Shown one piece after another: positions 1 to 58,980 of a DNA stretch of 58,980 nt. Origin of the DNA: Nitrospira sp. (lineage in GTDB: Bacteria > Nitrospirota > Nitrospiria > Nitrospirales > Nitrospiraceae). The stretch lies in assembly GCA_015903995.1 (NCBI GenBank), contig JABMDK010000006.1, forward strand, positions 139,273-198,252. Reading direction: 5' to 3'. The notes under the pieces are model-generated. The model was not told the DNA's origin. It searched no databases and saw nothing but the letters and a program-made list of their open reading frames with translations. Positions within the stretch are counted from its first letter, which is position 1. Every line of letters begins with the position of its first letter. The translations under genes were made by a program, and so were the position numbers.

Positions 1-119
1 ATCACGATGATGAAGGCCGTGAGCTGCATAATCGAGCCGACGTGCCCGCCTTCGAGTATCTGGCCTCCGATAATGGAGCCCAACGCCAGCACCAGCCCGA
101 GTATGGTGGCAATATCCAT
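1..119 (-). CDS. motA: Flagellar motor stator protein MotA, N-terminal fragment
   Basis: Only the first ~39 codons lie in the window; the gene runs off the left edge. The reading begins MDIATILGLVLALGSIIGG and continues with an ILEGGH segment, which matches the first membrane helix and following turn of MotA/PomA stator proteins. MotA forms the proton- or sodium-conducting stator with MotB in the inner membrane and drives rotor torque. The ATG lies 12 nt after the cheZ stop, so it is the third gene of a cheY-cheZ-motA unit. The Shine-Dalgarno sequence is weak, suggesting coupling to cheZ translation. The identity rests on a short N-terminus plus context. Confidence 0.8.
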   Translation of the reverse strand, partial: MDIATILGLVLALGSIIGGQILEGGHVGSIMQLTAFIIV

Positions 120-131
120 GATGCGAGCGCC

Positions 132-719
132 TCATTTAAACCCGAATTGAGCCAGGATATCGTCGGCGACTTTCTGCTTCATGGCCGTCGTTTTCGACTC
201 TTCGAGTTGTTTGAGCAGATCGCTCGTTTGACCAACAGCACCGATTGCCTCGCCCTTCTGCTCCAGGCCGAAGACCACGACGAGTTTCATCAGCTTGTCC
301 TGTACTTCATCAAGAATCGTCACCAACTTCTTGACTCGTTGCGCGACCAAATCCTGAAAGGACAGCGCGGTCATGATCTCCGTCAGGTGTTTGCCGTCTT
401 CCGCCATGGTCATGGTCGCCTTCTCAAGACGTTCCGCAAGCTTGATGCAATCGATCGCCTGCAACGTCTCTGTAACCGCACGCAGATCCTTAGCGATACG
501 ATCACGATTATCTTGGATCAACTCGGTCAGTCGCATGACTTCCAGCGTGCCGTCTTCCGTCATCTTATTCAAATCGCACAAGTGGGATGTGGCGGACGGT
601 AGTTGCGTACTGCTGGACATGATCTGCGGACCGACCTCCGAGATCGCCTTCGTCGCATTTTCTACGAAACGGGCCAACTCTCCGAGCTCTTCGTACAACT
701 TATATCCTTGACTTTGCAC
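132..719 (-). CDS. cheZ: Chemotaxis protein phosphatase CheZ (GTG start)
   Basis: A 195-residue, mostly helical protein that dephosphorylates CheY-P in the cytoplasm. Residues 121-127 read FQDLVAQ, matching the CheZ active-site segment; Asp123 and Gln127 stand in the i/i+4 positions of the E. coli catalytic Asp and Gln. The C-terminus (VADDILAQFGF) matches the amphipathic CheY-P-binding tail of CheZ. The start is GTG: the purine-rich GGGAGG lies about 5 nt upstream, and an in-frame stop follows shortly before it. It is shorter than E. coli CheZ (214 aa) but has both functional ends. It lies between cheY and motA on the same strand. Confidence 0.9.
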   Translation of the reverse strand: MQSQGYKLYEELGELARFVENATKAISEVGPQIMSSSTQLPSATSHLCDLNKMTEDGTLEVMRLTELIQDNRDRIAKDLRAVTETLQAIDCIKLAERLEKATMTMAEDGKHLTEIMTALSFQDLVAQRVKKLVTILDEVQDKLMKLVVVFGLEQKGEAIGAVGQTSDLLKQLEESKTTAMKQKVADDILAQFGFK

Positions 720-768
720 ATGGCCTCCCTCGGTACGGATTCATGCGACCATCTCCCCGAATCACAGG

Positions 769-1149
769 CTACTTGAAAATCTTCCCCATCTTTTCCTGCA
801 ACGTCTCAGCCGTAAACGGTTTCACGATGTAATTGCTCACTCCGGCCTGAACCGCCTCGACTAAGTTGCTTTGCTGCGCCTCGGCCGTCACCATCAAGAC
901 GGGGAGGGCTTTGAGCTGAGCATCCGCCCGAATCGCCCGGAGCATATCGATGCCCGTCATAACCGGCATGTTCCAGTCGGACACGACGAAGCCGAACGTA
1001 TCGGCCTTCAGCTTTTGCAGCGCCTCTTGTCCGTTTTCCGCTTCGTCGATATTGCTGAACCCCAATTGCTTCAGAATATTCTTGATGATTCTCCTCATCG
1101 TCACCATGTCATCGACCACGAGAATCTTCATATTCGGATCGGCTGGCAT
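769..1149 (-). CDS. cheY: Chemotaxis response regulator CheY
   Basis: A single receiver domain of 126 residues with no output domain. The acidic pair Asp13/Asp14, phospho-acceptor Asp58 (VSDWNMP), Thr88 (MVTAE) and Lys110 (VKPF) are all present. Phosphorylated CheY binds the flagellar switch to change rotation; CheZ, encoded next, removes the phosphate. The ATG at 1149 has AAAGGAG 6-7 nt upstream; an internal Met7 is a less likely start. A sigma28-type promoter candidate lies about 100 nt upstream (1252-1279), fitting late flagellar control. The pairing cheY-cheZ-motA supports the call. Confidence 0.95.
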
Positions 1150-1470
1150 ACGGTCTCCTTTCTCTTACTCCACTCACACAACGGCGATCACGCATGGTCT
1201 GCTCGTGGCGGGATGGCCAGCCCGTTCTCCTGTCCCTCGGCACCTCATCAGATATCGGCACATTCGCCCAGCGACCTGAGTCGGAACGACTCGCCTCATG
1301 GATGCTTTCAGCATATGGACGGGATTTGATCGACGTGCGTGGAGGAAGGCGTATTCTTGAGCGGTGCTCTCCGGTCTGATCATGCCCACCACTCATGACC
1401 ATGGCGCCTTGCCGTCTGAGAGATGGAACCTCGAGTCCTTCTGCCGATCACCCAGGCGGCCACTCGCCGG
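1150..1470. other. 321-nt intergenic stretch upstream of cheY
   Basis: No convincing gene is seen. Short overlapping frames on both strands are Arg/Ser-rich and lack good ribosome sites. It holds the candidate sigma28 promoter at 1252-1279, a short perfect inverted repeat (GAGTCG-GAA-CGACTC, 1278-1292) overlapping its -35 end, and a 5-bp inverted repeat at 1302-1314. No T-rich terminator is visible behind the HTH gene. Confidence 0.5.
1252..1279 (-). promoter_or_regulatory. Candidate sigma28 promoter for cheY-cheZ-motA
   Basis: On the minus strand: -35 TCAGGTCG, 12-nt spacer, -10 GCCGATAT. The -10 is a near match to the sigma28 consensus GCCGATAA; the -35 is weak. The spacer equals that of the stronger candidates in this window. 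It would give a leader of roughly 95 nt before the cheY ATG. Confidence 0.4.
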
Positions 1471-1704
1471 TCACGAACCTTGTCGAGACCGACCATGCAT
1501 CCACTCATGGATATCACGGCGAAGGAACCGCCAGTGCTTTCCGATTTTTGACGCAGGCAATTCACCGACTCGGGCGAGCTTATAGACGGTGGACTTCGGT
1601 ACCCGGAGAAACCGAGCCACCTCCATCACCGTGAGAATTTCTCCCTCCCGTGCGGTGACCTCCTCGGTCTGAATCGCTGTTGCTGTAGATAGTTCATTAT
1701 TCAT
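1471..1704 (-). CDS. Small excisionase-type helix-turn-helix DNA-binding protein
   Basis: A 77-residue protein whose core (EILTVMEVARFLRV then STVYKLARVGELPASKIGKHWRF) matches the HTH_17/MerR-like excisionase-family DNA-binding fold: a helix-turn-helix, a GxLPxxKxGxxWRF wing, and an arginine-rich end. It probably binds DNA as a small transcription regulator; the target is unknown. A longer frame starting at 1815 has GGAG upstream, but its extra 37 residues are low-complexity Arg/Ser-rich. A strong sigma28-type promoter ends only about 10 nt before the ATG at 1704, which argues for the short form. It is transcribed divergently from the MinD-like gene at 1884. Confidence 0.72.
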   Translation of the reverse strand: MNNELSTATAIQTEEVTAREGEILTVMEVARFLRVPKSTVYKLARVGELPASKIGKHWRFLRRDIHEWMHGRSRQGS

Positions 1705-1714
1705 GACGACTGAG

Positions 1715-1742
1715 GTATCGGTGTGGCGGTTTGAAAACTTGA
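1715..1742 (-). promoter_or_regulatory. Sigma28-type promoter for the HTH gene
   Basis: Minus strand: -35 TCAAGTTT, 12-nt spacer, -10 ACCGATAC. This is one of the best matches in the window and has the same layout as the flgM and HD-GYP sites. The expected transcript start is only a few bases before the ATG at 1704, so the mRNA would be leaderless or nearly so. Confidence 0.6.
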
Positions 1743-1883
1743 GCACCCGATGGGAGCGAATCTTGGCCTGCAGCCTTCGCGTCACGCTCGTTCTACGCGG
1801 AGACCTGCTGTCCATTCATGTTTCTCCACGAGCGACCGACAAAGGATGTGCGACTGGGCCTCAACCAATAGGAACTGAACACA

Positions 1884-2783
1884 ATGGCGCGTGTGATTTC
1901 GGTCGCGTCGGGAAAAGGCGGGGTCGGGAAGAGTGTGGTGTCGGCCAATTTGGCGCTCGTCTTGGCACGAAAGGGGAACCAGGTGGTGCTCGCAGACCTC
2001 GACGTCGGCGGCGCCGACGCGCATGTGCTGGTCGGCCTGCTCAACCCACCGCTGACCCTGACCGACTTCCTCAACCACCGCGTCGAGCGGCTGGATGATC
2101 TGGCGCAACCGCTCCCCCTTCACCCGAACTTGCGGATTATTCCCGGCACCGGCGACACTTTGGCGACGGCCAACATGTCCTATTCACAGAAGAAGCGCCT
2201 GATCCGGAATTTCCAGGATATCCGCGCGGACGTGATCGTCGTCGATATCGGAGCAGGCGCGAGTTATCATACCCTGGATTTTTTCCTCATGGCCGACCAT
2301 CACGTCGCGGTCGCAACCCCGGACCCCACCTCCGTCCTGGATCTCTACCGGTTTCTCAAGCTGGCGGCGATTCGTCGTGTTTTGTCGCTGTTCGTGATGC
2401 GGAATGTGATGGCGGAAGGTCTTGCGAACCGGGATTACAGCAGCGTGGAAGAAGTGTTGGATGTCGCGGGCAAGACGGATGAATCCGGTCGCGCGATCGC
2501 AGAAACCACCCTGCGGGCGTTTCAGCCGACGCTCATCCTCAATCGCGTATCGGGACGCGCGCGCGTCAACGTGCTCCAGCTGAGGAAACTGCTGAAAGAG
2601 TACGTGGGCGGCGACTTGACCTTGCTTGGAGAAATTCCGGACGACCCTGCGATGGAACAAGCGGTCCGCGCCTATGTCCCCGTGGTTCAGCACGCTCCGT
2701 CTTCTCCGGCCGCCGTGGCGTTGGTGAAAACGAGTGAGATGCTGCTTCAGCTCCTTACCAGCCCTCCTGTCCAAGCGGCATAG
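1884..2783 (+). CDS. MinD/ParA-like P-loop ATPase (FleN/FlhG-related)
   Basis: A 299-residue deviant Walker ATPase. Residues 9-17 read SGKGGVGKS, the deviant Walker A with the signature lysine, followed by LADLDVGGADAH (Walker A' region) and VVDIGAGASYHTLDFF (Walker B). A segment at ~170-215 (NVMAEGLANRDYSSVEEVL) is an insertion absent from FlhG at 52945. Such ATPases act as spatial or regulatory switches on membranes or pole complexes; the exact role here is unknown. It is the only plus-strand gene in the left part of the window and diverges from a flagellar-type HTH gene. TAGGA lies 9-10 nt upstream of the ATG. It could be a second number regulator or a partition-like protein. Confidence 0.85.
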   Translation: MARVISVASGKGGVGKSVVSANLALVLARKGNQVVLADLDVGGADAHVLVGLLNPPLTLTDFLNHRVERLDDLAQPLPLHPNLRIIPGTGDTLATANMSYSQKKRLIRNFQDIRADVIVVDIGAGASYHTLDFFLMADHHVAVATPDPTSVLDLYRFLKLAAIRRVLSLFVMRNVMAEGLANRDYSSVEEVLDVAGKTDESGRAIAETTLRAFQPTLILNRVSGRARVNVLQLRKLLKEYVGGDLTLLGEIPDDPAMEQAVRAYVPVVQHAPSSPAAVALVKTSEMLLQLLTSPPVQAA

Positions 2784-2809
2784 CCGCCATTTTCACGATT
2801 GCTTGGGTG

Positions 2810-3445
2810 TTACGCAGTTGCGGCCCGGCGGGCTCTCAATCGCTCGGCCTGCGTATGGAGGATGTGGCGGATCAGATATTCCTGATCGTCGGGCTTCAGA
2901 TCCACGAATTCGGTGGCGAGGACAAACGCGAGTCCGTCTGTCTGAGGGACGGAACGAATGACTTTGACCACAGCCTGGATAAGCCTGAACGGCGGAAGAA
3001 TCATTTTGATCGCGAGCTGGTCACCGGCGGCGAACTCCCGAGAGGAAATGAACCCCATGCCTCCCGCGCTCAGATTGACATCGGTCGGTCGCGCCATCGT
3101 GACACTTGCCGGATGCGTCATCGCCAAAGAGTTGAGAATGACTTCAAGCACGTAGTCGACTTTCATGATCCAGGGAAGCACCGGTGAGCCGATCAGCGAC
3201 TCGCCCGTGCGCGCGAGCAGATCCGCTGTCGGTTGCGTGACGACTGCAGAGATCATCTCCGGAGTGGTGTTGGCTGTTTCGATCGGAACGGCGGTTCCCG
3301 GCTCGGCCAGCACCCGATATTCCATCAGCACCCGATCGTCGATTCTGATCCATTCTCGCCGTTCATCGACGGCGCTCGTGGATGGGATCGACGATGTCGT
3401 AACCGAAGCTGCCATGGTCAGATCACGTTCAAGGTTAGGCGGCAC
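2810..3445 (-). CDS. PilZ-domain protein (probable c-di-GMP receptor)
   Basis: A 211-residue protein. The c-di-GMP signature is split as RREWIR (~29-34, the RxxxR arm) and DVNLSAGGMGF (~127-137, the D/NxSxxG element), spaced further apart than in minimal PilZ domains. The C-terminal half has the beta-barrel pattern (PPFRLIQAVVKVIR). No membrane segment is present. PilZ proteins bind c-di-GMP and change motility or secretion. The start at 3445 overlaps the end of the GGDEF-like gene by 11 nt, so the two are translationally linked; Met11 (3415) is an alternative start. It is the last gene of the fliC-fliT unit and converges with the MinD-like gene. Confidence 0.8.
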   Translation of the reverse strand: MPPNLERDLTMAASVTTSSIPSTSAVDERREWIRIDDRVLMEYRVLAEPGTAVPIETANTTPEMISAVVTQPTADLLARTGESLIGSPVLPWIMKVDYVLEVILNSLAMTHPASVTMARPTDVNLSAGGMGFISSREFAAGDQLAIKMILPPFRLIQAVVKVIRSVPQTDGLAFVLATEFVDLKPDDQEYLIRHILHTQAERLRARRAATA

Positions 3446-4589
3446 AACTCAGTGTCACAGCACACGCGACTCCCGGCGGGTTCGTGGCATGAAAGACCAC
3501 GCGGTTCCGTCCTTGAGCCTTCGCATCATTCAGGGCGGCATCGCCGACCATCATCCACTCTGCAATGGACACTACCGTGGCATCCGGAACCGCAGCCAAA
3601 CCGATACTGGCCGTGGTACGGACCTGCCCGTCCTCGATCGCAAAGGGGTATCGCTCAACACACTCTCGCAGCCGCTCCGCAAGTGCGCGCGCCTGTTGCC
3701 TGTCGGTGTGAGGCAACACGACCGCAAAGGTGTTGCCTCTGTATCGTCCGACGATATCGCTGTCGCGCACCGTCCCTCGTATCAGATCGGCTGCCATCTT
3801 GAGCACGTGATCCCCGGCTGCGTGGCCGAGTCGGTCATTGACGATCCTGAAGAAATCCAAGTCCAGCAGCAGCAGACAGGCCGGCACGCCATAGCGAAGC
3901 CCGACGCTCAACTCCCGCATCAACGCACGCTCGAAGGCGTGAGAATTGAGCAGGTCCGTGAGCGGATCGTGAAGCGCCATCGCTCTCGCCTGCTGTTGCG
4001 TCTGGGCATGACGGAGAGCCAGAGACAGCGACGCACCGACCGTCTCAAGTGCTTCCCGTTCACGTGGAGTAAACCGATCCTGATCTTTCATCTGAACAAG
4101 CAGAAGGCCGGTCTCCTCAGCCCCGAGAGCAAGTGATACCTCCTCTCCGAGCGTGGCATCCTGTTCTTGTATGGCGTGTTGCGATGCCGACGGTGGAACA
4201 AGTCGAAGATGCCGTGAACGGCCGCCCCGAGGAGGAGCGCTTGATTCAGCATCGTGAGAAGGAGACTGGCCGAGTCTACGCAGCAAATACCGGCGTGCCT
4301 GCGCCTCCCGTTCCCGATTCTGGGGATCCGACCAGATCCAGGCTTGGGTGCGCTGCGATCGGGCGACTCCGACCAGAGCAGGATCGATCAGGGACTGCAA
4401 TCCTTTCACCAGAACCTTGATGATCCCGTCTTCATCTGATGAGGAGGCCAGCGCATCGGTCAGACGATGCAGCGCGGTCAATCTTTGATGGGAGTGTTGG
4501 AGTTCATCCTGCGCATGCACCAATTCGCGCGTGACCCGGGCCAACTCATCGGATAACCTGCTCGCGTCTGAGACTGTCTGCTTGGCCAT
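3435..4589 (-). CDS. GAF-like sensor with degenerate GGDEF domain
   Basis: 384 residues: an N-terminal coiled coil (~8-45), a GAF-like sensory region (~45-195), then a GGDEF fold (~205-370). The metal-binding stretch LLDLDFFRIVND (~241-252) is kept, but the active-site loop reads RGNTF at 284-288 instead of GGDEF, so the catalytic Glu and the substrate-binding Gly/Asp are lost. Synthesis of c-di-GMP is therefore unlikely; a binding or scaffolding role is more plausible. AGGAG lies 7 nt before the ATG. It follows fliT and overlaps the PilZ gene, which may be its signalling partner. Confidence 0.85.
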   Translation of the reverse strand: MAKQTVSDASRLSDELARVTRELVHAQDELQHSHQRLTALHRLTDALASSSDEDGIIKVLVKGLQSLIDPALVGVARSQRTQAWIWSDPQNREREAQARRYLLRRLGQSPSHDAESSAPPRGGRSRHLRLVPPSASQHAIQEQDATLGEEVSLALGAEETGLLLVQMKDQDRFTPREREALETVGASLSLALRHAQTQQQARAMALHDPLTDLLNSHAFERALMRELSVGLRYGVPACLLLLDLDFFRIVNDRLGHAAGDHVLKMAADLIRGTVRDSDIVGRYRGNTFAVVLPHTDRQQARALAERLRECVERYPFAIEDGQVRTTASIGLAAVPDATVVSIAEWMMVGDAALNDAKAQGRNRVVFHATNPPGVACAVTLSCAA

Positions 4590-4609
4590 CGTCCGCTCCT
4601 GCCCCTCTG

Positions 4610-4936
4610 CTACGCCGTCCTGGATATGGTCACAAAGGGCAAAGACTGTCCCTCTAGTCGTTGATGGAGGCCTTGAAGGCGCTGTCTGGTCGCTGTCGCC
4701 TCTCCCAATAACGACACCAGCACGGCTTGTACGGTATGCACACGATCGCGGATCTGTCCATCAAGCTTCAGCAAATCACTCGCCTCTCGGATCGGTGTTT
4801 GGCTGGTCGCCAAGAGAGCACCTCGCTCACCATAACATTGAGCCACGATATCCCATTGTCCACGTTCCGCCGCCTCCACCGCAGTCTGCGTGAGTCTCAC
4901 GATGTCCGTCTGACTCTTCATCCCCGTGGAGTTCAT
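4610..4936 (-). CDS. fliT: FliT-like flagellar export chaperone
   Basis: A 108-residue, all-helical protein with no recognised catalytic motif. Its ATG overlaps the fliS stop as ATGA, the usual position and coupling of fliT behind fliS. FliT binds the FliD cap protein and keeps it soluble for export, and in enterics also modulates FlhDC. Sequence similarity among FliT proteins is low, so the assignment rests mainly on size, helical character and location next to fliD-fliS. Confidence 0.65.
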   Translation of the reverse strand: MNSTGMKSQTDIVRLTQTAVEAAERGQWDIVAQCYGERGALLATSQTPIREASDLLKLDGQIRDRVHTVQAVLVSLLGEATATRQRLQGLHQRLEGQSLPFVTISRTA

Positions 4937-5325
4937 CGTACACCGGCCAGTTGACTCTGCTGCACCGCAATCTCACGCCACCCCTCGCGAAGCGTCGTCA
5001 GACAACGGTGCGGACCATCGAGCCGGCGCACATCGTTCCGGGCATTGGCCATGACCAGTTCGCTGAGCATGTACTCATAGAGACGATGCAAGGACCGTGC
5101 GATCTCACCGCCCTGTTCGAAATCGAGGACGCTATTGAGCTCCCCGATGATGGAAATGGCTCGTCCGAGGAACCGGCCTTTTTCCTTCACATCATTGGAC
5201 TCGATCCCGGCCCGGGCAAGTTCAATCGATTGGATGGCGGCGTCATAGAGCAGTACGACGATCTGCACTCTTGACGACGTCATCACCTGTGTCTGCTTGT
5301 ACTGGTTCGTATATTGAGTGAGCAT
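4933..5325 (-). CDS. fliS: Flagellin export chaperone FliS
   Basis: 130 residues, standard FliS length. It begins MLTQYTNQYKQTQVMTSS and continues with QIVVLLYDAAIQSIELA, the typical N-terminal signature of FliS, followed by a helical body with LHRLYEYMLSELVMAN. FliS binds the C-terminal D0 helix of flagellin in the cytoplasm and delivers it to FlhA. AAAGGA precedes the ATG. It lies between fliD and fliT, 21 nt from fliD. Confidence 0.95.
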   Translation of the reverse strand: MLTQYTNQYKQTQVMTSSRVQIVVLLYDAAIQSIELARAGIESNDVKEKGRFLGRAISIIGELNSVLDFEQGGEIARSLHRLYEYMLSELVMANARNDVRRLDGPHRCLTTLREGWREIAVQQSQLAGVR

Positions 5326-5346
5326 AGGTCCTTTCCCTGGACACTC

Positions 5347-6753
5347 CTAGGATTTTTTCGCGAGCGAGGAATTGTTCTGAAGGAAGCTCAACTGACTCTG
5401 GAGTTGTCCAAGCAACCCGTCGAGCGCCGCATACTGCAGGCGAAGCCGCGCTTCATACTGCGCGATGGAATCTTCTTTTCGGGCAATCTCGTCGGTCACA
5501 GTTGAAATCTGATCGGTGAGGCCCTTCTTCCGGAGCGTCAACGCCCCGGATTCAATATCCGCGAGCGAATCCACCGCGGCATTGAGGCGCTGCGCGACCC
5601 CGACGCTGCCGGTTTGAGTGACGAACAGATTCTTGACCGCGGCGTAATTCGAACTCAGTGCCGCGCTCAGCTTGGCATCCTCGACGGTCACCGTGCCGTC
5701 ACGCTCTGTCTTGAACCCGATGTCTCCCACCGACGCATACGTGGTCAATCCCGGCACGGCGGAAGAGAGTGCGCTCCTTGCTTGGCTAAGCACTGTCCGC
5801 ACCGTCGGCTCGTTGAAAAAGATCCCGCCCTCCTTGGTAGCGACGTCATAGGTATTCCGCTCGTTGATGAACGTGACCACCTCATTGTAGGCTGCCGCTA
5901 GATTCTTGATGCCGGTTTGGACCGCCGTCACATCCCGCGAAACATTGACCGACACGGTGTCTGAACTGGTGGTCTTCTTATTCAGCGTCAAAGTCACCCC
6001 GGCAATCGCATCGGTGATGGTGTTACTGCTGCGCTGGAACGTCACCGGGTTGAGCGCGGGATCCCCCACGACGATCACGGCATCTTGTGCCGCTTGCAGG
6101 GTATCGATTCCTCCGGTTCCGCTGCCGTTCAGAAAATCAAGATCGGTGTTGTCCGTCACCAGTGTGATCGCGCTACTGGCGCCGGTGCTGACGGCGGTCA
6201 GCGCCAGACGATACGCAGGAGACGATTCACTCCCCGTATTGATCGCCGAAGCCGTGACGCCGACACCGAGGTCATTGATGGCGGTTTTCAGATCTTCGAT
6301 CGTCGCGGTGGCGCTCAAACTCACGGTTTGATTCGTGCCGCTGCCTACGCGAAAGGTGAACGTCCCCGAGCCTCCGCTCACGATGTCGGTCGTCGTGGAC
6401 GTGACCGCCTTTGCCCCCTTATTCGCAATCTGGTGCGATTGCGCCAGTTGCGTGACCTTGACGGTGTAACTGCCCTGGACGGCCGACGACGATCCCGTCG
6501 CAGCCAGCACGGTAGCGTCGCTGACCGACACGCTGGTACGATCAAAATTGGAGGGCAGACGCAATTTGTCGGCCGCGCTTTGCAGGGCGATCAACTTTGT
6601 GCTCAGTGTGGCATAGTCGGTCGATTTTGAATTGAGCGTGCTCTTTTTGGCCGTGAGTCGCTCCACGGGGATCCGCGACGCTTTGACCAATTGGTCGACC
6701 ACCTGACCGAAGTCCAGTCCGTTTCCCAGACCGCCGAAACTGATCGTCGCCAT
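5347..6753 (-). CDS. fliD: Flagellar filament cap protein FliD (HAP2)
   Basis: 468 residues, within the normal FliD range. The N-terminus (GLGNGLDFGQVVDQLV) and the following helix with LTAKKSTLNSKSTDY match the FliD N-terminal domain. The centre has the Ser/Thr-rich beta modules including a flagellin IN-like segment (~150-180). The C-terminus is a long helix (~400-460) ending in QLQSQLSFLQ. FliD pentamers cap the filament and guide flagellin folding. GAGGAG lies 6 nt before the ATG, and the gene is 20 nt behind flaG. Confidence 0.95.
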   Translation of the reverse strand: MATISFGGLGNGLDFGQVVDQLVKASRIPVERLTAKKSTLNSKSTDYATLSTKLIALQSAADKLRLPSNFDRTSVSVSDATVLAATGSSSAVQGSYTVKVTQLAQSHQIANKGAKAVTSTTTDIVSGGSGTFTFRVGSGTNQTVSLSATATIEDLKTAINDLGVGVTASAINTGSESSPAYRLALTAVSTGASSAITLVTDNTDLDFLNGSGTGGIDTLQAAQDAVIVVGDPALNPVTFQRSSNTITDAIAGVTLTLNKKTTSSDTVSVNVSRDVTAVQTGIKNLAAAYNEVVTFINERNTYDVATKEGGIFFNEPTVRTVLSQARSALSSAVPGLTTYASVGDIGFKTERDGTVTVEDAKLSAALSSNYAAVKNLFVTQTGSVGVAQRLNAAVDSLADIESGALTLRKKGLTDQISTVTDEIARKEDSIAQYEARLRLQYAALDGLLGQLQSQLSFLQNNSSLAKKS

Positions 6754-6773
6754 ACGCGCTCCTCTCGATCGCC

Positions 6774-7136
6774 CTACCCCTGCTCCTGCAGCAGCACCCC
6801 CTTCGGGCTCGACAGGTACTTTGCCAACTCCAGCAACTCTTCGGGTGGAATCTGGCGGATCAACTCGCCGGACTCTTGTTCGACCACCTTCACGACGACA
6901 CGTTCGGTTTCATCATCCACTCTGATCCTGAGCTGCGGATTCGACAGACTCAGGACCTCGTTGACTCTCGTCGCCGCCTGTTCGATTTTGGATCGCTCGG
7001 CAGATGCCTGGTCAGGTGACCGCTCTTCTGCATCCTCTTGTCTTGCCTTCGGCTTTTGCCTCACCGCACCCGCTGGTTCTTCCCCGCGTGTACGTTCGAC
7101 CCGAAGATCTGCCTTTGGTGTAACGCTGTGTATCAT
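6774..7136 (-). CDS. flaG: FlaG family protein
   Basis: 120 residues. The first ~55 are charged and unstructured. The C-terminal half (NPQLRIRVDDETERVVVKVV followed by SGELIRQIPPEELLELA) is the FlaG domain signature. FlaG proteins are encoded next to flagellin and FliD and influence filament length; the mechanism is unsettled. GGAGG lies 6-7 nt before the ATG. The gene sits between fliC and fliD, separated from fliC by a hairpin (7163-7192). Confidence 0.92.
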   Translation of the reverse strand: MIHSVTPKADLRVERTRGEEPAGAVRQKPKARQEDAEERSPDQASAERSKIEQAATRVNEVLSLSNPQLRIRVDDETERVVVKVVEQESGELIRQIPPEELLELAKYLSSPKGVLLQEQG

Positions 7137-7162
7137 GGCAGCCTCCGCACAAATTTACCGGT

Positions 7163-7192
7163 GCCGCGCCCCCCATGAAAAGGAGGCGCGGC
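7163..7192 (-). other. Hairpin between fliC and flaG
   Basis: A perfect 8-bp GC stem (GCCGCGCC / GGCGCGGC) closes a 14-nt loop just after the fliC stop. There is no T-run behind it on the minus strand, so it is more likely a partial terminator or mRNA-end stabiliser that lets abundant fliC mRNA accumulate over flaG-fliD than a full terminator. Confidence 0.5.
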
Positions 7193-7207
7193 CCCGATGG
7201 CCAGTGA

Positions 7208-8032
7208 TTACTGGAGCAACGCCAGTGCCTGTTGCGGCAGTGTATTCGCCTGCGCGAGCACGGCGATACCCGCCTGCACCAGAACCTGGTTTTTGGTGAA
7301 TTGCGAGGTCTCGTAGGCAATGTCCGCATCGCGGATTCGCGATTCGGCTGCCGTCAGATTCTCGCTCGACACCTCGAGGTTCGCGATCGTCGCTTCAAAC
7401 CTATTCTGGAGCGACCCATACTCGGCGCGAGCGGTTGCCACGGAGCTGATGGCGCTGTCGATATTGCTCAACGCGCTCTGCGCGTTGTTCGCCGAGGACA
7501 CGTTCACGCTGCTGATACCCAGCGCAGAAATCGTCAGCTGGTTCAGGTCCATCGACAACGTGTTGCCTGTTCCGCTCTTGAATCCGACCTGGATGCTGAA
7601 GCTGATCGAGCTCCCGCTGGTCAAGGCTTGTCCGTTGAACTCCGTCACCTGCGCAATACGGTCGATTTCCGAACGCAGCGCCAAGAACTCCTGATCGATG
7701 TACGACCGTTCGGTGGCGCCCACCGTGCCGCTGGACGACTGCGACGCCAGTTCCCGAAGCCGGCCCAATAAGTTTCCGATCGTGGCGGCCGCTCCGTCGG
7801 CGATCTGCGTCAAACTGATGCCGTCCGAAGAGTTCCGAACAGCCTGGTTGATGCTGCGAATGTGCGCCCGCAAGGTTTCGGATAATCCGAGACCGGCCGC
7901 GTCGTCGGCGGCGCGAGTGATGCGAAGGCCGGATGAGAGACGCTCGACCGAGCGGCCCAAGCTTGCCGTGCTCACACCCAAATTGCGCTGGGCCGAGATG
8001 GATGCGGGGTTGTTGTTGACAATAATTGCCAT
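7208..8032 (-). CDS. fliC: Flagellin FliC
   Basis: 274 residues, a short flagellin made of D0/D1 helices with little D2/D3. The N-terminus (MAIIVNNNPASISAQRNL, then LSSGLRITRAADDAAGL) and C-terminus (AESRIRDADIAYETS, ending QQALALLQ) are diagnostic. The middle (~140-205) is rich in Ser and Thr, which could carry O-glycans. AAGGAGG lies 8 nt before the ATG. The gene has its own sigma28 promoter and a ~95-nt leader with hairpin and GGA motifs. It lies directly downstream of the glycosylation island, which suggests modification of this protein. Only one flagellin gene is seen in the window. Confidence 0.97.
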   Translation of the reverse strand: MAIIVNNNPASISAQRNLGVSTASLGRSVERLSSGLRITRAADDAAGLGLSETLRAHIRSINQAVRNSSDGISLTQIADGAAATIGNLLGRLRELASQSSSGTVGATERSYIDQEFLALRSEIDRIAQVTEFNGQALTSGSSISFSIQVGFKSGTGNTLSMDLNQLTISALGISSVNVSSANNAQSALSNIDSAISSVATARAEYGSLQNRFEATIANLEVSSENLTAAESRIRDADIAYETSQFTKNQVLVQAGIAVLAQANTLPQQALALLQ

Positions 8033-8038
8033 AGCCCA

Positions 8039-8090
8039 TTCCTCCTTGAGACAAAAACTTGATCAGCCTGTTCGCTTCCGGCATCCGTGC
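8039..8090 (-). promoter_or_regulatory. Candidate CsrA-binding sites in the fliC leader
   Basis: The minus-strand leader carries GCACGGATGC (8081-8090), close to the CsrA core ACARGGAUGU, a second GGA at 8077-8079, and the ribosome site CAAGGAGGAA (8039-8048). A site at the Shine-Dalgarno plus one ~35 nt upstream is the layout of CsrA repression of flagellin mRNA known for Bacillus hag. csrA and fliW are both in this window. Binding is inferred. Confidence 0.4.
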
Positions 8091-8101
8091 AGAAGCGCGT
8101 G

Positions 8102-8124
8102 CCCGGCTCATTTCTCTGAGCGGG
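8102..8124 (-). other. Stem-loop at the 5' end of the fliC leader
   Basis: The minus strand reads CCCGCTCA, a 6-nt loop, then TGAGC-C-GGG: an 8-bp stem with one bulged C. It lies just after the predicted transcript start. It may protect the flagellin mRNA 5' end or present regulatory sites; this is inference from structure only. Confidence 0.45.
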
Positions 8125-8134
8125 TCTGGTTGCC

Positions 8135-8161
8135 TTATCGGCTGAATCAAGAGGGACTTGA
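8135..8161 (-). promoter_or_regulatory. Sigma28 promoter of fliC
   Basis: Minus strand: -35 TCAAGTCC, 11-nt spacer, -10 GCCGATAA. The -10 is a perfect sigma28 consensus and the spacer is canonical. It predicts a start near 8128 and a leader of about 95 nt. FliA and its antagonist FlgM are both encoded in the window. Confidence 0.85.
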
Positions 8162-8223
8162 GCCGCTCACCAATCGAGTACGAAGAGACTGAGCCGCTGC
8201 TAACGGACACCAATCTGCCGTCA

Positions 8224-8754
8224 CTATCGGACCTCCAACCGCGGTAAAATCTCGTACTCCAAGAGATCCGCTACGCGAACACGGTCTCCGATAGCTCGCG
8301 CCTCCACCAGCTGTTGCACCCAAGGCGCCAGAGCGGATCCCCCGGTCCCTGCCTCCATCGTGGCCGAAACCCCATCGACGAATTCGAGGTAATCGGCCAG
8401 CTGCCCCAACCAGGCATCGAGCCCGGACAGCGACCACGGTCCGAATCCCAACGTCGAGAGCAAGGCCGTTCCCTCCCTGCGCAGCGTCTCTGCGTATTTC
8501 TTGATGGACCCGTCGGCCGCCCGTATGAGCTCAGGCATCGGCTGCGACACCGCCGTCAACTGCCGGAAGCGCACAACCGATTCCGCGAGAAACGCAGGGT
8601 CCAAGTCACGGTCCGTAATCGTACGCTGGTCAAGCTGCAGCTTAGTGACGATACGAGCTCGGGCATGCGCACGTTCACTGACCTCCGTCAGCACCTGTTC
8701 CATCGTCAGCGGCGCGTCGGCGTTCCAGCGGTCTTGATCGAGCATGATTTGCAT
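8224..8754 (-). CDS. Unknown 176-residue protein at the fliC end of the glycosylation island
   Basis: I do not recognise this family. It has no signal peptide or membrane segment. The sequence is mostly helical, with acidic patches, a Gly/Trp-rich turn near the middle (LGFGPWSLSG) and an N-terminal LTMEQVLTEVSERAHARA helix. The start at 8754 is chosen because AGAGGAG lies 8 nt upstream; an alternative ATG at 8772 overlaps the stop of the previous GT9 gene as ATGA. Either way it is coupled to that transferase. Its position as last gene before the flagellin promoter suggests a role in flagellin export, modification or transferase assembly, which is inference. Confidence 0.75.
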   Translation of the reverse strand: MQIMLDQDRWNADAPLTMEQVLTEVSERAHARARIVTKLQLDQRTITDRDLDPAFLAESVVRFRQLTAVSQPMPELIRAADGSIKKYAETLRREGTALLSTLGFGPWSLSGLDAWLGQLADYLEFVDGVSATMEAGTGGSALAPWVQQLVEARAIGDRVRVADLLEYEILPRLEVR

Positions 8755-8768
8755 GGGTCTGTCTCCTC

Positions 8769-10433
8769 TCATTCGATACCGGCATACGAGATAGGTGCGC
8801 GTGCCATCGGAGCGTCCACCCCTGGCGCAGATGCAAGGTGGGTAGCCATGAATTCCGTCTCGCGGCGCCAGCGATGATACGCCGCCGCATGATGCGTCGC
8901 CATTCGCTCCAGTCCTTGCACATTGTCCTGATGCAAGAGGCGAAGCGCCGCCGTGGTGAGCGGTTTTGTAGCCCACGTCGCCGCGCCGACCTGAGCGACC
9001 TTCTGACGCTCCTCCGTTTGAGCCCGCTGCAGCGCCTGAATGGTTTGGACGGGAAGCGGCATGTGCCTGGTGAGCCGAACGATGTGATCAGCCCGTCGGC
9101 AGAGACTGTCGAGCAACGGTCTCATCGCCCGAATACAGGCCACGCCCTCGTCGTGGTCCGGAGCAAGACCGGTGAGCGCCGGCAGCCGGCTCGGCTGGCC
9201 GGTGAACGACTCGTACCAGCGGCGTCGCCAGAAGGCCGCATACCAGGCCACCGCTGCATCTTCGTGGCCGGAGACGAGTTCATACCTACCCAGTTGATCC
9301 GCATCGACACCCGATCGATACAATCGATAGCCCGGTACGGCTGCAGGCAGTGGGCCCTGTCCCACCGCGTACTGCATGAGCGCAGCCACCGCATCGATCG
9401 GCAGCCGCTCTTTACAGGCGTGATGCGAACAGACCTGCTCAAACCCGCAGGGTGCGCACTCCAGATCCGGCTGCATCACCCAATGCCCCGGTCCGTACGG
9501 GCCGGTCTCCTGAAAATCCACATGGCCGACCGAGAGATCAACGACCGGAATCTGCACGCCCACGGCCAAATGCATCGGCCCAGTATCGTTCGTGAGCAAC
9601 AAGCGACAGTCCGCCAGCAGCGCGACCAGCTGCGCCAGCGTCGTGTGCCCGGCGGCATTCTTGATCGCGCTGCGCCCTCCGGCCTCGCGATATGTCCGGA
9701 TGACATCGGCGATCGTGCCCTGTTCCGAATGCGATCCGATAAAGAGGATGCCGCCGTCCCACTGTCGGCTGAAGCGGGCCAACGTCACACCGAAATGCTG
9801 CGGTCGCCAGGCTTTCATGACGTCACTCGCCCCTGCTTGCACCGCAATCCATGCGCGATTCAGCCCGTCGTGGCTCGACAGAAAACGCCTGGCCCAATCT
9901 GCACTTTCAGACGGCGCCGTCACACACAGTGGCGCAAACAAGCCTGGTCTGCTGCCCCCCATCGCATAGACATCGACGAGGTTGAATCGATTGATCCGAC
10001 GGATCTGATGAATATCGGTAAAGTACGCCATCCAGGGATTGTCGATAACTGTCCCACCGTCCCACGCGCTTCGCGCACCTCGGATATCAGGGGCACCGAC
10101 GTACTCAGCCAACAGCGCGCTGGGCCGGTTGAACGTCAGATTGACGATGCGATCGTAGCGACGCCGGCTCAAGTCCTCGGCCCATGCTGCGACTTCTCGA
10201 TACAGCACGACGGTATCCTTGACACAGGCACGGCTCTCATCGATCAACGCATGAAAATCGTACGCGATGATATCCCGCAACCCGTTCAGCATAGAGGCCA
10301 CGGGAGCGAATTGCCGATCGACCACGAGATCCACCGCTACACTGGGCCATTCTTCCCTGAGACGCGCCAACAGAGCGCCCATCTGCACGAGATCCCCCAT
10401 GCGGGTAATATTGAGGATCAACACTTGTTTCAT
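8769..10433 (-). CDS. GT9-family glycosyltransferase (heptosyltransferase-like) with C-terminal extension
   Basis: About 554 residues from the chosen Met (MKQVLILNITRMGDLVQM), which is the usual start of GT9 proteins. A longer frame to 10523 runs into a palindromic repeat and is rejected. The N-terminal Rossmann half carries the RxGDLV motif; the C-terminal half carries NDTGPMHLAVG, the GT9 donor-site motif, and a Cys cluster (CAPCG...C...C) common in GT9 enzymes of surface glycan loci. GT9 enzymes transfer heptose or related sugars from ADP- or NDP-donors. The last ~200 residues are an extra helical domain of unknown role. There are no membrane segments, consistent with a cytoplasmic enzyme. 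Confidence 0.85.
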   Translation of the reverse strand: MKQVLILNITRMGDLVQMGALLARLREEWPSVAVDLVVDRQFAPVASMLNGLRDIIAYDFHALIDESRACVKDTVVLYREVAAWAEDLSRRRYDRIVNLTFNRPSALLAEYVGAPDIRGARSAWDGGTVIDNPWMAYFTDIHQIRRINRFNLVDVYAMGGSRPGLFAPLCVTAPSESADWARRFLSSHDGLNRAWIAVQAGASDVMKAWRPQHFGVTLARFSRQWDGGILFIGSHSEQGTIADVIRTYREAGGRSAIKNAAGHTTLAQLVALLADCRLLLTNDTGPMHLAVGVQIPVVDLSVGHVDFQETGPYGPGHWVMQPDLECAPCGFEQVCSHHACKERLPIDAVAALMQYAVGQGPLPAAVPGYRLYRSGVDADQLGRYELVSGHEDAAVAWYAAFWRRRWYESFTGQPSRLPALTGLAPDHDEGVACIRAMRPLLDSLCRRADHIVRLTRHMPLPVQTIQALQRAQTEERQKVAQVGAATWATKPLTTAALRLLHQDNVQGLERMATHHAAAYHRWRRETEFMATHLASAPGVDAPMARAPISYAGIE

Positions 10434-10488
10434 CGCTGCATCAGGCGTACACGGCATGTGTGAATTCACTGCGTCCTTATTTGTACCC

Positions 10489-10554
10489 CGTGAAGCGTAT
10501 CTCGCAAAGCAAATGAGATACACTTGCGTTCCGTTCTGCGCTTCACGAAATACG
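10489..10554. repeat. Palindromic intergenic repeat, copy 1
   Basis: CGTGAAGCG (10489-10497) pairs with CGCTTCACG (10539-10547). Inside, GTATCTC (10497-10503) pairs with GAGATAC (10515-10521), giving a nested stem-loop, and an ATACG tail follows. The left arm CGTGAAGCGTATCTCG recurs exactly at 50132-50147. The element fills the gap between two transferase genes. It resembles REP or small MITE-type dispersed repeats. Confidence 0.75.
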
Positions 10555-10556
10555 TA

Positions 10557-12374
10557 TCAGACAAGGTCCCTCGTTTCCGCCCGATAACTATCCAGCATCA
10601 GGATCAACAGCTCCTCGCGCGCCAATTCCCGACCGGCGCCGTTCGCCTTGATCTGGGCCGCCACATCCTTGAGCTCCACGCGTTGGCCCGGCGGAAATCG
10701 CCGGAGCAATGCCGCAAGCTCGGGCGACGAATCGGCACGCCGCGCCAGCACACCGGCGTCACGATCACCCCGCACCATGGCTCCTATTCGATCCGGCTGA
10801 TGCATACCGATCGCCGCCAACAGCTCGCGCATACGATGTGCATAGGTATGCTGCGCCAACACACGGCGGCGCGCGGCGGCGGCGATGTCACACCGTCCGG
10901 ACGAATCGGCAAGCCAGGTGCGGATGAGCGACGGGACATCGGCCGCCTCGGTGAACCGGATCAGCTCATTGGGAGCGAACAGATCGGGAAGAAGTGATCG
11001 CTCGTCGACCAGTTGAAACGCGCCGCACGCCGCCAGCTCAAACGTCCGGGGATTGACGAAGTCCGCCTCCGGATCGAGCCCGTCGCCAGCATAGGAATGA
11101 AGATTCAGATTGACGGACGTGGCGTTGAAGACTTTGATGCAGGTTTCCATATCGATACGGGCGCCTCCGCGCTGGAGCACCGAGGCAAGACCATCCGCGC
11201 CGTCCCATTCATTGCCCCAAAGCTTGAACGACCAGTCCTTCGAGAGCCATCCAGGAAGCACCGTGCGTCGATTGGCATACCCCGCTCCGACGAACGACAC
11301 ATCGGCGCCATATTCGGCCTGTTCAGGCTCGGTGAGCTCCAGGCGTCGATGCAAGGCGGGATCGGCGGCCATCGGCAGATACTTGACCTGGCGTGCCCCC
11401 GCTCGCGTGAGCGCATCCACGCACGACGCTTGTTGGATGACGAACCAATAATCATACCCGCCCGCCAATTGCTGCCAATAGGTCAGGTGCCGATAGTTTT
11501 CGACGAACCACATGGCAGTGAGAAATTTCTTTTTACGCAGATGCTCTAGTACCGCAAGATTCAACGGCGCCTGTGCGAGCGCCAAGACGAGATCCGGAGG
11601 ATCTTCCGCAAGATGCGTCACTACACCCAAACTCAGCAGATCGGCAAACCGGCCTTGCATCGTGAGGCGATGCCGCGAATCTCGGTAGGATGCAAACTGC
11701 TCATAACTCGTCTGATACGGACTCTGATCCAACCAGCTGACCCGATGGCCCAACGATTCCAATGCCGCAACCGTATGGTGTGCGATCGGGAGCGAGCCGC
11801 CGTAGATCGGTCCGACGACTGCGACATGCAGTCGTCCACCCTCCTTGGCCGCAACGACCCGTCGAAGCTCCGTTTCCAAGTCGCGATGGGCGTCCGCATG
11901 CAGACACGCCGCCGGTCCGTACGTCATGAACCGAAGCGGCGCCGCCTGTGTAGCCAGCTGCTCGGCCATGGCCACCGGCGTTCCCCATATCCATTCGACC
12001 CTGCTGACCCAGGCCTCCATCGGTCTGGTCGACACAGCATCTTTGAACTCAGCCACATCCGGCACGACGACCGCCAGCCTCGCCCCCTGAGGCTTGAGCG
12101 CGACCAAGGCCTCGACGTGATAGAGCAAACCGACACCAAGCACGACCCCGAGTTCGCCCGCTTTCCATTCGAGCAAGTGGGATTCGGCCCATGTGCGGGC
12201 TTCTTTGCGCGGATCATATCCGCTGTGAACCCATCGCCCTTCGTGCGTTGCCGATGGACTTCCCTCCCGAGACGGCACGACGGTCAAGAGACCGCCAGGG
12301 CTCTCCTGCGTGGTCTGGACAAGCGCCGGGTACCGTGTGCGAAGGCCTTCGAGATTCTGCGCCAGATAGTTCAT
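10557..12374 (-). CDS. CgeB-type glycosyltransferase with extra N-terminal domain
   Basis: 605 residues. Residues ~180-540 fit the CgeB/DUF3880 transferase fold: LHVAVVGPIYGG at the N-lobe, DVSFVGAGYANRR at the lobe junction, then a Glyco_trans_1_2-like lobe with LNLHSYAGDG and FVNPRTFELAACGAFQLVDE. The first ~170 residues (LGVVLGVGLLYHVEAL, LAVVVPDVAEF) resemble the N-terminal Rossmann-like part seen in Maf/DUF115 flagellin-modification proteins. The ATG overlaps the upstream GT9 stop (TGATG), so the two are translationally coupled. It probably adds a sugar to the island's glycan; donor and acceptor are unknown. Confidence 0.8.
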   Translation of the reverse strand: MNYLAQNLEGLRTRYPALVQTTQESPGGLLTVVPSREGSPSATHEGRWVHSGYDPRKEARTWAESHLLEWKAGELGVVLGVGLLYHVEALVALKPQGARLAVVVPDVAEFKDAVSTRPMEAWVSRVEWIWGTPVAMAEQLATQAAPLRFMTYGPAACLHADAHRDLETELRRVVAAKEGGRLHVAVVGPIYGGSLPIAHHTVAALESLGHRVSWLDQSPYQTSYEQFASYRDSRHRLTMQGRFADLLSLGVVTHLAEDPPDLVLALAQAPLNLAVLEHLRKKKFLTAMWFVENYRHLTYWQQLAGGYDYWFVIQQASCVDALTRAGARQVKYLPMAADPALHRRLELTEPEQAEYGADVSFVGAGYANRRTVLPGWLSKDWSFKLWGNEWDGADGLASVLQRGGARIDMETCIKVFNATSVNLNLHSYAGDGLDPEADFVNPRTFELAACGAFQLVDERSLLPDLFAPNELIRFTEAADVPSLIRTWLADSSGRCDIAAAARRRVLAQHTYAHRMRELLAAIGMHQPDRIGAMVRGDRDAGVLARRADSSPELAALLRRFPPGQRVELKDVAAQIKANGAGRELAREELLILMLDSYRAETRDLV

Positions 12375-13522
12375 CAGAGGGCCGGCTCCAGTGTATGCCA
12401 GAGCGCTTCCCGTTCAGGCGGGGCAATGGCCGCCTGGCCGACCGGCGCATAGTAGGCGCCCCATGTATCGCAGTGGCTCATCCATACGCTCCAACCTTCC
12501 GGTGCCTGATAACCCTGTTCCAATACCGCTGCAACGGTTTCGTCGACCGGCCAGGTTTCCTCTCTCGCCTCGTCGGCCTGCCACACGACATGATCGACGC
12601 CATACGGTCCGGTTTCATGGACCCGTGCCCGCGCAAAATACCAACCGATCACCGGTCTGCCGAGCGCCGCAGCAAGATGCAGCGGGCCTGTGTCCGAACC
12701 GACGACTCGATGGCATCGAGCGAGAATGGCGGCAAGCTGTGACAGCGAGGTGCGACCGGTCGTGTCCCAAATCCGTCCCAGAACCGACGGAGGCAACGGC
12801 GCTTGAATCTCCGCCGCTCGTTCACACTCTGTTCCGACCAGCACGACACGACCCTGCGGTGCGGACGCGAAAAAGGAGTTGATCCACCGGCGCCAGACCT
12901 TCGTGGGCACACACCGCTCGGCCTCCCCTGCTCCCACAATGAGGGCGATCCACGGAGCACCCTGTTTGCCGATTGGTTCCAAATCATCAGGCAATCGGAC
13001 AACCGGAGGATCGAGCGTGACGACATATCCTGGAGGAGAGACTCCACAGAGCCCGCAAAACGCATCCGCCAAATGTACGCGTTGCCCCAGCCGCCGCTGC
13101 GCCACATCGCGTACGTAGGCGGCCCAGGGCGTCAAGGCATCGCCGAGCGGCCCATGCAACACCGGTCCTTGCACCTCGCGAGCCAATAAGGAGCCGGCCA
13201 CCAACGCCCGACGATGTTGATTGAGAACATAGGCACAATCATACCGGTCCGGTGCCAATTTCATGAGCGTTGTTTCTATTTCCACCAGATGCTCCGCTCG
13301 CAGGTCTTGTTGGGCAGCCATCGCCCGCTGTTGCCAGGCCGCTCCGTCCCACTCGAGAACCTTCTCAATGCCCGGCAGGAGACGCCCCACCTCTGCCAAA
13401 TGAGACGGGCAGAGGAGATCGAACTGCGTCTCGGGATGACGCACATGGAGTTGCGTCATCGCCGGCAGCGACTGCAGGAGATCCCCCAATCGAGCCAGTT
13501 GTATGACGAGTGCGCGTGACAT
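12374..13522 (-). CDS. GT9-family glycosyltransferase (heptosyltransferase-like)
   Basis: 382 residues, the normal GT9 length. It begins MSRALVIQLARLGDLLQSLP (RxGDLLxSLP motif), and the C-terminal lobe carries GSDTGPLHLAAALGRPVIGWYF, the conserved donor-site motif. It probably transfers heptose or a related sugar in the cytoplasm. It lacks the Cys cluster and long C-terminal domain of the paralogue at 8769. It overlaps the next gene by one base (TGATG) and is 57 nt downstream of the giant transferase, so it belongs to the same transcription unit. Confidence 0.88.
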   Translation of the reverse strand: MSRALVIQLARLGDLLQSLPAMTQLHVRHPETQFDLLCPSHLAEVGRLLPGIEKVLEWDGAAWQQRAMAAQQDLRAEHLVEIETTLMKLAPDRYDCAYVLNQHRRALVAGSLLAREVQGPVLHGPLGDALTPWAAYVRDVAQRRLGQRVHLADAFCGLCGVSPPGYVVTLDPPVVRLPDDLEPIGKQGAPWIALIVGAGEAERCVPTKVWRRWINSFFASAPQGRVVLVGTECERAAEIQAPLPPSVLGRIWDTTGRTSLSQLAAILARCHRVVGSDTGPLHLAAALGRPVIGWYFARARVHETGPYGVDHVVWQADEAREETWPVDETVAAVLEQGYQAPEGWSVWMSHCDTWGAYYAPVGQAAIAPPEREALWHTLEPAL

Positions 13523-13579
13523 GCTTCCTGTCTATGGTTCGCCCCTAAGCCGACAGCGGATACCGCACACTGAGACGCG

Positions 13580-16500
13580 TCACGAATGTGCGGCTTCCAT
13601 CATCGGCACGGCTTGTTTCGCTGCGATCGCCTGTCCAAGTTCGATCAAGCCGTCGTATGTCGGTGCCAATGTGCGCAGGGTGTCGTATTCTTGACGGGCA
13701 GCCTCGACCTCTTCTCCTCGAACCAGCACACCGGCCAGCGCAAAACGGATCGCCAAGTCGGCCGGATTGCGCGACAGGTATTTGCGTAGATGCCGGCTTA
13801 GTTCACCCCAACGGTTTTGCCCGGTGCCGGCCCGCAAGAGCCAATGGATCGCTTCGGCATCATCCGGAAACTCCTCCAATACTTGCAGAAACCGTTCCCA
13901 AGCGCCTTGCGTATAGGCGCGACCCAACGAGGCCATCCCCATCCCCATCAGGCACTTTTTACGATTGGCCCCGCCACGCAATGCCGACTCAAATGCGGCC
14001 TCGGCTGACTCGTATTGTTCCCGCTGCATGCACAGCACACCTTTCATCAACAATCCTTCCGCATGATTCGGGGAAGACGCGAGCAGGGTCCGGAGATGTT
14101 CTTCCGCCCCCGCCAAGTTCTTCTGTTCGAGCAAGGTTCGGATCAGTGCGGCCCGCTCAGCCGGTGCGTCGACCAACGCCAGATAGCGCGAGAGAAACTT
14201 GGTACGACTGATCGGCTCCTGAAGGCGTTCCGCCACCATCGCTCCCCAGGACAACACAAATCGGTCGTTCGGCCAATTCTCCACCAGCCCTAGTTCACGC
14301 TTTACAGATTCCCAATCCTTCTTCACCGCAGCCGCTTGCACAGCCGCAACATGAGCCCATGCCGCCCGATCACAGATGTCAATCAAGGGCTTCACGTCTG
14401 TCGCAAACTTCTCATCCTGAGGTCCACCAACTAGCTTGAATCCATCAATGTGGTAGTAGAAGTCTGCGTCTTCTATCCACCAATGGTCACCCCAGCGTTC
14501 TCCCAACAGCCGGGCGTTCTGCTCATCACGATCGCTACGGCCTGACGTCTGACTTTCCAAGTGATAGACCACGCTCCGCGGCTGGTAGATCACATGATGC
14601 CCTTGCTCTCGAACTTTTAGACAGAGGTCCACGTCTTCGAATCCATTGATGAAACACTCATCAAACCCCTTCACTTTCTCGAAGACTTCCCGGCGAATCA
14701 GCATGCAGGCCGCCGTCACCGCTTGAAATTCTCGTCGCTGATTGACCGCGGACATGGTACTCGGAGCTGCGCGATAGATGTGATACGGAATCACACGCGA
14801 CCGCATAAACACCACGCCGGCATGTTGCACCGTGCCATCGGGATACAACAGTTTGCTGCCGACGATGCCCACATCCGAATGGGCATCCACTTCGGATACC
14901 AGCGGGGGAAGCCAGCCTGGTTGTGGAATCGTGTCGTTGTTCAAGAACACCAGGTACTTGCCGTGCGCTGCCCGTGCGCCTTGATTACAGGCTTTGGCAA
15001 AGCCAAGATTTTCCTGATTGGTGATGACTTGAATGTCACCGCCGAGCGTCGAGAGAAAAGACGCGGTGTCATCGGTCGAGTGGTTATCGACCACAATCAG
15101 CTCCCATGAGATATCATCGGTCGTTTTGGCCAGAGCTTCGATACACTGACGAGTCAATTCACATCGATTCCATACCGGTATGATGATGGAGCAGGCGCAA
15201 GACTTCACGGATGCTTCAGCCTGGAACTTTTGAAGATGCCGCTGCTGGGCCTCACGGATAGCGGCATTGCCTTCTGCATAGGGTGCGTACTTGCGATAAA
15301 TAATCTCCGTCGTGCGCTTATAGGTATCTCGTGTTCTGCTTGTCATGGACGAACCGTCACTTCTCCAGGTGAACTCGGCTGTCCTCACCGCCAGATGCTT
15401 GAAGGGAAACCGGGTGGCCATCCTGATCCAGAGATCCCAATCTTCATGCGCGAACAGCGATTCGTCGAACCCCCCCACCTCGTCCAAACATTGCCGCGCA
15501 TGCATGACACACAACACGGGGAAGTAATTGCTGATCAGGAGATCGACCGGACTGAACTCATTCGAGTACGGCACATCGCGCGCGGTCTCGACATATCCGC
15601 CGTCGACCTGTCGTTCATGCACGCGCCAGGCATCCGTATAGGCCACGCGGCATTCATGCCGATCCAGATACGCGACGAGCGTTTCCAAATGATTCGGGAG
15701 ATACCGGTCGTCGTCGTCGAGATAGGCGATGTAGGTACCCTTCGCCGCGCGAAGTCCGCTGTTGCGGGCCGCGGCCAATCCGCGGTTCCGATCGTGACGG
15801 ATGATCGTAATCCGGTGCCGATCGGCGCAGGCGTCGATGACGGCTCCCACCTCGCAACCTGCGTCGTTGACGACAACGACCTCAAAGTCTTGATAGGTCT
15901 GTGCCGCCAGACTGGCGAGCGCTGTCTTTAGACGCTCCGGCCGATTGTATGTCGGCACGATGACCGACACCTTCGGCGCGCGCGTAAAGGGAATGGGGCG
16001 TGGATCGGCGGTTCGCTGACAAACCCACACTTGATAAATAGGAAGCAGATTCATGGAGCGCAGATCGGCCGGCGTGGGAGCCGGGATGTATCGGAGACTC
16101 GACGGTTCGACGTGGACACGTTCGAGGCCCAGTTCCGAGAATCCCTGCGATACAAACAACGCGCGCAACTGGTCTTCGGTAACCCAATCTTCCACCGGTT
16201 GATTCGGCGGTGCGATCCTCTTCCACTGTTCCCACATTTCGCCGCGTGGCGTCGTGAGAATGAGGTAGCCGTCTGGCCTGAGCAGTTGAGCCAGTTGTGC
16301 AAGGAATGCTTCCTTTTGTCCGTGCGGGACATGTTCGATGACTTCGGACGTAAGCACGACGTCGTAGGGAGCAAAATCCGAACGACTCAAGACACTCTCC
16401 GCCGTGCCAACTTCGAATCTGAGGTGAGGGAACAGCTTGCGCGCGTGCTCAACGACGGCGGCGACCGGCTCAATGCCCTCACAGGTCCCGTACATTGTCG

Positions 16501-19500
16501 CAAGATTGGTCAACCAGCCTCGTCCGCAGCCGATGTCTAAGATTCTCAGCTGCTTGTTCGGCCCCTGCTCCCGAACACGGCGCAAGATGTACTCCAAGAA
16601 TGCCGCGATCTTGCTCCAGCGGCTCGCCTCATCCGCGTTCGGATGGGGCGTCGACCACATCGGCGAGTTGACGAACAGGTTCTTATAAAACGTGTCTGAG
16701 TGCATGCCCCCTCCGTTGGTCTGTCCAACCACGTCGCTTACCGACTGCCCGTTTCCTGCCGTTGTTGTTTCGCTTGCCCCCAACCTCACTCGCGCTAATT
16801 GACCGGCAAATGCCTGTCGTTGCGCAGTCGTACGTTCAGCCACGTCAGCCGGCATGGTATAGGATCTGCTCAACCGTCCCGTTTCAATCAATTCGATCCA
16901 CCCCTCCAGCACGGCAGACCATTGGTGACAGGCTTCCCAATGCGCGTAGCCCGTTTCACCGAGCGCACGGCACAAGGTCGGTTCCTGCATCAGTCGCACT
17001 ACGGCCCGCTTAAAGCTGTCTAAAGGAAGCACCACGCCACCGGCCTGTTCATGTGCGGCGTCGCATTCGGGCGTCGCCATCCACGGCAAGCGATGGCTCA
17101 TGGCTTCAAGAATGCACAACGGAGAGGCTTCCGCATGTGAAGGTACGACCAGCACATTCGCCGCCTGCATGGCCGCCGCGACGCCCTCGGGCGAAAGCCC
17201 TGGAATATAGAGGACCTCCGGTCGACCGGCCAGCGCCTGCCGTACTTGCTCGACATACCCAGTGTCGTCTGTCTGGTGGCCGACCAACACAAGTTTTGCG
17301 CCTTGCGGCATGGTTGCAAATGCCTGAAGCAGCCCTAAGTGATTTTTAACCGGGTAGAGATTCGCGACATGGAGAATGATGAACGCATCAGGCGCAATGC
17401 CGTGCTCCTCGCGAAACGCCCCCTTGGCCTGTATGGCTCGGATGCCGTTGGGCAGATAGGTCGCCGTGAGCCCATGGCGTCCGAAAAAAGAGGCATCGCA
17501 ACCGTGTTTCGACAACACCACCAACTGATGCGCATGGGCCACGAGCTGAATCACGAGGTCTTTGACCTGACTCATGCCGGACAAGAGGTCGCAAATTTCT
17601 TTATTCAGTGTCGGTTGAACAATGAGTCTGGTCCGGTCCGGCAACGGACGAGTCATCGCTCCATAGAACAGAGGGTTGACCGGTGCGCCCAACATGACAC
17701 AGGCGTCGTACTGTCTGGAGCCGATCAGCCGCTCCACTTCCAGCGCGCAGGCAGGAACAGACCCTACTTGACGGTCATGGGGAGACAGTGTGATGACCTT
17801 GACCCCTCTGTGCGTCGTTGCGTGACGCCCGGCATGAGGATAGGCGGCAACGTCGACATGGTATCCATGGGCCAGCAGTCCGACCCCCAGCTCTTCCGCG
17901 ACACACTCCACTCCTCCGATCGAGGGCCAGAAATGCGGCGTCACAATCAGCACTGATTGGGTCGGCGATCCGTTTTCCCACTTCGTGGCACAGCCAACAA
18001 CGGTGGACATCCGACTTTGATCACCCTCGCCCTTCCACTGCACCTGTTCAAAGGGGATCGGCCTATGCACGGGCGGCGACGCTTCTCGCGCAGCAGCATA
18101 GGATTGCGTCAGCGGTGGATTCGACAGAAAGAGCCGCCTGAACACATCAAGTTCCGCGAGCTCGTAGAGACGGGCATCCTTCTCGCGGTCGGGCGCCAGC
18201 GGGGCGCAGATAATACCGTGCGCCGCGCCCAACAATGCAAACAGCTGGAGTGGATCGCCGGTTTGGCGAAACGCATCTGCCTTGCGGCGGATGTCCGACG
18301 TCAGAACATTCCATTGCCGGATATCCTTCTCATACATCGTCTTGTAGCGCCGGTAGATGCTGTCGACCGTGTAGGACGTGCCATGACGACCCTTGACGTC
18401 CGGATGGAGAATCCATTGGATGCCGCGACGCCCCATCTGCTCCAGAAGATCCATCTCGCTGGCTTTGATATCTCGGAACGCCAACGACTGCATGAGCGCC
18501 GTTCGATAGATCTTGACCCCCTGGATCGGCAACCCTCGATCATCGTCGAACAGGTGGAAACAGATCATCCCCACATCATCGGGCGCCTGCCGGATCGTGG
18601 CCTCCATCGAAGCCACCGCATCCAGATGGAGCATCATGTCCTCATCGACCTGAATAAAGAACTCGGTCGCACACCCTGTGATCATCCGTTGCGCCGCCGC
18701 ACTGAAGGGGCAAACGTTTCGGATGACCTCCAGCTTGAACGATGTCCCTTCCTGTTTGTGTAGGGACTCCAGGCAAGCCGCACATACAGGATCATCCACC
18801 GTCAACACGAAGACCGTCGTCGCAACCTGTGCCTCCGATTCAGACTTGTGGACAGTTGGCATGACCACTGGTGAAGACGAGCATGCGCCAGTCGATTGTT
18901 TCTCAGCGGCAATTCCGTAATCCGGTTCCTTTCCAGTCTCAATCCACTCCAGGACTTGCTGCATGCGCCGTTCCGCCGTGTGATAGGTGTGCACCTTGCG
19001 CTGTCCCTGAGAGCCTATCGTTCTGGCGAACTGCTTATCCGTAAGAATGCGATCAATCTGGTGTGCCAATGCGCTCGGATCATCGGGTGAGAACAGCAGG
19101 ATCTCCCGGTTGTCCTCAAACAAGGCATTGACTCTGGGCCTGTCGGGAATGCGCCAGGAAATGACCGGGCGTCCTACCGCCATAGCTTCATACACCCGGC
19201 CGCCGAAACAGCGAGTCAGACCGGGAAGGTTGACGATACCGGCCCAGTCGGCGAGTCCCGACAACCAGTCGTGAAACTCTCCCTCGCGCACAGTGTGTAG
19301 GGCCCGAACGTACCGCTCCAGATCTACAGCAGTCACCAATGGAAGATGTCTCACCCGCTCACTTGAAATCGATTGGAGTTCATCGAACTTCCGTTGATTC
19401 GGCGTGTATTGAACCGGCGCGTTCGCAAACGTCATTCGCTCACGCAGCAGAGGATGCTCGATCCACCGGGCGCGTTCACCATACACATTGCCGTGGAAGA

Positions 19501-20029
19501 CGGCTCGATTGTGACGAGGATCGTGTGGAATATCCGCAATGAAGCGACGCGGCACTAACCCGGGACACCAGAGAGCAGGCGTTGTCCCGAGTGCCGTGAG
19601 TTCAGCTACATCTCGTTCATCCACCAGCAAGGCGTGCGTGAGGTACTCAAGCTGGTGGTGAAAGACGATATGCCGATTCCGCAATTCGGGAGCCCAACGA
19701 TAGTCCTCTTCCTCATACCGCAGCGATTCCATGAAGAAGCCAATGCGTACGGGAGCAAGCTCCGCCACCCATTCGAGGATCTGCACATCGAGGGACGCAT
19801 GGACGAGCCATATCCACACCTGATCGAATCGTTCTCCGGCCAGTATGCGGCGGGCATGAGACAACCACGAGTCGGGAGAAGAAGCCGCTGCATCAGGAAT
19901 GATCGGAACAGTCACGCAGGTGACTCCGTTGGCGGCGAGCCCATCGGACACAGCAAAGCTCGCTCCGTAAGTCCAGGGTCTGGCCGTTTTCCAGGTCGGA
20001 AACTCGAGTTGGAGAAGCAATGCTTTCAT
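13580..20029 (-). CDS. Giant multi-domain glycosyltransferase/methyltransferase with TPR tail
   Basis: About 2,149 residues from MKALLLQLEFPTWKT (a longer frame adds 19 poor residues). Approximate domains in order: 1-360 GT1/CgeB-type transferase (GRVYEAMAVGRPVISW); 400-640 GT-A fold transferase with a DxD-like VDEDMM; 690-1050 GT4 transferase (PHFWPSIGGVE, ASPLCILEAM); 1110-1340 class I SAM methyltransferase (LDIGCGRGW, TSEVIEHV); 1350-1590 GT2 transferase (VIVPTYNRP, YLDDDDRY); 1610-1870 second GT2 (SIIIPVWNR, FLNNDTIPQ, NGFEDVDLCLKV); 1940-2130 TPR-like repeats. It could assemble a whole oligosaccharide on one scaffold, with methylation as a cap and the TPRs docking the acceptor. AGG lies 6 nt before the ATG, and a sigma54-like site lies upstream. 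Confidence 0.9.
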   Translation of the reverse strand: MKALLLQLEFPTWKTARPWTYGASFAVSDGLAANGVTCVTVPIIPDAAASSPDSWLSHARRILAGERFDQVWIWLVHASLDVQILEWVAELAPVRIGFFMESLRYEEEDYRWAPELRNRHIVFHHQLEYLTHALLVDERDVAELTALGTTPALWCPGLVPRRFIADIPHDPRHNRAVFHGNVYGERARWIEHPLLRERMTFANAPVQYTPNQRKFDELQSISSERVRHLPLVTAVDLERYVRALHTVREGEFHDWLSGLADWAGIVNLPGLTRCFGGRVYEAMAVGRPVISWRIPDRPRVNALFEDNREILLFSPDDPSALAHQIDRILTDKQFARTIGSQGQRKVHTYHTAERRMQQVLEWIETGKEPDYGIAAEKQSTGACSSSPVVMPTVHKSESEAQVATTVFVLTVDDPVCAACLESLHKQEGTSFKLEVIRNVCPFSAAAQRMITGCATEFFIQVDEDMMLHLDAVASMEATIRQAPDDVGMICFHLFDDDRGLPIQGVKIYRTALMQSLAFRDIKASEMDLLEQMGRRGIQWILHPDVKGRHGTSYTVDSIYRRYKTMYEKDIRQWNVLTSDIRRKADAFRQTGDPLQLFALLGAAHGIICAPLAPDREKDARLYELAELDVFRRLFLSNPPLTQSYAAAREASPPVHRPIPFEQVQWKGEGDQSRMSTVVGCATKWENGSPTQSVLIVTPHFWPSIGGVECVAEELGVGLLAHGYHVDVAAYPHAGRHATTHRGVKVITLSPHDRQVGSVPACALEVERLIGSRQYDACVMLGAPVNPLFYGAMTRPLPDRTRLIVQPTLNKEICDLLSGMSQVKDLVIQLVAHAHQLVVLSKHGCDASFFGRHGLTATYLPNGIRAIQAKGAFREEHGIAPDAFIILHVANLYPVKNHLGLLQAFATMPQGAKLVLVGHQTDDTGYVEQVRQALAGRPEVLYIPGLSPEGVAAAMQAANVLVVPSHAEASPLCILEAMSHRLPWMATPECDAAHEQAGGVVLPLDSFKRAVVRLMQEPTLCRALGETGYAHWEACHQWSAVLEGWIELIETGRLSRSYTMPADVAERTTAQRQAFAGQLARVRLGASETTTAGNGQSVSDVVGQTNGGGMHSDTFYKNLFVNSPMWSTPHPNADEASRWSKIAAFLEYILRRVREQGPNKQLRILDIGCGRGWLTNLATMYGTCEGIEPVAAVVEHARKLFPHLRFEVGTAESVLSRSDFAPYDVVLTSEVIEHVPHGQKEAFLAQLAQLLRPDGYLILTTPRGEMWEQWKRIAPPNQPVEDWVTEDQLRALFVSQGFSELGLERVHVEPSSLRYIPAPTPADLRSMNLLPIYQVWVCQRTADPRPIPFTRAPKVSVIVPTYNRPERLKTALASLAAQTYQDFEVVVVNDAGCEVGAVIDACADRHRITIIRHDRNRGLAAARNSGLRAAKGTYIAYLDDDDRYLPNHLETLVAYLDRHECRVAYTDAWRVHERQVDGGYVETARDVPYSNEFSPVDLLISNYFPVLCVMHARQCLDEVGGFDESLFAHEDWDLWIRMATRFPFKHLAVRTAEFTWRSDGSSMTSRTRDTYKRTTEIIYRKYAPYAEGNAAIREAQQRHLQKFQAEASVKSCACSIIIPVWNRCELTRQCIEALAKTTDDISWELIVVDNHSTDDTASFLSTLGGDIQVITNQENLGFAKACNQGARAAHGKYLVFLNNDTIPQPGWLPPLVSEVDAHSDVGIVGSKLLYPDGTVQHAGVVFMRSRVIPYHIYRAAPSTMSAVNQRREFQAVTAACMLIRREVFEKVKGFDECFINGFEDVDLCLKVREQGHHVIYQPRSVVYHLESQTSGRSDRDEQNARLLGERWGDHWWIEDADFYYHIDGFKLVGGPQDEKFATDVKPLIDICDRAAWAHVAAVQAAAVKKDWESVKRELGLVENWPNDRFVLSWGAMVAERLQEPISRTKFLSRYLALVDAPAERAALIRTLLEQKNLAGAEEHLRTLLASSPNHAEGLLMKGVLCMQREQYESAEAAFESALRGGANRKKCLMGMGMASLGRAYTQGAWERFLQVLEEFPDDAEAIHWLLRAGTGQNRWGELSRHLRKYLSRNPADLAIRFALAGVLVRGEEVEAARQEYDTLRTLAPTYDGLIELGQAIAAKQAVPMMEAAHS

Positions 20030-20104
20030 CAATAACCTGAGATGCCACCAGAAGGTGTACAGTCGTATGCCGCAGCACTGACTCACCTGCTCAGTTGAGC
20101 GATA

Positions 20105-20120
20105 TACAAAGAATGTGCCA
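20105..20120 (-). promoter_or_regulatory. Sigma54-like promoter candidate upstream of the giant transferase
   Basis: Minus strand: TGGCACA, 4 nt, TTGTA. The -24 half is a near-perfect TGGCAC and the GG-to-TTG spacing is right, but the -12 half has T for the conserved C. It would give a ~65-nt leader. It lies in a 260-nt AT-richer gap (20030-20289) in which I see no gene. Confidence 0.35.
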
Positions 20121-20289
20121 GCGACGATATGTCAGTCCGTGAAGAAATTGGGGCGGAATGCACAGACCTAGACCCACCAGATCTTTGAGCGGAAATAATT
20201 GCCGAGTGATCCGGCAGCAATATCCACTGCGAACAGCGACAGTGACAAGCGGACGCGCGAGTGCATGCGAGACGATGAAGAAGAACTTC

Positions 20290-22185
20290 TTACGCCGCCA
20301 GAGGAATTGCCAGCGCATTCAGGGTTCGGACGCGATCGGCGATCTCCCTCATGCCCAACACCGTAAATCGTTTCGTCCAGTATGCCGACTCCTCCTGAAA
20401 ACGTTTCGCCAACGTGAGGCGCCGCTGGCTCTCACCGAATTCACGCAGCTTTGACGCAATGACGGCGAGAAACAGATTGCCCATCGCATTGTCGACCGTG
20501 TACTCATCGGTGATTTGCTGCAGCATCACCCGGATGTTTCGCAGCTTGATCGGTTCGTGAACATGGAGCAACTTCTCATAGTTCATTCTATAGTCGGCAA
20601 CGAACCAAAGGTCATCCAGCTCCGCACTCGTCGGCACATGATCAGCAGGGAGCGTCTGCAATAGATCCACGAATTCCAGCGCTTCATACTTCTCCGCCCG
20701 TTCCCGCTGACGCAGCGTACCGCCGCCTTTGCTCTTCGAGCCGGCCGCCAACCCCTTGAAGCTGGCATCGGTCGGCGGTGTGATCAGCCCCTGTTCGATC
20801 ATGCTCACGGTGATTTCCGTTCCGGGAAGCGTGGTCAGCAGCTGCAAGGGATACCAGCCGAATTGCAGTTCGCATCCCAAGTTCACGGTGTCGCGAATTT
20901 GCGCGATCGTCTCGTGAGGGAATCCGATGATCATGAAGCCTTTGACAAAGACATGGGGGTAACGATCCAGGATGGCGCGGGCCTGCCGATAGCTTTTCGT
21001 CGTGCCGGGCTTGTGAATGGATTTCAGAATCCGGTCGTTCCCCGACTCCAGACCAAGATTGAATCCGATACAGCCGGATTCCGATGCCGCCTGCATGATC
21101 TCAGGCGTGATGGCTGCCGCAATCAATCCGTTGCTGGCATCCCAGGTAATGCGGAGATTGCGCCTGGTGATCTCGTTGAACAGCGCAATCGCGCGCTTGC
21201 CGTTGTAGAGCAGGTCGTCGTCGAGCCACATGAAATGAGTCACGCCGTAGGTCGTGTAAAGGCGCTCCATTTCGTCGGCCACGTTGGAGACGGCCCGGCC
21301 GCGAACGCTGATGTCGTTGAAGTTTCGGACGGCGCAGAATGAACACATCGCCCGGCATCCTCGATTGCTGATGATCGTGGAGGCCGTCCGTTCCCCCCGC
21401 ATGAAATTGTAGGCGCCCATGGAGCCATAACGCGAGTAGTCCCCAATGGGCAAATCGTAATATTCCGGTTGAATATCCATCTCCCGATCGGATGGCGTCG
21501 CCCGTTCCTTCGTTGAAACCAATTGCTCCCCTGTGAGGATTGCTACCTGTCTGATTTCTGATTCCGGCTGTTTCCCATTGATCACATCCAGCAAGTCCGG
21601 GAAGCTGCGGTCCCCTTCATAAAAGCTTCCGATGTCGATTTGCGGAACCGTGCGTAAGATAGACTCCACATCATTGGAGACACAGACACCGCCGGCAATA
21701 ATCGGACGCGAGGGATAGTGCGATTTAAGAAATGCAGCAACGTCGGCAAGCGACGGCCGTGAAATGGTGAACATGACGCTGATCCCGATCAGGTCAGGTT
21801 GAAACTCTTCGATCTTTTCGGCCAGCTTTTCTTTCCATATCTGAAAGCTGAAGTTCGATGGATTCTCATGGACATGTTTCAAGACATGAAAATTCAGGTC
21901 GAGCAAGGCGCTCCGGTACCCTCGCTGTTCAAGGTTGCGCGCAAGAATGCCTGGTCCGTAAGGAGGAAAACAGGGATAGCGCTTGCTCAGGACCAGGTGA
22001 TGGTTGAAATCATTTTCCGGTGATTCCGGAGGCGTAACCAAGAGCACTCGGCGGCATCCGTGCGGGAAGAGGCCGGTAAGGTGATTATAGATGGCCTGCC
22101 TGGCGAGTCCCAGGTTGTCCCTGTCCGGAGGAGCGCTTGAACAGCCGCTGTCGGATGCGATTACGTCCAATGTTTTGCTCGTCAT
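20290..22185 (-). CDS. B12-binding-domain radical SAM protein (1)
   Basis: 631 residues. The N-terminal Rossmann part (~45-200, VLLVTPPESP, FPPYGPGILARNLEQRGY, GGVCVSND) fits the cobalamin-binding domain of class B radical SAM enzymes, without the DxHxxG His ligand. The radical SAM core has the CxxxCxxC cluster at Cys277, Cys281 and Cys284 (RGCRAMCSFC), followed by WLDDDLLYNG and a GLESGNDRIL motif. The C-terminal ~150 residues are helical. Such enzymes methylate unactivated carbon or rearrange sugars, lipids or peptides; the substrate here is unknown. GGAGGGGAG precedes the ATG. It is the third of three tandem paralogues in transcription order. Confidence 0.88.
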   Translation of the reverse strand: MTSKTLDVIASDSGCSSAPPDRDNLGLARQAIYNHLTGLFPHGCRRVLLVTPPESPENDFNHHLVLSKRYPCFPPYGPGILARNLEQRGYRSALLDLNFHVLKHVHENPSNFSFQIWKEKLAEKIEEFQPDLIGISVMFTISRPSLADVAAFLKSHYPSRPIIAGGVCVSNDVESILRTVPQIDIGSFYEGDRSFPDLLDVINGKQPESEIRQVAILTGEQLVSTKERATPSDREMDIQPEYYDLPIGDYSRYGSMGAYNFMRGERTASTIISNRGCRAMCSFCAVRNFNDISVRGRAVSNVADEMERLYTTYGVTHFMWLDDDLLYNGKRAIALFNEITRRNLRITWDASNGLIAAAITPEIMQAASESGCIGFNLGLESGNDRILKSIHKPGTTKSYRQARAILDRYPHVFVKGFMIIGFPHETIAQIRDTVNLGCELQFGWYPLQLLTTLPGTEITVSMIEQGLITPPTDASFKGLAAGSKSKGGGTLRQRERAEKYEALEFVDLLQTLPADHVPTSAELDDLWFVADYRMNYEKLLHVHEPIKLRNIRVMLQQITDEYTVDNAMGNLFLAVIASKLREFGESQRRLTLAKRFQEESAYWTKRFTVLGMREIADRVRTLNALAIPLAA

Positions 22186-22381
22186 GTCCGCTCCCCTCCG
22201 TCCTCTACGCTCGCCTCATTCTCGCTGGCCGGACCGGCATACGGCTGTCTGTTCGAAGAGACCTGGGCATGGCGCATGCTTGAATCGATGTCTCATCGTT
22301 GTCCGGCAGTCCCCACTGTGTCTCGGCCGAAGTGCCTCGTCATATGTGTGATCCGTCCCGCACGCTCAGGATTTCATGGGT

Positions 22382-24271
22382 TCACGCGGCCAGTTTCTGA
22401 CGAAGAGAGACGACCATGCGATCAAAATTCACCAGTGCCGCATGCGGTTCGAATTGTCCGCGGTGACGGTCATAGTACTCAAGGGCTTCACGGTGGGCGT
22501 TCCGTTCGCACATGGACACCATCCGATTCAGAAACTCGTACAACTCCAACGGAGGGACTTGGGCCCGCCCGACAAGGTTGGTCCCGCTATCCGGTTTGCA
22601 CGCAAGCTGATCCGCAGGCAGTTCCTCTTCAGCGCCTGTCTCCGTTTCAACTGACAAGAGAAGCCCCTTGCCTTTTGCGACCGGCACGTTGAGACGAACT
22701 CGCTTATAGCAATGGAGACATCCTGTAATGACTTGGAGCCCGTGAGTGGGGACGTGCCCTGGTTCCGTCAATTCGACAAACGAGAATTCTCGCTTACAGT
22801 GCGGACACTCTGCGAAGAGTTCCCAGAACTTTCTGGTTCCGCCCAATGTCATGCGATTGTGAATGGCGCGCTGGAGAACCCGAGTGACATCCACCGTCAT
22901 ACAGTACGGAAGACTTTCAAACGCATAGATGGCGCGCAGATACCCGATCCACATGGCATCCGGCATCTTCGTCATATTGAACGGAGTCTGGTCGATCGTT
23001 TTATAAAAGGCCAATTTGTCAGGGAGCAGCCCCATCTCCTGAGCGACCCCATACAACGCACTGCCTGGGTAGGGTTGAATACCACTCATGAAACAATGAA
23101 TGTCTGCACAATATTTCCGGTAGAAATCCAACGTCTCCGAAATCGTTTCCGGAGTTTCCGCTGGATCGCCGAAGATGAAATTCCCTCCGAACCCGATCTC
23201 AGCCTGTTCGGCCAAGGTGATGGCCTCGGCATACTGATCAGGATGGGTGCCTTTCTTCATGCTCTTCAGTACGCGGGGACTCGCACTTTCCAACCCATAG
23301 CTGAAATAAGTACATCCTGCCCGCTTTGCCAATTGGAGGGACTCAAGATTCAACCGCGCATTCGCATGTGTCTGAAACATCCAGTCGAAATCCCACCCGT
23401 ACCGCTCCCGATACTCGAGCAGAATGCGGCAGAACTCTTCTAATTTCTGCTTGTTGACGGCAAACAGCTCATCCAGCACGATGAGAATATTGAACGGATA
23501 GCGATCATAGAGGTACTTGATCTCCTCCATAACGTTCTCCGTCGTGCGAGCCCGATATTTCGCTCGCCCCCCGTGTCCGTGGAGACAAAATGTACAGGCG
23601 AATGGACATTCGCGTGCGGACACGATGGGCATGAGCTTCGGATTCTGACGGGTAAAGCGATACAACGGACGGGCGGCCCATGAAGCCTCCAACATCCCCT
23701 CGATGTCGAAGATGGAATAATCGGGAAAGGGATAGGTGTTCAAGTCCCGGCCGAATTTGAGATTCTTTTCCGTGAACACCAATTGCCCATCTTTCTGGTA
23801 GCAGAGATTGGGGATGGCATTGAGGTCGCCCTGCCGTTCAAGCGCATCGGCGAGCATGACGATCGTATCGTCGGCTTCACCGGCAAGAGAATAATCGGGC
23901 TTGAGAGCCGAATGAATGAACTCCTGATCGTAGGTGATGATCGAACCGCCCATGACAACCGGAACAGACGGAGCGTAGTGGCGGATAATGTGCAACGCAT
24001 CGTGCACGAACCGGAAATCGGTGCAGAGTCCGCCGATCCCGATCAAATCAGGCTTTGTAGCGGTGATCGCGCACGCGAGCTTGTCGTGAACCATGTCGAG
24101 CGCGGAGGGATAACCCGGTGCATTGTTGGGATTGCACCCAAACACCTGGTGACCGGCGGCCTTCAGCGACGCGGCAATGTAGGCAAAGCCGCATGAAAAG
24201 TCAGACGGCGCCAAAAAAGACGGATATTGCGTCGTATAACGGTAGGTCGGTGGGATCAGCAATATTTTCAT
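22382..24271 (-). CDS. B12-binding-domain radical SAM protein (2) with C-terminal zinc ribbon
   Basis: 629 residues. N-terminal B12-binding-like domain (~1-150; ILLIPPTYRYT, MGGSIITYD). Radical SAM cluster at Cys222, Cys226 and Cys229 (RECPFACTFC), then GLESASPRVLKSMKKG, the usual SAM-binding stretch. After the core comes a CPHC...CLHC pair of knuckles (Cys489, 492, 518, 521), which I read as a small zinc ribbon, and then a helical tail. The zinc ribbon may bind a protein or nucleic acid partner. GGGAGAG lies upstream of the ATG. It lies 99 nt from the upstream paralogue and ~196 nt from the next; I see nothing clear in either gap. The substrate is unknown. Confidence 0.88.
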   Translation of the reverse strand: MKILLIPPTYRYTTQYPSFLAPSDFSCGFAYIAASLKAAGHQVFGCNPNNAPGYPSALDMVHDKLACAITATKPDLIGIGGLCTDFRFVHDALHIIRHYAPSVPVVMGGSIITYDQEFIHSALKPDYSLAGEADDTIVMLADALERQGDLNAIPNLCYQKDGQLVFTEKNLKFGRDLNTYPFPDYSIFDIEGMLEASWAARPLYRFTRQNPKLMPIVSARECPFACTFCLHGHGGRAKYRARTTENVMEEIKYLYDRYPFNILIVLDELFAVNKQKLEEFCRILLEYRERYGWDFDWMFQTHANARLNLESLQLAKRAGCTYFSYGLESASPRVLKSMKKGTHPDQYAEAITLAEQAEIGFGGNFIFGDPAETPETISETLDFYRKYCADIHCFMSGIQPYPGSALYGVAQEMGLLPDKLAFYKTIDQTPFNMTKMPDAMWIGYLRAIYAFESLPYCMTVDVTRVLQRAIHNRMTLGGTRKFWELFAECPHCKREFSFVELTEPGHVPTHGLQVITGCLHCYKRVRLNVPVAKGKGLLLSVETETGAEEELPADQLACKPDSGTNLVGRAQVPPLELYEFLNRMVSMCERNAHREALEYYDRHRGQFEPHAALVNFDRMVVSLRQKLAA

Positions 24272-24370
24272 TCTCTACTCTCCCTGGAAAAGCCTCCACT
24301 GCGCTATCACAATGAGATGGCCAGGCCGTACCCATTCCTCTCGACGGTGAACGGCTGCGATCCCTCACCA

Positions 24371-25963
24371 TTAGGCGGCCGGTATGAGGGTTAGGCGACC
24401 TTCTTCTCCACGACTATCTTCTTGCGATACGGCTTCTGCATATCGTCTACGAAGCCGATGCTTGGTCATGTCTCGGATATGTTCGACCGTGTCCTTGCCG
24501 AATCTCGCTGCGACATGTTCGAGATATCGAGGATGTTCAAAAAATGTGTGGAATGCAGTGTCTCGAAAACTCAGGACGGCCCCAGCCGAGACATGCTCGG
24601 TCGGAAGCGGAAGAGCCTCGTAGGCATGCTGGGAATAGCCGATCCAGATATCCGGCAGAGGCAGATGTTTCTCCAACGCGATCTCGTAGAGTTTCGATCC
24701 AGGATAGGCCATGGCCGAGTAGAAATTCGCCCAATCTGGGCAGAGCTCGATGGCCAGATCCAGCGTCTCCTGCATGGTGACCAGCGTGTCGTCGGGAAGT
24801 CCGAAGATGAAATTCGCCCCGATATTGATATCCGAGGCGCGAATCTTCTCGAAAATCTCCTTGATATCCTTCTTCCCGAAACTCTTGTCTACACCGTCGC
24901 GGACGTATTTACTGGCGGATTCGATGCCGATGCCCAGCCAGTTGACCCCCGCCTGCTTCAGCTTCTTCAGCATGCTGTCCTTGACCGTATCGATCCGCGC
25001 GTAGGCCCAAATGTTTAGGTCATAGCTCCGCTCGATGATGAGGTCGCAGATGCCGAGGACCTGCCGCTCGTTCAGGATGAACATTTCGTCGGCCATCTTG
25101 ATGTTGCGCACGCCGTATTTCGTGACGAGTTCATCGATTTCCCGGATCACACTGTCTGGACTACGGTAGCGAATCATCGGTTTTCCGAATGGCGTGTTGA
25201 TGCAGCAGAAGGAGCATTTAAACGGGCATCCGAGACTGGTATACATCGACGCATAGGGCTTGCGATCGTCGAGACGCCCGAAACAGTGCCAATTGTGGGC
25301 ACGGTATTTCTCCATCGGAAGTAGGTCCCAGGCGACCGCACGCAGATCCTTATCCAGGTCTTCGATCACCGGGGCCTGCGGCGTTGAGCAGATGACGCCC
25401 TGCTTCCGATACCAGAGTCCGCTGACCCGGTTGTAGTCGACCGGCCCTTTCCACTCAGCCTGCTGCAGGAGGCCGAGCAGGGTATAAGGCCCTTCACCTT
25501 GACAGACGAAGTCGACGGACTCTTCCCGCATGGTCCGTTCCGGCAGTGCCGACGGATGCAAGCCGCCCATGAGCAGCGGCTGGTCCGGCACAAGACGCTT
25601 GATGGCCCTGCAGACCTCTCCGGCAGCCGTCATGTTTTGGGTCGATGCAGAAGGCTGTTGTCCATAAACAATGACGGCGGTCAATCTCGGGTTCTGTTGG
25701 CGTACTTGCTCTGCGACTGCTTCCGACCCGATGCCTTCCGCTTCGGCATCCAGGATCTGGACGGAATAGCCGCGGTCCCGGATGAATGTCGCCATCAAAC
25801 CGATCCAGACCGGCGGCTCGACCGCCGCCAGATCAGAGGCGAGGCTCTGATAGACCCGGGCTCGCGAGTTCGGATTGATGAGCAACAGATCAAGCCGTCC
25901 AGGAAGTGTCACAGCATGCTCCTGCGAGCGGCAGGCTGACGTTACTGGTCCGATCTGGAGCAT
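24371..25963 (-). CDS. B12-binding-domain radical SAM protein (3)
   Basis: 530 residues, the shortest of the three paralogues. The N-terminal B12-binding domain (~25-165) includes LLLINPNSRARVYQS, MGGLHPSALPERTM and DFVCQGEGPYTL, typical of the Elp3/MiaB-related B12-binding group. The radical SAM cluster is at Cys246, Cys250 and Cys253 (GCPFKCSFC), followed by a GIESASKYVRDGV segment. The start at 25963 has GGAGGGGATCC upstream. It is 45 nt behind the E1 beta gene and is probably co-transcribed with the sugar pathway. A carbon-methylation or sugar-remodelling role is inferred from family and context. Confidence 0.88.
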   Translation of the reverse strand: MLQIGPVTSACRSQEHAVTLPGRLDLLLINPNSRARVYQSLASDLAAVEPPVWIGLMATFIRDRGYSVQILDAEAEGIGSEAVAEQVRQQNPRLTAVIVYGQQPSASTQNMTAAGEVCRAIKRLVPDQPLLMGGLHPSALPERTMREESVDFVCQGEGPYTLLGLLQQAEWKGPVDYNRVSGLWYRKQGVICSTPQAPVIEDLDKDLRAVAWDLLPMEKYRAHNWHCFGRLDDRKPYASMYTSLGCPFKCSFCCINTPFGKPMIRYRSPDSVIREIDELVTKYGVRNIKMADEMFILNERQVLGICDLIIERSYDLNIWAYARIDTVKDSMLKKLKQAGVNWLGIGIESASKYVRDGVDKSFGKKDIKEIFEKIRASDINIGANFIFGLPDDTLVTMQETLDLAIELCPDWANFYSAMAYPGSKLYEIALEKHLPLPDIWIGYSQHAYEALPLPTEHVSAGAVLSFRDTAFHTFFEHPRYLEHVAARFGKDTVEHIRDMTKHRLRRRYAEAVSQEDSRGEEGRLTLIPAA

Positions 25964-26008
25964 GGATCCCCTCCCCTGCCTTTCAAGAACGACTCTCGAT
26001 GACCCGCG

Positions 26009-26953
26009 CTATTCACTCGTGGCTCCCGCCGGGACGTTTCGTCCGCTGCGGACTAATTCCCGAACGACGCGCACAATCCGTTCCGGAGTGGGAGTCGGAT
26101 TGTCCAGCGATTCGGCGACGCCGGCCGAACGGTCTTCCAAGCCAAGGGCGAACACCGGCGCTCCGGATTGATGCATGAGATCATAGGCAATCGACCGTGA
26201 CGGGCCGCCGATCTCGAAGTCCGAATCGATCACCAGTCCGAGTTTCGTGCGGGACAGACTGCCCCGCATCTCATCGGTCACCGTGAAGGGTTTGAGCCAC
26301 ATAAGGTGCTGGATGTTGCAGATGATCCCCTCCTGCCGCAAGGTCTTCGCCGCTTCGACTGCATTCAGGCGGGCGGCAGAAATCGGGAACAAGGTGATGT
26401 CTGCCTCGGACTCAATGCAGTTTTCGAATTCATAGTCGATGGCAAAGCTCCGCCGATGCTCGCTGACATACAGAGGGTCGTTATGGCGCATGAACCAATT
26501 CCAGGCTTCCGTCCATTCGTTGGGCGACATGGGCGCACACACCGGCATTCCAGGCATCCGCATGATGAGACCATGCTGCGACGCGGACGCGACCGGACCG
26601 ATACCGTTCCCTTCCATCGCAATAGCACGGAGAAACACCGGACAGGGCACACCCCAGACGTCTTTCGATTTGGCCGCATAGTTCACAATGGGGGCGGCGT
26701 TGTACCACATGAATCCTTGATAGCGGACCGTATAGATCGGACGCCGTCCGGCGAGTGCCGCCCCGACGGCGATGCCGGCGTTGGTCACATCGGCGAGCGA
26801 GAGCTCGACGATGCCCTCGGCCTCCGACATATCCGGTACGGTGCCGCCGATCCATCCGACAGCCGTCACACACTGGCCCAAAAAGAGCCCGCGGTTGTGC
26901 GTCAGATGGTGCCGGGTGGTATCTCTTATGACTTCCGCAACTGTTCTGCCCAT
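26009..26953 (-). CDS. TPP-dependent E1 beta subunit (transketolase C-terminal-like)
   Basis: About 314 residues from MGRTVAEVIRDTTRHHL. It carries the transketolase pyrimidine-binding fold (GIVELSLADVTNAGIAVGAA; YTVRYQGFMWYNAAPIVN) and the C-terminal domain (GLVIDSDFEIGGPSRSIAYDL). It is the partner of the E1 alpha gene that it overlaps by 28 nt. In related E1 beta proteins a Glu contacts N1' of TPP; the aligned position here is Asp55, an unusual but conservative change. No E2 or E3 gene is near, so this is not an ordinary 2-oxoacid dehydrogenase complex. It may decarboxylate a 2-oxoacid and pass an acyl group or carbanion to a sugar intermediate, which is speculative. Confidence 0.82.
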   Translation of the reverse strand: MGRTVAEVIRDTTRHHLTHNRGLFLGQCVTAVGWIGGTVPDMSEAEGIVELSLADVTNAGIAVGAALAGRRPIYTVRYQGFMWYNAAPIVNYAAKSKDVWGVPCPVFLRAIAMEGNGIGPVASASQHGLIMRMPGMPVCAPMSPNEWTEAWNWFMRHNDPLYVSEHRRSFAIDYEFENCIESEADITLFPISAARLNAVEAAKTLRQEGIICNIQHLMWLKPFTVTDEMRGSLSRTKLGLVIDSDFEIGGPSRSIAYDLMHQSGAPVFALGLEDRSAGVAESLDNPTPTPERIVRVVRELVRSGRNVPAGATSE

Positions 26954-27831
26954 AGGTTCTGCACGGTCATTTCGGTGTCCGATTCGATGGCGAGGGTCTC
27001 CGGCTCCAGGCCAAGCGCCTTCATGGTGTCTTTGATCAAGGCAAACCGATCCCATTCCGGCGGGCCGTCACAACCGGAGCCTGCGTGCCATAGGCCACGA
27101 CAGGTGCGAATGTTGATCAAAGCCGGCAACTGTCGGCTGAGTTCCTTCACATGATGCGCAATCAGCCAGGGATCGTCCGTGATGTCGACTGCGGGGAGCC
27201 CCAGCCCTTGAGCGAGGCCATACAGAGTCCACGAACGGCGGACAGGCGTCCTGGTCAGGATCGACAGATCATTGTCTTCGCAGACGAAGAGAACCGGGAG
27301 TTTCTTGGTGACGGCAAACCCCAAGGCTCCGTAGATGTAGTCCTCTTCGGCGGAGGCATCGCCCATGACCGTCAGCACCGGCTTGTTCGCGCCTAAGGCC
27401 GCGCCCACGGCGATGGGAACCTGGTCTCCCATGAGTCCGCTGTGTCCGAACATGCCGATCTGGGGAGCATGGATGGAGGCAGAGCCTCCCATGCCGTGCG
27501 CGCATCCGCTCGGTCGGCCCAGGAGTTCATCGATGAGCTGCCGGGGATCGCCGCCGAACGACAGATACACCGAGTGGGCTCGGTGCTGGGCGAAGATCAA
27601 ACAGTCGGAAAAGACCGACGCGATGGCCGCCGAGATATGTTCCTGCCCGACCGACAGATAAATCGGTAGCTTCATCAAGCCCCGGTCGTAGGCTTTCTTT
27701 ACCTCGAACTCGAAGAAGCGGTTGAAGCAGGCTTGAGTGAAGAGCTTCAGGGAATAGTCTTTTGAAAACGTCTTGGCGATATCGGAGATAAGGCCGAACG
27801 TGGGGGTTCTCTGTTCCAACTCGCAATTCAT
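26926..27831 (-). CDS. TPP-dependent E1 alpha subunit
   Basis: 301 residues from MNCELEQRTPTFG, chosen because AAGAGG lies 7 nt upstream and the ATG follows the aminotransferase stop by 12 nt. The dehydrogenase E1 alpha fold is clear: LSVGQEHISAAIAS, AQHRAHSVYLSFGGDP, ELLGRPSGCAHGMGGSASIH. The TPP/Mg motif reads MGDASAEED (~156-164) through CEDNDLS (~184-190); the usual GDG is GDA. It forms a heterotetramer with the beta subunit in known families. There is no lipoyl E2 partner nearby, which suggests a dedicated reaction within the glycan pathway rather than central metabolism. Confidence 0.85.
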   Translation of the reverse strand: MNCELEQRTPTFGLISDIAKTFSKDYSLKLFTQACFNRFFEFEVKKAYDRGLMKLPIYLSVGQEHISAAIASVFSDCLIFAQHRAHSVYLSFGGDPRQLIDELLGRPSGCAHGMGGSASIHAPQIGMFGHSGLMGDQVPIAVGAALGANKPVLTVMGDASAEEDYIYGALGFAVTKKLPVLFVCEDNDLSILTRTPVRRSWTLYGLAQGLGLPAVDITDDPWLIAHHVKELSRQLPALINIRTCRGLWHAGSGCDGPPEWDRFALIKDTMKALGLEPETLAIESDTEMTVQNLWAEQLRKS

Positions 27832-27842
27832 CGATGATCCTC

Positions 27843-29045
27843 TTAAACAGCTATGGGCCACTGGCTCAGGAACTCTTTGAGACGAATCAGTCCGGCTTCC
27901 AGTTTGTCGACTCGTGGAGTAAACGCGAGACGGATGTACTTGTCGGATGTCGGGCCGAAGGTCGCCCCCGGGGCCACGACGACATGGGTGTCTCTGAGGA
28001 GGCGATCGGCGAATTCGTCGGAACGAAGGCCGGTGAACCCGATATTGACCAGCAGGTAAAAGGCACCATCGGGCCTGTGTCCGACATAGGGGCCGAGCAT
28101 GTTCATCACCAGGTCGCGCTTGTACTGATAGGCTGCTCGCATGGCCTCGGGATAGGCGCCGCCATCGGCCAATGCCTGGAGCGCGGCGTATTGTGAGATC
28201 GAGGAGGCGCAGGAAATATAGAGTTCTTGCGCATTGAGCAATGCCCGGCGCAGCGCCGGATGTCGTGTGACGACATAGCCGACGCGAAGGCCGGTGATGT
28301 TATAGCTTTTCGAGAAGCTGTACAGTCCCACGACATGGTCGCTGCCGGTCAATGACAGCGGTGAGACATGCCGGCATCCATACACATAGGTTTCATAGAC
28401 TTCGTCTGACACCAGCCACAATCCCCGCTCGCGGGTCAATTGGACCAGTTGCTCTATCAGGCCGGCGTCGATGACTGCGCCGGTGGGGTTGCCGGGAGAA
28501 TTGATGATGAGGACTTTGGTTGCCGGAGAGATGAGCGCCGTCAGCTCATTCAGATCCGGGATGAAGCCTGTTTCTTGTCGTAGCTGATAGAACTTCACGA
28601 CACCGCCATAGTGGCGTACGGCTGCGGCGAAATTGGGATAGCCTGGGTCAGGCACCAGGACTTCATCTCCCGGGTTGATCAGGCATCCAACGGTCACGGC
28701 GACGCCATAGGTAGCGCCGGGCGTGACGAAAATACTCTCGACATCCGTCTCGATGTGATTGCGAACGGCGAGCTTCGTCGCGATGGCGTCACGAAGAGCC
28801 CGCATGCCCGAATTTTCCGTATACGCCAGCGTGCGTTCTTCCGTGGCCTTGACGATGGCCTCACGGATGAGATCGTCCGTCGCTTCCTGCGGCTGCCCGA
28901 ATCCCAGCTGGATCGTATCGTCCATGTCCCGGCTTCCCATGACTTGGTCCGTCAGCCGGCGAATGCCGGAGCGAGGCAGGTTCCCCAGCACATCGTTTAC
29001 CCTGTGCCGAGAAACCGTCGTCATGATCGAAGCCGCGATGCTCAT
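27843..29045 (-). CDS. PLP-dependent aminotransferase, class I/II
   Basis: 400 residues, fold-type I. The PLP lysine is Lys246 in YSFSKSYNITGLRVGY; Asn186 (NSPGNPTG), Asp214 (VSDEVYE) and the C-terminal Arg region (YIRLAFTPR) match AspC/AAT-like enzymes. It probably interconverts an amino acid and a 2-oxoacid. Its tight placement before the E1 alpha/beta pair suggests that the 2-oxoacid it makes may be the E1 substrate, or that it aminates the E1 product; both are inference. It starts 2 nt after the SDR stop with no strong Shine-Dalgarno, so it is coupled to the SDR. Confidence 0.88.
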   Translation of the reverse strand: MSIAASIMTTVSRHRVNDVLGNLPRSGIRRLTDQVMGSRDMDDTIQLGFGQPQEATDDLIREAIVKATEERTLAYTENSGMRALRDAIATKLAVRNHIETDVESIFVTPGATYGVAVTVGCLINPGDEVLVPDPGYPNFAAAVRHYGGVVKFYQLRQETGFIPDLNELTALISPATKVLIINSPGNPTGAVIDAGLIEQLVQLTRERGLWLVSDEVYETYVYGCRHVSPLSLTGSDHVVGLYSFSKSYNITGLRVGYVVTRHPALRRALLNAQELYISCASSISQYAALQALADGGAYPEAMRAAYQYKRDLVMNMLGPYVGHRPDGAFYLLVNIGFTGLRSDEFADRLLRDTHVVVAPGATFGPTSDKYIRLAFTPRVDKLEAGLIRLKEFLSQWPIAV

Positions 29046-29047
29046 GG

Positions 29048-29878
29048 TTAGCTCGCTAAAAGGACGCCGGGTTCATGCATCCACTGGCTGACCGACTCGT
29101 AGGAGATCTTGTTGATCGCGACATGTGAATGGATGGCATGCAAGATGGAATCGGCGGCTTCCTGCACGGACATGCTTTCATCGTTATGGGCCTTCCGCGT
29201 GGCCTTATCCCAATGGGCGGTAAAATCGGTGTTCACGGATCCGGGATTGATGAGCGTGAATACCATGCGGTATTGGACATATTCCTTTTGCATCGCCTCG
29301 ACCAGCTTTTCCACCGCCCCTTTGGCCGCGGTATAGACGCTCAGTTTGGGCAAGGTGCGTTCGCCTGAGCGGGAGGACAGCATGAGGACGTGCCCTCGCT
29401 TGGTCTCCCGCCGGTCGATCTTGTTGTGTTTCATATAAGGCAGGAGCGCCCGCATCCATAAGATTGGAGCCTTGGCATTGACGTCGAAAATCGCATTGAT
29501 GTCCGCCATGGTCATTTCTTCCAGCGTCCCATAGACGTGGCTGCCCCCGGCCGAACTCACGAAAATGTCGATCTGATCTTTCCCTTTGGAATAGACGTCA
29601 CCGATCCAGGCCTGGGCGGATTCGATATTGCGCACATCCATTGCGCAGGTATTGATTTCCGTATGGATGCCGTTCCGCTTATTCTTTTGCAGGCGCAGTA
29701 GCGTTTCCTTCGCCTCAGCGAGCTTGCCGTTCTCATTGCGCGCGATCAGCGAGATCTTTCGGCAGACTCCGTTGAGGCGTTTGGCGACTTCGAACCCGAT
29801 GCCGCTGGATCCTCCGGTAATCACGACATGTTTCCCAATGCCCCAAACCGGTTTCGCAAGTGTCAAAGCATGTTTCAT
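29048..29878 (-). CDS. Short-chain dehydrogenase/reductase
   Basis: 276 residues from MKHALTLAKPVWGIGK; AGGAG lies 7 nt before this ATG, and the 79-residue upstream extension is Ser/Arg-rich and rejected. Classical SDR features: VVITGGSSGIGFEVAK (TGxxxGxG cofactor motif, ~20-35), SSAGG (NAG-like), a catalytic Ser in MLSSRSGE, and YTAAKGAV (YxxxK). It is probably an NAD(P)-linked reductase for a sugar or keto intermediate. It lies in a tight run between the nucleotidyltransferase and the aminotransferase. Confidence 0.87.
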   Translation of the reverse strand: MKHALTLAKPVWGIGKHVVITGGSSGIGFEVAKRLNGVCRKISLIARNENGKLAEAKETLLRLQKNKRNGIHTEINTCAMDVRNIESAQAWIGDVYSKGKDQIDIFVSSAGGSHVYGTLEEMTMADINAIFDVNAKAPILWMRALLPYMKHNKIDRRETKRGHVLMLSSRSGERTLPKLSVYTAAKGAVEKLVEAMQKEYVQYRMVFTLINPGSVNTDFTAHWDKATRKAHNDESMSVQEAADSILHAIHSHVAINKISYESVSQWMHEPGVLLAS

Positions 29879-29888
29879 AGGGTCGCTC

Positions 29889-30617
29889 CTATTGTGACAG
29901 TGAGGTGGTGTAATGGCGTTCGGTTGTGTCTTTATCGAGCGCTTCGAATGCCGCCAGGCGAGCCGGCGTTCCGATGTCGTAGAGGGGAACCTCGCAGACA
30001 TAGCCATAAAGCCGGCCGTCCGCCAGGCGAGGAAAGAAATCTCGCTCGAGTGAACAAGGACCGGACTCGGGAATGAGGTGAATCGCGTTCGTCTGGATGA
30101 CGTAGATGCCGGCATTCAGAAACGGCGCCGGTTGTTTTTCCTGAAACGAGTGGATCCACCCCAGTTCATCCATCCGGACTCCTCCCGCGTCGGTCCGATC
30201 ATTCGATGGGATCACAGCCATCGTCGCCACGGCCTGCCGATGACGATGCCGGGCAACCAGAGCCTGGAGGTCGATCCGGCACAAGGAGTCGCCGTTCAAG
30301 ACGAGGGTCGTGGCGCCGGTGAGCTGGGAAGAACAGGCCCGCAGAGCTCCGGCCGTTCCGAGCGGGGTCTGCTCATGCGAGATGATCGCCTCGCAATCGC
30401 TCCGCCGGCTGACGTGCTGCGCGATCCAGTCCCCATGATGGCCGGTGCAGAATACGATGCGGCGAAAGCCGTGCGAGAGGACATGGTCGATGACCAGATC
30501 GAGAAATGGCCGGCCGTTGATCGGAGCCATTGGCTTGGGACGATCCTTGAGTGCCGGTTGAAGCCTGGTTCCCAAGCCTCCGCAGAGAATGACGGCATCG
30601 CACAAGGTGTGGCTCAT
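29889..30617 (-). CDS. Sugar-1-phosphate nucleotidyltransferase (HddC-like)
   Basis: 242 residues. The N-terminus has DAVILCGGLGTRLQPALKD, the GxGTRxxxxT/DxPK nucleotide-binding loop, then KPMAPINGRPFLD and NGDSLCRID (Mg-binding Asp). Length and layout match the short guanylyl/nucleotidyltransferases that activate D-glycero-D-manno-heptose-1-phosphate. The start at 30617 overlaps the kinase stop by one base (TGATG); a GTG at 30638 is an alternative. It presumably follows the GHMP kinase in one pathway. The nucleotide (GDP is most likely by analogy) cannot be read from the sequence. Confidence 0.85.
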   Translation of the reverse strand: MSHTLCDAVILCGGLGTRLQPALKDRPKPMAPINGRPFLDLVIDHVLSHGFRRIVFCTGHHGDWIAQHVSRRSDCEAIISHEQTPLGTAGALRACSSQLTGATTLVLNGDSLCRIDLQALVARHRHRQAVATMAVIPSNDRTDAGGVRMDELGWIHSFQEKQPAPFLNAGIYVIQTNAIHLIPESGPCSLERDFFPRLADGRLYGYVCEVPLYDIGTPARLAAFEALDKDTTERHYTTSLSQ

Positions 30618-31699
30618 CAGGCGGCATCCTTTTTCCACGTTTGAACGGCCGTATGTTCTTCGAGTTCCGCAGAGATAGGCACCTCATTCCACAAGGGAGC
30701 CCGCCTGACCGACGCCTCCTGCTGAAAAAAGACGATCTGGCTCCCCGATCCCTCGAACTGAAACGGGACTTGCAAGAGGCCGGGCAAGGCGGCATTGATC
30801 TTGGCGTGAAGTTCGGGTTTGGCATAGATCAGCATGAAGCCTCCGCCTCCGGCTCCCAGCAGTTTTCCGCCCTGCGCGCCGGCATTGCGCGCTGCGTCAT
30901 AAATCTGATCGATGAAGGGAGTGGTAATCTTGCTGGTCAGTCCCCGCTTGACCATCCAGGCCTCATGCAGGAGTTCGCCGAACTCCGATAGATCATGGTC
31001 TCCGGTCAGGAGGGACATACCTTCCTGCACCATCTGCAGCATGGCAAACAACTCCACCCGCCTCTGCTTGGTTCTTTCAATTTGCTCCTTAGCGATTTCG
31101 GATGCGGTTCGTGAGAAACCGGTGAAGTACAGCAGGAGATGATCTTGAAAGGCTCTGAGCCGTTCGGGTTTCATGATCAAGGGGGTGTAGCCGATGTCCC
31201 CGGTGGGAGAGAAGGTCAGCCGACACAGCCCGCCATGGGCGGCCAAAACCTGATCCTGACAACCGACCGCTTCTTGGACGATGTTCTGCTCGACATGAAT
31301 GGCCGCATGAGCCAATTCGGATTTTGTTGGCATCCGATGTTGCATTGCATAGAGCGCGTGCAGCAGGCCGACCGTGAAGGAGGAACTTGATCCCAGTCCG
31401 GTACGAGCCGGAAGATCGCCGTCATGATGGATCTCAAGCCCTTCGGTCATCTTGAGATACTGGAGGACGCCTCTGACGGCAGGATGCTTGATATCGGCAT
31501 TGTTCTTGGCATGTTCGATTCGCGAGTACGCAATCCGCGTCTTATGTTCAAAGAACGGCGGGAGATGGCGGCACGAGATATAGCAATATTTGTCGATCGT
31601 GGTGGCGAGGACGGCGCCGCCGTGCTCCTTGAACCACACGGGGTAATCGGTTCCGCCTCCGAAGAAGGAGATGCGAAAGGGGGTGCGGCTGATAATCAT
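30617..31699 (-). CDS. GHMP-family sugar kinase (HddA-like heptose-7-phosphate kinase)
   Basis: 360 residues. It begins MIISRTPFRISFFGGGTDYP, typical of HddA and related heptose/fucose kinases, and has LPARTGLGSSSSFTVG (~96-112), the GHMP ATP-binding loop, and GAQGGKLLGAGGGGFM (~285-300), the third GHMP motif. The likely reaction is phosphorylation of D-glycero-alpha-D-manno-heptose-7-phosphate at C1. AAGGAGAGG lies 6 nt before the ATG. Next to the nucleotidyltransferase it supports an NDP-heptose route, but gmhA and gmhB are not in the window, so these may be elsewhere or the substrate may differ. Confidence 0.85.
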   Translation of the reverse strand: MIISRTPFRISFFGGGTDYPVWFKEHGGAVLATTIDKYCYISCRHLPPFFEHKTRIAYSRIEHAKNNADIKHPAVRGVLQYLKMTEGLEIHHDGDLPARTGLGSSSSFTVGLLHALYAMQHRMPTKSELAHAAIHVEQNIVQEAVGCQDQVLAAHGGLCRLTFSPTGDIGYTPLIMKPERLRAFQDHLLLYFTGFSRTASEIAKEQIERTKQRRVELFAMLQMVQEGMSLLTGDHDLSEFGELLHEAWMVKRGLTSKITTPFIDQIYDAARNAGAQGGKLLGAGGGGFMLIYAKPELHAKINAALPGLLQVPFQFEGSGSQIVFFQQEASVRRAPLWNEVPISAELEEHTAVQTWKKDAA

Positions 31700-31732
31700 C
31701 GAACCTCTCCTTCTGTACGTTGGCCGACCACG

Positions 31733-32680
31733 CTAGATATTACCGTATGCCATTCCCGTCACGATGGTGTAGCACTTGGTCAATTCCTGAATGCCGCGCT
31801 CTAACGACCAGTCTGGCTTGAATCCGGTCGAGAGAATCCGCTCATTCGAAACAATGTAGTCCCGTTTGTCGGGATCTTCTCCAATGGGCGCTTCAAAAAA
31901 GACAAACTGAGGAATATATCGCTGGATCTCCAGACACAATTCCAGTTTCGAGAGATTGGCATCGTCCAGACCGACGTTATACGCACGATTCTTCATGCTT
32001 TCGAAATGATCCATGGCGTGGAGAAAGGCCTTCACCACGTCGCGGATATGGATGTAGTTGCGTTTGCAATACCCCTCGAACACCACGACGGCGCGATCAT
32101 GCACCGCGCGCCACACGAAGTCGTTGACCAGGAGGTCCATCCGCATTCGAGGTGACGCGCCAAAGACTGTGGCTAGCCGGAGCGTGATGGCATTGCCGCG
32201 GTCCAGGACGGCCCGCTCGGCTTTGACCTTGGTCTCACCGTAGAGGCTGATGGGCCGCAAGGGTGAATCTTCCGTGCAGGGCACTCCCGGTTGCCCGATG
32301 CCATACCCGCTATTGGTGACCGGGAAGATGATCTGCTGTTGTTGCGAGGCTAGCTTGGCCAGCATCTGCACCGCTTCGAAGTTGATGGTGGAGGCGCCGA
32401 CTCGATCGCGATTGCACAGCGGGGCGCCGACCAGCGCCGCGAGCGGAATGATGACATCCGCGTCACGCAGAAGGTCCGAGAGGATCCGTTCATCCCGGCA
32501 GTCCCCTCGGACGACACGAAACGTCTCAGAGGCGCAGCAATCCAATAGGCTGTTTTGTCGATACAGAAAGTTGTCGAGGACGGTCACACGATGTCCTCTG
32601 TCCAGGAGCTGTTTGCAGAGTACAGATCCTATGTAGCCGGCTCCGCCGGTTACCAGCACATGTGTCGTGTTTATGCCCAT
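31733..32680 (-). CDS. Extended SDR: NAD-dependent sugar-nucleotide epimerase/dehydratase
   Basis: 315 residues. VLVTGGAGYIGSVLC (~8-22) is the NAD-binding motif; Ser124 (VTNSGYG), Tyr147 and Lys151 (SLYGETK) form the catalytic triad. The segment EDSPLRPISLYGETKVKAE is typical of UDP-glucose 4-epimerase-like and heptose-locus epimerases. It acts on a nucleotide sugar, probably the NDP-heptose made by the adjacent kinase and nucleotidyltransferase. AAGGAG lies 12-13 nt upstream of the ATG. Whether it epimerises, dehydrates or reduces is not decidable from the sequence. Confidence 0.85.
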   Translation of the reverse strand: MGINTTHVLVTGGAGYIGSVLCKQLLDRGHRVTVLDNFLYRQNSLLDCCASETFRVVRGDCRDERILSDLLRDADVIIPLAALVGAPLCNRDRVGASTINFEAVQMLAKLASQQQQIIFPVTNSGYGIGQPGVPCTEDSPLRPISLYGETKVKAERAVLDRGNAITLRLATVFGASPRMRMDLLVNDFVWRAVHDRAVVVFEGYCKRNYIHIRDVVKAFLHAMDHFESMKNRAYNVGLDDANLSKLELCLEIQRYIPQFVFFEAPIGEDPDKRDYIVSNERILSTGFKPDWSLERGIQELTKCYTIVTGMAYGNI

Positions 32681-32695
32681 GGAAAGAGCGACTCC

Positions 32696-33652
32696 TTAGA
32701 GCTGCTGACACAGCGGAGGGGTTTTGCATGACGCCCCCTCCCCTGTTGTGACATGTTCAATGAACCATCGTACCGTCGTTTCAAGTCCGGCTCTGAGACC
32801 GGTGAAACGGCAATCAGGGAACCGTGATGGAAACGTCCCGCTCAGTAGGCGCTTCACCAGCACGCCTTCAGGCTGCGTGCGGTCAAACACAAGCGGCCCC
32901 GTATATCCCATGACGGTTGCAATCGTTTCTGCCAAAGCTCGAATAGTGACGCCGGCATCCGGGGCAATGATGGTCGTACTCGAATCGAGGTTGCCCTGGA
33001 TCGCTTCGAGGGCAATCCTGGCTACGTCGTCTACAAAGACAAATTGGCGTACCGCGCGGCCGCTCCCCCACACGACCAACGGAGTACCGGTTGTTTTGGC
33101 TCGCCAGCACCGGCTGACCAACGATCCCACGACATGACCGTTTTCGAGATCAAAAGAATCCTTAGGGCCGTAGAGTGTGACCGGTGTCAGCGTGCTCCAC
33201 ATCCAACCTTCTTCTTTCGCCACGAGGCGAGTGTGAAGATCGAGCATGCGCTTGGCATAGCCATACCCCACATTGCCGTCATAGGGAAGTGCGGCCTGAA
33301 GATCGTCTTCAGTCGTCTCCCGATCGGGAAAGAGAGGAAAGGCACAACTTGAGAGAAACGACACAAGTCGCTGTATTCCCAGTGAGCGAGCAGCGGATAG
33401 CACGGCCGTATTCATCAGCGCGTTATCCTCAAAGAAACGGCTATTGTTCGCCGTATTGGCCTTCACGCCCCCAACCAGCCCAGCCAGATGAAGGATTTGC
33501 CCTGGTCGAATATCTTGCAGAAGGCGTTGCGCGACGCTGCTGTCACGGAGATCTCCGTCTGCACTCGAAAGGAAGATTGCGTCGGGACGGATCTTCCGAA
33601 TCGCCGATCCCAGGAGCCCGGTTCCGCCGGTCACCAGCAGCGGGCCTGTCAT
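32696..33652 (-). CDS. Extended SDR resembling GDP-L-fucose/GDP-L-colitose synthase
   Basis: 318 residues from MTGPLLVTGGTGLLGSAIRK; the start overlaps the DegT-family stop as ATGA. The segment ILHLAGLVGGVKANTANNSRF then FLSSCAFP is close to GDP-L-fucose synthase (WcaG/Fcl), which epimerises and reduces 4-keto-6-deoxy sugars; the active-site Tyr130 and Lys134 (YGYAKRM) and Ser-Ser-Cys are present. ColC (GDP-L-colitose synthase) belongs to the same family. Coupling to a ColD-like enzyme suggests the two act in sequence on a keto-deoxy sugar nucleotide. Confidence 0.85.
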   Translation of the reverse strand: MTGPLLVTGGTGLLGSAIRKIRPDAIFLSSADGDLRDSSVAQRLLQDIRPGQILHLAGLVGGVKANTANNSRFFEDNALMNTAVLSAARSLGIQRLVSFLSSCAFPLFPDRETTEDDLQAALPYDGNVGYGYAKRMLDLHTRLVAKEEGWMWSTLTPVTLYGPKDSFDLENGHVVGSLVSRCWRAKTTGTPLVVWGSGRAVRQFVFVDDVARIALEAIQGNLDSSTTIIAPDAGVTIRALAETIATVMGYTGPLVFDRTQPEGVLVKRLLSGTFPSRFPDCRFTGLRAGLETTVRWFIEHVTTGEGASCKTPPLCQQL

Positions 33653-34845
33653 GCGGCCTCCAGGACGATCTGCACAATGGAGGAGACATCGTCCGGCGTC
33701 AGCGCGGCGTGGTTTGGAAGAAAGAAGCCGCAATGGTGAATGCGATCGGCTACCGGGAAACTCGTCGTGCCGTACCGGTTGGTCCAGAATGGATGGAGAC
33801 CCAGGTTGCCGGCTGAGAAAATGCGCGTCTCAACCCCTCGCGTCACGAGGGCTTGAACGATCCTCTGGCGCTGCCGGCGTGACTCTGCCAACAAGCCCAC
33901 TGAAATGCTGGCGACCTGACTGTTGTTCGGGGGGCGTTGGACATAGAAGCTTGAACTGAGGCGATCCAGATAACGCCCGTGATTCGCCCGGCGCTGCTCT
34001 GTCATCCAATCCAGCTTCTCCACTTGCCCGATTCCAATGAAGGCATTCAGATCGGTCGATCGGAGATTGAAGCCCGGCTCGTAGAAGACGAACGGAGAGT
34101 GAAAGTCATCGATCAGGTGTTGGGTGACGAGCGCACGATGGGTCGCGGGTTCCAGATCCTTGCTCCACCCGTGACTACGAAGCATCAGGAGCAGATCGGC
34201 GAGGGCTTTGTCGTGAGTGGACACCATGCCGCCTTCAATGGTCGACATCTGATGGCCGAAATAGAAGGAAAAACTGGCCATATCGCCGAATGAGCCGACC
34301 TTTCGCCCTTCGTAGCTCGCGCCGATCGCGGCACAGGCGTCTTCCAGCAAGACGAACCCATAGCGCTCCTTCAGGGCCATCATTTCCCGCATCTTATGTG
34401 GCACACCCAAGACCTGAACGAGCATCACCGTCTGGGGTTCATGCTGCTTCACGAGCGCTTCAAGGTGGTTCAGATCGAGGCCAAAGGTGTCCGGGTCGGC
34501 TTCACACATGATCGGTTCAAAGCCGAATTGGATGGCGGGGGCGAGCGACGTCACCCAGCCCACACTGGGGACAATGATCTTCTTGTTCTTCAGACGTCCG
34601 GAAGCCAGCAGGGCGTAGTACATGAGCAAGTTGGCCGACGATCCGGAATTGCAGAAAACGGAGTGTGACGATCCCAGCCATTGCGACCAGCGCGACTCAA
34701 AGTCAAGCGTGATCGGCCCTTTCGTCAGGCGTGGATAGGTCCGGAGCCACTCGATCAAGCGATCGATATCGTGACGGTCGATCGTGTCATATGCAAGACA
34801 CCATCGTGGATTGAGCGTTGATTGCGCTGAGCTGAGGCCATCCAT
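33649..34845 (-). CDS. DegT-family PLP enzyme with His in place of Lys (ColD-like 3-dehydratase)
   Basis: About 398 residues from MDGLSSAQST; GGAG lies 8 nt upstream. A start at 34884 is also possible. The DegT/DnrJ/StrS fold is clear (NSGSSANLLMYYAL; LLEDACAAIGASYEGRKVGSFGD). The residue that normally anchors PLP is His198 (SFYFGHQMSTIEGG). This Lys-to-His change is the hallmark of ColD (GDP-4-keto-6-deoxy-D-mannose 3-dehydratase) and RfbH-type enzymes, which remove the C3 hydroxyl instead of transaminating. The product would be a 3-deoxy sugar. The 4,6-dehydratase it would need is not obvious in the window. First gene of the island operon. Confidence 0.85.
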   Translation of the reverse strand: MDGLSSAQSTLNPRWCLAYDTIDRHDIDRLIEWLRTYPRLTKGPITLDFESRWSQWLGSSHSVFCNSGSSANLLMYYALLASGRLKNKKIIVPSVGWVTSLAPAIQFGFEPIMCEADPDTFGLDLNHLEALVKQHEPQTVMLVQVLGVPHKMREMMALKERYGFVLLEDACAAIGASYEGRKVGSFGDMASFSFYFGHQMSTIEGGMVSTHDKALADLLLMLRSHGWSKDLEPATHRALVTQHLIDDFHSPFVFYEPGFNLRSTDLNAFIGIGQVEKLDWMTEQRRANHGRYLDRLSSSFYVQRPPNNSQVASISVGLLAESRRQRQRIVQALVTRGVETRIFSAGNLGLHPFWTNRYGTTSFPVADRIHHCGFFLPNHAALTPDDVSSIVQIVLEAA

Positions 34846-34892
34846 GGCGTTCACTCCAACTTCTTTTGTTTCGACCGGCCGCATCAACTCCG

Positions 34893-34908
34893 TTCAAGAT
34901 ACATGCCA
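34893..34908 (-). promoter_or_regulatory. Sigma54-like promoter candidate for the sugar-pathway operon
   Basis: Minus strand: TGGCATG, 4 nt, TTGAA. The -24 half is good and the spacing is right; the -12 half has A for the conserved C. It would start transcription near 34881, which fits translation from the ATG at 34845 but not from 34884. Low certainty. Confidence 0.3.
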
Positions 34909-35030
34909 ATGCAACCATCGAGATTTCATATACAGAGCCTGGCTTGCGATTCTCTGATATGAAGGAGTAGGAAGAGTTTGCCGATCAGTGTGGAAAGAAA
35001 GTTCTTAGGAAGGATCAGAGCGGTCAGTTG

Positions 35031-35753
35031 TCACAGTGGCGGAAGGGCAATCGTTTTCTGCGTCGTCCACTGTTCTATGGCCTGCCGAACCGACCCGCCC
35101 CATCCTCGATATTCAATGTACTCGAGTTGATTGAATTGAAACTCAATCCCGATAAGGTCTCCACCCTGGTGCGTGTCGGCATTTTTCACGAGACCGGTCA
35201 GGTTGGTGATATGCCCCAGGCCCGGAAGCTCAAATTCCATATGAACCGTCGTTCCCGGGCGAACCCAGGTCGGCGTGCCAACCAATAACACACTACATCC
35301 TCCTTCGCTGAGATCTTTTAAGAGACCGCCGAAATAGTCGCTGGTAGGCAGCGCGGATCCGGATGAATTGGCGTGAGTGACTCGCATCAGCAAGGTCGGT
35401 TCGTTGGCAGAAACACGGAGGTGTTTCCGCAAATACATCTCTTCCACCGCTTTGGGGTACGCGACAAAGAGCAACGGCACAGGCGCAACAATCAGGTTTC
35501 GGATGTCGCTGCGATACCCGACCAACTTCCCGTCATGAAGATAACTGACGGTACAGGGTGTGCCGCCTTCAATATGCTGATCATAGCCGAGCTGAATCGG
35601 CCATTCGCAGACAAGCCACTCGTGATCCTTCCATCCAAGAAGCGTCGATCCATGCATGACCTTCTGCTGGCCTAGTGTGAAGGAAAGTTTCAGCGGCAGC
35701 CCGACCGATAAAAACGATGCCGCAGGGGGGACGGATACCACGATGTCGTTCAT
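35031..35753 (-). CDS. YcgR-like PilZ-domain protein (flagellar brake type)
   Basis: 240 residues with two parts. An N-terminal YcgR-like beta domain (~10-95) ends in VAYPKAVEEMYLRKHLRV, which carries the RxxxR c-di-GMP arm. A PilZ domain (~105-220) has DLSEGGCSVLLVG (D/NxSxxG), then MEFELPGLGHITNLTGLV. Known YcgR proteins bind c-di-GMP and slow the flagellar motor at the stator/switch. A sigma28-type promoter lies ~60 nt upstream, so it appears to be a late flagellar gene. It is divergent from the HD-GYP gene. Confidence in PilZ is high and in the brake role moderate. Confidence 0.88.
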   Translation of the reverse strand: MNDIVVSVPPAASFLSVGLPLKLSFTLGQQKVMHGSTLLGWKDHEWLVCEWPIQLGYDQHIEGGTPCTVSYLHDGKLVGYRSDIRNLIVAPVPLLFVAYPKAVEEMYLRKHLRVSANEPTLLMRVTHANSSGSALPTSDYFGGLLKDLSEGGCSVLLVGTPTWVRPGTTVHMEFELPGLGHITNLTGLVKNADTHQGGDLIGIEFQFNQLEYIEYRGWGGSVRQAIEQWTTQKTIALPPL

Positions 35754-35810
35754 ATCCCTCGCTCCAACATACTCACTCGACTACTCGACAACAACCGGCT
35801 CTGATGACCT

Positions 35811-35838
35811 CTATCGGAGCATCATCGACCAATCTTGA
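35811..35838 (-). promoter_or_regulatory. Sigma28-type promoter for the YcgR-like gene
   Basis: Minus strand: -35 TCAAGATT, 12-nt spacer, -10 TCCGATAG. It shares spacing with the facing site at 35909-35936, giving back-to-back late promoters in the 252-nt gap 35754-36005. I see no gene in that gap. Confidence 0.55.
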
Positions 35839-35908
35839 GCCTTAGCACGCGCGAGGGAGAACAGCGGCGTAGAACCGATCACAAGGCGTCATGATGCATG
35901 AACAACCA

Positions 35909-35936
35909 TCAAGTTCGAGGCCTGCTCAACCGATAA
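35909..35936 (+). promoter_or_regulatory. Sigma28-type promoter for the HD-GYP/histidine kinase pair
   Basis: Plus strand: -35 TCAAGTTC, 12-nt spacer, -10 ACCGATAA. The leader to the ATG at 36006 is about 63 nt. The match is nearly identical to the flgM site. Confidence 0.65.
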
Positions 35937-36005
35937 CATCCATGGAATCTGCCTTCTGTCGGCACATTCGACCGGAACCTCTTCTGACCTGGAGTCCTAA
36001 GGCAT

Positions 36006-37265
36006 ATGGCGACAAAACGTATCGCAATCGAGCAACTCATTCCCGGCATGTTCATCATCGAGATGGACGTCCCGTGGTACCGGACCCCGTTCCTCTCCCA
36101 TAAGCGCCTGATCAAAGATCAACAGACCATCCAACTCATGAAGCAGCATGGGATCAAGATGGTGACCATCGATACGAGCAAAGGGGCCGATCTGCCGTCG
36201 GCCCCCTCACTGGCTCCCCCGTACGGGGCAAGCCAACATCCTCCCAACCCGGCTATACCCGCTCCGCCAGATCACGCAACCGAACATACGTCTGAAGCGA
36301 AACCTAGCGATCATTCCACCACCATGATCTACGCACAGGCTCAAGAAGCGGTTGAGCGCATCTTTGAGGATCTCGAACGGGGTATTCCTCCGTCTCCTGA
36401 GGCAACCAAAACCATTGTGTCGAACGTGCTGGGACAAGTGCTCAGCGACCGCACTGCGATGGCCACTCAGGTGGCCATTCAGAAAATCAAGCAGTTCGAC
36501 CGCTCCCTGACGACTCATGCGTTGGACACCTGCATCTTGTCGCTCGTGGTGGCCATTGAGAGCGAGTTGGATCAGCCGACACAAGAACTGGTCGGCATGG
36601 GCGCCTTGCTCCATGACGTGGGGTATGTCCGCCTCCCGCGCAATCTCGTTCGTAAACGGGAGGACTGCAGCGGGCAAGACAAGACCCTGCTCGAACAACA
36701 TTGCAAGCTTGGCGTCGCGCTCCTCTCCGAACAGCCGGGCATGACCGAGAATGTCTTACGCATCGTCAGAGAGCATCATGAGCGCGCCAATGGAAGTGGG
36801 TTTCCGGCTGGATTAGGCATCGATCAGATTTCGAGCCTGGCACAGATTATCGGCATCGTCGATTTTTATGACGGCATGGTCAGTCGACGCGGGACACGCC
36901 CGGCCATGATTCCGCACGATGCCGTTCGGAAGCTCTTTTTGGCTGGGGAACAAAAACTTTTTGAAAAGTCGCTTGTGGAGATCATGATTCGGAGCATCGG
37001 GGTCTACCCGGTCGGAAGCCTCATTCGACTCAATACCGGTGAACAGGCCGTCGTCGTCGGAGTCAACCCTCAGCAACGACTCAAACCCCTGGTCAAAGTC
37101 ACGACCGATCCTCAAGGAGGCTCGTATACGACACCGATTGAAATAGATCTGGCGACACCATCTCCCGATCACACAGTCCGAACCGTGCTGCGGGTTCTCG
37201 ATCCGGCCCGAGAACGTGTCAATATCGGCATCCACCTGGACCAAACCCTCTCACGAGCCGCATGA
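36006..37265 (+). CDS. HD-GYP domain protein with DUF3391 N-terminus (c-di-GMP phosphodiesterase candidate)
   Basis: 419 residues. Residues 1-57 (KRIAIEQLIPGMFI... HGIKMVTIDT) match DUF3391. A Pro-rich linker follows (~60-105), then an HD-GYP domain (~115-340). HD residues His203/Asp204 (LLHDVGY), His257/His258/Glu259 and Asp286 are present. The GYP tripeptide is GFP (265-267) and the preceding Asp of the usual HHExxDGSGYP is Asn262, so the signature is altered near the active site. It may hydrolyse c-di-GMP in the cytoplasm. The stop overlaps the kinase start as ATGA, so the two are a coupled pair. Confidence 0.88.
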   Translation: MATKRIAIEQLIPGMFIIEMDVPWYRTPFLSHKRLIKDQQTIQLMKQHGIKMVTIDTSKGADLPSAPSLAPPYGASQHPPNPAIPAPPDHATEHTSEAKPSDHSTTMIYAQAQEAVERIFEDLERGIPPSPEATKTIVSNVLGQVLSDRTAMATQVAIQKIKQFDRSLTTHALDTCILSLVVAIESELDQPTQELVGMGALLHDVGYVRLPRNLVRKREDCSGQDKTLLEQHCKLGVALLSEQPGMTENVLRIVREHHERANGSGFPAGLGIDQISSLAQIIGIVDFYDGMVSRRGTRPAMIPHDAVRKLFLAGEQKLFEKSLVEIMIRSIGVYPVGSLIRLNTGEQAVVVGVNPQQRLKPLVKVTTDPQGGSYTTPIEIDLATPSPDHTVRTVLRVLDPARERVNIGIHLDQTLSRAA

Positions 37266-40156
37266 TGAAGTCCTCTGGACGGAAACATAAACGCGTGGGA
37301 CATCACCATACCGACTCGCTTCCTGGGATTTCCGCAAGCCTCGACCTGCTCGAAGCGCTTCCACTGGCCACGGTCATCCTGAACTTCGATCTCACCGTAT
37401 TGGCGGGTAACCGGGAGAGTCACCGGTTGCTTGGACCACGGTTTTTTTCCTCCACTTCCCGCTCCTTTCCATCCCTCTGGTCGGCCCGGACCCAATCCGA
37501 CACAGCCACCATCACAGCCCAACTGAACGGAGTGCTGAAAAGCCGCCGTCCGCTGTCTGTCACGCAACCGCTTTTCTTGCGGAAGGCCGCTCACCTCATT
37601 CCAGTGAAATGGAGCTGCGCACCCAGCATGCTGAGCGGGAAGACGACCGTGCTGATTCTGAGCATTCAAGACTTGTCCCATGAGCTGGAATTAGAGCAAG
37701 ATCGCGATCGATTGGCCGCGATCGCCGAGGAAAGTCCCTTGCCGATGATCGAACTGGACCGGCAGATGAGTCTGCTCTATGCCAATCCAGCAATGATCTC
37801 CCTGCTCTCTCGGTTTGGATACGACCTCAAAGGATTTCCCAACGTCGCCCCGCGGAACCTTCCGGACCTCGTGCAACGCTGCCTCGCCACAAACCTGATC
37901 CTTCATGATGAAGCCGTCGTGCTCCCGGAAGCCAGTTTTTCATGGACCTTCTGTCCCGTTCTCACGCATGGCGTCGTGCGAGGCTATGCGACCGATATGA
38001 CGAGCATCCATAAAACGCAGCAGGCGCTCCAACTCTCCGCCGACCAGCTGCACCAGAGCAACCGACGCCTGGACCAAGCTCTGGAGGTGGCGAAAGAATC
38101 GGCGCGCGCCAAGACGGCATTTCTCGCAACCGTCAGCCATGAATTACGCACCCCCATGAACGGGGTCATCGGGACGACCAGCCTCCTGATGGAGACGCCC
38201 CTGACATCGGAGCAACAGTCCTACGCGGAAACCATTCGACACTGCGGCGAAGCGCTGTTGCAGCTGATCAACGACGTCCTCGAATGCACCAAAATCGAGG
38301 CCGGCAAGCTGGAACTGGAATGCCTCGACTTCAATCTGAGAACCACAGTGGAGCAGGTATTGACACAATTCGCTGAGCGGGCGGAGACAAAAGGGCTGGA
38401 ACTGACCGGACTGGTCCATGCTGCGGTTCCGACAGGACTCAAAGGCGACCCAGGCCGACTGCGCCAAATCCTCAGCAATCTGGTTGCCAACGCCGTGAAG
38501 TTTACCGACAAGGGCGAGGTGACTCTGCAGGCCTATCTCGAAGAAGACCGACCCGACGCTGCCGTTATCCGTTTTGAAGTCACGGACAGCGGTATTGGAA
38601 TCAATCCCACGACGCAAGCCAAACTATTCAATCCGTTCGTACAAGCTGACAGCTCCACGACAAGAAAATACGGCGGCACCGGCCTTGGCCTATCCATTTC
38701 CAAACAGCTCGTGGAATTGATGGGTGGACAGATCGGCGTACGCAGCACCGAGGGACAGGGCAGCACCTTCTGGTGTACCGCGCGTCTCCAGAAGCAGGTC
38801 GGTTCTCCCCGTGCAATTCTTCCGACCGGAGATCTCTCCGGAAAGCGTGTCTTGATCGTCGACGACAATGAATCGAATCGTGTCATTCTCCATCATTTAG
38901 TCTCAGGTTGGGGGATGCTTGACGACCTTGCAGAAGATGCCGAATCAGCGTTGCACCGCATCGCGGTCGCGAAGCAGCGGGAGATGCCGTACGATCTCGC
39001 GATCTTGGACGTCATCATGCCTGGGAAGGACGGGTTGCAACTCGCACGAGAGCTGCAAAACCACCCGGCTGGATCCGGCATTCGCCTGGTCGTCATGACC
39101 TCGATGCTGCAACGGGGCCATGCGGAACAAGCCCGCCAAGCCGGCGCGATGGGCTACCTGCCAAAACCCGTCCGTCATGACGAATTGCGCGACTGCCTAC
39201 GAACCGTGCTCGGCTTGACGGAGGGCCACGCGCCGAAGGATGCCTCGACAGGCTCCGTCGTGCCTCAACTCGTCACCAGGCATATGGTCGCGGAACATGT
39301 CCAACATCGGCGCGTGTTGGTGGTGGAAGACAACATGGTCAACCAGAAGCTCGCCGTACGGATGGTGGAAAAACTTGGGTACCAGCCGGACGTCGTCGGC
39401 AACGGCCAAGAAGCGCTGGCTGCGCTCGCCAAGGGAGACTATGCCGCCATCCTGATGGATTGTCAGATGCCCGTGATGGATGGATTTGAGACAACCCGAA
39501 GCATTCGCAACGGTGAAGCAGCGGCGGCATCGCATGACTCACCCGGTGAAAGCCCACATCATTCAGACCGGACACCACAATCGACTCCGCATATTCCGAT
39601 CATTGCGGTCACGGCCAATGCCATGCAGGGAGATCGTGAACGCTGTTTGGCGACCGGAATGGACGATTATCTCGCCAAACCGATCAAACTCGACGAACTG
39701 CGGAGCGCCCTGGCTCGTTGGGTTCCCACACCACCGGATGTGGTTGTGAGCGGCAAGCAGAAACCACTTCCCACCACGACCGACCCAACCAAAGGAATCT
39801 TTGATCCTGCAAAAATGTACCAGAACATCGGCGGCGACAGTGAGTTGTTCGCTCAACTCGTCTGCCTCTTTCTCGATCGTTACCGCACGATGCTCACTGA
39901 CATGAGAACCGCCCTGGCCGACGCAGACGCGATCACTGTTGAACGACTGGCGCACACCTTCAAAGGGACCGCGGGAAATCTGTGCGCCTCGGAGGTCGCA
40001 CTGACTGCCGGCCGCCTCGAAGCAGTCGGCCACCTCAACACGCTCCACGACGCCCCTCCCGTCTACGCGCAACTAGAGCTCGAAGTCGCACGACTCGTGC
40101 GTGTCCTTGAATCCTACCGGCAGGGATACCCCCTCATCACCCAGGCAGCTGCCTGA
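37262..40156 (+). CDS. Hybrid sensor histidine kinase with two receivers and Hpt domain
   Basis: 964 residues with no membrane segment. Two PAS-like regions (~25-135 and ~145-250), a coiled coil (~250-285), HisKA with phospho-His293 (VSHELRTPMN), HATPase (N-box LSNLVANAVKFT ~404-415, TDSGIGI, GGTGLGLSI), receiver 1 with Asp583 (ILDVIMPGKDG), receiver 2 with Asp733 (LMDCQMPVMDG) and Hpt with His898 (AHTFKG). This is a complete BarA/RpfC-like phosphorelay that ends on an Hpt, so the output regulator must be encoded elsewhere. It is translationally coupled to the HD-GYP gene (ATGA), the same pairing of kinase and c-di-GMP hydrolase seen in RpfC/RpfG-type systems. Confidence 0.93.
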   Translation: MMKSSGRKHKRVGHHHTDSLPGISASLDLLEALPLATVILNFDLTVLAGNRESHRLLGPRFFSSTSRSFPSLWSARTQSDTATITAQLNGVLKSRRPLSVTQPLFLRKAAHLIPVKWSCAPSMLSGKTTVLILSIQDLSHELELEQDRDRLAAIAEESPLPMIELDRQMSLLYANPAMISLLSRFGYDLKGFPNVAPRNLPDLVQRCLATNLILHDEAVVLPEASFSWTFCPVLTHGVVRGYATDMTSIHKTQQALQLSADQLHQSNRRLDQALEVAKESARAKTAFLATVSHELRTPMNGVIGTTSLLMETPLTSEQQSYAETIRHCGEALLQLINDVLECTKIEAGKLELECLDFNLRTTVEQVLTQFAERAETKGLELTGLVHAAVPTGLKGDPGRLRQILSNLVANAVKFTDKGEVTLQAYLEEDRPDAAVIRFEVTDSGIGINPTTQAKLFNPFVQADSSTTRKYGGTGLGLSISKQLVELMGGQIGVRSTEGQGSTFWCTARLQKQVGSPRAILPTGDLSGKRVLIVDDNESNRVILHHLVSGWGMLDDLAEDAESALHRIAVAKQREMPYDLAILDVIMPGKDGLQLARELQNHPAGSGIRLVVMTSMLQRGHAEQARQAGAMGYLPKPVRHDELRDCLRTVLGLTEGHAPKDASTGSVVPQLVTRHMVAEHVQHRRVLVVEDNMVNQKLAVRMVEKLGYQPDVVGNGQEALAALAKGDYAAILMDCQMPVMDGFETTRSIRNGEAAAASHDSPGESPHHSDRTPQSTPHIPIIAVTANAMQGDRERCLATGMDDYLAKPIKLDELRSALARWVPTPPDVVVSGKQKPLPTTTDPTKGIFDPAKMYQNIGGDSELFAQLVCLFLDRYRTMLTDMRTALADADAITVERLAHTFKGTAGNLCASEVALTAGRLEAVGHLNTLHDAPPVYAQLELEVARLVRVLESYRQGYPLITQAAA

Positions 40157-40209
40157 CCGAGGCCTGCGGCAGATAGGCCACGTCAGGTTGAGCAGTCGGT
40201 GTCAGGAGG

Positions 40210-40719
40210 TCAGCGACCGACTTCGGTTCGATATTCTACGGAGTGAGCAGTCTGCGACGACGATGGGAATTCGGAGACAGGAAACAACGGATGTCTGGTA
40301 GGAAAGGTTTCTGAAAGGACCAACTGCTTGCCTAGTTTGGTCTGATGGCTGATGACCAGTGGACCTCGCAAATTGGCGGTAATCCGACCGGGATCATCTG
40401 ATGGAATGGTCAAGATCACGACCAGCGCCAGATCGTCCCTCTCCTCTGCCCTGATTTCCGCCAAGGCATCGGCAGGAACATCGATCTGATAGTCCTGATA
40501 CACCATAGCTGGATCCAGAATGACAAATGCCAGGGACGGTTCTTCGACCGATTGCAGCCACTTGAAAGGAGCCTCGGTATCATGATCCAGAATGACGTAC
40601 CGTTGCTGCTCGGGAAACCCCAGCAGTCCGGAAGGAAACGTCACGATACTTTCGTCGGGAACTTCGAGTGATCCGAACCGAGTCGATAGACTCTTCACAA
40701 TAATGGCCTCATGAAGCAA
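40210..40719 (-). CDS. fliW: Flagellar assembly factor FliW
   Basis: 169 residues. [19 protein letters not shown] then [16 protein letters not shown] is the FliW signature, followed by [20 protein letters not shown]. FliW binds CsrA allosterically and also binds flagellin, so flagellin secretion frees FliW to relieve CsrA repression of flagellin translation. The ATG overlaps the csrA stop by 11 nt. It converges with the hybrid kinase; the 53-nt gap has no clear terminator. Confidence 0.95.
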
Positions 40720-40942
40720 TTTTTGATTTTGCAGGGATCAAGCGGCGCAAGGCGTCTATGGGGACCACGTGCGTCTTCGCGGCCAACCGGTTCTCCTCTT
40801 GAATCCTCACATAGACTTCTTCCCGATGAACCGCAACCACCGGCGGTGCTTCGATTCCCAAGCGGACTTGACCACTTTTCACCCCAAGCACGACCACCCG
40901 GATGTCCGGGCCGATCCCACATCGGCGGCTGAGTACCAGCAT
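40709..40942 (-). CDS. csrA: Carbon storage regulator CsrA (short beta1-beta2 turn)
   Basis: 77 residues from MLVLSRR; an upstream Met at 40960 gives a poor extension. The core [18 protein letters not shown] and [15 protein letters not shown] is canonical, including the RNA-contacting VHRE. The stretch [16 protein letters not shown] is four residues shorter than MLILTRR-(GE turn)-IGDD of other CsrA proteins, so the turn joining strands 1 and 2 is shortened. The tail (to AKSKIAS) is extended, as in CsrA proteins controlled by FliW. CsrA dimers bind GGA in mRNA leaders. It lies directly behind flgL. Confidence 0.92.
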
Positions 40943-41080
40943 ACCAGCCTTCCTTGGCAAGAGGTATGAGTCTTACCCATTTTCGGCTTGCTCGGGCAGA
41001 ACCTTTACACCACAACCCGACCGCCCCCATCGCTTAGAACGCCAGACACGCATCGCGCAAACCAGAGGCCACACCTACTC

Positions 41081-42844
41081 TCATAAATAGTTCAACAGCG
41101 AGTTTTCAAACACCTTGGTCAACGTCTTGCTGGCCGCTTCGATCGCATATTGTTGCAAGGTCAGATCGGAAATCGCTTTCGCCAGATCAACATCCTCCGT
41201 TTCCGAGAGTGCTTGGATGAAAAAGCTCTTCGCCTCTTCGAGCTGCGCCGCGCTCGTCGTCAGGCGATTCGATGTCGCCCCGACTTCTCCCTCAATGGCG
41301 GCAATCTGAGACACCCCCTGATTGAGTGCTCCCAGGGCGTCGCTGATGCCGGATCGATCATTTCCACGCAGGGCAGAGATCAGTTGTTTGACCTCTGCAA
41401 AGATATCGATCCCGCCTTCGATAAAAGCCCGGCTTCCGGCAACATTGGTCGGAACAGTCTGGTTTGTCCCGACTTCGATGGCATGAACGCCCGCATCTCC
41501 CTGATACTGTAGACCCGAAACAATGGAAAAGAGATCGCCGCTCGCCGGCGCACTACTCCCATTGGTCAACGTCATCCTGAGACCGTCGAAACCGATCTCG
41601 CTCCCCGATACATAGGTCTGGTTGGTGAGAACATTCCTGGGCGACAGACTGACGGAGAAGGTATCTCCGGTTTGCGGCCCTCCCTGTTGACCGTTTGCCA
41701 ACACCACACGCAAGCCGGCGAACGCAATCGCCTCGCCAGACAAGTAGGTGTTGCCGGACGACAGCGTGGTGCTGGTCGTCTGATCCACTACGGAGTATTG
41801 GGTCGGCGAGGTGAACTGGATTTGATAGTTGTGCAGCGTGAGTTGTGCCGCATCCACCATGCCGGCATCCCGTACGACCGCTCCGCCGGTGTTGGACGTC
41901 CCACGGGACGTCGTGACGGGAGCCGTGACGTTGAGCACATCGTAGGTAGTCGGGGACGTAAACCGGATCATATAATCGTCTAATGTGGCGGCATTGTCGT
42001 CGACGACCCGCCCTTGTCCGGCCAGAGCGCCTCCTGTGTTGCCGACAGCAGCAGCCACCGCCGCGGTCAGCGCAAACGGCACGCCACCGGTCGTCTCACT
42101 GCCGCCCGCAAATCCGACTGCCGTCTGGGCCAGACCTCCAATGACACGTACCCTGGACTGCGAACCGTTCAAGTCGGACGTGATGATCAGACGATCTCCT
42201 TCGAATGTAACCGATACACTCTTTCCGGCATTAGTCAGTGCCGTATCGGCGTTGATGCGGCTTTGGATGCGTGCCGCCAGCTGAGCGCCGGTCAACGCTT
42301 CCGTCCCGGATGTTAAATCGATCGTGCCTGAAGTGGTTCCATCAACCGTCACGACCAGAGTATCATTGCTGCTGTTGGTCAATGTCAGAGGTGTCGTGAT
42401 CGCAAGTCCCGTGGCCCGCCCATGCGTACTCGTGCCGGTAAAGATCGGCTGATTATTCAGCTCCGTATTGGCCGCTTGTTGGAGCTGCGCGAATAATTGC
42501 CGTACTTCCTTCGCCCCGATCACCCGATCCGCCGCGCTGTTTGTATCGTTACGAAACTGTACGGCGAGCTGTTGCACGCGGGACAGCGAGGTCATTGCGT
42601 GGCTCAACGCCCTGTCCGAAAGATCCAGCCTCGTTTGTCCGAACACAATATTGCGTTTCCGTTGCTCAATCGCGGCAAGCGAGGCCTTGTCCAACGCAAT
42701 GTGATTGAATGCGCTGGGGTCGTCGGACGGTTGACGCACCAACTTGCCGGTCGACACCTGTTGCTGGAACTCCAGACCGCGTGCGCGAGCACGGGCCAGG
42801 TTATTCGTCAGCACACCGAACGTCTGTAGTTCTGTCACTCGCAT
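41081..42844 (-). CDS. flgL: Hook-filament junction protein FlgL (HAP3), enlarged
   Basis: 587 residues from MRVTELQTFGVLTNNL; GAGG lies 6 nt upstream of this Met. The N-terminal flagellin-like helices (QVSTGKLVRQPSDDPSAF) and C-terminal helices (EDVDLAKAISDLTLQQYAIEA) are intact. Typical FlgL proteins are ~300-420 residues; the extra length is a Thr/Ser-rich beta insert at ~150-445. That insert contains one copy of a ~90-residue module (159-245), two of a short DYxIxFTSPTxY unit (288-305, 337-354), and two of a TYxSGxxIxFxGL unit (366-399, 410-441), all also found in FlgK next door. It is exported and forms the junction with the filament. Confidence 0.93.
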   Translation of the reverse strand: MRVTELQTFGVLTNNLARARARGLEFQQQVSTGKLVRQPSDDPSAFNHIALDKASLAAIEQRKRNIVFGQTRLDLSDRALSHAMTSLSRVQQLAVQFRNDTNSAADRVIGAKEVRQLFAQLQQAANTELNNQPIFTGTSTHGRATGLAITTPLTLTNSSNDTLVVTVDGTTSGTIDLTSGTEALTGAQLAARIQSRINADTALTNAGKSVSVTFEGDRLIITSDLNGSQSRVRVIGGLAQTAVGFAGGSETTGGVPFALTAAVAAAVGNTGGALAGQGRVVDDNAATLDDYMIRFTSPTTYDVLNVTAPVTTSRGTSNTGGAVVRDAGMVDAAQLTLHNYQIQFTSPTQYSVVDQTTSTTLSSGNTYLSGEAIAFAGLRVVLANGQQGGPQTGDTFSVSLSPRNVLTNQTYVSGSEIGFDGLRMTLTNGSSAPASGDLFSIVSGLQYQGDAGVHAIEVGTNQTVPTNVAGSRAFIEGGIDIFAEVKQLISALRGNDRSGISDALGALNQGVSQIAAIEGEVGATSNRLTTSAAQLEEAKSFFIQALSETEDVDLAKAISDLTLQQYAIEAASKTLTKVFENSLLNYL

Positions 42845-42857
42845 AGAAGCCTCAACC

Positions 42858-44885
42858 TTACGGTTTGATCGACAACAGCGTTTGGAACATTTCATCGGTA
42901 AGACGCACCAGCCGCGAGGCGGCTTCAAACCCCCGTTGGAACTTGATTAGATTCACCAGTTCCTCGTCCATCGAGACACCGGACACCTGCGCGCGCAAGG
43001 TCTCAATCTGGTCCTTCAAAATTTCCTTCGCCTCTTTTTCACGATCAGCCGTTTGCGCCACGACACCAAGCTCTGCCGCAACAGACCGATAGGCATCATG
43101 CAAGGTCCCGTTTCCCAGACTGGCAAATTGCTTGTGCTGGAGTGCAACCAGCGCGAGCAGGTTGGTATTGTTGCCGGGAACCCCGGTTCGTGTGGAAGAC
43201 GCCGCGATGGACGACGGATTCGTGAGCACAACCGCCAGATCACGAGCAGCATGGCTGTACGAATCCACCTCGAAGACGTCTCCGCCTGCCGCCGCACCGG
43301 TCAACGACACACTGAGGCCATCGAAGGTCAACGTTGCCGGACTTGTATACGTGCCGGAAGCCGACGTACTGGTGCCGGCAATTAATCCGAGCGACGTTCT
43401 CGCCGTGCCGCCGGTGACGTTGAGCGCCGACGCGGTTGTCGTGTCGTTCGATGTGATGACCAACCGATTGCTTGTAGTGTCATAGGTCACGGCCACGGTT
43501 TTCCCCGACGCCTGGAGCGTAGCGTCAGCATTGATCTTGTTCTGTACCTCTTGTGCGAGGGCCGCACCGGAGGTATAGGACAAGCCAGGACTTGCGGCGC
43601 CTGCCAGCGTGATCGTGCCGGACGCCACGCCATCCACCGTCACAGTAAGCGTGTCATTCACACCTGCTACAACGGCGAACGGCGCATCGGCTGATGGTGC
43701 AGTAATCGCAGTGCTGGTATAGTTGCCGCGAATGGTGGCGCCCGTCGAAGCATCCACGATGGAATAGGCCGTTGCGGAAGAAAACCGGATCTCGTAGTCG
43801 TGAAACGTCAGCAGACTGTTCGCAGTAATCGCACCGCTATTGATCACGGCAACTCCCTGATTGGCGGTCACGGCCCGCGCGGACACCGCCGTAGGGCTAA
43901 ACAAGTCGAGACCCGTCGATCCATCGAGTCCATACCCTTGACGATGAATCATGTTCACGGCGTTCGCCATCGTCGCCGACAGCCGGTCGAACGAAGTACC
44001 CAGATCTCTGACTGTGGTGTCACGGACATCCAAGAGACTGCGTAAGCGACCGTTCGAAATCAGAGCATCGATGCTTAGGGGACGCGTACCTCCGGTCGAA
44101 TACCCGACGGCAAACAGCCCATCGTTGTCCGGATCCTCAATGGCGCTCAACTGCCGGACCGTAGCTCCCTCCACCAGCACCTGTCCTCGTGCCGCAAAGA
44201 CCGTCAGCGCGCCTGTGCCGGACTCCACGGTTGTGATGTCGATCCGCGCGGCCAACTCATTCACTGCAAGCTCACGTTGATCCCGGAGATCATTGGCATT
44301 CTGACCTGTTACTTCGGCTGTAATAATCTGGCTATTCAGCTCCGAAATTTGCTTCGACAAACTATTGATTTCCGTCACCGTCTGCTGGACCTGAAAGTTC
44401 AAAGACTGTCGTGCAACGGCCAAATCCGAGGCAACCTGATTCACACTCGACGCTAACTGTCGCGCGTTGGCCAACAGCACGGAGCGAGGCGCCTGGCCGC
44501 CCGGATTGGTCGACACATCCTGTAGCCCACGGAAAAAATCGTTCATGCGCGCGGCAATGCCCTGATTGTTGCTGTCTCCGAACAGGTTTTGCAGTCGGAA
44601 CAATTCCTCCCGCGACACCGAGAGTCGTCCGAGATTCTGCTGGATCGTCGTCAGCTGCCGGTTGATGAATTGGTCCGTATACCGCCTGATAGACGTGGTC
44701 TGCACGCCGGTCCCCACCATGCCAGGCCGTCCGTTGAGCGGCGGACGTTCTGTCAGCACGGTTTGCTGCCTGGAATAGCCCGGTGTATTCACATTGGCGA
44801 CATTATGTCCGGTGACGGCGAGGGCTTGTTGCGAGGTGACGAGCGCGCTTCTTGCGATATCAAAGAGAGATGAAAGACCGATCAT
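42858..44885 (-). CDS. flgK: Hook-filament junction protein FlgK (HAP1)
   Basis: 675 residues from MIGLSSLFDIARSALVTSQQ; a TTG two codons earlier is rejected. N-terminal FlgK signature: LAVTGHNVANVNTPGYSRQ. The helical region ~80-215 and the conserved C-terminus (EELVNLIKFQRGFEAASRLV) are present. The middle (~361-540) carries three units shared with FlgL: DYEIRFSSATAY (361-380), a module from NDTLTVTVDG to GGTARTSLG (409-502), and TYTSPATLTFDGL (512-540). FlgK binds the hook end and is secreted with FlgN as chaperone. The ATG follows the flgN stop by 2 nt. Confidence 0.95.
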   Translation of the reverse strand: MIGLSSLFDIARSALVTSQQALAVTGHNVANVNTPGYSRQQTVLTERPPLNGRPGMVGTGVQTTSIRRYTDQFINRQLTTIQQNLGRLSVSREELFRLQNLFGDSNNQGIAARMNDFFRGLQDVSTNPGGQAPRSVLLANARQLASSVNQVASDLAVARQSLNFQVQQTVTEINSLSKQISELNSQIITAEVTGQNANDLRDQRELAVNELAARIDITTVESGTGALTVFAARGQVLVEGATVRQLSAIEDPDNDGLFAVGYSTGGTRPLSIDALISNGRLRSLLDVRDTTVRDLGTSFDRLSATMANAVNMIHRQGYGLDGSTGLDLFSPTAVSARAVTANQGVAVINSGAITANSLLTFHDYEIRFSSATAYSIVDASTGATIRGNYTSTAITAPSADAPFAVVAGVNDTLTVTVDGVASGTITLAGAASPGLSYTSGAALAQEVQNKINADATLQASGKTVAVTYDTTSNRLVITSNDTTTASALNVTGGTARTSLGLIAGTSTSASGTYTSPATLTFDGLSVSLTGAAAGGDVFEVDSYSHAARDLAVVLTNPSSIAASSTRTGVPGNNTNLLALVALQHKQFASLGNGTLHDAYRSVAAELGVVAQTADREKEAKEILKDQIETLRAQVSGVSMDEELVNLIKFQRGFEAASRLVRLTDEMFQTLLSIKP

Positions 44886-44887
44886 GA

Positions 44888-45403
44888 TCAACCCTGCTGA
44901 TGAATGAGGACGTTGACACGGCCTGTACCGATCGCTTGTCCGTCGGCTGCATACAAATCCTTGACCGGAGACACGGGAGCACCGGTCGACAGAGCTTGAT
45001 CCACGACGCCGCGAATCCCCTCGATGAGCACGACGTTCTGCCCGATCTCGTCGCGGACGGTCTTGGCTACCCCCATATAACTTCGGTAGACCGCTCGTAA
45101 GTCATCTGCCGAGGAGTCTTGAATACGGTCAAGACACTCCTGGATCGAGGCTGTTCCAGGCTGCAGACCGTAGTGCCTCGCTAGTTCACCGACAAGTTGC
45201 TGTCGTTCATTGGCAAGAGACTGCAACGATTCAAGAATCGCCAGCCTCCGGCAGTTGATGGAATGGAACTCCGTAATCGCAAGCGTCCGAATAGCGGCCC
45301 GTTCGGTGTGGACCGTCTCAAGCAGCTGATGGCAGGTGGCCTCCTCCTGGCGCAACAAACGGCACAACAGGGTGATCGTCGGCAAGAATGTGGACGTGGA
45401 CAT
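44888..45403 (-). CDS. flgN: FlgN-family flagellar export chaperone
   Basis: 171 residues, helical throughout, with a leucine-rich N-terminal helix (ITLLCRLLRQEEATCHQLLE). FlgN binds FlgK and FlgL before export. The position between flgM and flgK is the conserved flgMNKL order. AAGGAG lies 6 nt before the ATG. The identity rests on order, size and the FlgN-like helix pattern. Confidence 0.85.
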   Translation of the reverse strand: MSTSTFLPTITLLCRLLRQEEATCHQLLETVHTERAAIRTLAITEFHSINCRRLAILESLQSLANERQQLVGELARHYGLQPGTASIQECLDRIQDSSADDLRAVYRSYMGVAKTVRDEIGQNVVLIEGIRGVVDQALSTGAPVSPVKDLYAADGQAIGTGRVNVLIHQQG

Positions 45404-45462
45404 ACAGACTCCTTATGACCGTACGCGTGCGCTACATTCCGCCGTCCATCTCTTCTTCGTAC

Positions 45463-45484
45463 CCTCGTTCCCGAAGGAGCGAGG
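45463..45484 (-). other. Hairpin between flgM and flgN
   Basis: CCTCGTTCC (45463-45471) and GGAGCGAGG (45476-45484) form a 9-bp stem; on the coding (minus) strand it closes a CTTCGG tetraloop with one C-A mismatch. No T-run follows. It may split flgM from flgNKL mRNA or act as an RNase barrier. The rest of the 133-nt gap (45404-45536) shows no gene. Confidence 0.45.
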
Positions 45485-45536
45485 ACGGAAAGAAACCACG
45501 GCGAGTGAGTATTCAGGAGCCTGATAAAGATGGAGG

Positions 45537-45842
45537 CTACAGTATGGCGTCGGTTAGAACCTGCTTGACGATAGCATCGCCAACTGCACGGCCACTGACA
45601 TCATACGTGCCGCTATCAAGCGCACGCCTAATGCGCTCCAGCTGTTCAGTCCGCTCAGGATTAGGTTGATTGGCCAATTCTCGAATCCGTTGAAGTTCCT
45701 TTGCTTTGGCCGAAATCTGAACCTCATCCTTCCCCACCTGGGTGCGGGTAGCTGCTTGTCGACCACCCGTCCCCTCGGTTTCCTGAACCCCAAGCAACAG
45801 CTTGGCAAGATGATCGATCTTCCCATGACCTGAAATCTGCAT
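45537..45842 (-). CDS. flgM: Anti-sigma28 factor FlgM
   Basis: 101 residues from MQISGHGKIDHLAKLL; AAGGAG lies 8 nt upstream, so the longer frame from 45875 is rejected. The C-terminal helix-rich part (VQISAKAKELQRIRELA, RRALDSGTYDVSGRAVGDAIV) matches the sigma28-binding region. FlgM holds FliA inactive until it is exported through the completed hook. It has its own sigma28 promoter inside the 3' end of flgJ, giving the expected negative feedback. Confidence 0.92.
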   Translation of the reverse strand: MQISGHGKIDHLAKLLLGVQETEGTGGRQAATRTQVGKDEVQISAKAKELQRIRELANQPNPERTEQLERIRRALDSGTYDVSGRAVGDAIVKQVLTDAIL

Positions 45843-45919
45843 ATTGCCGCTCCTTCCCCGGCGCTCGTCTCCCAACGACCACGCTGAGAGAATTATGGAC
45901 TTTACCCCGGTCGAGCTTC

Positions 45920-45947
45920 TTATCGGTTTCTACGCAGAAAAACTTGA
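45920..45947 (-). promoter_or_regulatory. Sigma28 promoter of flgM (overlaps the flgJ 3' end)
   Basis: Minus strand: -35 TCAAGTTT, 12-nt spacer, -10 ACCGATAA. The -35 lies inside the last codons of flgJ. The leader is about 70 nt. It would drive flgM-flgN-flgK-flgL-csrA-fliW as a late operon. Confidence 0.72.
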
Positions 45948-46319
45948 GCGTTTCGGGGGAGATGATGAAAAATATTGTTGCGCATAGTCCTGAACCATCT
46001 TGGCGATGCCTATCCCCCCGGATTCGGCCGCCCGTTTTCCGATTTCCTCATCGTAAAATGAGTAAAAATATGCCCCTTGCTTATTGGTGATGGCATCATC
46101 AGGAACCGTTTCCCGCATAACCTTCAGTAAATACGAGACAAAATAGGCCTCGAACTGCTGCCCAGCTTGGACCAGTTGTTGACGGGACTGGGCAGGGTCC
46201 TGCGAGTGTGAGGCATTCATCTGAGCAACCAGATGACTCGCGCCTCCGGTCAATCCAGGATCCACGTAGGACGGGGCAGAGAGCCCGGAATGTATGCCGT
46301 ACGGTTCGATGGTTTTCAT
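45930..46319 (-). CDS. flgJ: Rod-binding FlgJ-type protein, N-terminal domain only
   Basis: 129 residues. The core QLVQAGQQFEAYFVSYLLK, VMRETVP and GAYFYSFYDEEIGKRAAESGGIGIAKM is the rod-binding FlgJ domain. The C-terminal muramidase of enteric FlgJ is absent, as in many other phyla, so another enzyme must open the peptidoglycan. The gene lies 17 nt behind flgI. Confidence 0.92.
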   Translation of the reverse strand: MKTIEPYGIHSGLSAPSYVDPGLTGGASHLVAQMNASHSQDPAQSRQQLVQAGQQFEAYFVSYLLKVMRETVPDDAITNKQGAYFYSFYDEEIGKRAAESGGIGIAKMVQDYAQQYFSSSPPKRSSFSA

Positions 46320-46336
46320 GTGGATCGATCGTCCAT

Positions 46337-47476
46337 CTAAATAATTTCAAGGTTCGCTTGCAGTGCTCCTGCCGATCTCAGAGCCGAGAGGATTGCGACA
46401 AGATCACGCGGCGTCACCCCCACGGCATTGAGCGCCCGCACAACCTCCCCCAATGTCACGGTCTCATCCACCACCAGAAGCCGAGATTCCTGCTCCTTGA
46501 TCTCCGTCTGCACATCCGGTGTAACGGTCGTCTGTCCTGCAGAGAAGCCGATGATCGGCGCCGTCGGCTGCGACACGTTCAAGGTGTTTTTGACTGAGAT
46601 CGTGAGATTCCCGTGAGAAATCGCGCATGTGGAAATCCGTACATGCTCTCCCAACACCACGGTGCCGGTCCGCTCATTGACGACGACTTTGGCGACGGAA
46701 TCGACAGTCACATCGAGCCCCTCGATCGAGGCGATATATTCGACGACGCGGCCCTGGAACACGTGAGGAATCGTCGCCTTCACGGATCCGGCATTCATGG
46801 CTGATGCACTGCCTTTTCCGAAGGCACTCTCGATGGCCTCGGCCGTCCTGATGGCAGTCGTAAAATCAGGTTGCCGGAGCAGCACGGAAACGGTTTCCCA
46901 TGAGTCGATGTCGACAGGAAGTTCCTTTTCGATGATGGCACCTCCGGGAATCATACCGGCCGCCTGATGATTCTTCGTGACCGTCGCTCCGCCGGCCCCT
47001 CCCGTCCCTCCCAAAAAACCACCGATCGAGACCGGTCCCTGCGCGACGGCAAACACTTGCTGGTTTGCCGCCTTCAACGGCGTGAGCAAGAGCGTCCCGC
47101 CTTGCAGACTTTTGGCGTTCGCCATCGACGACACCACGGCATCCAGCGTCATTCCCGGCTTCGAAAATGGAGGAAGTTTGGCGGTCACCATCACCGACGC
47201 GATGTTTCTCGTCAGCAACTGGATGGGATCGATCACCAGATTGACGCCCATCTTGTTCAACATGGACATCATGGCCTGAATCGTGAACTGTCCACCGATG
47301 ACCCGGTCGCCGGTACTGTCCAGACCGACCACCAAACCGTACCCAAGCAACTGGTTTTCGCGGACGCCTTCAATCACGCCGATATCCTTGATCCTCACCG
47401 CATCCGCGTCGGAGGGTGTCAAGAAACCACCGGTGAGGACCAGCACGCTGACTAGAGCGATACACCGTGTGAACAT
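46337..47476 (-). CDS. flgI: Flagellar P-ring protein FlgI
   Basis: 379 residues from MFTRCIALVSVLVLTGGFL, a signal peptide likely cleaved after SDADA; the longer frame lacks a signal. The mature start VRIKDIGVIEGVRENQLLGYGLVVGL is diagnostic. FlgI forms the periplasmic P ring around the rod. The presence of FlgI and FlgH shows a Gram-negative envelope. AGGTG lies ~9 nt before the ATG. It follows the 91-residue ORF by 11 nt. Confidence 0.96.
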   Translation of the reverse strand: MFTRCIALVSVLVLTGGFLTPSDADAVRIKDIGVIEGVRENQLLGYGLVVGLDSTGDRVIGGQFTIQAMMSMLNKMGVNLVIDPIQLLTRNIASVMVTAKLPPFSKPGMTLDAVVSSMANAKSLQGGTLLLTPLKAANQQVFAVAQGPVSIGGFLGGTGGAGGATVTKNHQAAGMIPGGAIIEKELPVDIDSWETVSVLLRQPDFTTAIRTAEAIESAFGKGSASAMNAGSVKATIPHVFQGRVVEYIASIEGLDVTVDSVAKVVVNERTGTVVLGEHVRISTCAISHGNLTISVKNTLNVSQPTAPIIGFSAGQTTVTPDVQTEIKEQESRLLVVDETVTLGEVVRALNAVGVTPRDLVAILSALRSAGALQANLEII

Positions 47477-47487
47477 GCGCGGGGCAC

Positions 47488-47763
47488 CTATCCTCTCCAC
47501 GAACGTTTGGGAACGGAGACCTGTACCCGACGACCAAGTATGATACGCGCCAGCCATCCCTGCTCAGAAGCTGATTCGTTTCCCGAGTCGTGAGCAGCCT
47601 CATCACGCGTATGGAATCGCGCCCTACTTCCGAACGTGGGAGGATCAAAGTCGGCCCGTCTGACCACCCCACTCTGTACCATCATCTGCAGCGTCCGGAG
47701 ATTCAAGGGACGCCGCTTGAGTAAGCCTCTCGGAGTCGGCTTGCGTCTAAGCGGAACCGTCAT
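47488..47763 (-). CDS. Small basic protein of unknown function between flgH and flgI
   Basis: 91 residues, rich in Arg and Lys, with a Pro/Arg-rich start (MTVPLRRKPTPRG) and no signal peptide or membrane segment. AGGAG sits 6 nt before the ATG, the stop is 11 nt before the flgI start, and the start is 15 nt after the flgH stop, so the frame fits the operon exactly. I do not recognise the family. It could be a lineage-specific flagellar factor or a leader peptide; proof of expression is needed. Confidence 0.5.
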   Translation of the reverse strand: MTVPLRRKPTPRGLLKRRPLNLRTLQMMVQSGVVRRADFDPPTFGSRARFHTRDEAAHDSGNESASEQGWLARIILGRRVQVSVPKRSWRG

Positions 47764-47778
47764 GGCACTCCTCCCTCC

Positions 47779-48480
47779 TCAGAACGGATAGATCCAATCG
47801 AGGATTCGAACAAACCAGCCAGGACGCTGAACATCATCCAGCACACCGAGGCCTGAGTATTCGATTTTGGCATCCGCAATAGCGCTCGACGCCACGGTAT
47901 TCTTAGTATCCACATCGACACGCCGGACGATCCCACCGATCGTCATCAGCTGCTTTTCACTGTTGACGGTGACTTCACGCCGCCCCTCGATCCGAAGATC
48001 CCCGTTGGAAAGCACCTCCGTCACGATCGCAGAGATGGTCCCTGTCAATGTACCTTCACGATTGGTGGAACCTTTTCCATCGAACTTGTTATTCGCGGTC
48101 GCATTGATTCCGAATCCACGCTTGGTTTCATCGCTGAAGCGGATCCCCGGAAGCCCGATATATCCCATGCCGCTCCCGACCATGCCGTTCTTAATCGTCG
48201 AGTCCCGTTGAACTGCCGTATCGGCTGACTTTGACCCTTTATGCACTTCGGAGACTTTCACGGTCAGAATATCCCCGATCCGCATGGCGCGCATATCCTC
48301 ATAGAGATAGGCTCGTCCGTTTTCTTCCTGCCAGAGCGAGCCAAGCGTCTTTGGAGGAGGGAGCGGCGGCACAGTCACCTTGCTCGACGGGCTCGGCGGA
48401 CTTGAACATCCGTGCAGTGCGATGGTGATGATCAAGCTACCGACTGCCGTATGAAAAGACGGATTACCGTGAAAGTGCAT
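47779..48480 (-). CDS. flgH: Flagellar L-ring lipoprotein FlgH
   Basis: 233 residues from MHFHGNPSFHTAVGSL; a GTG five codons upstream is less likely, and AGGG lies 7-8 nt before the ATG. The lipobox LHGC places the acylated Cys near residue 25. SLWQEENGRAYLYEDMRAMRIGDILTVKV and VNSEKQLMTIGGIVR are FlgH signatures. FlgH forms the outer-membrane L ring with the FlgI P ring. It follows flgA by 22 nt. Confidence 0.95.
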   Translation of the reverse strand: MHFHGNPSFHTAVGSLIITIALHGCSSPPSPSSKVTVPPLPPPKTLGSLWQEENGRAYLYEDMRAMRIGDILTVKVSEVHKGSKSADTAVQRDSTIKNGMVGSGMGYIGLPGIRFSDETKRGFGINATANNKFDGKGSTNREGTLTGTISAIVTEVLSNGDLRIEGRREVTVNSEKQLMTIGGIVRRVDVDTKNTVASSAIADAKIEYSGLGVLDDVQRPGWFVRILDWIYPF

Positions 48481-48502
48481 GTTGTTCCCTGGCACGATTC
48501 AG

Positions 48503-49303
48503 CTAAAATTCCACCTCAACAAGATTCGGCGCCACCACTTTGGCTCTCAGCTCCCTACCGGAATCCAGATTGGCGACCATGACGGTCTGCCCGACCTGTC
48601 CACTCGCTTTTGTCACGCCGTAGGCCCGAATCGACAGCCCCCCACGCTTCGCTTCAATCAGGACTCGATCACCCTTTTTGACGACCAGCGGAGCCTTCAC
48701 GAAGGCCGGGCGTAGCGGCGTATCAGGCGGAAGAGGCCGTGATGCGCTCTTTCCGGCGGCCTCTTCTTGATCGGTCATGAAGGGGTGGTTCACCTGATGA
48801 ACCCGCAACCCGACCGTCTTGAGATCGCCCGTCTCAATCAGTTCATCGGCCTTTAGAAAACGGGTGACGACGACCGCGTCGATCATCGCCGCAACATCGG
48901 CGACCACCTGGATCGTTTTCTGGGCTTTCCCGTTTGCCACCGCGTCCACGTGAAACATTCGCCGTCCGAGGCTTTCTTCCTGCGCGTTGGGAGTGACGCG
49001 CAACTCCACCGCCCCGCCGGGGATCATCACCGGATCGGCAGGCTCCAAGACGGTCACTTGTACCGTCTTCACCTTGCGCCCCCACTCGCTCTCCAGATGT
49101 TTCTGAATCGCTTTCCGAATCAGATCGGGATGGACCTCGCTGTCGGCCGCTCGATTGACAACGGCGTCGGCCGCCCGATGAATCGGACCTCGGGACACCG
49201 GCGAGGTCGTCCTGGGCTCGCCGCTCGGTCCCGCACTTGCCGTCGTCGCGTCAAGGACTCCGGATGCAAGGAGCATGATCAGAATCGGCCAGAACCTAGA
49301 CAT
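48503..49303 (-). CDS. flgA: Flagellar P-ring assembly chaperone FlgA
   Basis: 266 residues from MSRFWPILIMLLASGVL (signal peptide); AAGGAG lies 8 nt upstream. The C-terminal SAF-type domain is visible: ITLxxxD-like DAVVVTRFLKADELIETGDLK, then KKGDRVLIEAKRGGLSIRAYG and GQTVMVANLDSGRELRAKVV. FlgA assists FlgI polymerisation in the periplasm. It follows flgG by 10 nt. Confidence 0.92.
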   Translation of the reverse strand: MSRFWPILIMLLASGVLDATTASAGPSGEPRTTSPVSRGPIHRAADAVVNRAADSEVHPDLIRKAIQKHLESEWGRKVKTVQVTVLEPADPVMIPGGAVELRVTPNAQEESLGRRMFHVDAVANGKAQKTIQVVADVAAMIDAVVVTRFLKADELIETGDLKTVGLRVHQVNHPFMTDQEEAAGKSASRPLPPDTPLRPAFVKAPLVVKKGDRVLIEAKRGGLSIRAYGVTKASGQVGQTVMVANLDSGRELRAKVVAPNLVEVEF

Positions 49304-49313
49304 GAGCAGCTCC

Positions 49314-50105
49314 TTATCGTCTGAGATTGTTCGCAATGGCCATCATTTCGTCGGACGCCTGGATCGTCTTGGAGTTAATCTCGTAACTTCGCTGGGCGAT
49401 GATCATGTTGACCATTTCCTCGGCGAGGTTGACGTTCGAACTCTCCAAGAATCCCTGCTGAATGGTCCCGAATCCGGTGGTGAAGCCGCCTGTCCCCTGC
49501 GTCGGCGGCCCTGAGGCAAAGCTATCGATGAAAAGATTGCTCCCCATCGCGACCAAGCCGGAAGGATTGTCGAACCGTGTCAGCTGAATTTGCCCCACTT
49601 GCGAAGCTTGCGTGACGCCCGGCAGCAAGACCGAGACTGTGCCGTCCTGCCCGATATCCACCTTCAGCGCGCCGGACGGAATCGTAATCACGGGATTGAG
49701 GAGATCGCCGTCGCCGGTCACGAGATTGCCGACATTGTCACGTTTAAACGACCCGTTTCTGGTATACATGATCGTCCCATCGGGGCGGGAAACTTGAAAA
49801 AACCCGGACCCATCGATCGCCAGATCCGTTTCGTTGTTCGTTTGCCGCATATTCCCCTGCAACCATTCTTTGGCCACCGTCGTCGGTCGAACCCCGGCTC
49901 CCACCTGGATGCCGACGGGAAACACTCCGACGTTGGATGCGTTGGTGCCCGGGAGTCGCTGAATCTGATACAGCAGGTCCGCAAACTCAGCCCGGCTGCG
50001 TTTAAAGGAGTTGGTGTTGACGTTGGCAAGGTTATGGGCGACCGTATCGACATTGATCTGCTGAGCCGTCATTCCGGTCGCCGCGGTCCACATGGCACGA
50101 ATCAT
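49314..50105 (-). CDS. flgG: Flagellar distal rod protein FlgG
   Basis: 263 residues. N-terminus MIRAMWTAATGMTAQQINVD, then VAHNLANVNTNSFKRSRAEFADLLYQ; C-terminus MVNMIIAQRSYEINSKTIQASDEMM. These are the diagnostic FlgG ends. The length matches enteric FlgG (~260). It is exported and forms the distal rod. GAGGAGG lies ~7 nt before the ATG; the palindromic repeat at 50132-50183 separates it from flgF. Confidence 0.96.
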   Translation of the reverse strand: MIRAMWTAATGMTAQQINVDTVAHNLANVNTNSFKRSRAEFADLLYQIQRLPGTNASNVGVFPVGIQVGAGVRPTTVAKEWLQGNMRQTNNETDLAIDGSGFFQVSRPDGTIMYTRNGSFKRDNVGNLVTGDGDLLNPVITIPSGALKVDIGQDGTVSVLLPGVTQASQVGQIQLTRFDNPSGLVAMGSNLFIDSFASGPPTQGTGGFTTGFGTIQQGFLESSNVNLAEEMVNMIIAQRSYEINSKTIQASDEMMAIANNLRR

Positions 50106-50131
50106 GGGAATCCTCCTCGTCTCTCGTCGGT

Positions 50132-50183
50132 CGTGAAGCGTATCTCGTCACGACTTCGGACGCTTCACAAGATACGTTTCACG
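50132..50183. repeat. Palindromic intergenic repeat, copy 2
   Basis: The left arm CGTGAAGCGTATCTCG (50132-50147) is identical to copy 1 at 10489-10504. Right-side CGCTTCAC (50161-50168) and AGATACGTTTCACG (50170-50183) are inverted matches to it. It lies between flgF and flgG without interrupting either gene. Confidence 0.75.
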
Positions 50184-50186
50184 GCA

Positions 50187-50957
50187 TTACAACACTCGTC
50201 CTACGTCTTGAATCGCGACCTCCGCCATCCGATCAAGCGTTTGAATCAGCTTTTGCGTCGATTCGTAGTTGCGCATCCCCTGCAGCATCTTCACCATCTC
50301 GCCGATGGAATTGACGTTGGACTCTTCGATGTGTCCGACTTGAATCTGTGGATTCTTGCTCACCGTGCCTTTTTCCGAGAAGAACAGCCCATCCGAGAAC
50401 TTCTGCGGCATATTGTCGTCAGAAAATTCCATGACTTTGATCGTCGCCACAGCCTTATCGTCGACTCTGATCTCTCCCTGCGTCGTAATATCGAGTTTCC
50501 CTGGAGGAATCTTGATCTCCCCCTTCGTCCCCATCAGGGGATAGCCAAGGCCGGTTACCAACCGACGTTGATTATCCAGCGAGAGCATGCCGTTGCGGGT
50601 ATATCGAGGCCCTTGCGGCGTCTGGACCTCAAAAAACCCTCCTCCTTGAATAGCAACGTCCAGCGGATTGCCGGTCAATCGGATGCGCCCAGGCTCAAAC
50701 GTGGTCTTGAGTTGATGTGGGGCGACAAATGCACGCTCTGATGGTCCGGATGGCCTGGCCATGATCTGTTGGGCCAACCCCACAGTTCGGCCTCCGGTGG
50801 GAGCGCCTGCCTGGTATCGTGGAAATATGGCTTTGAAGGCCTGCTCGTCCTGCTTGAACCCGGCCGTATTCACATTGGCCATATTGTTCGCGAAGACCTG
50901 CATCCGCCGTTCATGAGCCAGCGCTCCGGACAAGATGGAATAAATACCTCGATTCAT
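50187..50957 (-). CDS. flgF: Flagellar proximal rod protein FlgF
   Basis: 256 residues from MNRGIYSILSGALAHERRMQ; AAAGGAG lies ~10 nt upstream and the site fits a transcript starting near 50975. VFANNMANVNTAGFKQDEQAF and the C-terminal EMVKMLQGMRNYESTQKLIQTLD are FlgF/FlgG-family ends. FlgF is the proximal rod subunit. It is the first gene of the flgFGAHIJ unit and has a good sigma54 promoter. Confidence 0.92.
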   Translation of the reverse strand: MNRGIYSILSGALAHERRMQVFANNMANVNTAGFKQDEQAFKAIFPRYQAGAPTGGRTVGLAQQIMARPSGPSERAFVAPHQLKTTFEPGRIRLTGNPLDVAIQGGGFFEVQTPQGPRYTRNGMLSLDNQRRLVTGLGYPLMGTKGEIKIPPGKLDITTQGEIRVDDKAVATIKVMEFSDDNMPQKFSDGLFFSEKGTVSKNPQIQVGHIEESNVNSIGEMVKMLQGMRNYESTQKLIQTLDRMAEVAIQDVGRVL

Positions 50958-50985
50958 ACGGCCGACTCCTTTTGCCTTCAGAGAC

Positions 50986-51001
50986 AGCAACCCTTATGCC
51001 A
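50986..51001 (-). promoter_or_regulatory. Sigma54 promoter of the flgF operon
   Basis: Minus strand: TGGCATA, 4 nt, TTGCT. Both the GG at -24 and the GC at -12 are present with the correct 10-nt gap. The predicted start, ~18 nt before the flgF ATG, agrees with the chosen start. It implies an RpoN-dependent middle class of flagellar genes. An activator gene is not in the window. Confidence 0.7.
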
Positions 51002-51152
51002 GACTCATTCCAAACAGAGCTTGCGCAATATCGAGCACAAACTCCGCCAAATACGGGCATGAATTGACGTCCATGGTGACATGTCAGGTTGGGAGTGACT
51101 CGCCCCGCCACAACGCAAGGATAGATTCTACCCATTGAAGTGAAAATTCTTC

Positions 51153-51998
51153 CTAGCTGCGACTGGTGAGAGATGCCTCATGCCGATCGGAAGCTGGTGG
51201 GAACGAACGTACCTCAGATGCTCCCAAACATGGCTGAGGAACAGCCATAATCAGTATGCGTCTCTCTTCATGTGATCGATTATTCTCGAGGACGTCCGAA
51301 GCAACATCAAGGAGCGACTCTGCGGTACGTCCCTGTTGCGGCCCCACGACCCCTCCAATCCGGCAGGACATCAGCAACTCCTGGCCTTCGACCAGCAGGG
51401 GGAGCGCGATGGCACTCTGAATTTTCTCCGCGCACACTCGAGCCTCGTCCGGTGACGCGAGATTGTCGACGACCACGGCAAAGAGATACTCGTCCAGGCG
51501 AGCGACAACATCGTGAGACTGCAGCGCACTCTTGATTCGAGCGGCTTGCACCCGCACGACCAAGGTCATATTCGGAGCAGCCGAGGCGGTCGACAACGGG
51601 CGAAACTGTTCCAGGCTACAGACCAAGACCGCTACGTGCCGCTTGATCGTCTCAGCCCTGCTTAACGCCTGTTTGAGCAGGATAAGAAACAGTCGTCTGG
51701 TGGGAAGACCCGTCACACCGTCATAGGCCGACGGCACACCATCATGCTTCCGCCGCGTAGGGTCCTGAGAAGACGGCCAACTCAGAAGCCCCACCACGGC
51801 ACATCCGGCCGCGACAAAAAGCCCCAGCCATCCCACGAGAAGCCGTACAGAAAGAACCTCGGTCAGGCTTCCAGAATCGGCCGGTGTCGCTTCTATCCAC
51901 GCCATACTTATCCCGCACACCGTTGCTGAGACACACCACCAGGCAAGAGATCGCTGTCGCGAGCGTGGGAACGCATGGGATGATACCTTCACGAGCAT
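51153..51998 (-). CDS. Membrane protein with degenerate GGDEF domain
   Basis: 281 residues. Two membrane helices (~18-37 and ~52-73), then a GGDEF fold from GVTGLPTRRLFL (~94). The catalytic motif reads DEYLF (169-173) where GGDEF should be, so diguanylate cyclase activity is unlikely. It could bind GTP or c-di-GMP, or act through protein contacts. A sigma28-type promoter candidate lies upstream. It lies behind fliA, the end of the fliR-fliA operon, and probably has its own promoter. Confidence 0.78.
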   Translation of the reverse strand: MLVKVSSHAFPRSRQRSLAWWCVSATVCGISMAWIEATPADSGSLTEVLSVRLLVGWLGLFVAAGCAVVGLLSWPSSQDPTRRKHDGVPSAYDGVTGLPTRRLFLILLKQALSRAETIKRHVAVLVCSLEQFRPLSTASAAPNMTLVVRVQAARIKSALQSHDVVARLDEYLFAVVVDNLASPDEARVCAEKIQSAIALPLLVEGQELLMSCRIGGVVGPQQGRTAESLLDVASDVLENNRSHEERRILIMAVPQPCLGASEVRSFPPASDRHEASLTSRS

Positions 51999-52061
51999 GG
52001 TCTTGATTGCCGATTGAGGACCTGACTACGCCGAATACTGATCGAGAGTTCGCCCAGAGTG

Positions 52062-52089
52062 GTATCGGTTTCTTGGACTCAGAACTGAA
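52062..52089 (-). promoter_or_regulatory. Candidate sigma28 promoter for the GGDEF-like membrane protein
   Basis: Minus strand: -35 TTCAGTTC, 12-nt spacer, -10 ACCGATAC. The -10 is good and the -35 moderate. The leader to the ATG at 51998 is about 55 nt. The gap 51999-52169 shows no gene. Confidence 0.45.
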
Positions 52090-52169
52090 TACGGGCAATC
52101 ACAGACGGTCGCAAATCGCCTCACAACGATTTCGCACGAGCACCCAGCCGAATCGGCTGATCGACGCAG

Positions 52170-52919
52170 TCAGCTCGGTCGATGCAAGTATGCCTTGAGC
52201 TGGATGATGGCCTTCGTATGGATTTGGCACACCCGAGACTCGGTGACTTTCAACAACTCTCCGATTTCCTTCATCGTGAGCTCCTCGTAGTAATACAACG
52301 TTAAGACGAGACGCTCTTTTTCCGGCAACATGTGAATTGCCTCGGCAATCACTTCACGTTCACGCTCGTTGACCAATGAAGAAAGAGGATCCGGCGTATG
52401 CGTATCGGCCAACATCTTGACCACTTTGTGTCCGTCTGGTTCATGCAGGCCTAAATCGTCCACACTGATCATCACCGCCCCTCTGGCCCGTGTAATGAAC
52501 TCATCCAGCTCTTCCAGCGACATCTTCAGCTCTGTCGCCACCTCTTCATCATGTGGCGGTCGCCCCAATCGGCTCATGAGCATCGTATGCGTCTTTTGGA
52601 GCAAGCCGATTCGCTCATGAACCGATCGCGGGATCCAATCCATCGACCGAATCTCATCGAGCATGGCGCCGCGGATTCTGAACTCCGCATAGGTCTTAAA
52701 CTTCGCTTCTCGTGTGGGGTCATACTTGTCCATGGCATCCATAAGTCCGATCGTGCCGACCGAAATCAGATCCTCTGCGTCGAGGTACGCCGGGAGGCGG
52801 AAGGCCAAACGATGGGCCATCGCCCGAATGACATGGGCAAATTCCTTGATGAGCTGTTCGCGCCCGACTCCCTGGTCTGCAAAAGATTTCCGCTCGTGTG
52901 GTAACGCCGTCTTGCTCAT
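52170..52919 (-). CDS. fliA: Flagellar sigma factor FliA (sigma28)
   Basis: 249 residues from MSKTALPHERKSFADQG; a longer frame adds 50 residues without support. Region 2 (AEDLISVGTIGLMDAMDKYDP, KFKTYAEFRIRGAMLDEIRSMDWIPR), region 3 and region 4 (LPEKERLVLTLYYYEELTMKEIGELLKVTESRVCQIHTKA) are complete; there is no region 1.1, as in all FliA. It directs RNA polymerase to late flagellar and chemotaxis promoters, several of which I see in this window, and is held by FlgM. It follows flhG by 25 nt in a fliR-to-fliA operon. Confidence 0.96.
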   Translation of the reverse strand: MSKTALPHERKSFADQGVGREQLIKEFAHVIRAMAHRLAFRLPAYLDAEDLISVGTIGLMDAMDKYDPTREAKFKTYAEFRIRGAMLDEIRSMDWIPRSVHERIGLLQKTHTMLMSRLGRPPHDEEVATELKMSLEELDEFITRARGAVMISVDDLGLHEPDGHKVVKMLADTHTPDPLSSLVNEREREVIAEAIHMLPEKERLVLTLYYYEELTMKEIGELLKVTESRVCQIHTKAIIQLKAYLHRPS

Positions 52920-52944
52920 ATTCTTTCCATCGTTCAATCGGTGA

Positions 52945-53841
52945 TCAATTACCGGCCGGCGTCGCCGCCCGTTGCCAGACAAGCTGTATGGAACTTTTGG
53001 GAAGACCAGGCTTCGGCCACTGGATGACGTGCTGTGCCAACCGCTTGAAGGCTTGGGCGGCCGGTGCATCCGGGAATATCTCCGAGAGCGCCTTCTGCTG
53101 CATGACGGCTAAGTGCACATAGTCGTCATAGGGAATCGCCCCGACCAACTCGACGGCCACATGAAGAAAATGATCCACCGCCACATCCAACTTCCCGAAC
53201 ACTTCAGCCGCTTCACGGGGGCTCTTAGCCTGATTCACCAGCACTTTGAACCGGCGTTCCCGATACTGACGGGCTAAGACTTTGATCAGGGCATAGGCAT
53301 CCGTGAGCGAGGTCGGCTCCGGCGAGACGACGATCATCGTCTCATCTGCCGCCGAGGCAAAAAAGGTGACGTTCGGTGAGATACCCGCACCCGTATCGAT
53401 CAGGAGCACGTCCATCTCTGAGGTGAGCTGTGCCAACTGTTCCTGGATCATGACCTGTTGGGCTTCCGTCAGCGCCGTCAGCCGTGCGACACCGGAACTG
53501 GCCGGAATCACATGAATGCCGGCCGGGCCGTCGAGTACGATCTCCTCGATCGTATGGGTGCCCACCAAAACATCTTCGATCGTATGCCGTGGAACCAGCC
53601 CCAGGAGGACATCGAGATTCCCTAAGCCGAGGTCGGCATCCAAAATCAACACCCGCTTGCCAAGCCTCGTGAGTGCAATGGCAAGGTTCGCAACCACATT
53701 GGACTTTCCGACTCCTCCCTTGCCGCTGGAAACCGCGATCACGTGAGTGGATGGACCACCTCGACGACTCAGCTCCTCCGGCATCAGGACAGACCTTCTT
53801 GTTCCAAACGGCATATCAAGACCTCCAGCCAGATTATCCAT
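52945..53841 (-). CDS. flhG: FlhG (FleN/YlxH) ATPase regulating flagellar number
   Basis: 298 residues. The MinD-like deviant Walker A SGKGGVGKSNVVANLA (~39-54), ILDADLGLGNLDVLLGL and LIDTGAGISPNVTFF are present. The N-terminal segment begins MDNLAGGLDM, which loosely resembles the DQAxxLR helix of FlhG that activates FlhF GTPase and supports the upstream start. FlhG counters FlhF to limit flagellar number. The ATG overlaps the flhF stop by 8 nt, so the two are translationally coupled. Confidence 0.94.
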   Translation of the reverse strand: MDNLAGGLDMPFGTRRSVLMPEELSRRGGPSTHVIAVSSGKGGVGKSNVVANLAIALTRLGKRVLILDADLGLGNLDVLLGLVPRHTIEDVLVGTHTIEEIVLDGPAGIHVIPASSGVARLTALTEAQQVMIQEQLAQLTSEMDVLLIDTGAGISPNVTFFASAADETMIVVSPEPTSLTDAYALIKVLARQYRERRFKVLVNQAKSPREAAEVFGKLDVAVDHFLHVAVELVGAIPYDDYVHLAVMQQKALSEIFPDAPAAQAFKRLAQHVIQWPKPGLPKSSIQLVWQRAATPAGN

Positions 53842-55168
53842 GGTGAATTGCTGCTTCCATCAGCGCAGGCGATGCGTCTGATGATTGACCTGCCCGACCG
53901 ATGCGCACGTGAGAATCACCGGCCTGTTCCGCCGTCAATAACGCCGCCAACCGTTCGGATGAGGCCACCTCGATATCGCCGGGAACCCGCCGACCGATGC
54001 TCCAATACGACAACGGCACGCCGGTTTGATGCGCGACTTCAAAGATGGTACCAAATGATTCCGTCTCGTCCAGTTTGGTGAACAGCAGGCGCAGCTGCGG
54101 AAGATCACGGAGTTGCTTCGTGATTCGGCAGAGCTCCTGCTCCCTGATGGAAGCAGGAAACACCAGATGGGTCGTCACGGCCTCAGGAGGAAGAAGCCGT
54201 CGGAGTTCGTCGGCCAATGCCAGGTCACTCGATCCGATCCCAGGCATGTCAATCAACACCAGATCGACCTGCCGATGGCGACGGAGCCCTTCGTGAACCT
54301 GTCGAGCCGATACGGCGCACGCGAACGGCACCCCTACGACCCTGGCATACCGACGCAGCTGCTCCACCGCAGTTTCCCGGTAGGTATTAAAGGTAATGAG
54401 GGCCACGGATTTCCGCTGCTCGATGCGATAATAGGATGCCAGCTTCGCTGCGACCGCGGTCTTCCCCGCTCCACTGGGTCCGATCAGGAGACCGATGGAG
54501 GGAAATCCCTCTCCGTGCAGGAGCGGCCCACTCGTTCGTACGCGAGTCGCGATTTCCCGCCGGAGCGCACGCCGAATGGACGCATCATCATCTGAACCAC
54601 CCCTTTGTTCGGTCTTACACACTTCGTGTACCAACAGGTCCACAGTGGACGCATTCATCCCCTGCGCGATGAGAGACCGGCGCAGCCAGACCAACGGAGG
54701 CACGGGCTGACGCTCGATGGACCGGACGTCTTCCCGAGACAAATCCTCCAAGAGGCGGCCTAATTCATTTACCACCGTACGGAAGTGTCGCCGGCGATTC
54801 GGCTTCACCGGCATTCGAGATGACTTCACCGAGGCGGACCGGCCGACGAGCGGTGCGATCGCCTTCCCATTGGGCTTTAACACCCCTTGCAGGGTTTGCT
54901 GAAATGTCGGCGCAGACTCCGCGCCCGCATCGGACGGTCTCCCTGGCATAACACTCTGTGGAGCTTTTTCTGCCTGCTGAAGAGGCCGTGGGACGTCTTG
55001 ATCGGATGCGGCCATGACTTCCAGGACCGGTCGATTGAATGCCTTCACGAGGCGCCCGCCCTCACGCACCTCTTTCGCGGACAAGATGATGGCGTCCGGA
55101 CCCAGCTCTTCCTTGATGGCACGCAAGGCATCCTGCATGGTGAGCGCGTGAAATGTCTTGACCTTCAT
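53834..55168 (-). CDS. flhF: Flagellar SRP-type GTPase FlhF
   Basis: 444 residues: N-terminal basic region (MKVKTFHALTMQDALRAIKEELGPDAIIL, ~1-55), a linker, a helical N domain (~125-210) and a G domain. G1 is GPSGAGKTAVAAKLA (~230-244). The typical TxDTYRxxAVEQL is TFNTYRETAVEQL, with Asn for Asp. G3 is DMPG (307-310) where most FlhF have DTAGR, and G4 TKLD is kept. FlhF recruits the first basal-body components to the pole. The variant G3 might alter GTP turnover. Confidence 0.94.
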   Translation of the reverse strand: MKVKTFHALTMQDALRAIKEELGPDAIILSAKEVREGGRLVKAFNRPVLEVMAASDQDVPRPLQQAEKAPQSVMPGRPSDAGAESAPTFQQTLQGVLKPNGKAIAPLVGRSASVKSSRMPVKPNRRRHFRTVVNELGRLLEDLSREDVRSIERQPVPPLVWLRRSLIAQGMNASTVDLLVHEVCKTEQRGGSDDDASIRRALRREIATRVRTSGPLLHGEGFPSIGLLIGPSGAGKTAVAAKLASYYRIEQRKSVALITFNTYRETAVEQLRRYARVVGVPFACAVSARQVHEGLRRHRQVDLVLIDMPGIGSSDLALADELRRLLPPEAVTTHLVFPASIREQELCRITKQLRDLPQLRLLFTKLDETESFGTIFEVAHQTGVPLSYWSIGRRVPGDIEVASSERLAALLTAEQAGDSHVRIGRAGQSSDASPALMEAAIHHG

Positions 55169-55176
55169 GGCTTACC

Positions 55177-57273
55177 TTATGATGACTGTGCCAATTCGAA
55201 GTCGATCCGCACCGTGTCCAACGACTGCAGGCGGACAAAGGAATCCACTTCATTGAGGCCCATGACGGGAACAGTGTGCAACATTCGATCGCAGTGCCGG
55301 CGGAGATGGCGGCGAACGACCTGCGAACAGAGGACGATCGGCTGCTGTCCTCGAGCCGCAACCCGTTCGGCGGCCTGCTTGAGGCCGGTCAACAGCTTGT
55401 GCGAAAGTGTAGGGTCAAGATTCAACATGGCCCCGGGCGGCAACGCCGCGGCTTGTTCAGCCAGGGACCGGTCCAGTCGGGGATCCAAAGTAATGACCTG
55501 GAGGCTACCGTCAGGCGCTTGATACTGTTTGGTGATGGTCCGAGCCAGCGCCTGCCGTGCATACTCGGTGAGCACTTCTGCGTCCTTGGTGGTGGTGGCT
55601 TGATCAGAAATCGCCTCGAGGATCGACCGGAGATCGCGAATCGGAATGCCCTCCTTCAGCAAGTTCCCGAGAACCCGGACAACCGTTCCGAGCGGCACCA
55701 GCGTGGGAATGAGCTCCTCCACCAACTTCGGATGCGATTTACCGACTTCATCCAGCAGCGCTTGAACTTCCTGTCGTCCCAACAATTCAGAACCATGGCG
55801 CTTGATCAACTCGGACAGATGTGTGGCGATCGCCGAGCTCGCATCCACCACGGTATAGCCGGCCATTTGCGCCTGTTCCCTGGCACTGTCAGGCACCCAG
55901 AGTGCGGGCAACCCAAATGCCGGCTCCTTGGTCGCAATCCCCTGCACCAACCCCCGTTGACCGGTCCCCGGATCGATCGCCAACAGATGCCCAGGCAACA
56001 CGTCCGCTTTGGCCACTTCCACGCCCTTCAACATAATGGCGTATTCGTTCGGGCGTAGCTGGAGATTATCCCGTATATGGATGGGCGGCACGACAAAGCC
56101 CATCGATTCCGCAAATTGCCGCCGGAGCGCCTTAATCCGATCGAGCAATGCAGTGCCTTGCGTTCCCTCGACGAGACCGATCAACCCGTACCCCACCTGT
56201 ACTTCCATGAGATCGAGCGGAGTCACTCGAGTCAGACTTTCCTCGGCCTTGGGCGTGTTCGGAATGGGCGCCGGAGCAGCCTGAACCTGTTCCCGCTGAT
56301 GAAGATGGTAGGCGACCCATGCGATGGCGCTCCCTAACGCTAAGAACGCCACATGCGGAAGCCCAGGCACCAATCCCAGCGCAAGGAGAATACCCGCCGC
56401 CATGCCCACCGGCTTGGGGGACGTCAACAATTGTCGCGTCATCTCCCCGCCCAAATCCGTTTCCGAAGCGGCGCGTGTCACCACGATACCCGCAGCCGTC
56501 GACACGATCAGGGCGGGGATCTGCGCCACCAATCCCTCACCGACCGTCAGCACGGTATAGGTTTGGGCCGCGAGTCCCGGACTCATGCCCTGTTGCAGAA
56601 TACCGATCGCCAACCCGCCGATAATGTTGACCAGGACGATAATGACGGCGGCAATGGCATCCCCTCGAACGAACTTGCTCGCGCCGTCCATCGAACCGTA
56701 AAAGTCCGCTTCTTGCGCAATTTCTCGGCGGCGGCGGCGTGCGTCCGCCTCATTGATCACACCGGCATTCAGGTCGGCATCAATACTCATCTGTTTGCCG
56801 GGCATGGCATCCAAGGTGAAGCGAGCGGCCACCTCGGCCACACGTCCGGCACCCTTCGTCACCACGACGAAATTAATGATGACGAGAATGGAGAAGACGA
56901 CCAACCCGACTGTGTAATTGCCCCCGACGATGAAGTTCCCGAACGCCCGAATCACCTCGCCGGCCGCCCCTGCCCCTTCATTCCCATGCAAGAGAATAAG
57001 CCGGGTGGACGCAATATTGAGGGACAGTCTGAACAATGTGATCACCAACAGAATGGATGGAAACACCGAGAACTCGATCGGGCGCCGTACTTGAAGGCCG
57101 ACAAGCAAGATGACCACCGACAACGTGATATCGAAGCTCAACAGCAAATCAAGCACAAATCGAGGCAACGGCAACAGCATCACCATGAGAATGGCCACCA
57201 CCCCGAGGGAGATGACGATATCCGGATGCTTGAGCAGCTGCGGTTGTTCGATCGGTTCTATTGCCGTTGCCAT
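55177..57273 (-). CDS. flhA: Flagellar export gate protein FlhA
   Basis: 698 residues, normal FlhA length. About eight membrane helices fill residues ~20-320. The cytosolic loop RRRREIAQEADFYGSMDGAS is the conserved FHIPEP-family motif. The C-terminal cytosolic domain (~350-690) has GLVEGTQGTALLDRI and LSELIKRHGSELLGRQEVQALLDE. FlhA forms the nonameric export ring and docks substrate-chaperone complexes such as FliS-flagellin. AGAGG precedes the ATG. It follows flhB with a 39-residue frame between them. Confidence 0.97.
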   Translation of the reverse strand: MATAIEPIEQPQLLKHPDIVISLGVVAILMVMLLPLPRFVLDLLLSFDITLSVVILLVGLQVRRPIEFSVFPSILLVITLFRLSLNIASTRLILLHGNEGAGAAGEVIRAFGNFIVGGNYTVGLVVFSILVIINFVVVTKGAGRVAEVAARFTLDAMPGKQMSIDADLNAGVINEADARRRRREIAQEADFYGSMDGASKFVRGDAIAAVIIVLVNIIGGLAIGILQQGMSPGLAAQTYTVLTVGEGLVAQIPALIVSTAAGIVVTRAASETDLGGEMTRQLLTSPKPVGMAAGILLALGLVPGLPHVAFLALGSAIAWVAYHLHQREQVQAAPAPIPNTPKAEESLTRVTPLDLMEVQVGYGLIGLVEGTQGTALLDRIKALRRQFAESMGFVVPPIHIRDNLQLRPNEYAIMLKGVEVAKADVLPGHLLAIDPGTGQRGLVQGIATKEPAFGLPALWVPDSAREQAQMAGYTVVDASSAIATHLSELIKRHGSELLGRQEVQALLDEVGKSHPKLVEELIPTLVPLGTVVRVLGNLLKEGIPIRDLRSILEAISDQATTTKDAEVLTEYARQALARTITKQYQAPDGSLQVITLDPRLDRSLAEQAAALPPGAMLNLDPTLSHKLLTGLKQAAERVAARGQQPIVLCSQVVRRHLRRHCDRMLHTVPVMGLNEVDSFVRLQSLDTVRIDFELAQSS

Positions 57274-57282
57274 AATCCTCTA

Positions 57283-57402
57283 TCAGGCTGCGAATACACT
57301 CGTCGGTACGTTGAGCTGCTGAGCGATGCGACCTGCCTGCGCGAAGCCGCTCCGGTGAAGGCAGAGAACAGCGCCGGCGGACTTTTTCAGCATCCTGCTC
57401 AT
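57283..57402 (-). CDS. 39-residue ORF between flhB and flhA
   Basis: MSRMLKKSAGAVLCLHRSGF, followed by a helix-like AQAGRIAQQLNV. The ATG overlaps the flhB stop as ATGA and the stop lies 9 nt before the flhA ATG, so the frame fills the gap with operon-like spacing. I do not recognise a family. It could be a real micro-protein of the export apparatus, a translational coupler that carries ribosomes from flhB to flhA, or chance. Confidence 0.35.
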   Translation of the reverse strand: MSRMLKKSAGAVLCLHRSGFAQAGRIAQQLNVPTSVFAA

Positions 57403-58475
57403 GGAGTCATGCCCCTGGCGCGATACACAAACGCAAGGATCTCCGCAACCGCACGATACAGCTCGTTTGGAATTTCTTTGCCGATCTCGACGAGTTTAAA
57501 CAGTGTTCGAGCCACGAATTTCTGTTCGATGACCGGCACCCCGTGATGTCGAGCCAGCTCACGGATCCGTTCAGCAACCAAGCCGGCTCCTTTGGCGACC
57601 ACCACAGGAGCGCCCATCGTGCTCGTGTCATACTTCAACGCCACCGCCAAGTGTGTCGGGTTGGTGATCACTACGTCCGCCGTCTTCACGGCGGCCATCA
57701 TGCGTTTTTTCGTCAGCTCTCGCTGAATGGTCCGCACCCGACTCTTGATGAGCGGATCGCCTTCTGCGGCCTTGTGTTCCTCCTTGATCTCGTCCTTTGA
57801 CATCCGTAGATTACGTTCCCACTCAAAGCGTTGGTACGCATAATCGAACCCGGCCAGGACCGCGATCGCCCCGGCGACGGCCAACCCCACCTTCAACGCG
57901 AGCCGTCCGGTTAGGTCCAGCACGCTCCCCATATCGAACCCGACCAATCCCGGGATCTGAAGCACGTCGTACCGAGCCACCCACAGACCGACGCCCGTCA
58001 CGATTGCGATCTTGAGCAGCCCCTTGACGAGCTCCATCACGGACCGCAGCGAAAACAACCGGGATAATCCTTTGAGCAGACTGATGCGTTGGACATCCGG
58101 ATGAATCGCATCGGCACGCCATAACAACCCTGTCTGCAGCAGCGACGTGCCGCTCCCCATCACCAGAATACCCAGCACGACCGGAAGGCACAGCGTCACC
58201 ACCGTGAGGCCGGCGTGGATGACGACCTCGTAGACCTGTTCGATAGACATGTGTTGGTAGAAGGCTAAGGGGAACGGGAGCGTCAGTCCCTGACGGGTCA
58301 TCTCCGTCATCTTGAGAATGCCGACCGGCAACATGGCCGCCAGCAGTCCGATGCCGCTTAAGAGAATGACTGCCGTCGACAGATCGCGACTCATCGCGAT
58401 CTGTCCTTTCTTGCGCGCCTCCTCTTTTCGTTTCGGCGTCGCGGGTTCTGTCTTATTACTCCGATCCTCAGCCAT
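57399..58475 (-). CDS. flhB: Flagellar export switch protein FlhB
   Basis: 358 residues. N-terminus EDRSNKTEPATPKRKEEARKKG-type signature, four membrane helices (~30-205), and a cytosolic domain with the self-cleavage site NPTH at 272-275 (Asn272/Pro273), then LAVALKYD and GVPVIEQKFVARTLFK. Cleavage there switches export from rod/hook to filament substrates. The ATG overlaps the fliR stop by 8 nt. Confidence 0.97.
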   Translation of the reverse strand: MAEDRSNKTEPATPKRKEEARKKGQIAMSRDLSTAVILLSGIGLLAAMLPVGILKMTEMTRQGLTLPFPLAFYQHMSIEQVYEVVIHAGLTVVTLCLPVVLGILVMGSGTSLLQTGLLWRADAIHPDVQRISLLKGLSRLFSLRSVMELVKGLLKIAIVTGVGLWVARYDVLQIPGLVGFDMGSVLDLTGRLALKVGLAVAGAIAVLAGFDYAYQRFEWERNLRMSKDEIKEEHKAAEGDPLIKSRVRTIQRELTKKRMMAAVKTADVVITNPTHLAVALKYDTSTMGAPVVVAKGAGLVAERIRELARHHGVPVIEQKFVARTLFKLVEIGKEIPNELYRAVAEILAFVYRARGMTP

Positions 58476-58980
58476 GTCCCAGCGCTTTCATGAACTCCTC
58501 GATCGTCAATTGCAGTCGCTCGATTTCCCGGACCAGGAGTTCCACCACAAACGGTGCGGACAGCGCCATCACCGCCAACCCACCGGCGATCGTGACGGGG
58601 AAACTCAACACAAAGACGTTGATCTGACTGACCGCCCGTCCCAGCAGCGCAAGCAGAATATTGATCAGGAGGATGATGACAAGTACGGGCGCCGCCAACT
58701 TCAACCCTATGAGAAACATGTTCTGAGCGAGGCGGAGAATCGCCTCCCCCATGCCTCCCGTGAGGGAGGCGCCGAATGCCGGAATGGATTGATAGCTCGA
58801 GAGAATGGTCGCCACCAGCAAAAGATGTCCGTTCAGCGAGAGGAAGATGAGGGTCGCCAGAAGGGTGAAGTATTGGCCGATGATGGGAGTCTGTTCGGCT
58901 GTCGTGGGATCGAACAGTTGCACCACGCCGAATCCCATCTGCACGCCGATCACCTCTCCGGCCAATTCAAGCGCTCCGAA
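58468..58980 (-). CDS. fliR: Flagellar export protein FliR, C-terminal part
   Basis: The right window edge cuts the gene; about 170 C-terminal residues are visible. They contain hydrophobic helices and FliR features: GEVIGVQMGFGVVQLFDP, TIFLSLNGHLLL-like LIFLSLNGHLLLVATI, and PVLVIILLINILLALLGRAVSQINVFVLSFP. The frame continues to the window edge as FGALELAGEV, so there is no start here. FliR is an inner-membrane core component of the export gate with FliP and FliQ. It overlaps flhB, the usual fliR-flhB-flhA order. Confidence 0.93.
   Translation of the reverse strand, partial: FGALELAGEVIGVQMGFGVVQLFDPTTAEQTPIIGQYFTLLATLIFLSLNGHLLLVATILSSYQSIPAFGASLTGGMGEAILRLAQNMFLIGLKLAAPVLVIILLINILLALLGRAVSQINVFVLSFPVTIAGGLAVMALSAPFVVELLVREIERLQLTIEEFMKALGHG

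Follow-up and report, generated by a model that had tools for sequence, protein, structure and literature searches.

What is made by a single gene that joins five glycosyltransferase modules, a methyltransferase and a TPR region in one chain, and why does it stand at the head of a flagellin block? We addressed this question in a window of 58,980 nucleotides (the whole stretch of DNA analyzed) from Nitrospira sp. (assembly GCA_015903995.1, contig JABMDK010000006.1, positions 139,273 to 198,252). Nitrospira is an important group of nitrifiers. For the Nitrospira homologues of this protein, neither enzymatic activity nor the structure of a glycan nor binding to flagellin is known to us. The gene lies on the minus strand, where the frame runs uninterrupted for 2,149 codons from the ATG at 20029 to the stop at 13580. 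A GTG at 20086 is a possible alternative start that would add 19 residues, but the alignment of relatives starts at the ATG. A plus-strand reading of the same interval was ruled out by many stops. No tandem repeats were found when the megagene region was searched for them.

The modules of the megaprotein were labelled M1 to M7. From the N terminus to the C terminus, these are a CgeB/GT1-like GT-B glycosyltransferase, a GT-A, a GT4, a SAM methyltransferase, two successive GT2 and a TPR solenoid, the same list and order that the first-pass annotation had read from the sequence. Pfam matched Glyco_trans_1_2 (residues 274-361) and GT4 (705-840 and 871-1027) in the front half, and Methyltransf_23 (1148-1297), GT2 (1355-1465 and 1613-1833) and TPR (1956-2062) in the rear half. 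The direct Pfam scan of the window's copy gave no glycosyltransferase match for M2 (~400-690), and the GT-A assignment comes instead from homologues and structure. Weak matches to Glycos_transf_2 were found in 13 of 19 M2 homologues, and the AlphaFold model (pLDDT 72, C-terminal third badly modelled) matched GT-A enzymes in Foldseek with E-values down to 1e-7 and probability 1.0, at low TM-scores (~0.4). The M7 model is a long TPR-like solenoid (pLDDT ~95). Catalytic residues, whose absence the earlier annotation had named as a ground for doubt, were present: the D462-E463-D464 motif of M2 is invariant in the alignment of homologues, as are E967/E975 of M3, G1167-x-G1169-x-G1171 of M4, D1438-D1441 with E1529-D1530 of M5, and N1697-N1698-D1699 with E1798-D1799 of M6 across 13 full-length homologues. 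M6 also has weak sequence similarity to polypeptide GalNAc-transferases. In PHROGs, M6 matched generic phage glycosyltransferases only and a search with M2 gave no match, while viral contigs showed only weak partial matches to the megaprotein (28-34%).

Table 1 Features of the megagene locus, with positions in the window.
Feature	Position	Strand	Evidence
Seven-module megaprotein, 2,149 aa	13580..20029	-	ORF, Pfam, motif alignment
M1, CgeB/GT1-like GT-B glycosyltransferase, residues 1-385, exchanged module	18875..20029	-	Pfam, identities, AU tests
M1/M2 linker, residues ~365-400, site of recombination break	18830..18937	-	25-aa identity windows
M2, GT-A glycosyltransferase, residues 400-690, D462-E463-D464	17960..18832	-	Homologues, AlphaFold/Foldseek
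M3, GT4 (GT-B) glycosyltransferase, residues 691-1075, invariant E967/E975	16805..17959	-	Pfam, alignment
M4, SAM-dependent methyltransferase, residues 1080-1340, invariant GxGxG	16010..16792	-	Pfam, alignment
M5, GT2 glycosyltransferase, residues 1345-1600, invariant DDDD and ED	15230..15997	-	Pfam, alignment, model
M6, GT2 glycosyltransferase, residues 1605-1884, invariant NND and ED	14378..15217	-	Pfam, alignment, model
M7, TPR-like helical solenoid, residues 1885-2149	13583..14377	-	Pfam, model
GT9 (heptosyltransferase-like), constant neighbour	12374..13522	-	Pfam, synteny
CgeB-like glycosyltransferase (Glyco_trans_1_2 and DUF3880), constant neighbour	10557..12374	-	Pfam, synteny
GT9 (heptosyltransferase-like), constant neighbour	8769..10433	-	Pfam, synteny
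Small conserved protein in the GT9/FliC interval, without Pfam match, in nearly all relatives	8224..8805	-	Synteny
Short flagellin FliC, 274 aa, only terminal domains	7208..8032	-	Pfam
FlaG	6774..7136	-	Pfam
FliD, short form, 468 aa	5347..6753	-	Position, sequence, homology to FliD at other loci
FliS	4933..5325	-	Pfam
rSAM1, B12-binding radical SAM enzyme, linked to the window's M1 type	20290..22185	-	Domain search, co-occurrence, identity
rSAM2 and rSAM3, B12-binding radical SAM enzymes	22382..25963	-	Domain search, identity
Sugar-precursor cassette	26009..34887	-	NCBIfam matches below curated cut-offs

M1 to M7 were found in identical order in 18 other genomes of the Nitrospira family, spanning two genera, and the relatives that carry names are Nitrospira. 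Most of the genomes compared were MAGs, and the 18 full-length carriers include single-contig assemblies (G024, G022 and G245). Measured module by module against the closest relative, dN/dS was 0.08-0.23, and all seven modules are under purifying selection. One could suspect an accidental fusion, or a chimera made in assembly, of inactive modules: the identity profile along the megaprotein is mosaic, and in the M4-M7 type described below homology extends slightly upstream beyond in-frame stops. An assembly fusion is ruled out, however, by the occurrence of the full-length form in 18 independent genomes, the single-contig ones included. Since the order is kept, the motifs are invariant and selection is purifying, the megagene is neither an assembly error nor a decayed gene. 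The multi-genome evidence already counts as refuting the chimera, whose remaining probability is negligible. The fusion of seven modules in one chain, which the first-pass annotation had left exposed to a frameshift or an assembly error, was confirmed by the open frame, by Pfam, homologues and structure, and by the 18 other genomes.

We found that the modules ahead of M6-M7 vary around this pair. M6-M7 (GT2 plus TPR) forms the C-terminal end of all relatives mapped at flagellin loci in the family (copies cut by contig ends left out), and M6 is the sole constant catalytic module of the megaprotein. The front architectures include M1-M7 (~2,150-2,320 aa), M1 with M4-M7 (~1,480 aa) and M4-M7 (1,051 aa). 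Other front ends joined to M6-M7 are CgeB with two GT2, an FkbM-type methyltransferase, another methyltransferase, or three GT4 domains. M6-M7 was also found without M5, which is absent or replaced in many relatives. Two megagenes were observed in G017 (L033 and L034), with the three-GT4 copy beside flagellin and a type A (M1-M7) copy on another contig; the pair may reflect a duplication or a mixed bin. One Nitrospiraceae MAG encodes the chain as two adjacent proteins, M1-M3 and M4-M7 (L113:8110-15548). In another family of the phylum, we observed two adjacent giant ORFs of 2,325 and 1,780 aa in which several stretches resemble glycosyltransferases (G221, L083:6553-18866).

The megagene heads a fixed block, mega-GT9-CgeB-GT9-orf-fliC-flaG-fliD-fliS, whose synteny is kept across the genus and the family, with a similar form in one other family. 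We searched 175 genomes of the family and compared the presence of the M6-M7 core with flagellin length, where long flagellins were those of 626-787 aa. The core was present in 106 out of 106 short-flagellin genomes and in 0 out of 13 long-flagellin genomes (Fisher p 1e-17, ignoring shared ancestry). Short and long states both occur within genera g1 and g14, and genomes of the genus that lack the core mostly lack flagellin altogether. G127, which is nested with G029/G094 by RpoB among the close kin of the window, has a long flagellin (652 aa), a long FliD (780 aa) and Maf-like and NeuB/NeuC-like genes at its locus (L123:2189-18109). It also retains a second fliS, 85% identical to that of the window. 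With these genes and the leftover fliS, the locus points to replacement of the whole short-flagellin system by a long-flagellin/Maf system. The Maf/nonulosonate system is the alternative in this genome. Its Maf has an MptE-like domain (PF01973), which is not among the Pfam matches listed for the megaprotein, and the two systems were never seen together at a flagellin locus.

The modules differ in their nearest relatives. By RpoB, G085 is the nearest relative of the window, and G030/G025/G022 lie at the far side of the genus. Identity of the window to G085 is 82-99% from M7 through FliS. M2-M5 are 74-88% identical to G085/G029/G024/G094 versus 47-69% to G030/G025, whereas M1 is 79-84% identical to G030/G025/G017 versus 45-51% to kin (~46% to G085). 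M1 together with the upstream genes is 78-99% identical to G030/G025/G017/AM_1104. In trees, M1 groups with G030/G025/G017 and M3-M5 group with G029/G024/G016/G085/G094, and alternative groupings were rejected (AU p 2e-70 for M1, 9e-9 for M3, 1e-4 for M4 and 2e-40 for M5). Identity windows of 25 aa place the break in ancestry between M1 and M2 within residues ~365-400, which form the linker. M6 has its affinity with yet another set of relatives (G031/G012/G018 and L103) and departs from kin at ~1625-1890. Judged by these identities and trees, the window's megagene is a recombinant mosaic with breaks in or near the inter-module linkers.

A run of three radical SAM genes, rSAM1-rSAM3 (20290-25963), adjoins the megagene upstream; the ancestry of rSAM2 is unlike that of rSAM1 and rSAM3. 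Beyond it, the cassette is predicted to encode a TPP-dependent E1 beta/alpha pair, an aminotransferase, an SDR, a nucleotidyltransferase, a GHMP-type kinase, an epimerase, an Fcl-like reductase and a DegT aminotransferase; with NCBIfam scores below curated cut-offs, we give families rather than exact reactions or the name of the sugar. The E1 pair within this sugar locus (26009-27831) may give the sugar a two-carbon branch or an acyl group. Out of 34 genomes of the genus, exactly three have a close rSAM1, and these are the ones with the window's M1 type. These patterns suggest that M1 arrived with the upstream sugar genes in a joint horizontal transfer, whose direction we deduce from RpoB. The M1-bearing contig of G017 is separate from its flagellin contig, so this genome may be mixed. 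The G+C profile across the region was smooth and did not reveal a cassette border.

The megaprotein is best read as making and methylating an oligosaccharide, as had been suggested from its module order. We consider it a likely cytosolic megaenzyme for flagellin O-glycosylation, in which the core would handle flagellin and the exchangeable modules would set the glycan. Co-occurrence and linkage to fliC make flagellin most probably its target, and like flagellin O-glycosylation enzymes as a class, it is encoded with flagellin genes and has glycosyltransferase folds with catalytic residues. In the mechanism we infer, from flagellin substrate and TPR docking to the order of action, the sugar identities and the link between M1 and its donor, M7 would most likely dock unfolded or chaperoned FliC. 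This step is proposed by analogy with Caulobacter FlmG, whose TPR domain binds flagellin directly and sets specificity in cytosolic O-glycosylation (PMC7591256). The adjoining M6 would put a proximal sugar on FliC, by the same analogy, although the initiating transferase could instead be among the three constant glycosyltransferases outside the megaprotein. The glycan would be extended by M5, M3, M2 and M1 and by these three separate enzymes (two GT9 and one CgeB-like), one sugar would be methylated by M4, and the glycosylated short flagellin would be exported via the flagellum. Recombination near linkers would exchange one or more modules ahead of M6-M7, and the M1 type would move with upstream genes making the sugar donor that M1 presumably uses. 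That the modules form a collinear assembly line, with module order matching sugar order from the C-terminal flagellin-binding core outward, is a tentative and rather doubtful extension.

Two other functions were weighed. M5 and M6 might form one bifunctional polymerase of the K4 chondroitin polymerase type that makes a repeating polysaccharide, with the other modules priming, capping or methylating it. In Foldseek, the M5-M7 model indeed has its best structural matches in K4CP (E 5e-22) and heparosan synthase 2, enzymes that like M5-M6 have two catalytic GT2-type GT-A domains in tandem. However, the two-domain TM-scores of ~0.3 indicate a different domain arrangement, and those polymerases lack a methyltransferase, a TPR region and further glycosyltransferase modules. 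M6-M7 is constant, while many relatives lack M5 or have another module in its place; because M5 is dispensable, we rank this explanation low and regard it as improbable.

The mixture of sugar genes with GT9, GT4 and GT2 enzymes also resembles LPS loci, so the megaprotein might synthesize a surface polysaccharide or a part of LPS unrelated to flagellin and adjoin fliC by chance within an O-antigen-like locus. Such a role would hardly predict the strict division of the core between short- and long-flagellin genomes, its absence from most genomes without flagella, or the conserved position of the megagene heading the fliC-fliS block, and we regard it, too, as improbable.

Flagellin glycosylation islands, TPR-containing flagellin transferases and glycosyltransferase-methyltransferase fusions are already known. 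FlmG resembles the megaprotein as a cytosolic glycosyltransferase with a TPR domain; it has 596 aa, with the TPR at the N terminus and one GT-B domain for pseudaminic acid (PMC7591256). The megaprotein departs from this family layout of an N-terminal TPR followed by one GT-B, as its TPR is C-terminal and fused to a GT-A within a chain of five glycosyltransferases and a methyltransferase. No PKS/NRPS-like carrier domain was among the Pfam and NCBIfam matches listed for it. The islands of Enterobacteriaceae and Geobacillus carry variable glycosyltransferase, methyltransferase and sugar-precursor genes beside flagellin, and GT41-methyltransferase fusions occur in such islands (PMC4875605, PMC5109656). 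The variation there is described as lying between separate genes, whereas in Nitrospira single modules inside one gene vary as well, in front of a C-terminal core that stays fixed. In Pseudomonas syringae, Fgt1, Fgt2 and VioT, transferases from the flagellin glycosylation and viosamine islands, are described as building a short flagellin oligosaccharide of modified viosamine-rhamnose-rhamnose, a task divided there among several proteins (PMC3927599). Our literature search, with most subscription journals outside its coverage, found no match for a single-gene, module-swapped enzyme that combines a linked sugar cassette with a constant core on the flagellin side, and nothing on flagellin glycosylation in Nitrospira.

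Flagellin glycan variation is described as gain and loss of separate genes; here it would occur inside one gene, with sugar genes travelling with the transferase module that presumably uses that sugar. This suggests that genomics alone can pair a domain with a sugar pathway, and that natural chimeras reveal module boundaries tolerant of swapping. The strict pairing with short flagellin raises the idea that the glycan might substitute for the outer domains absent from it. If the collinear reading is true, linker recombination together with matching donor genes would rewrite the flagellar glycan by one or a few sugars per event.
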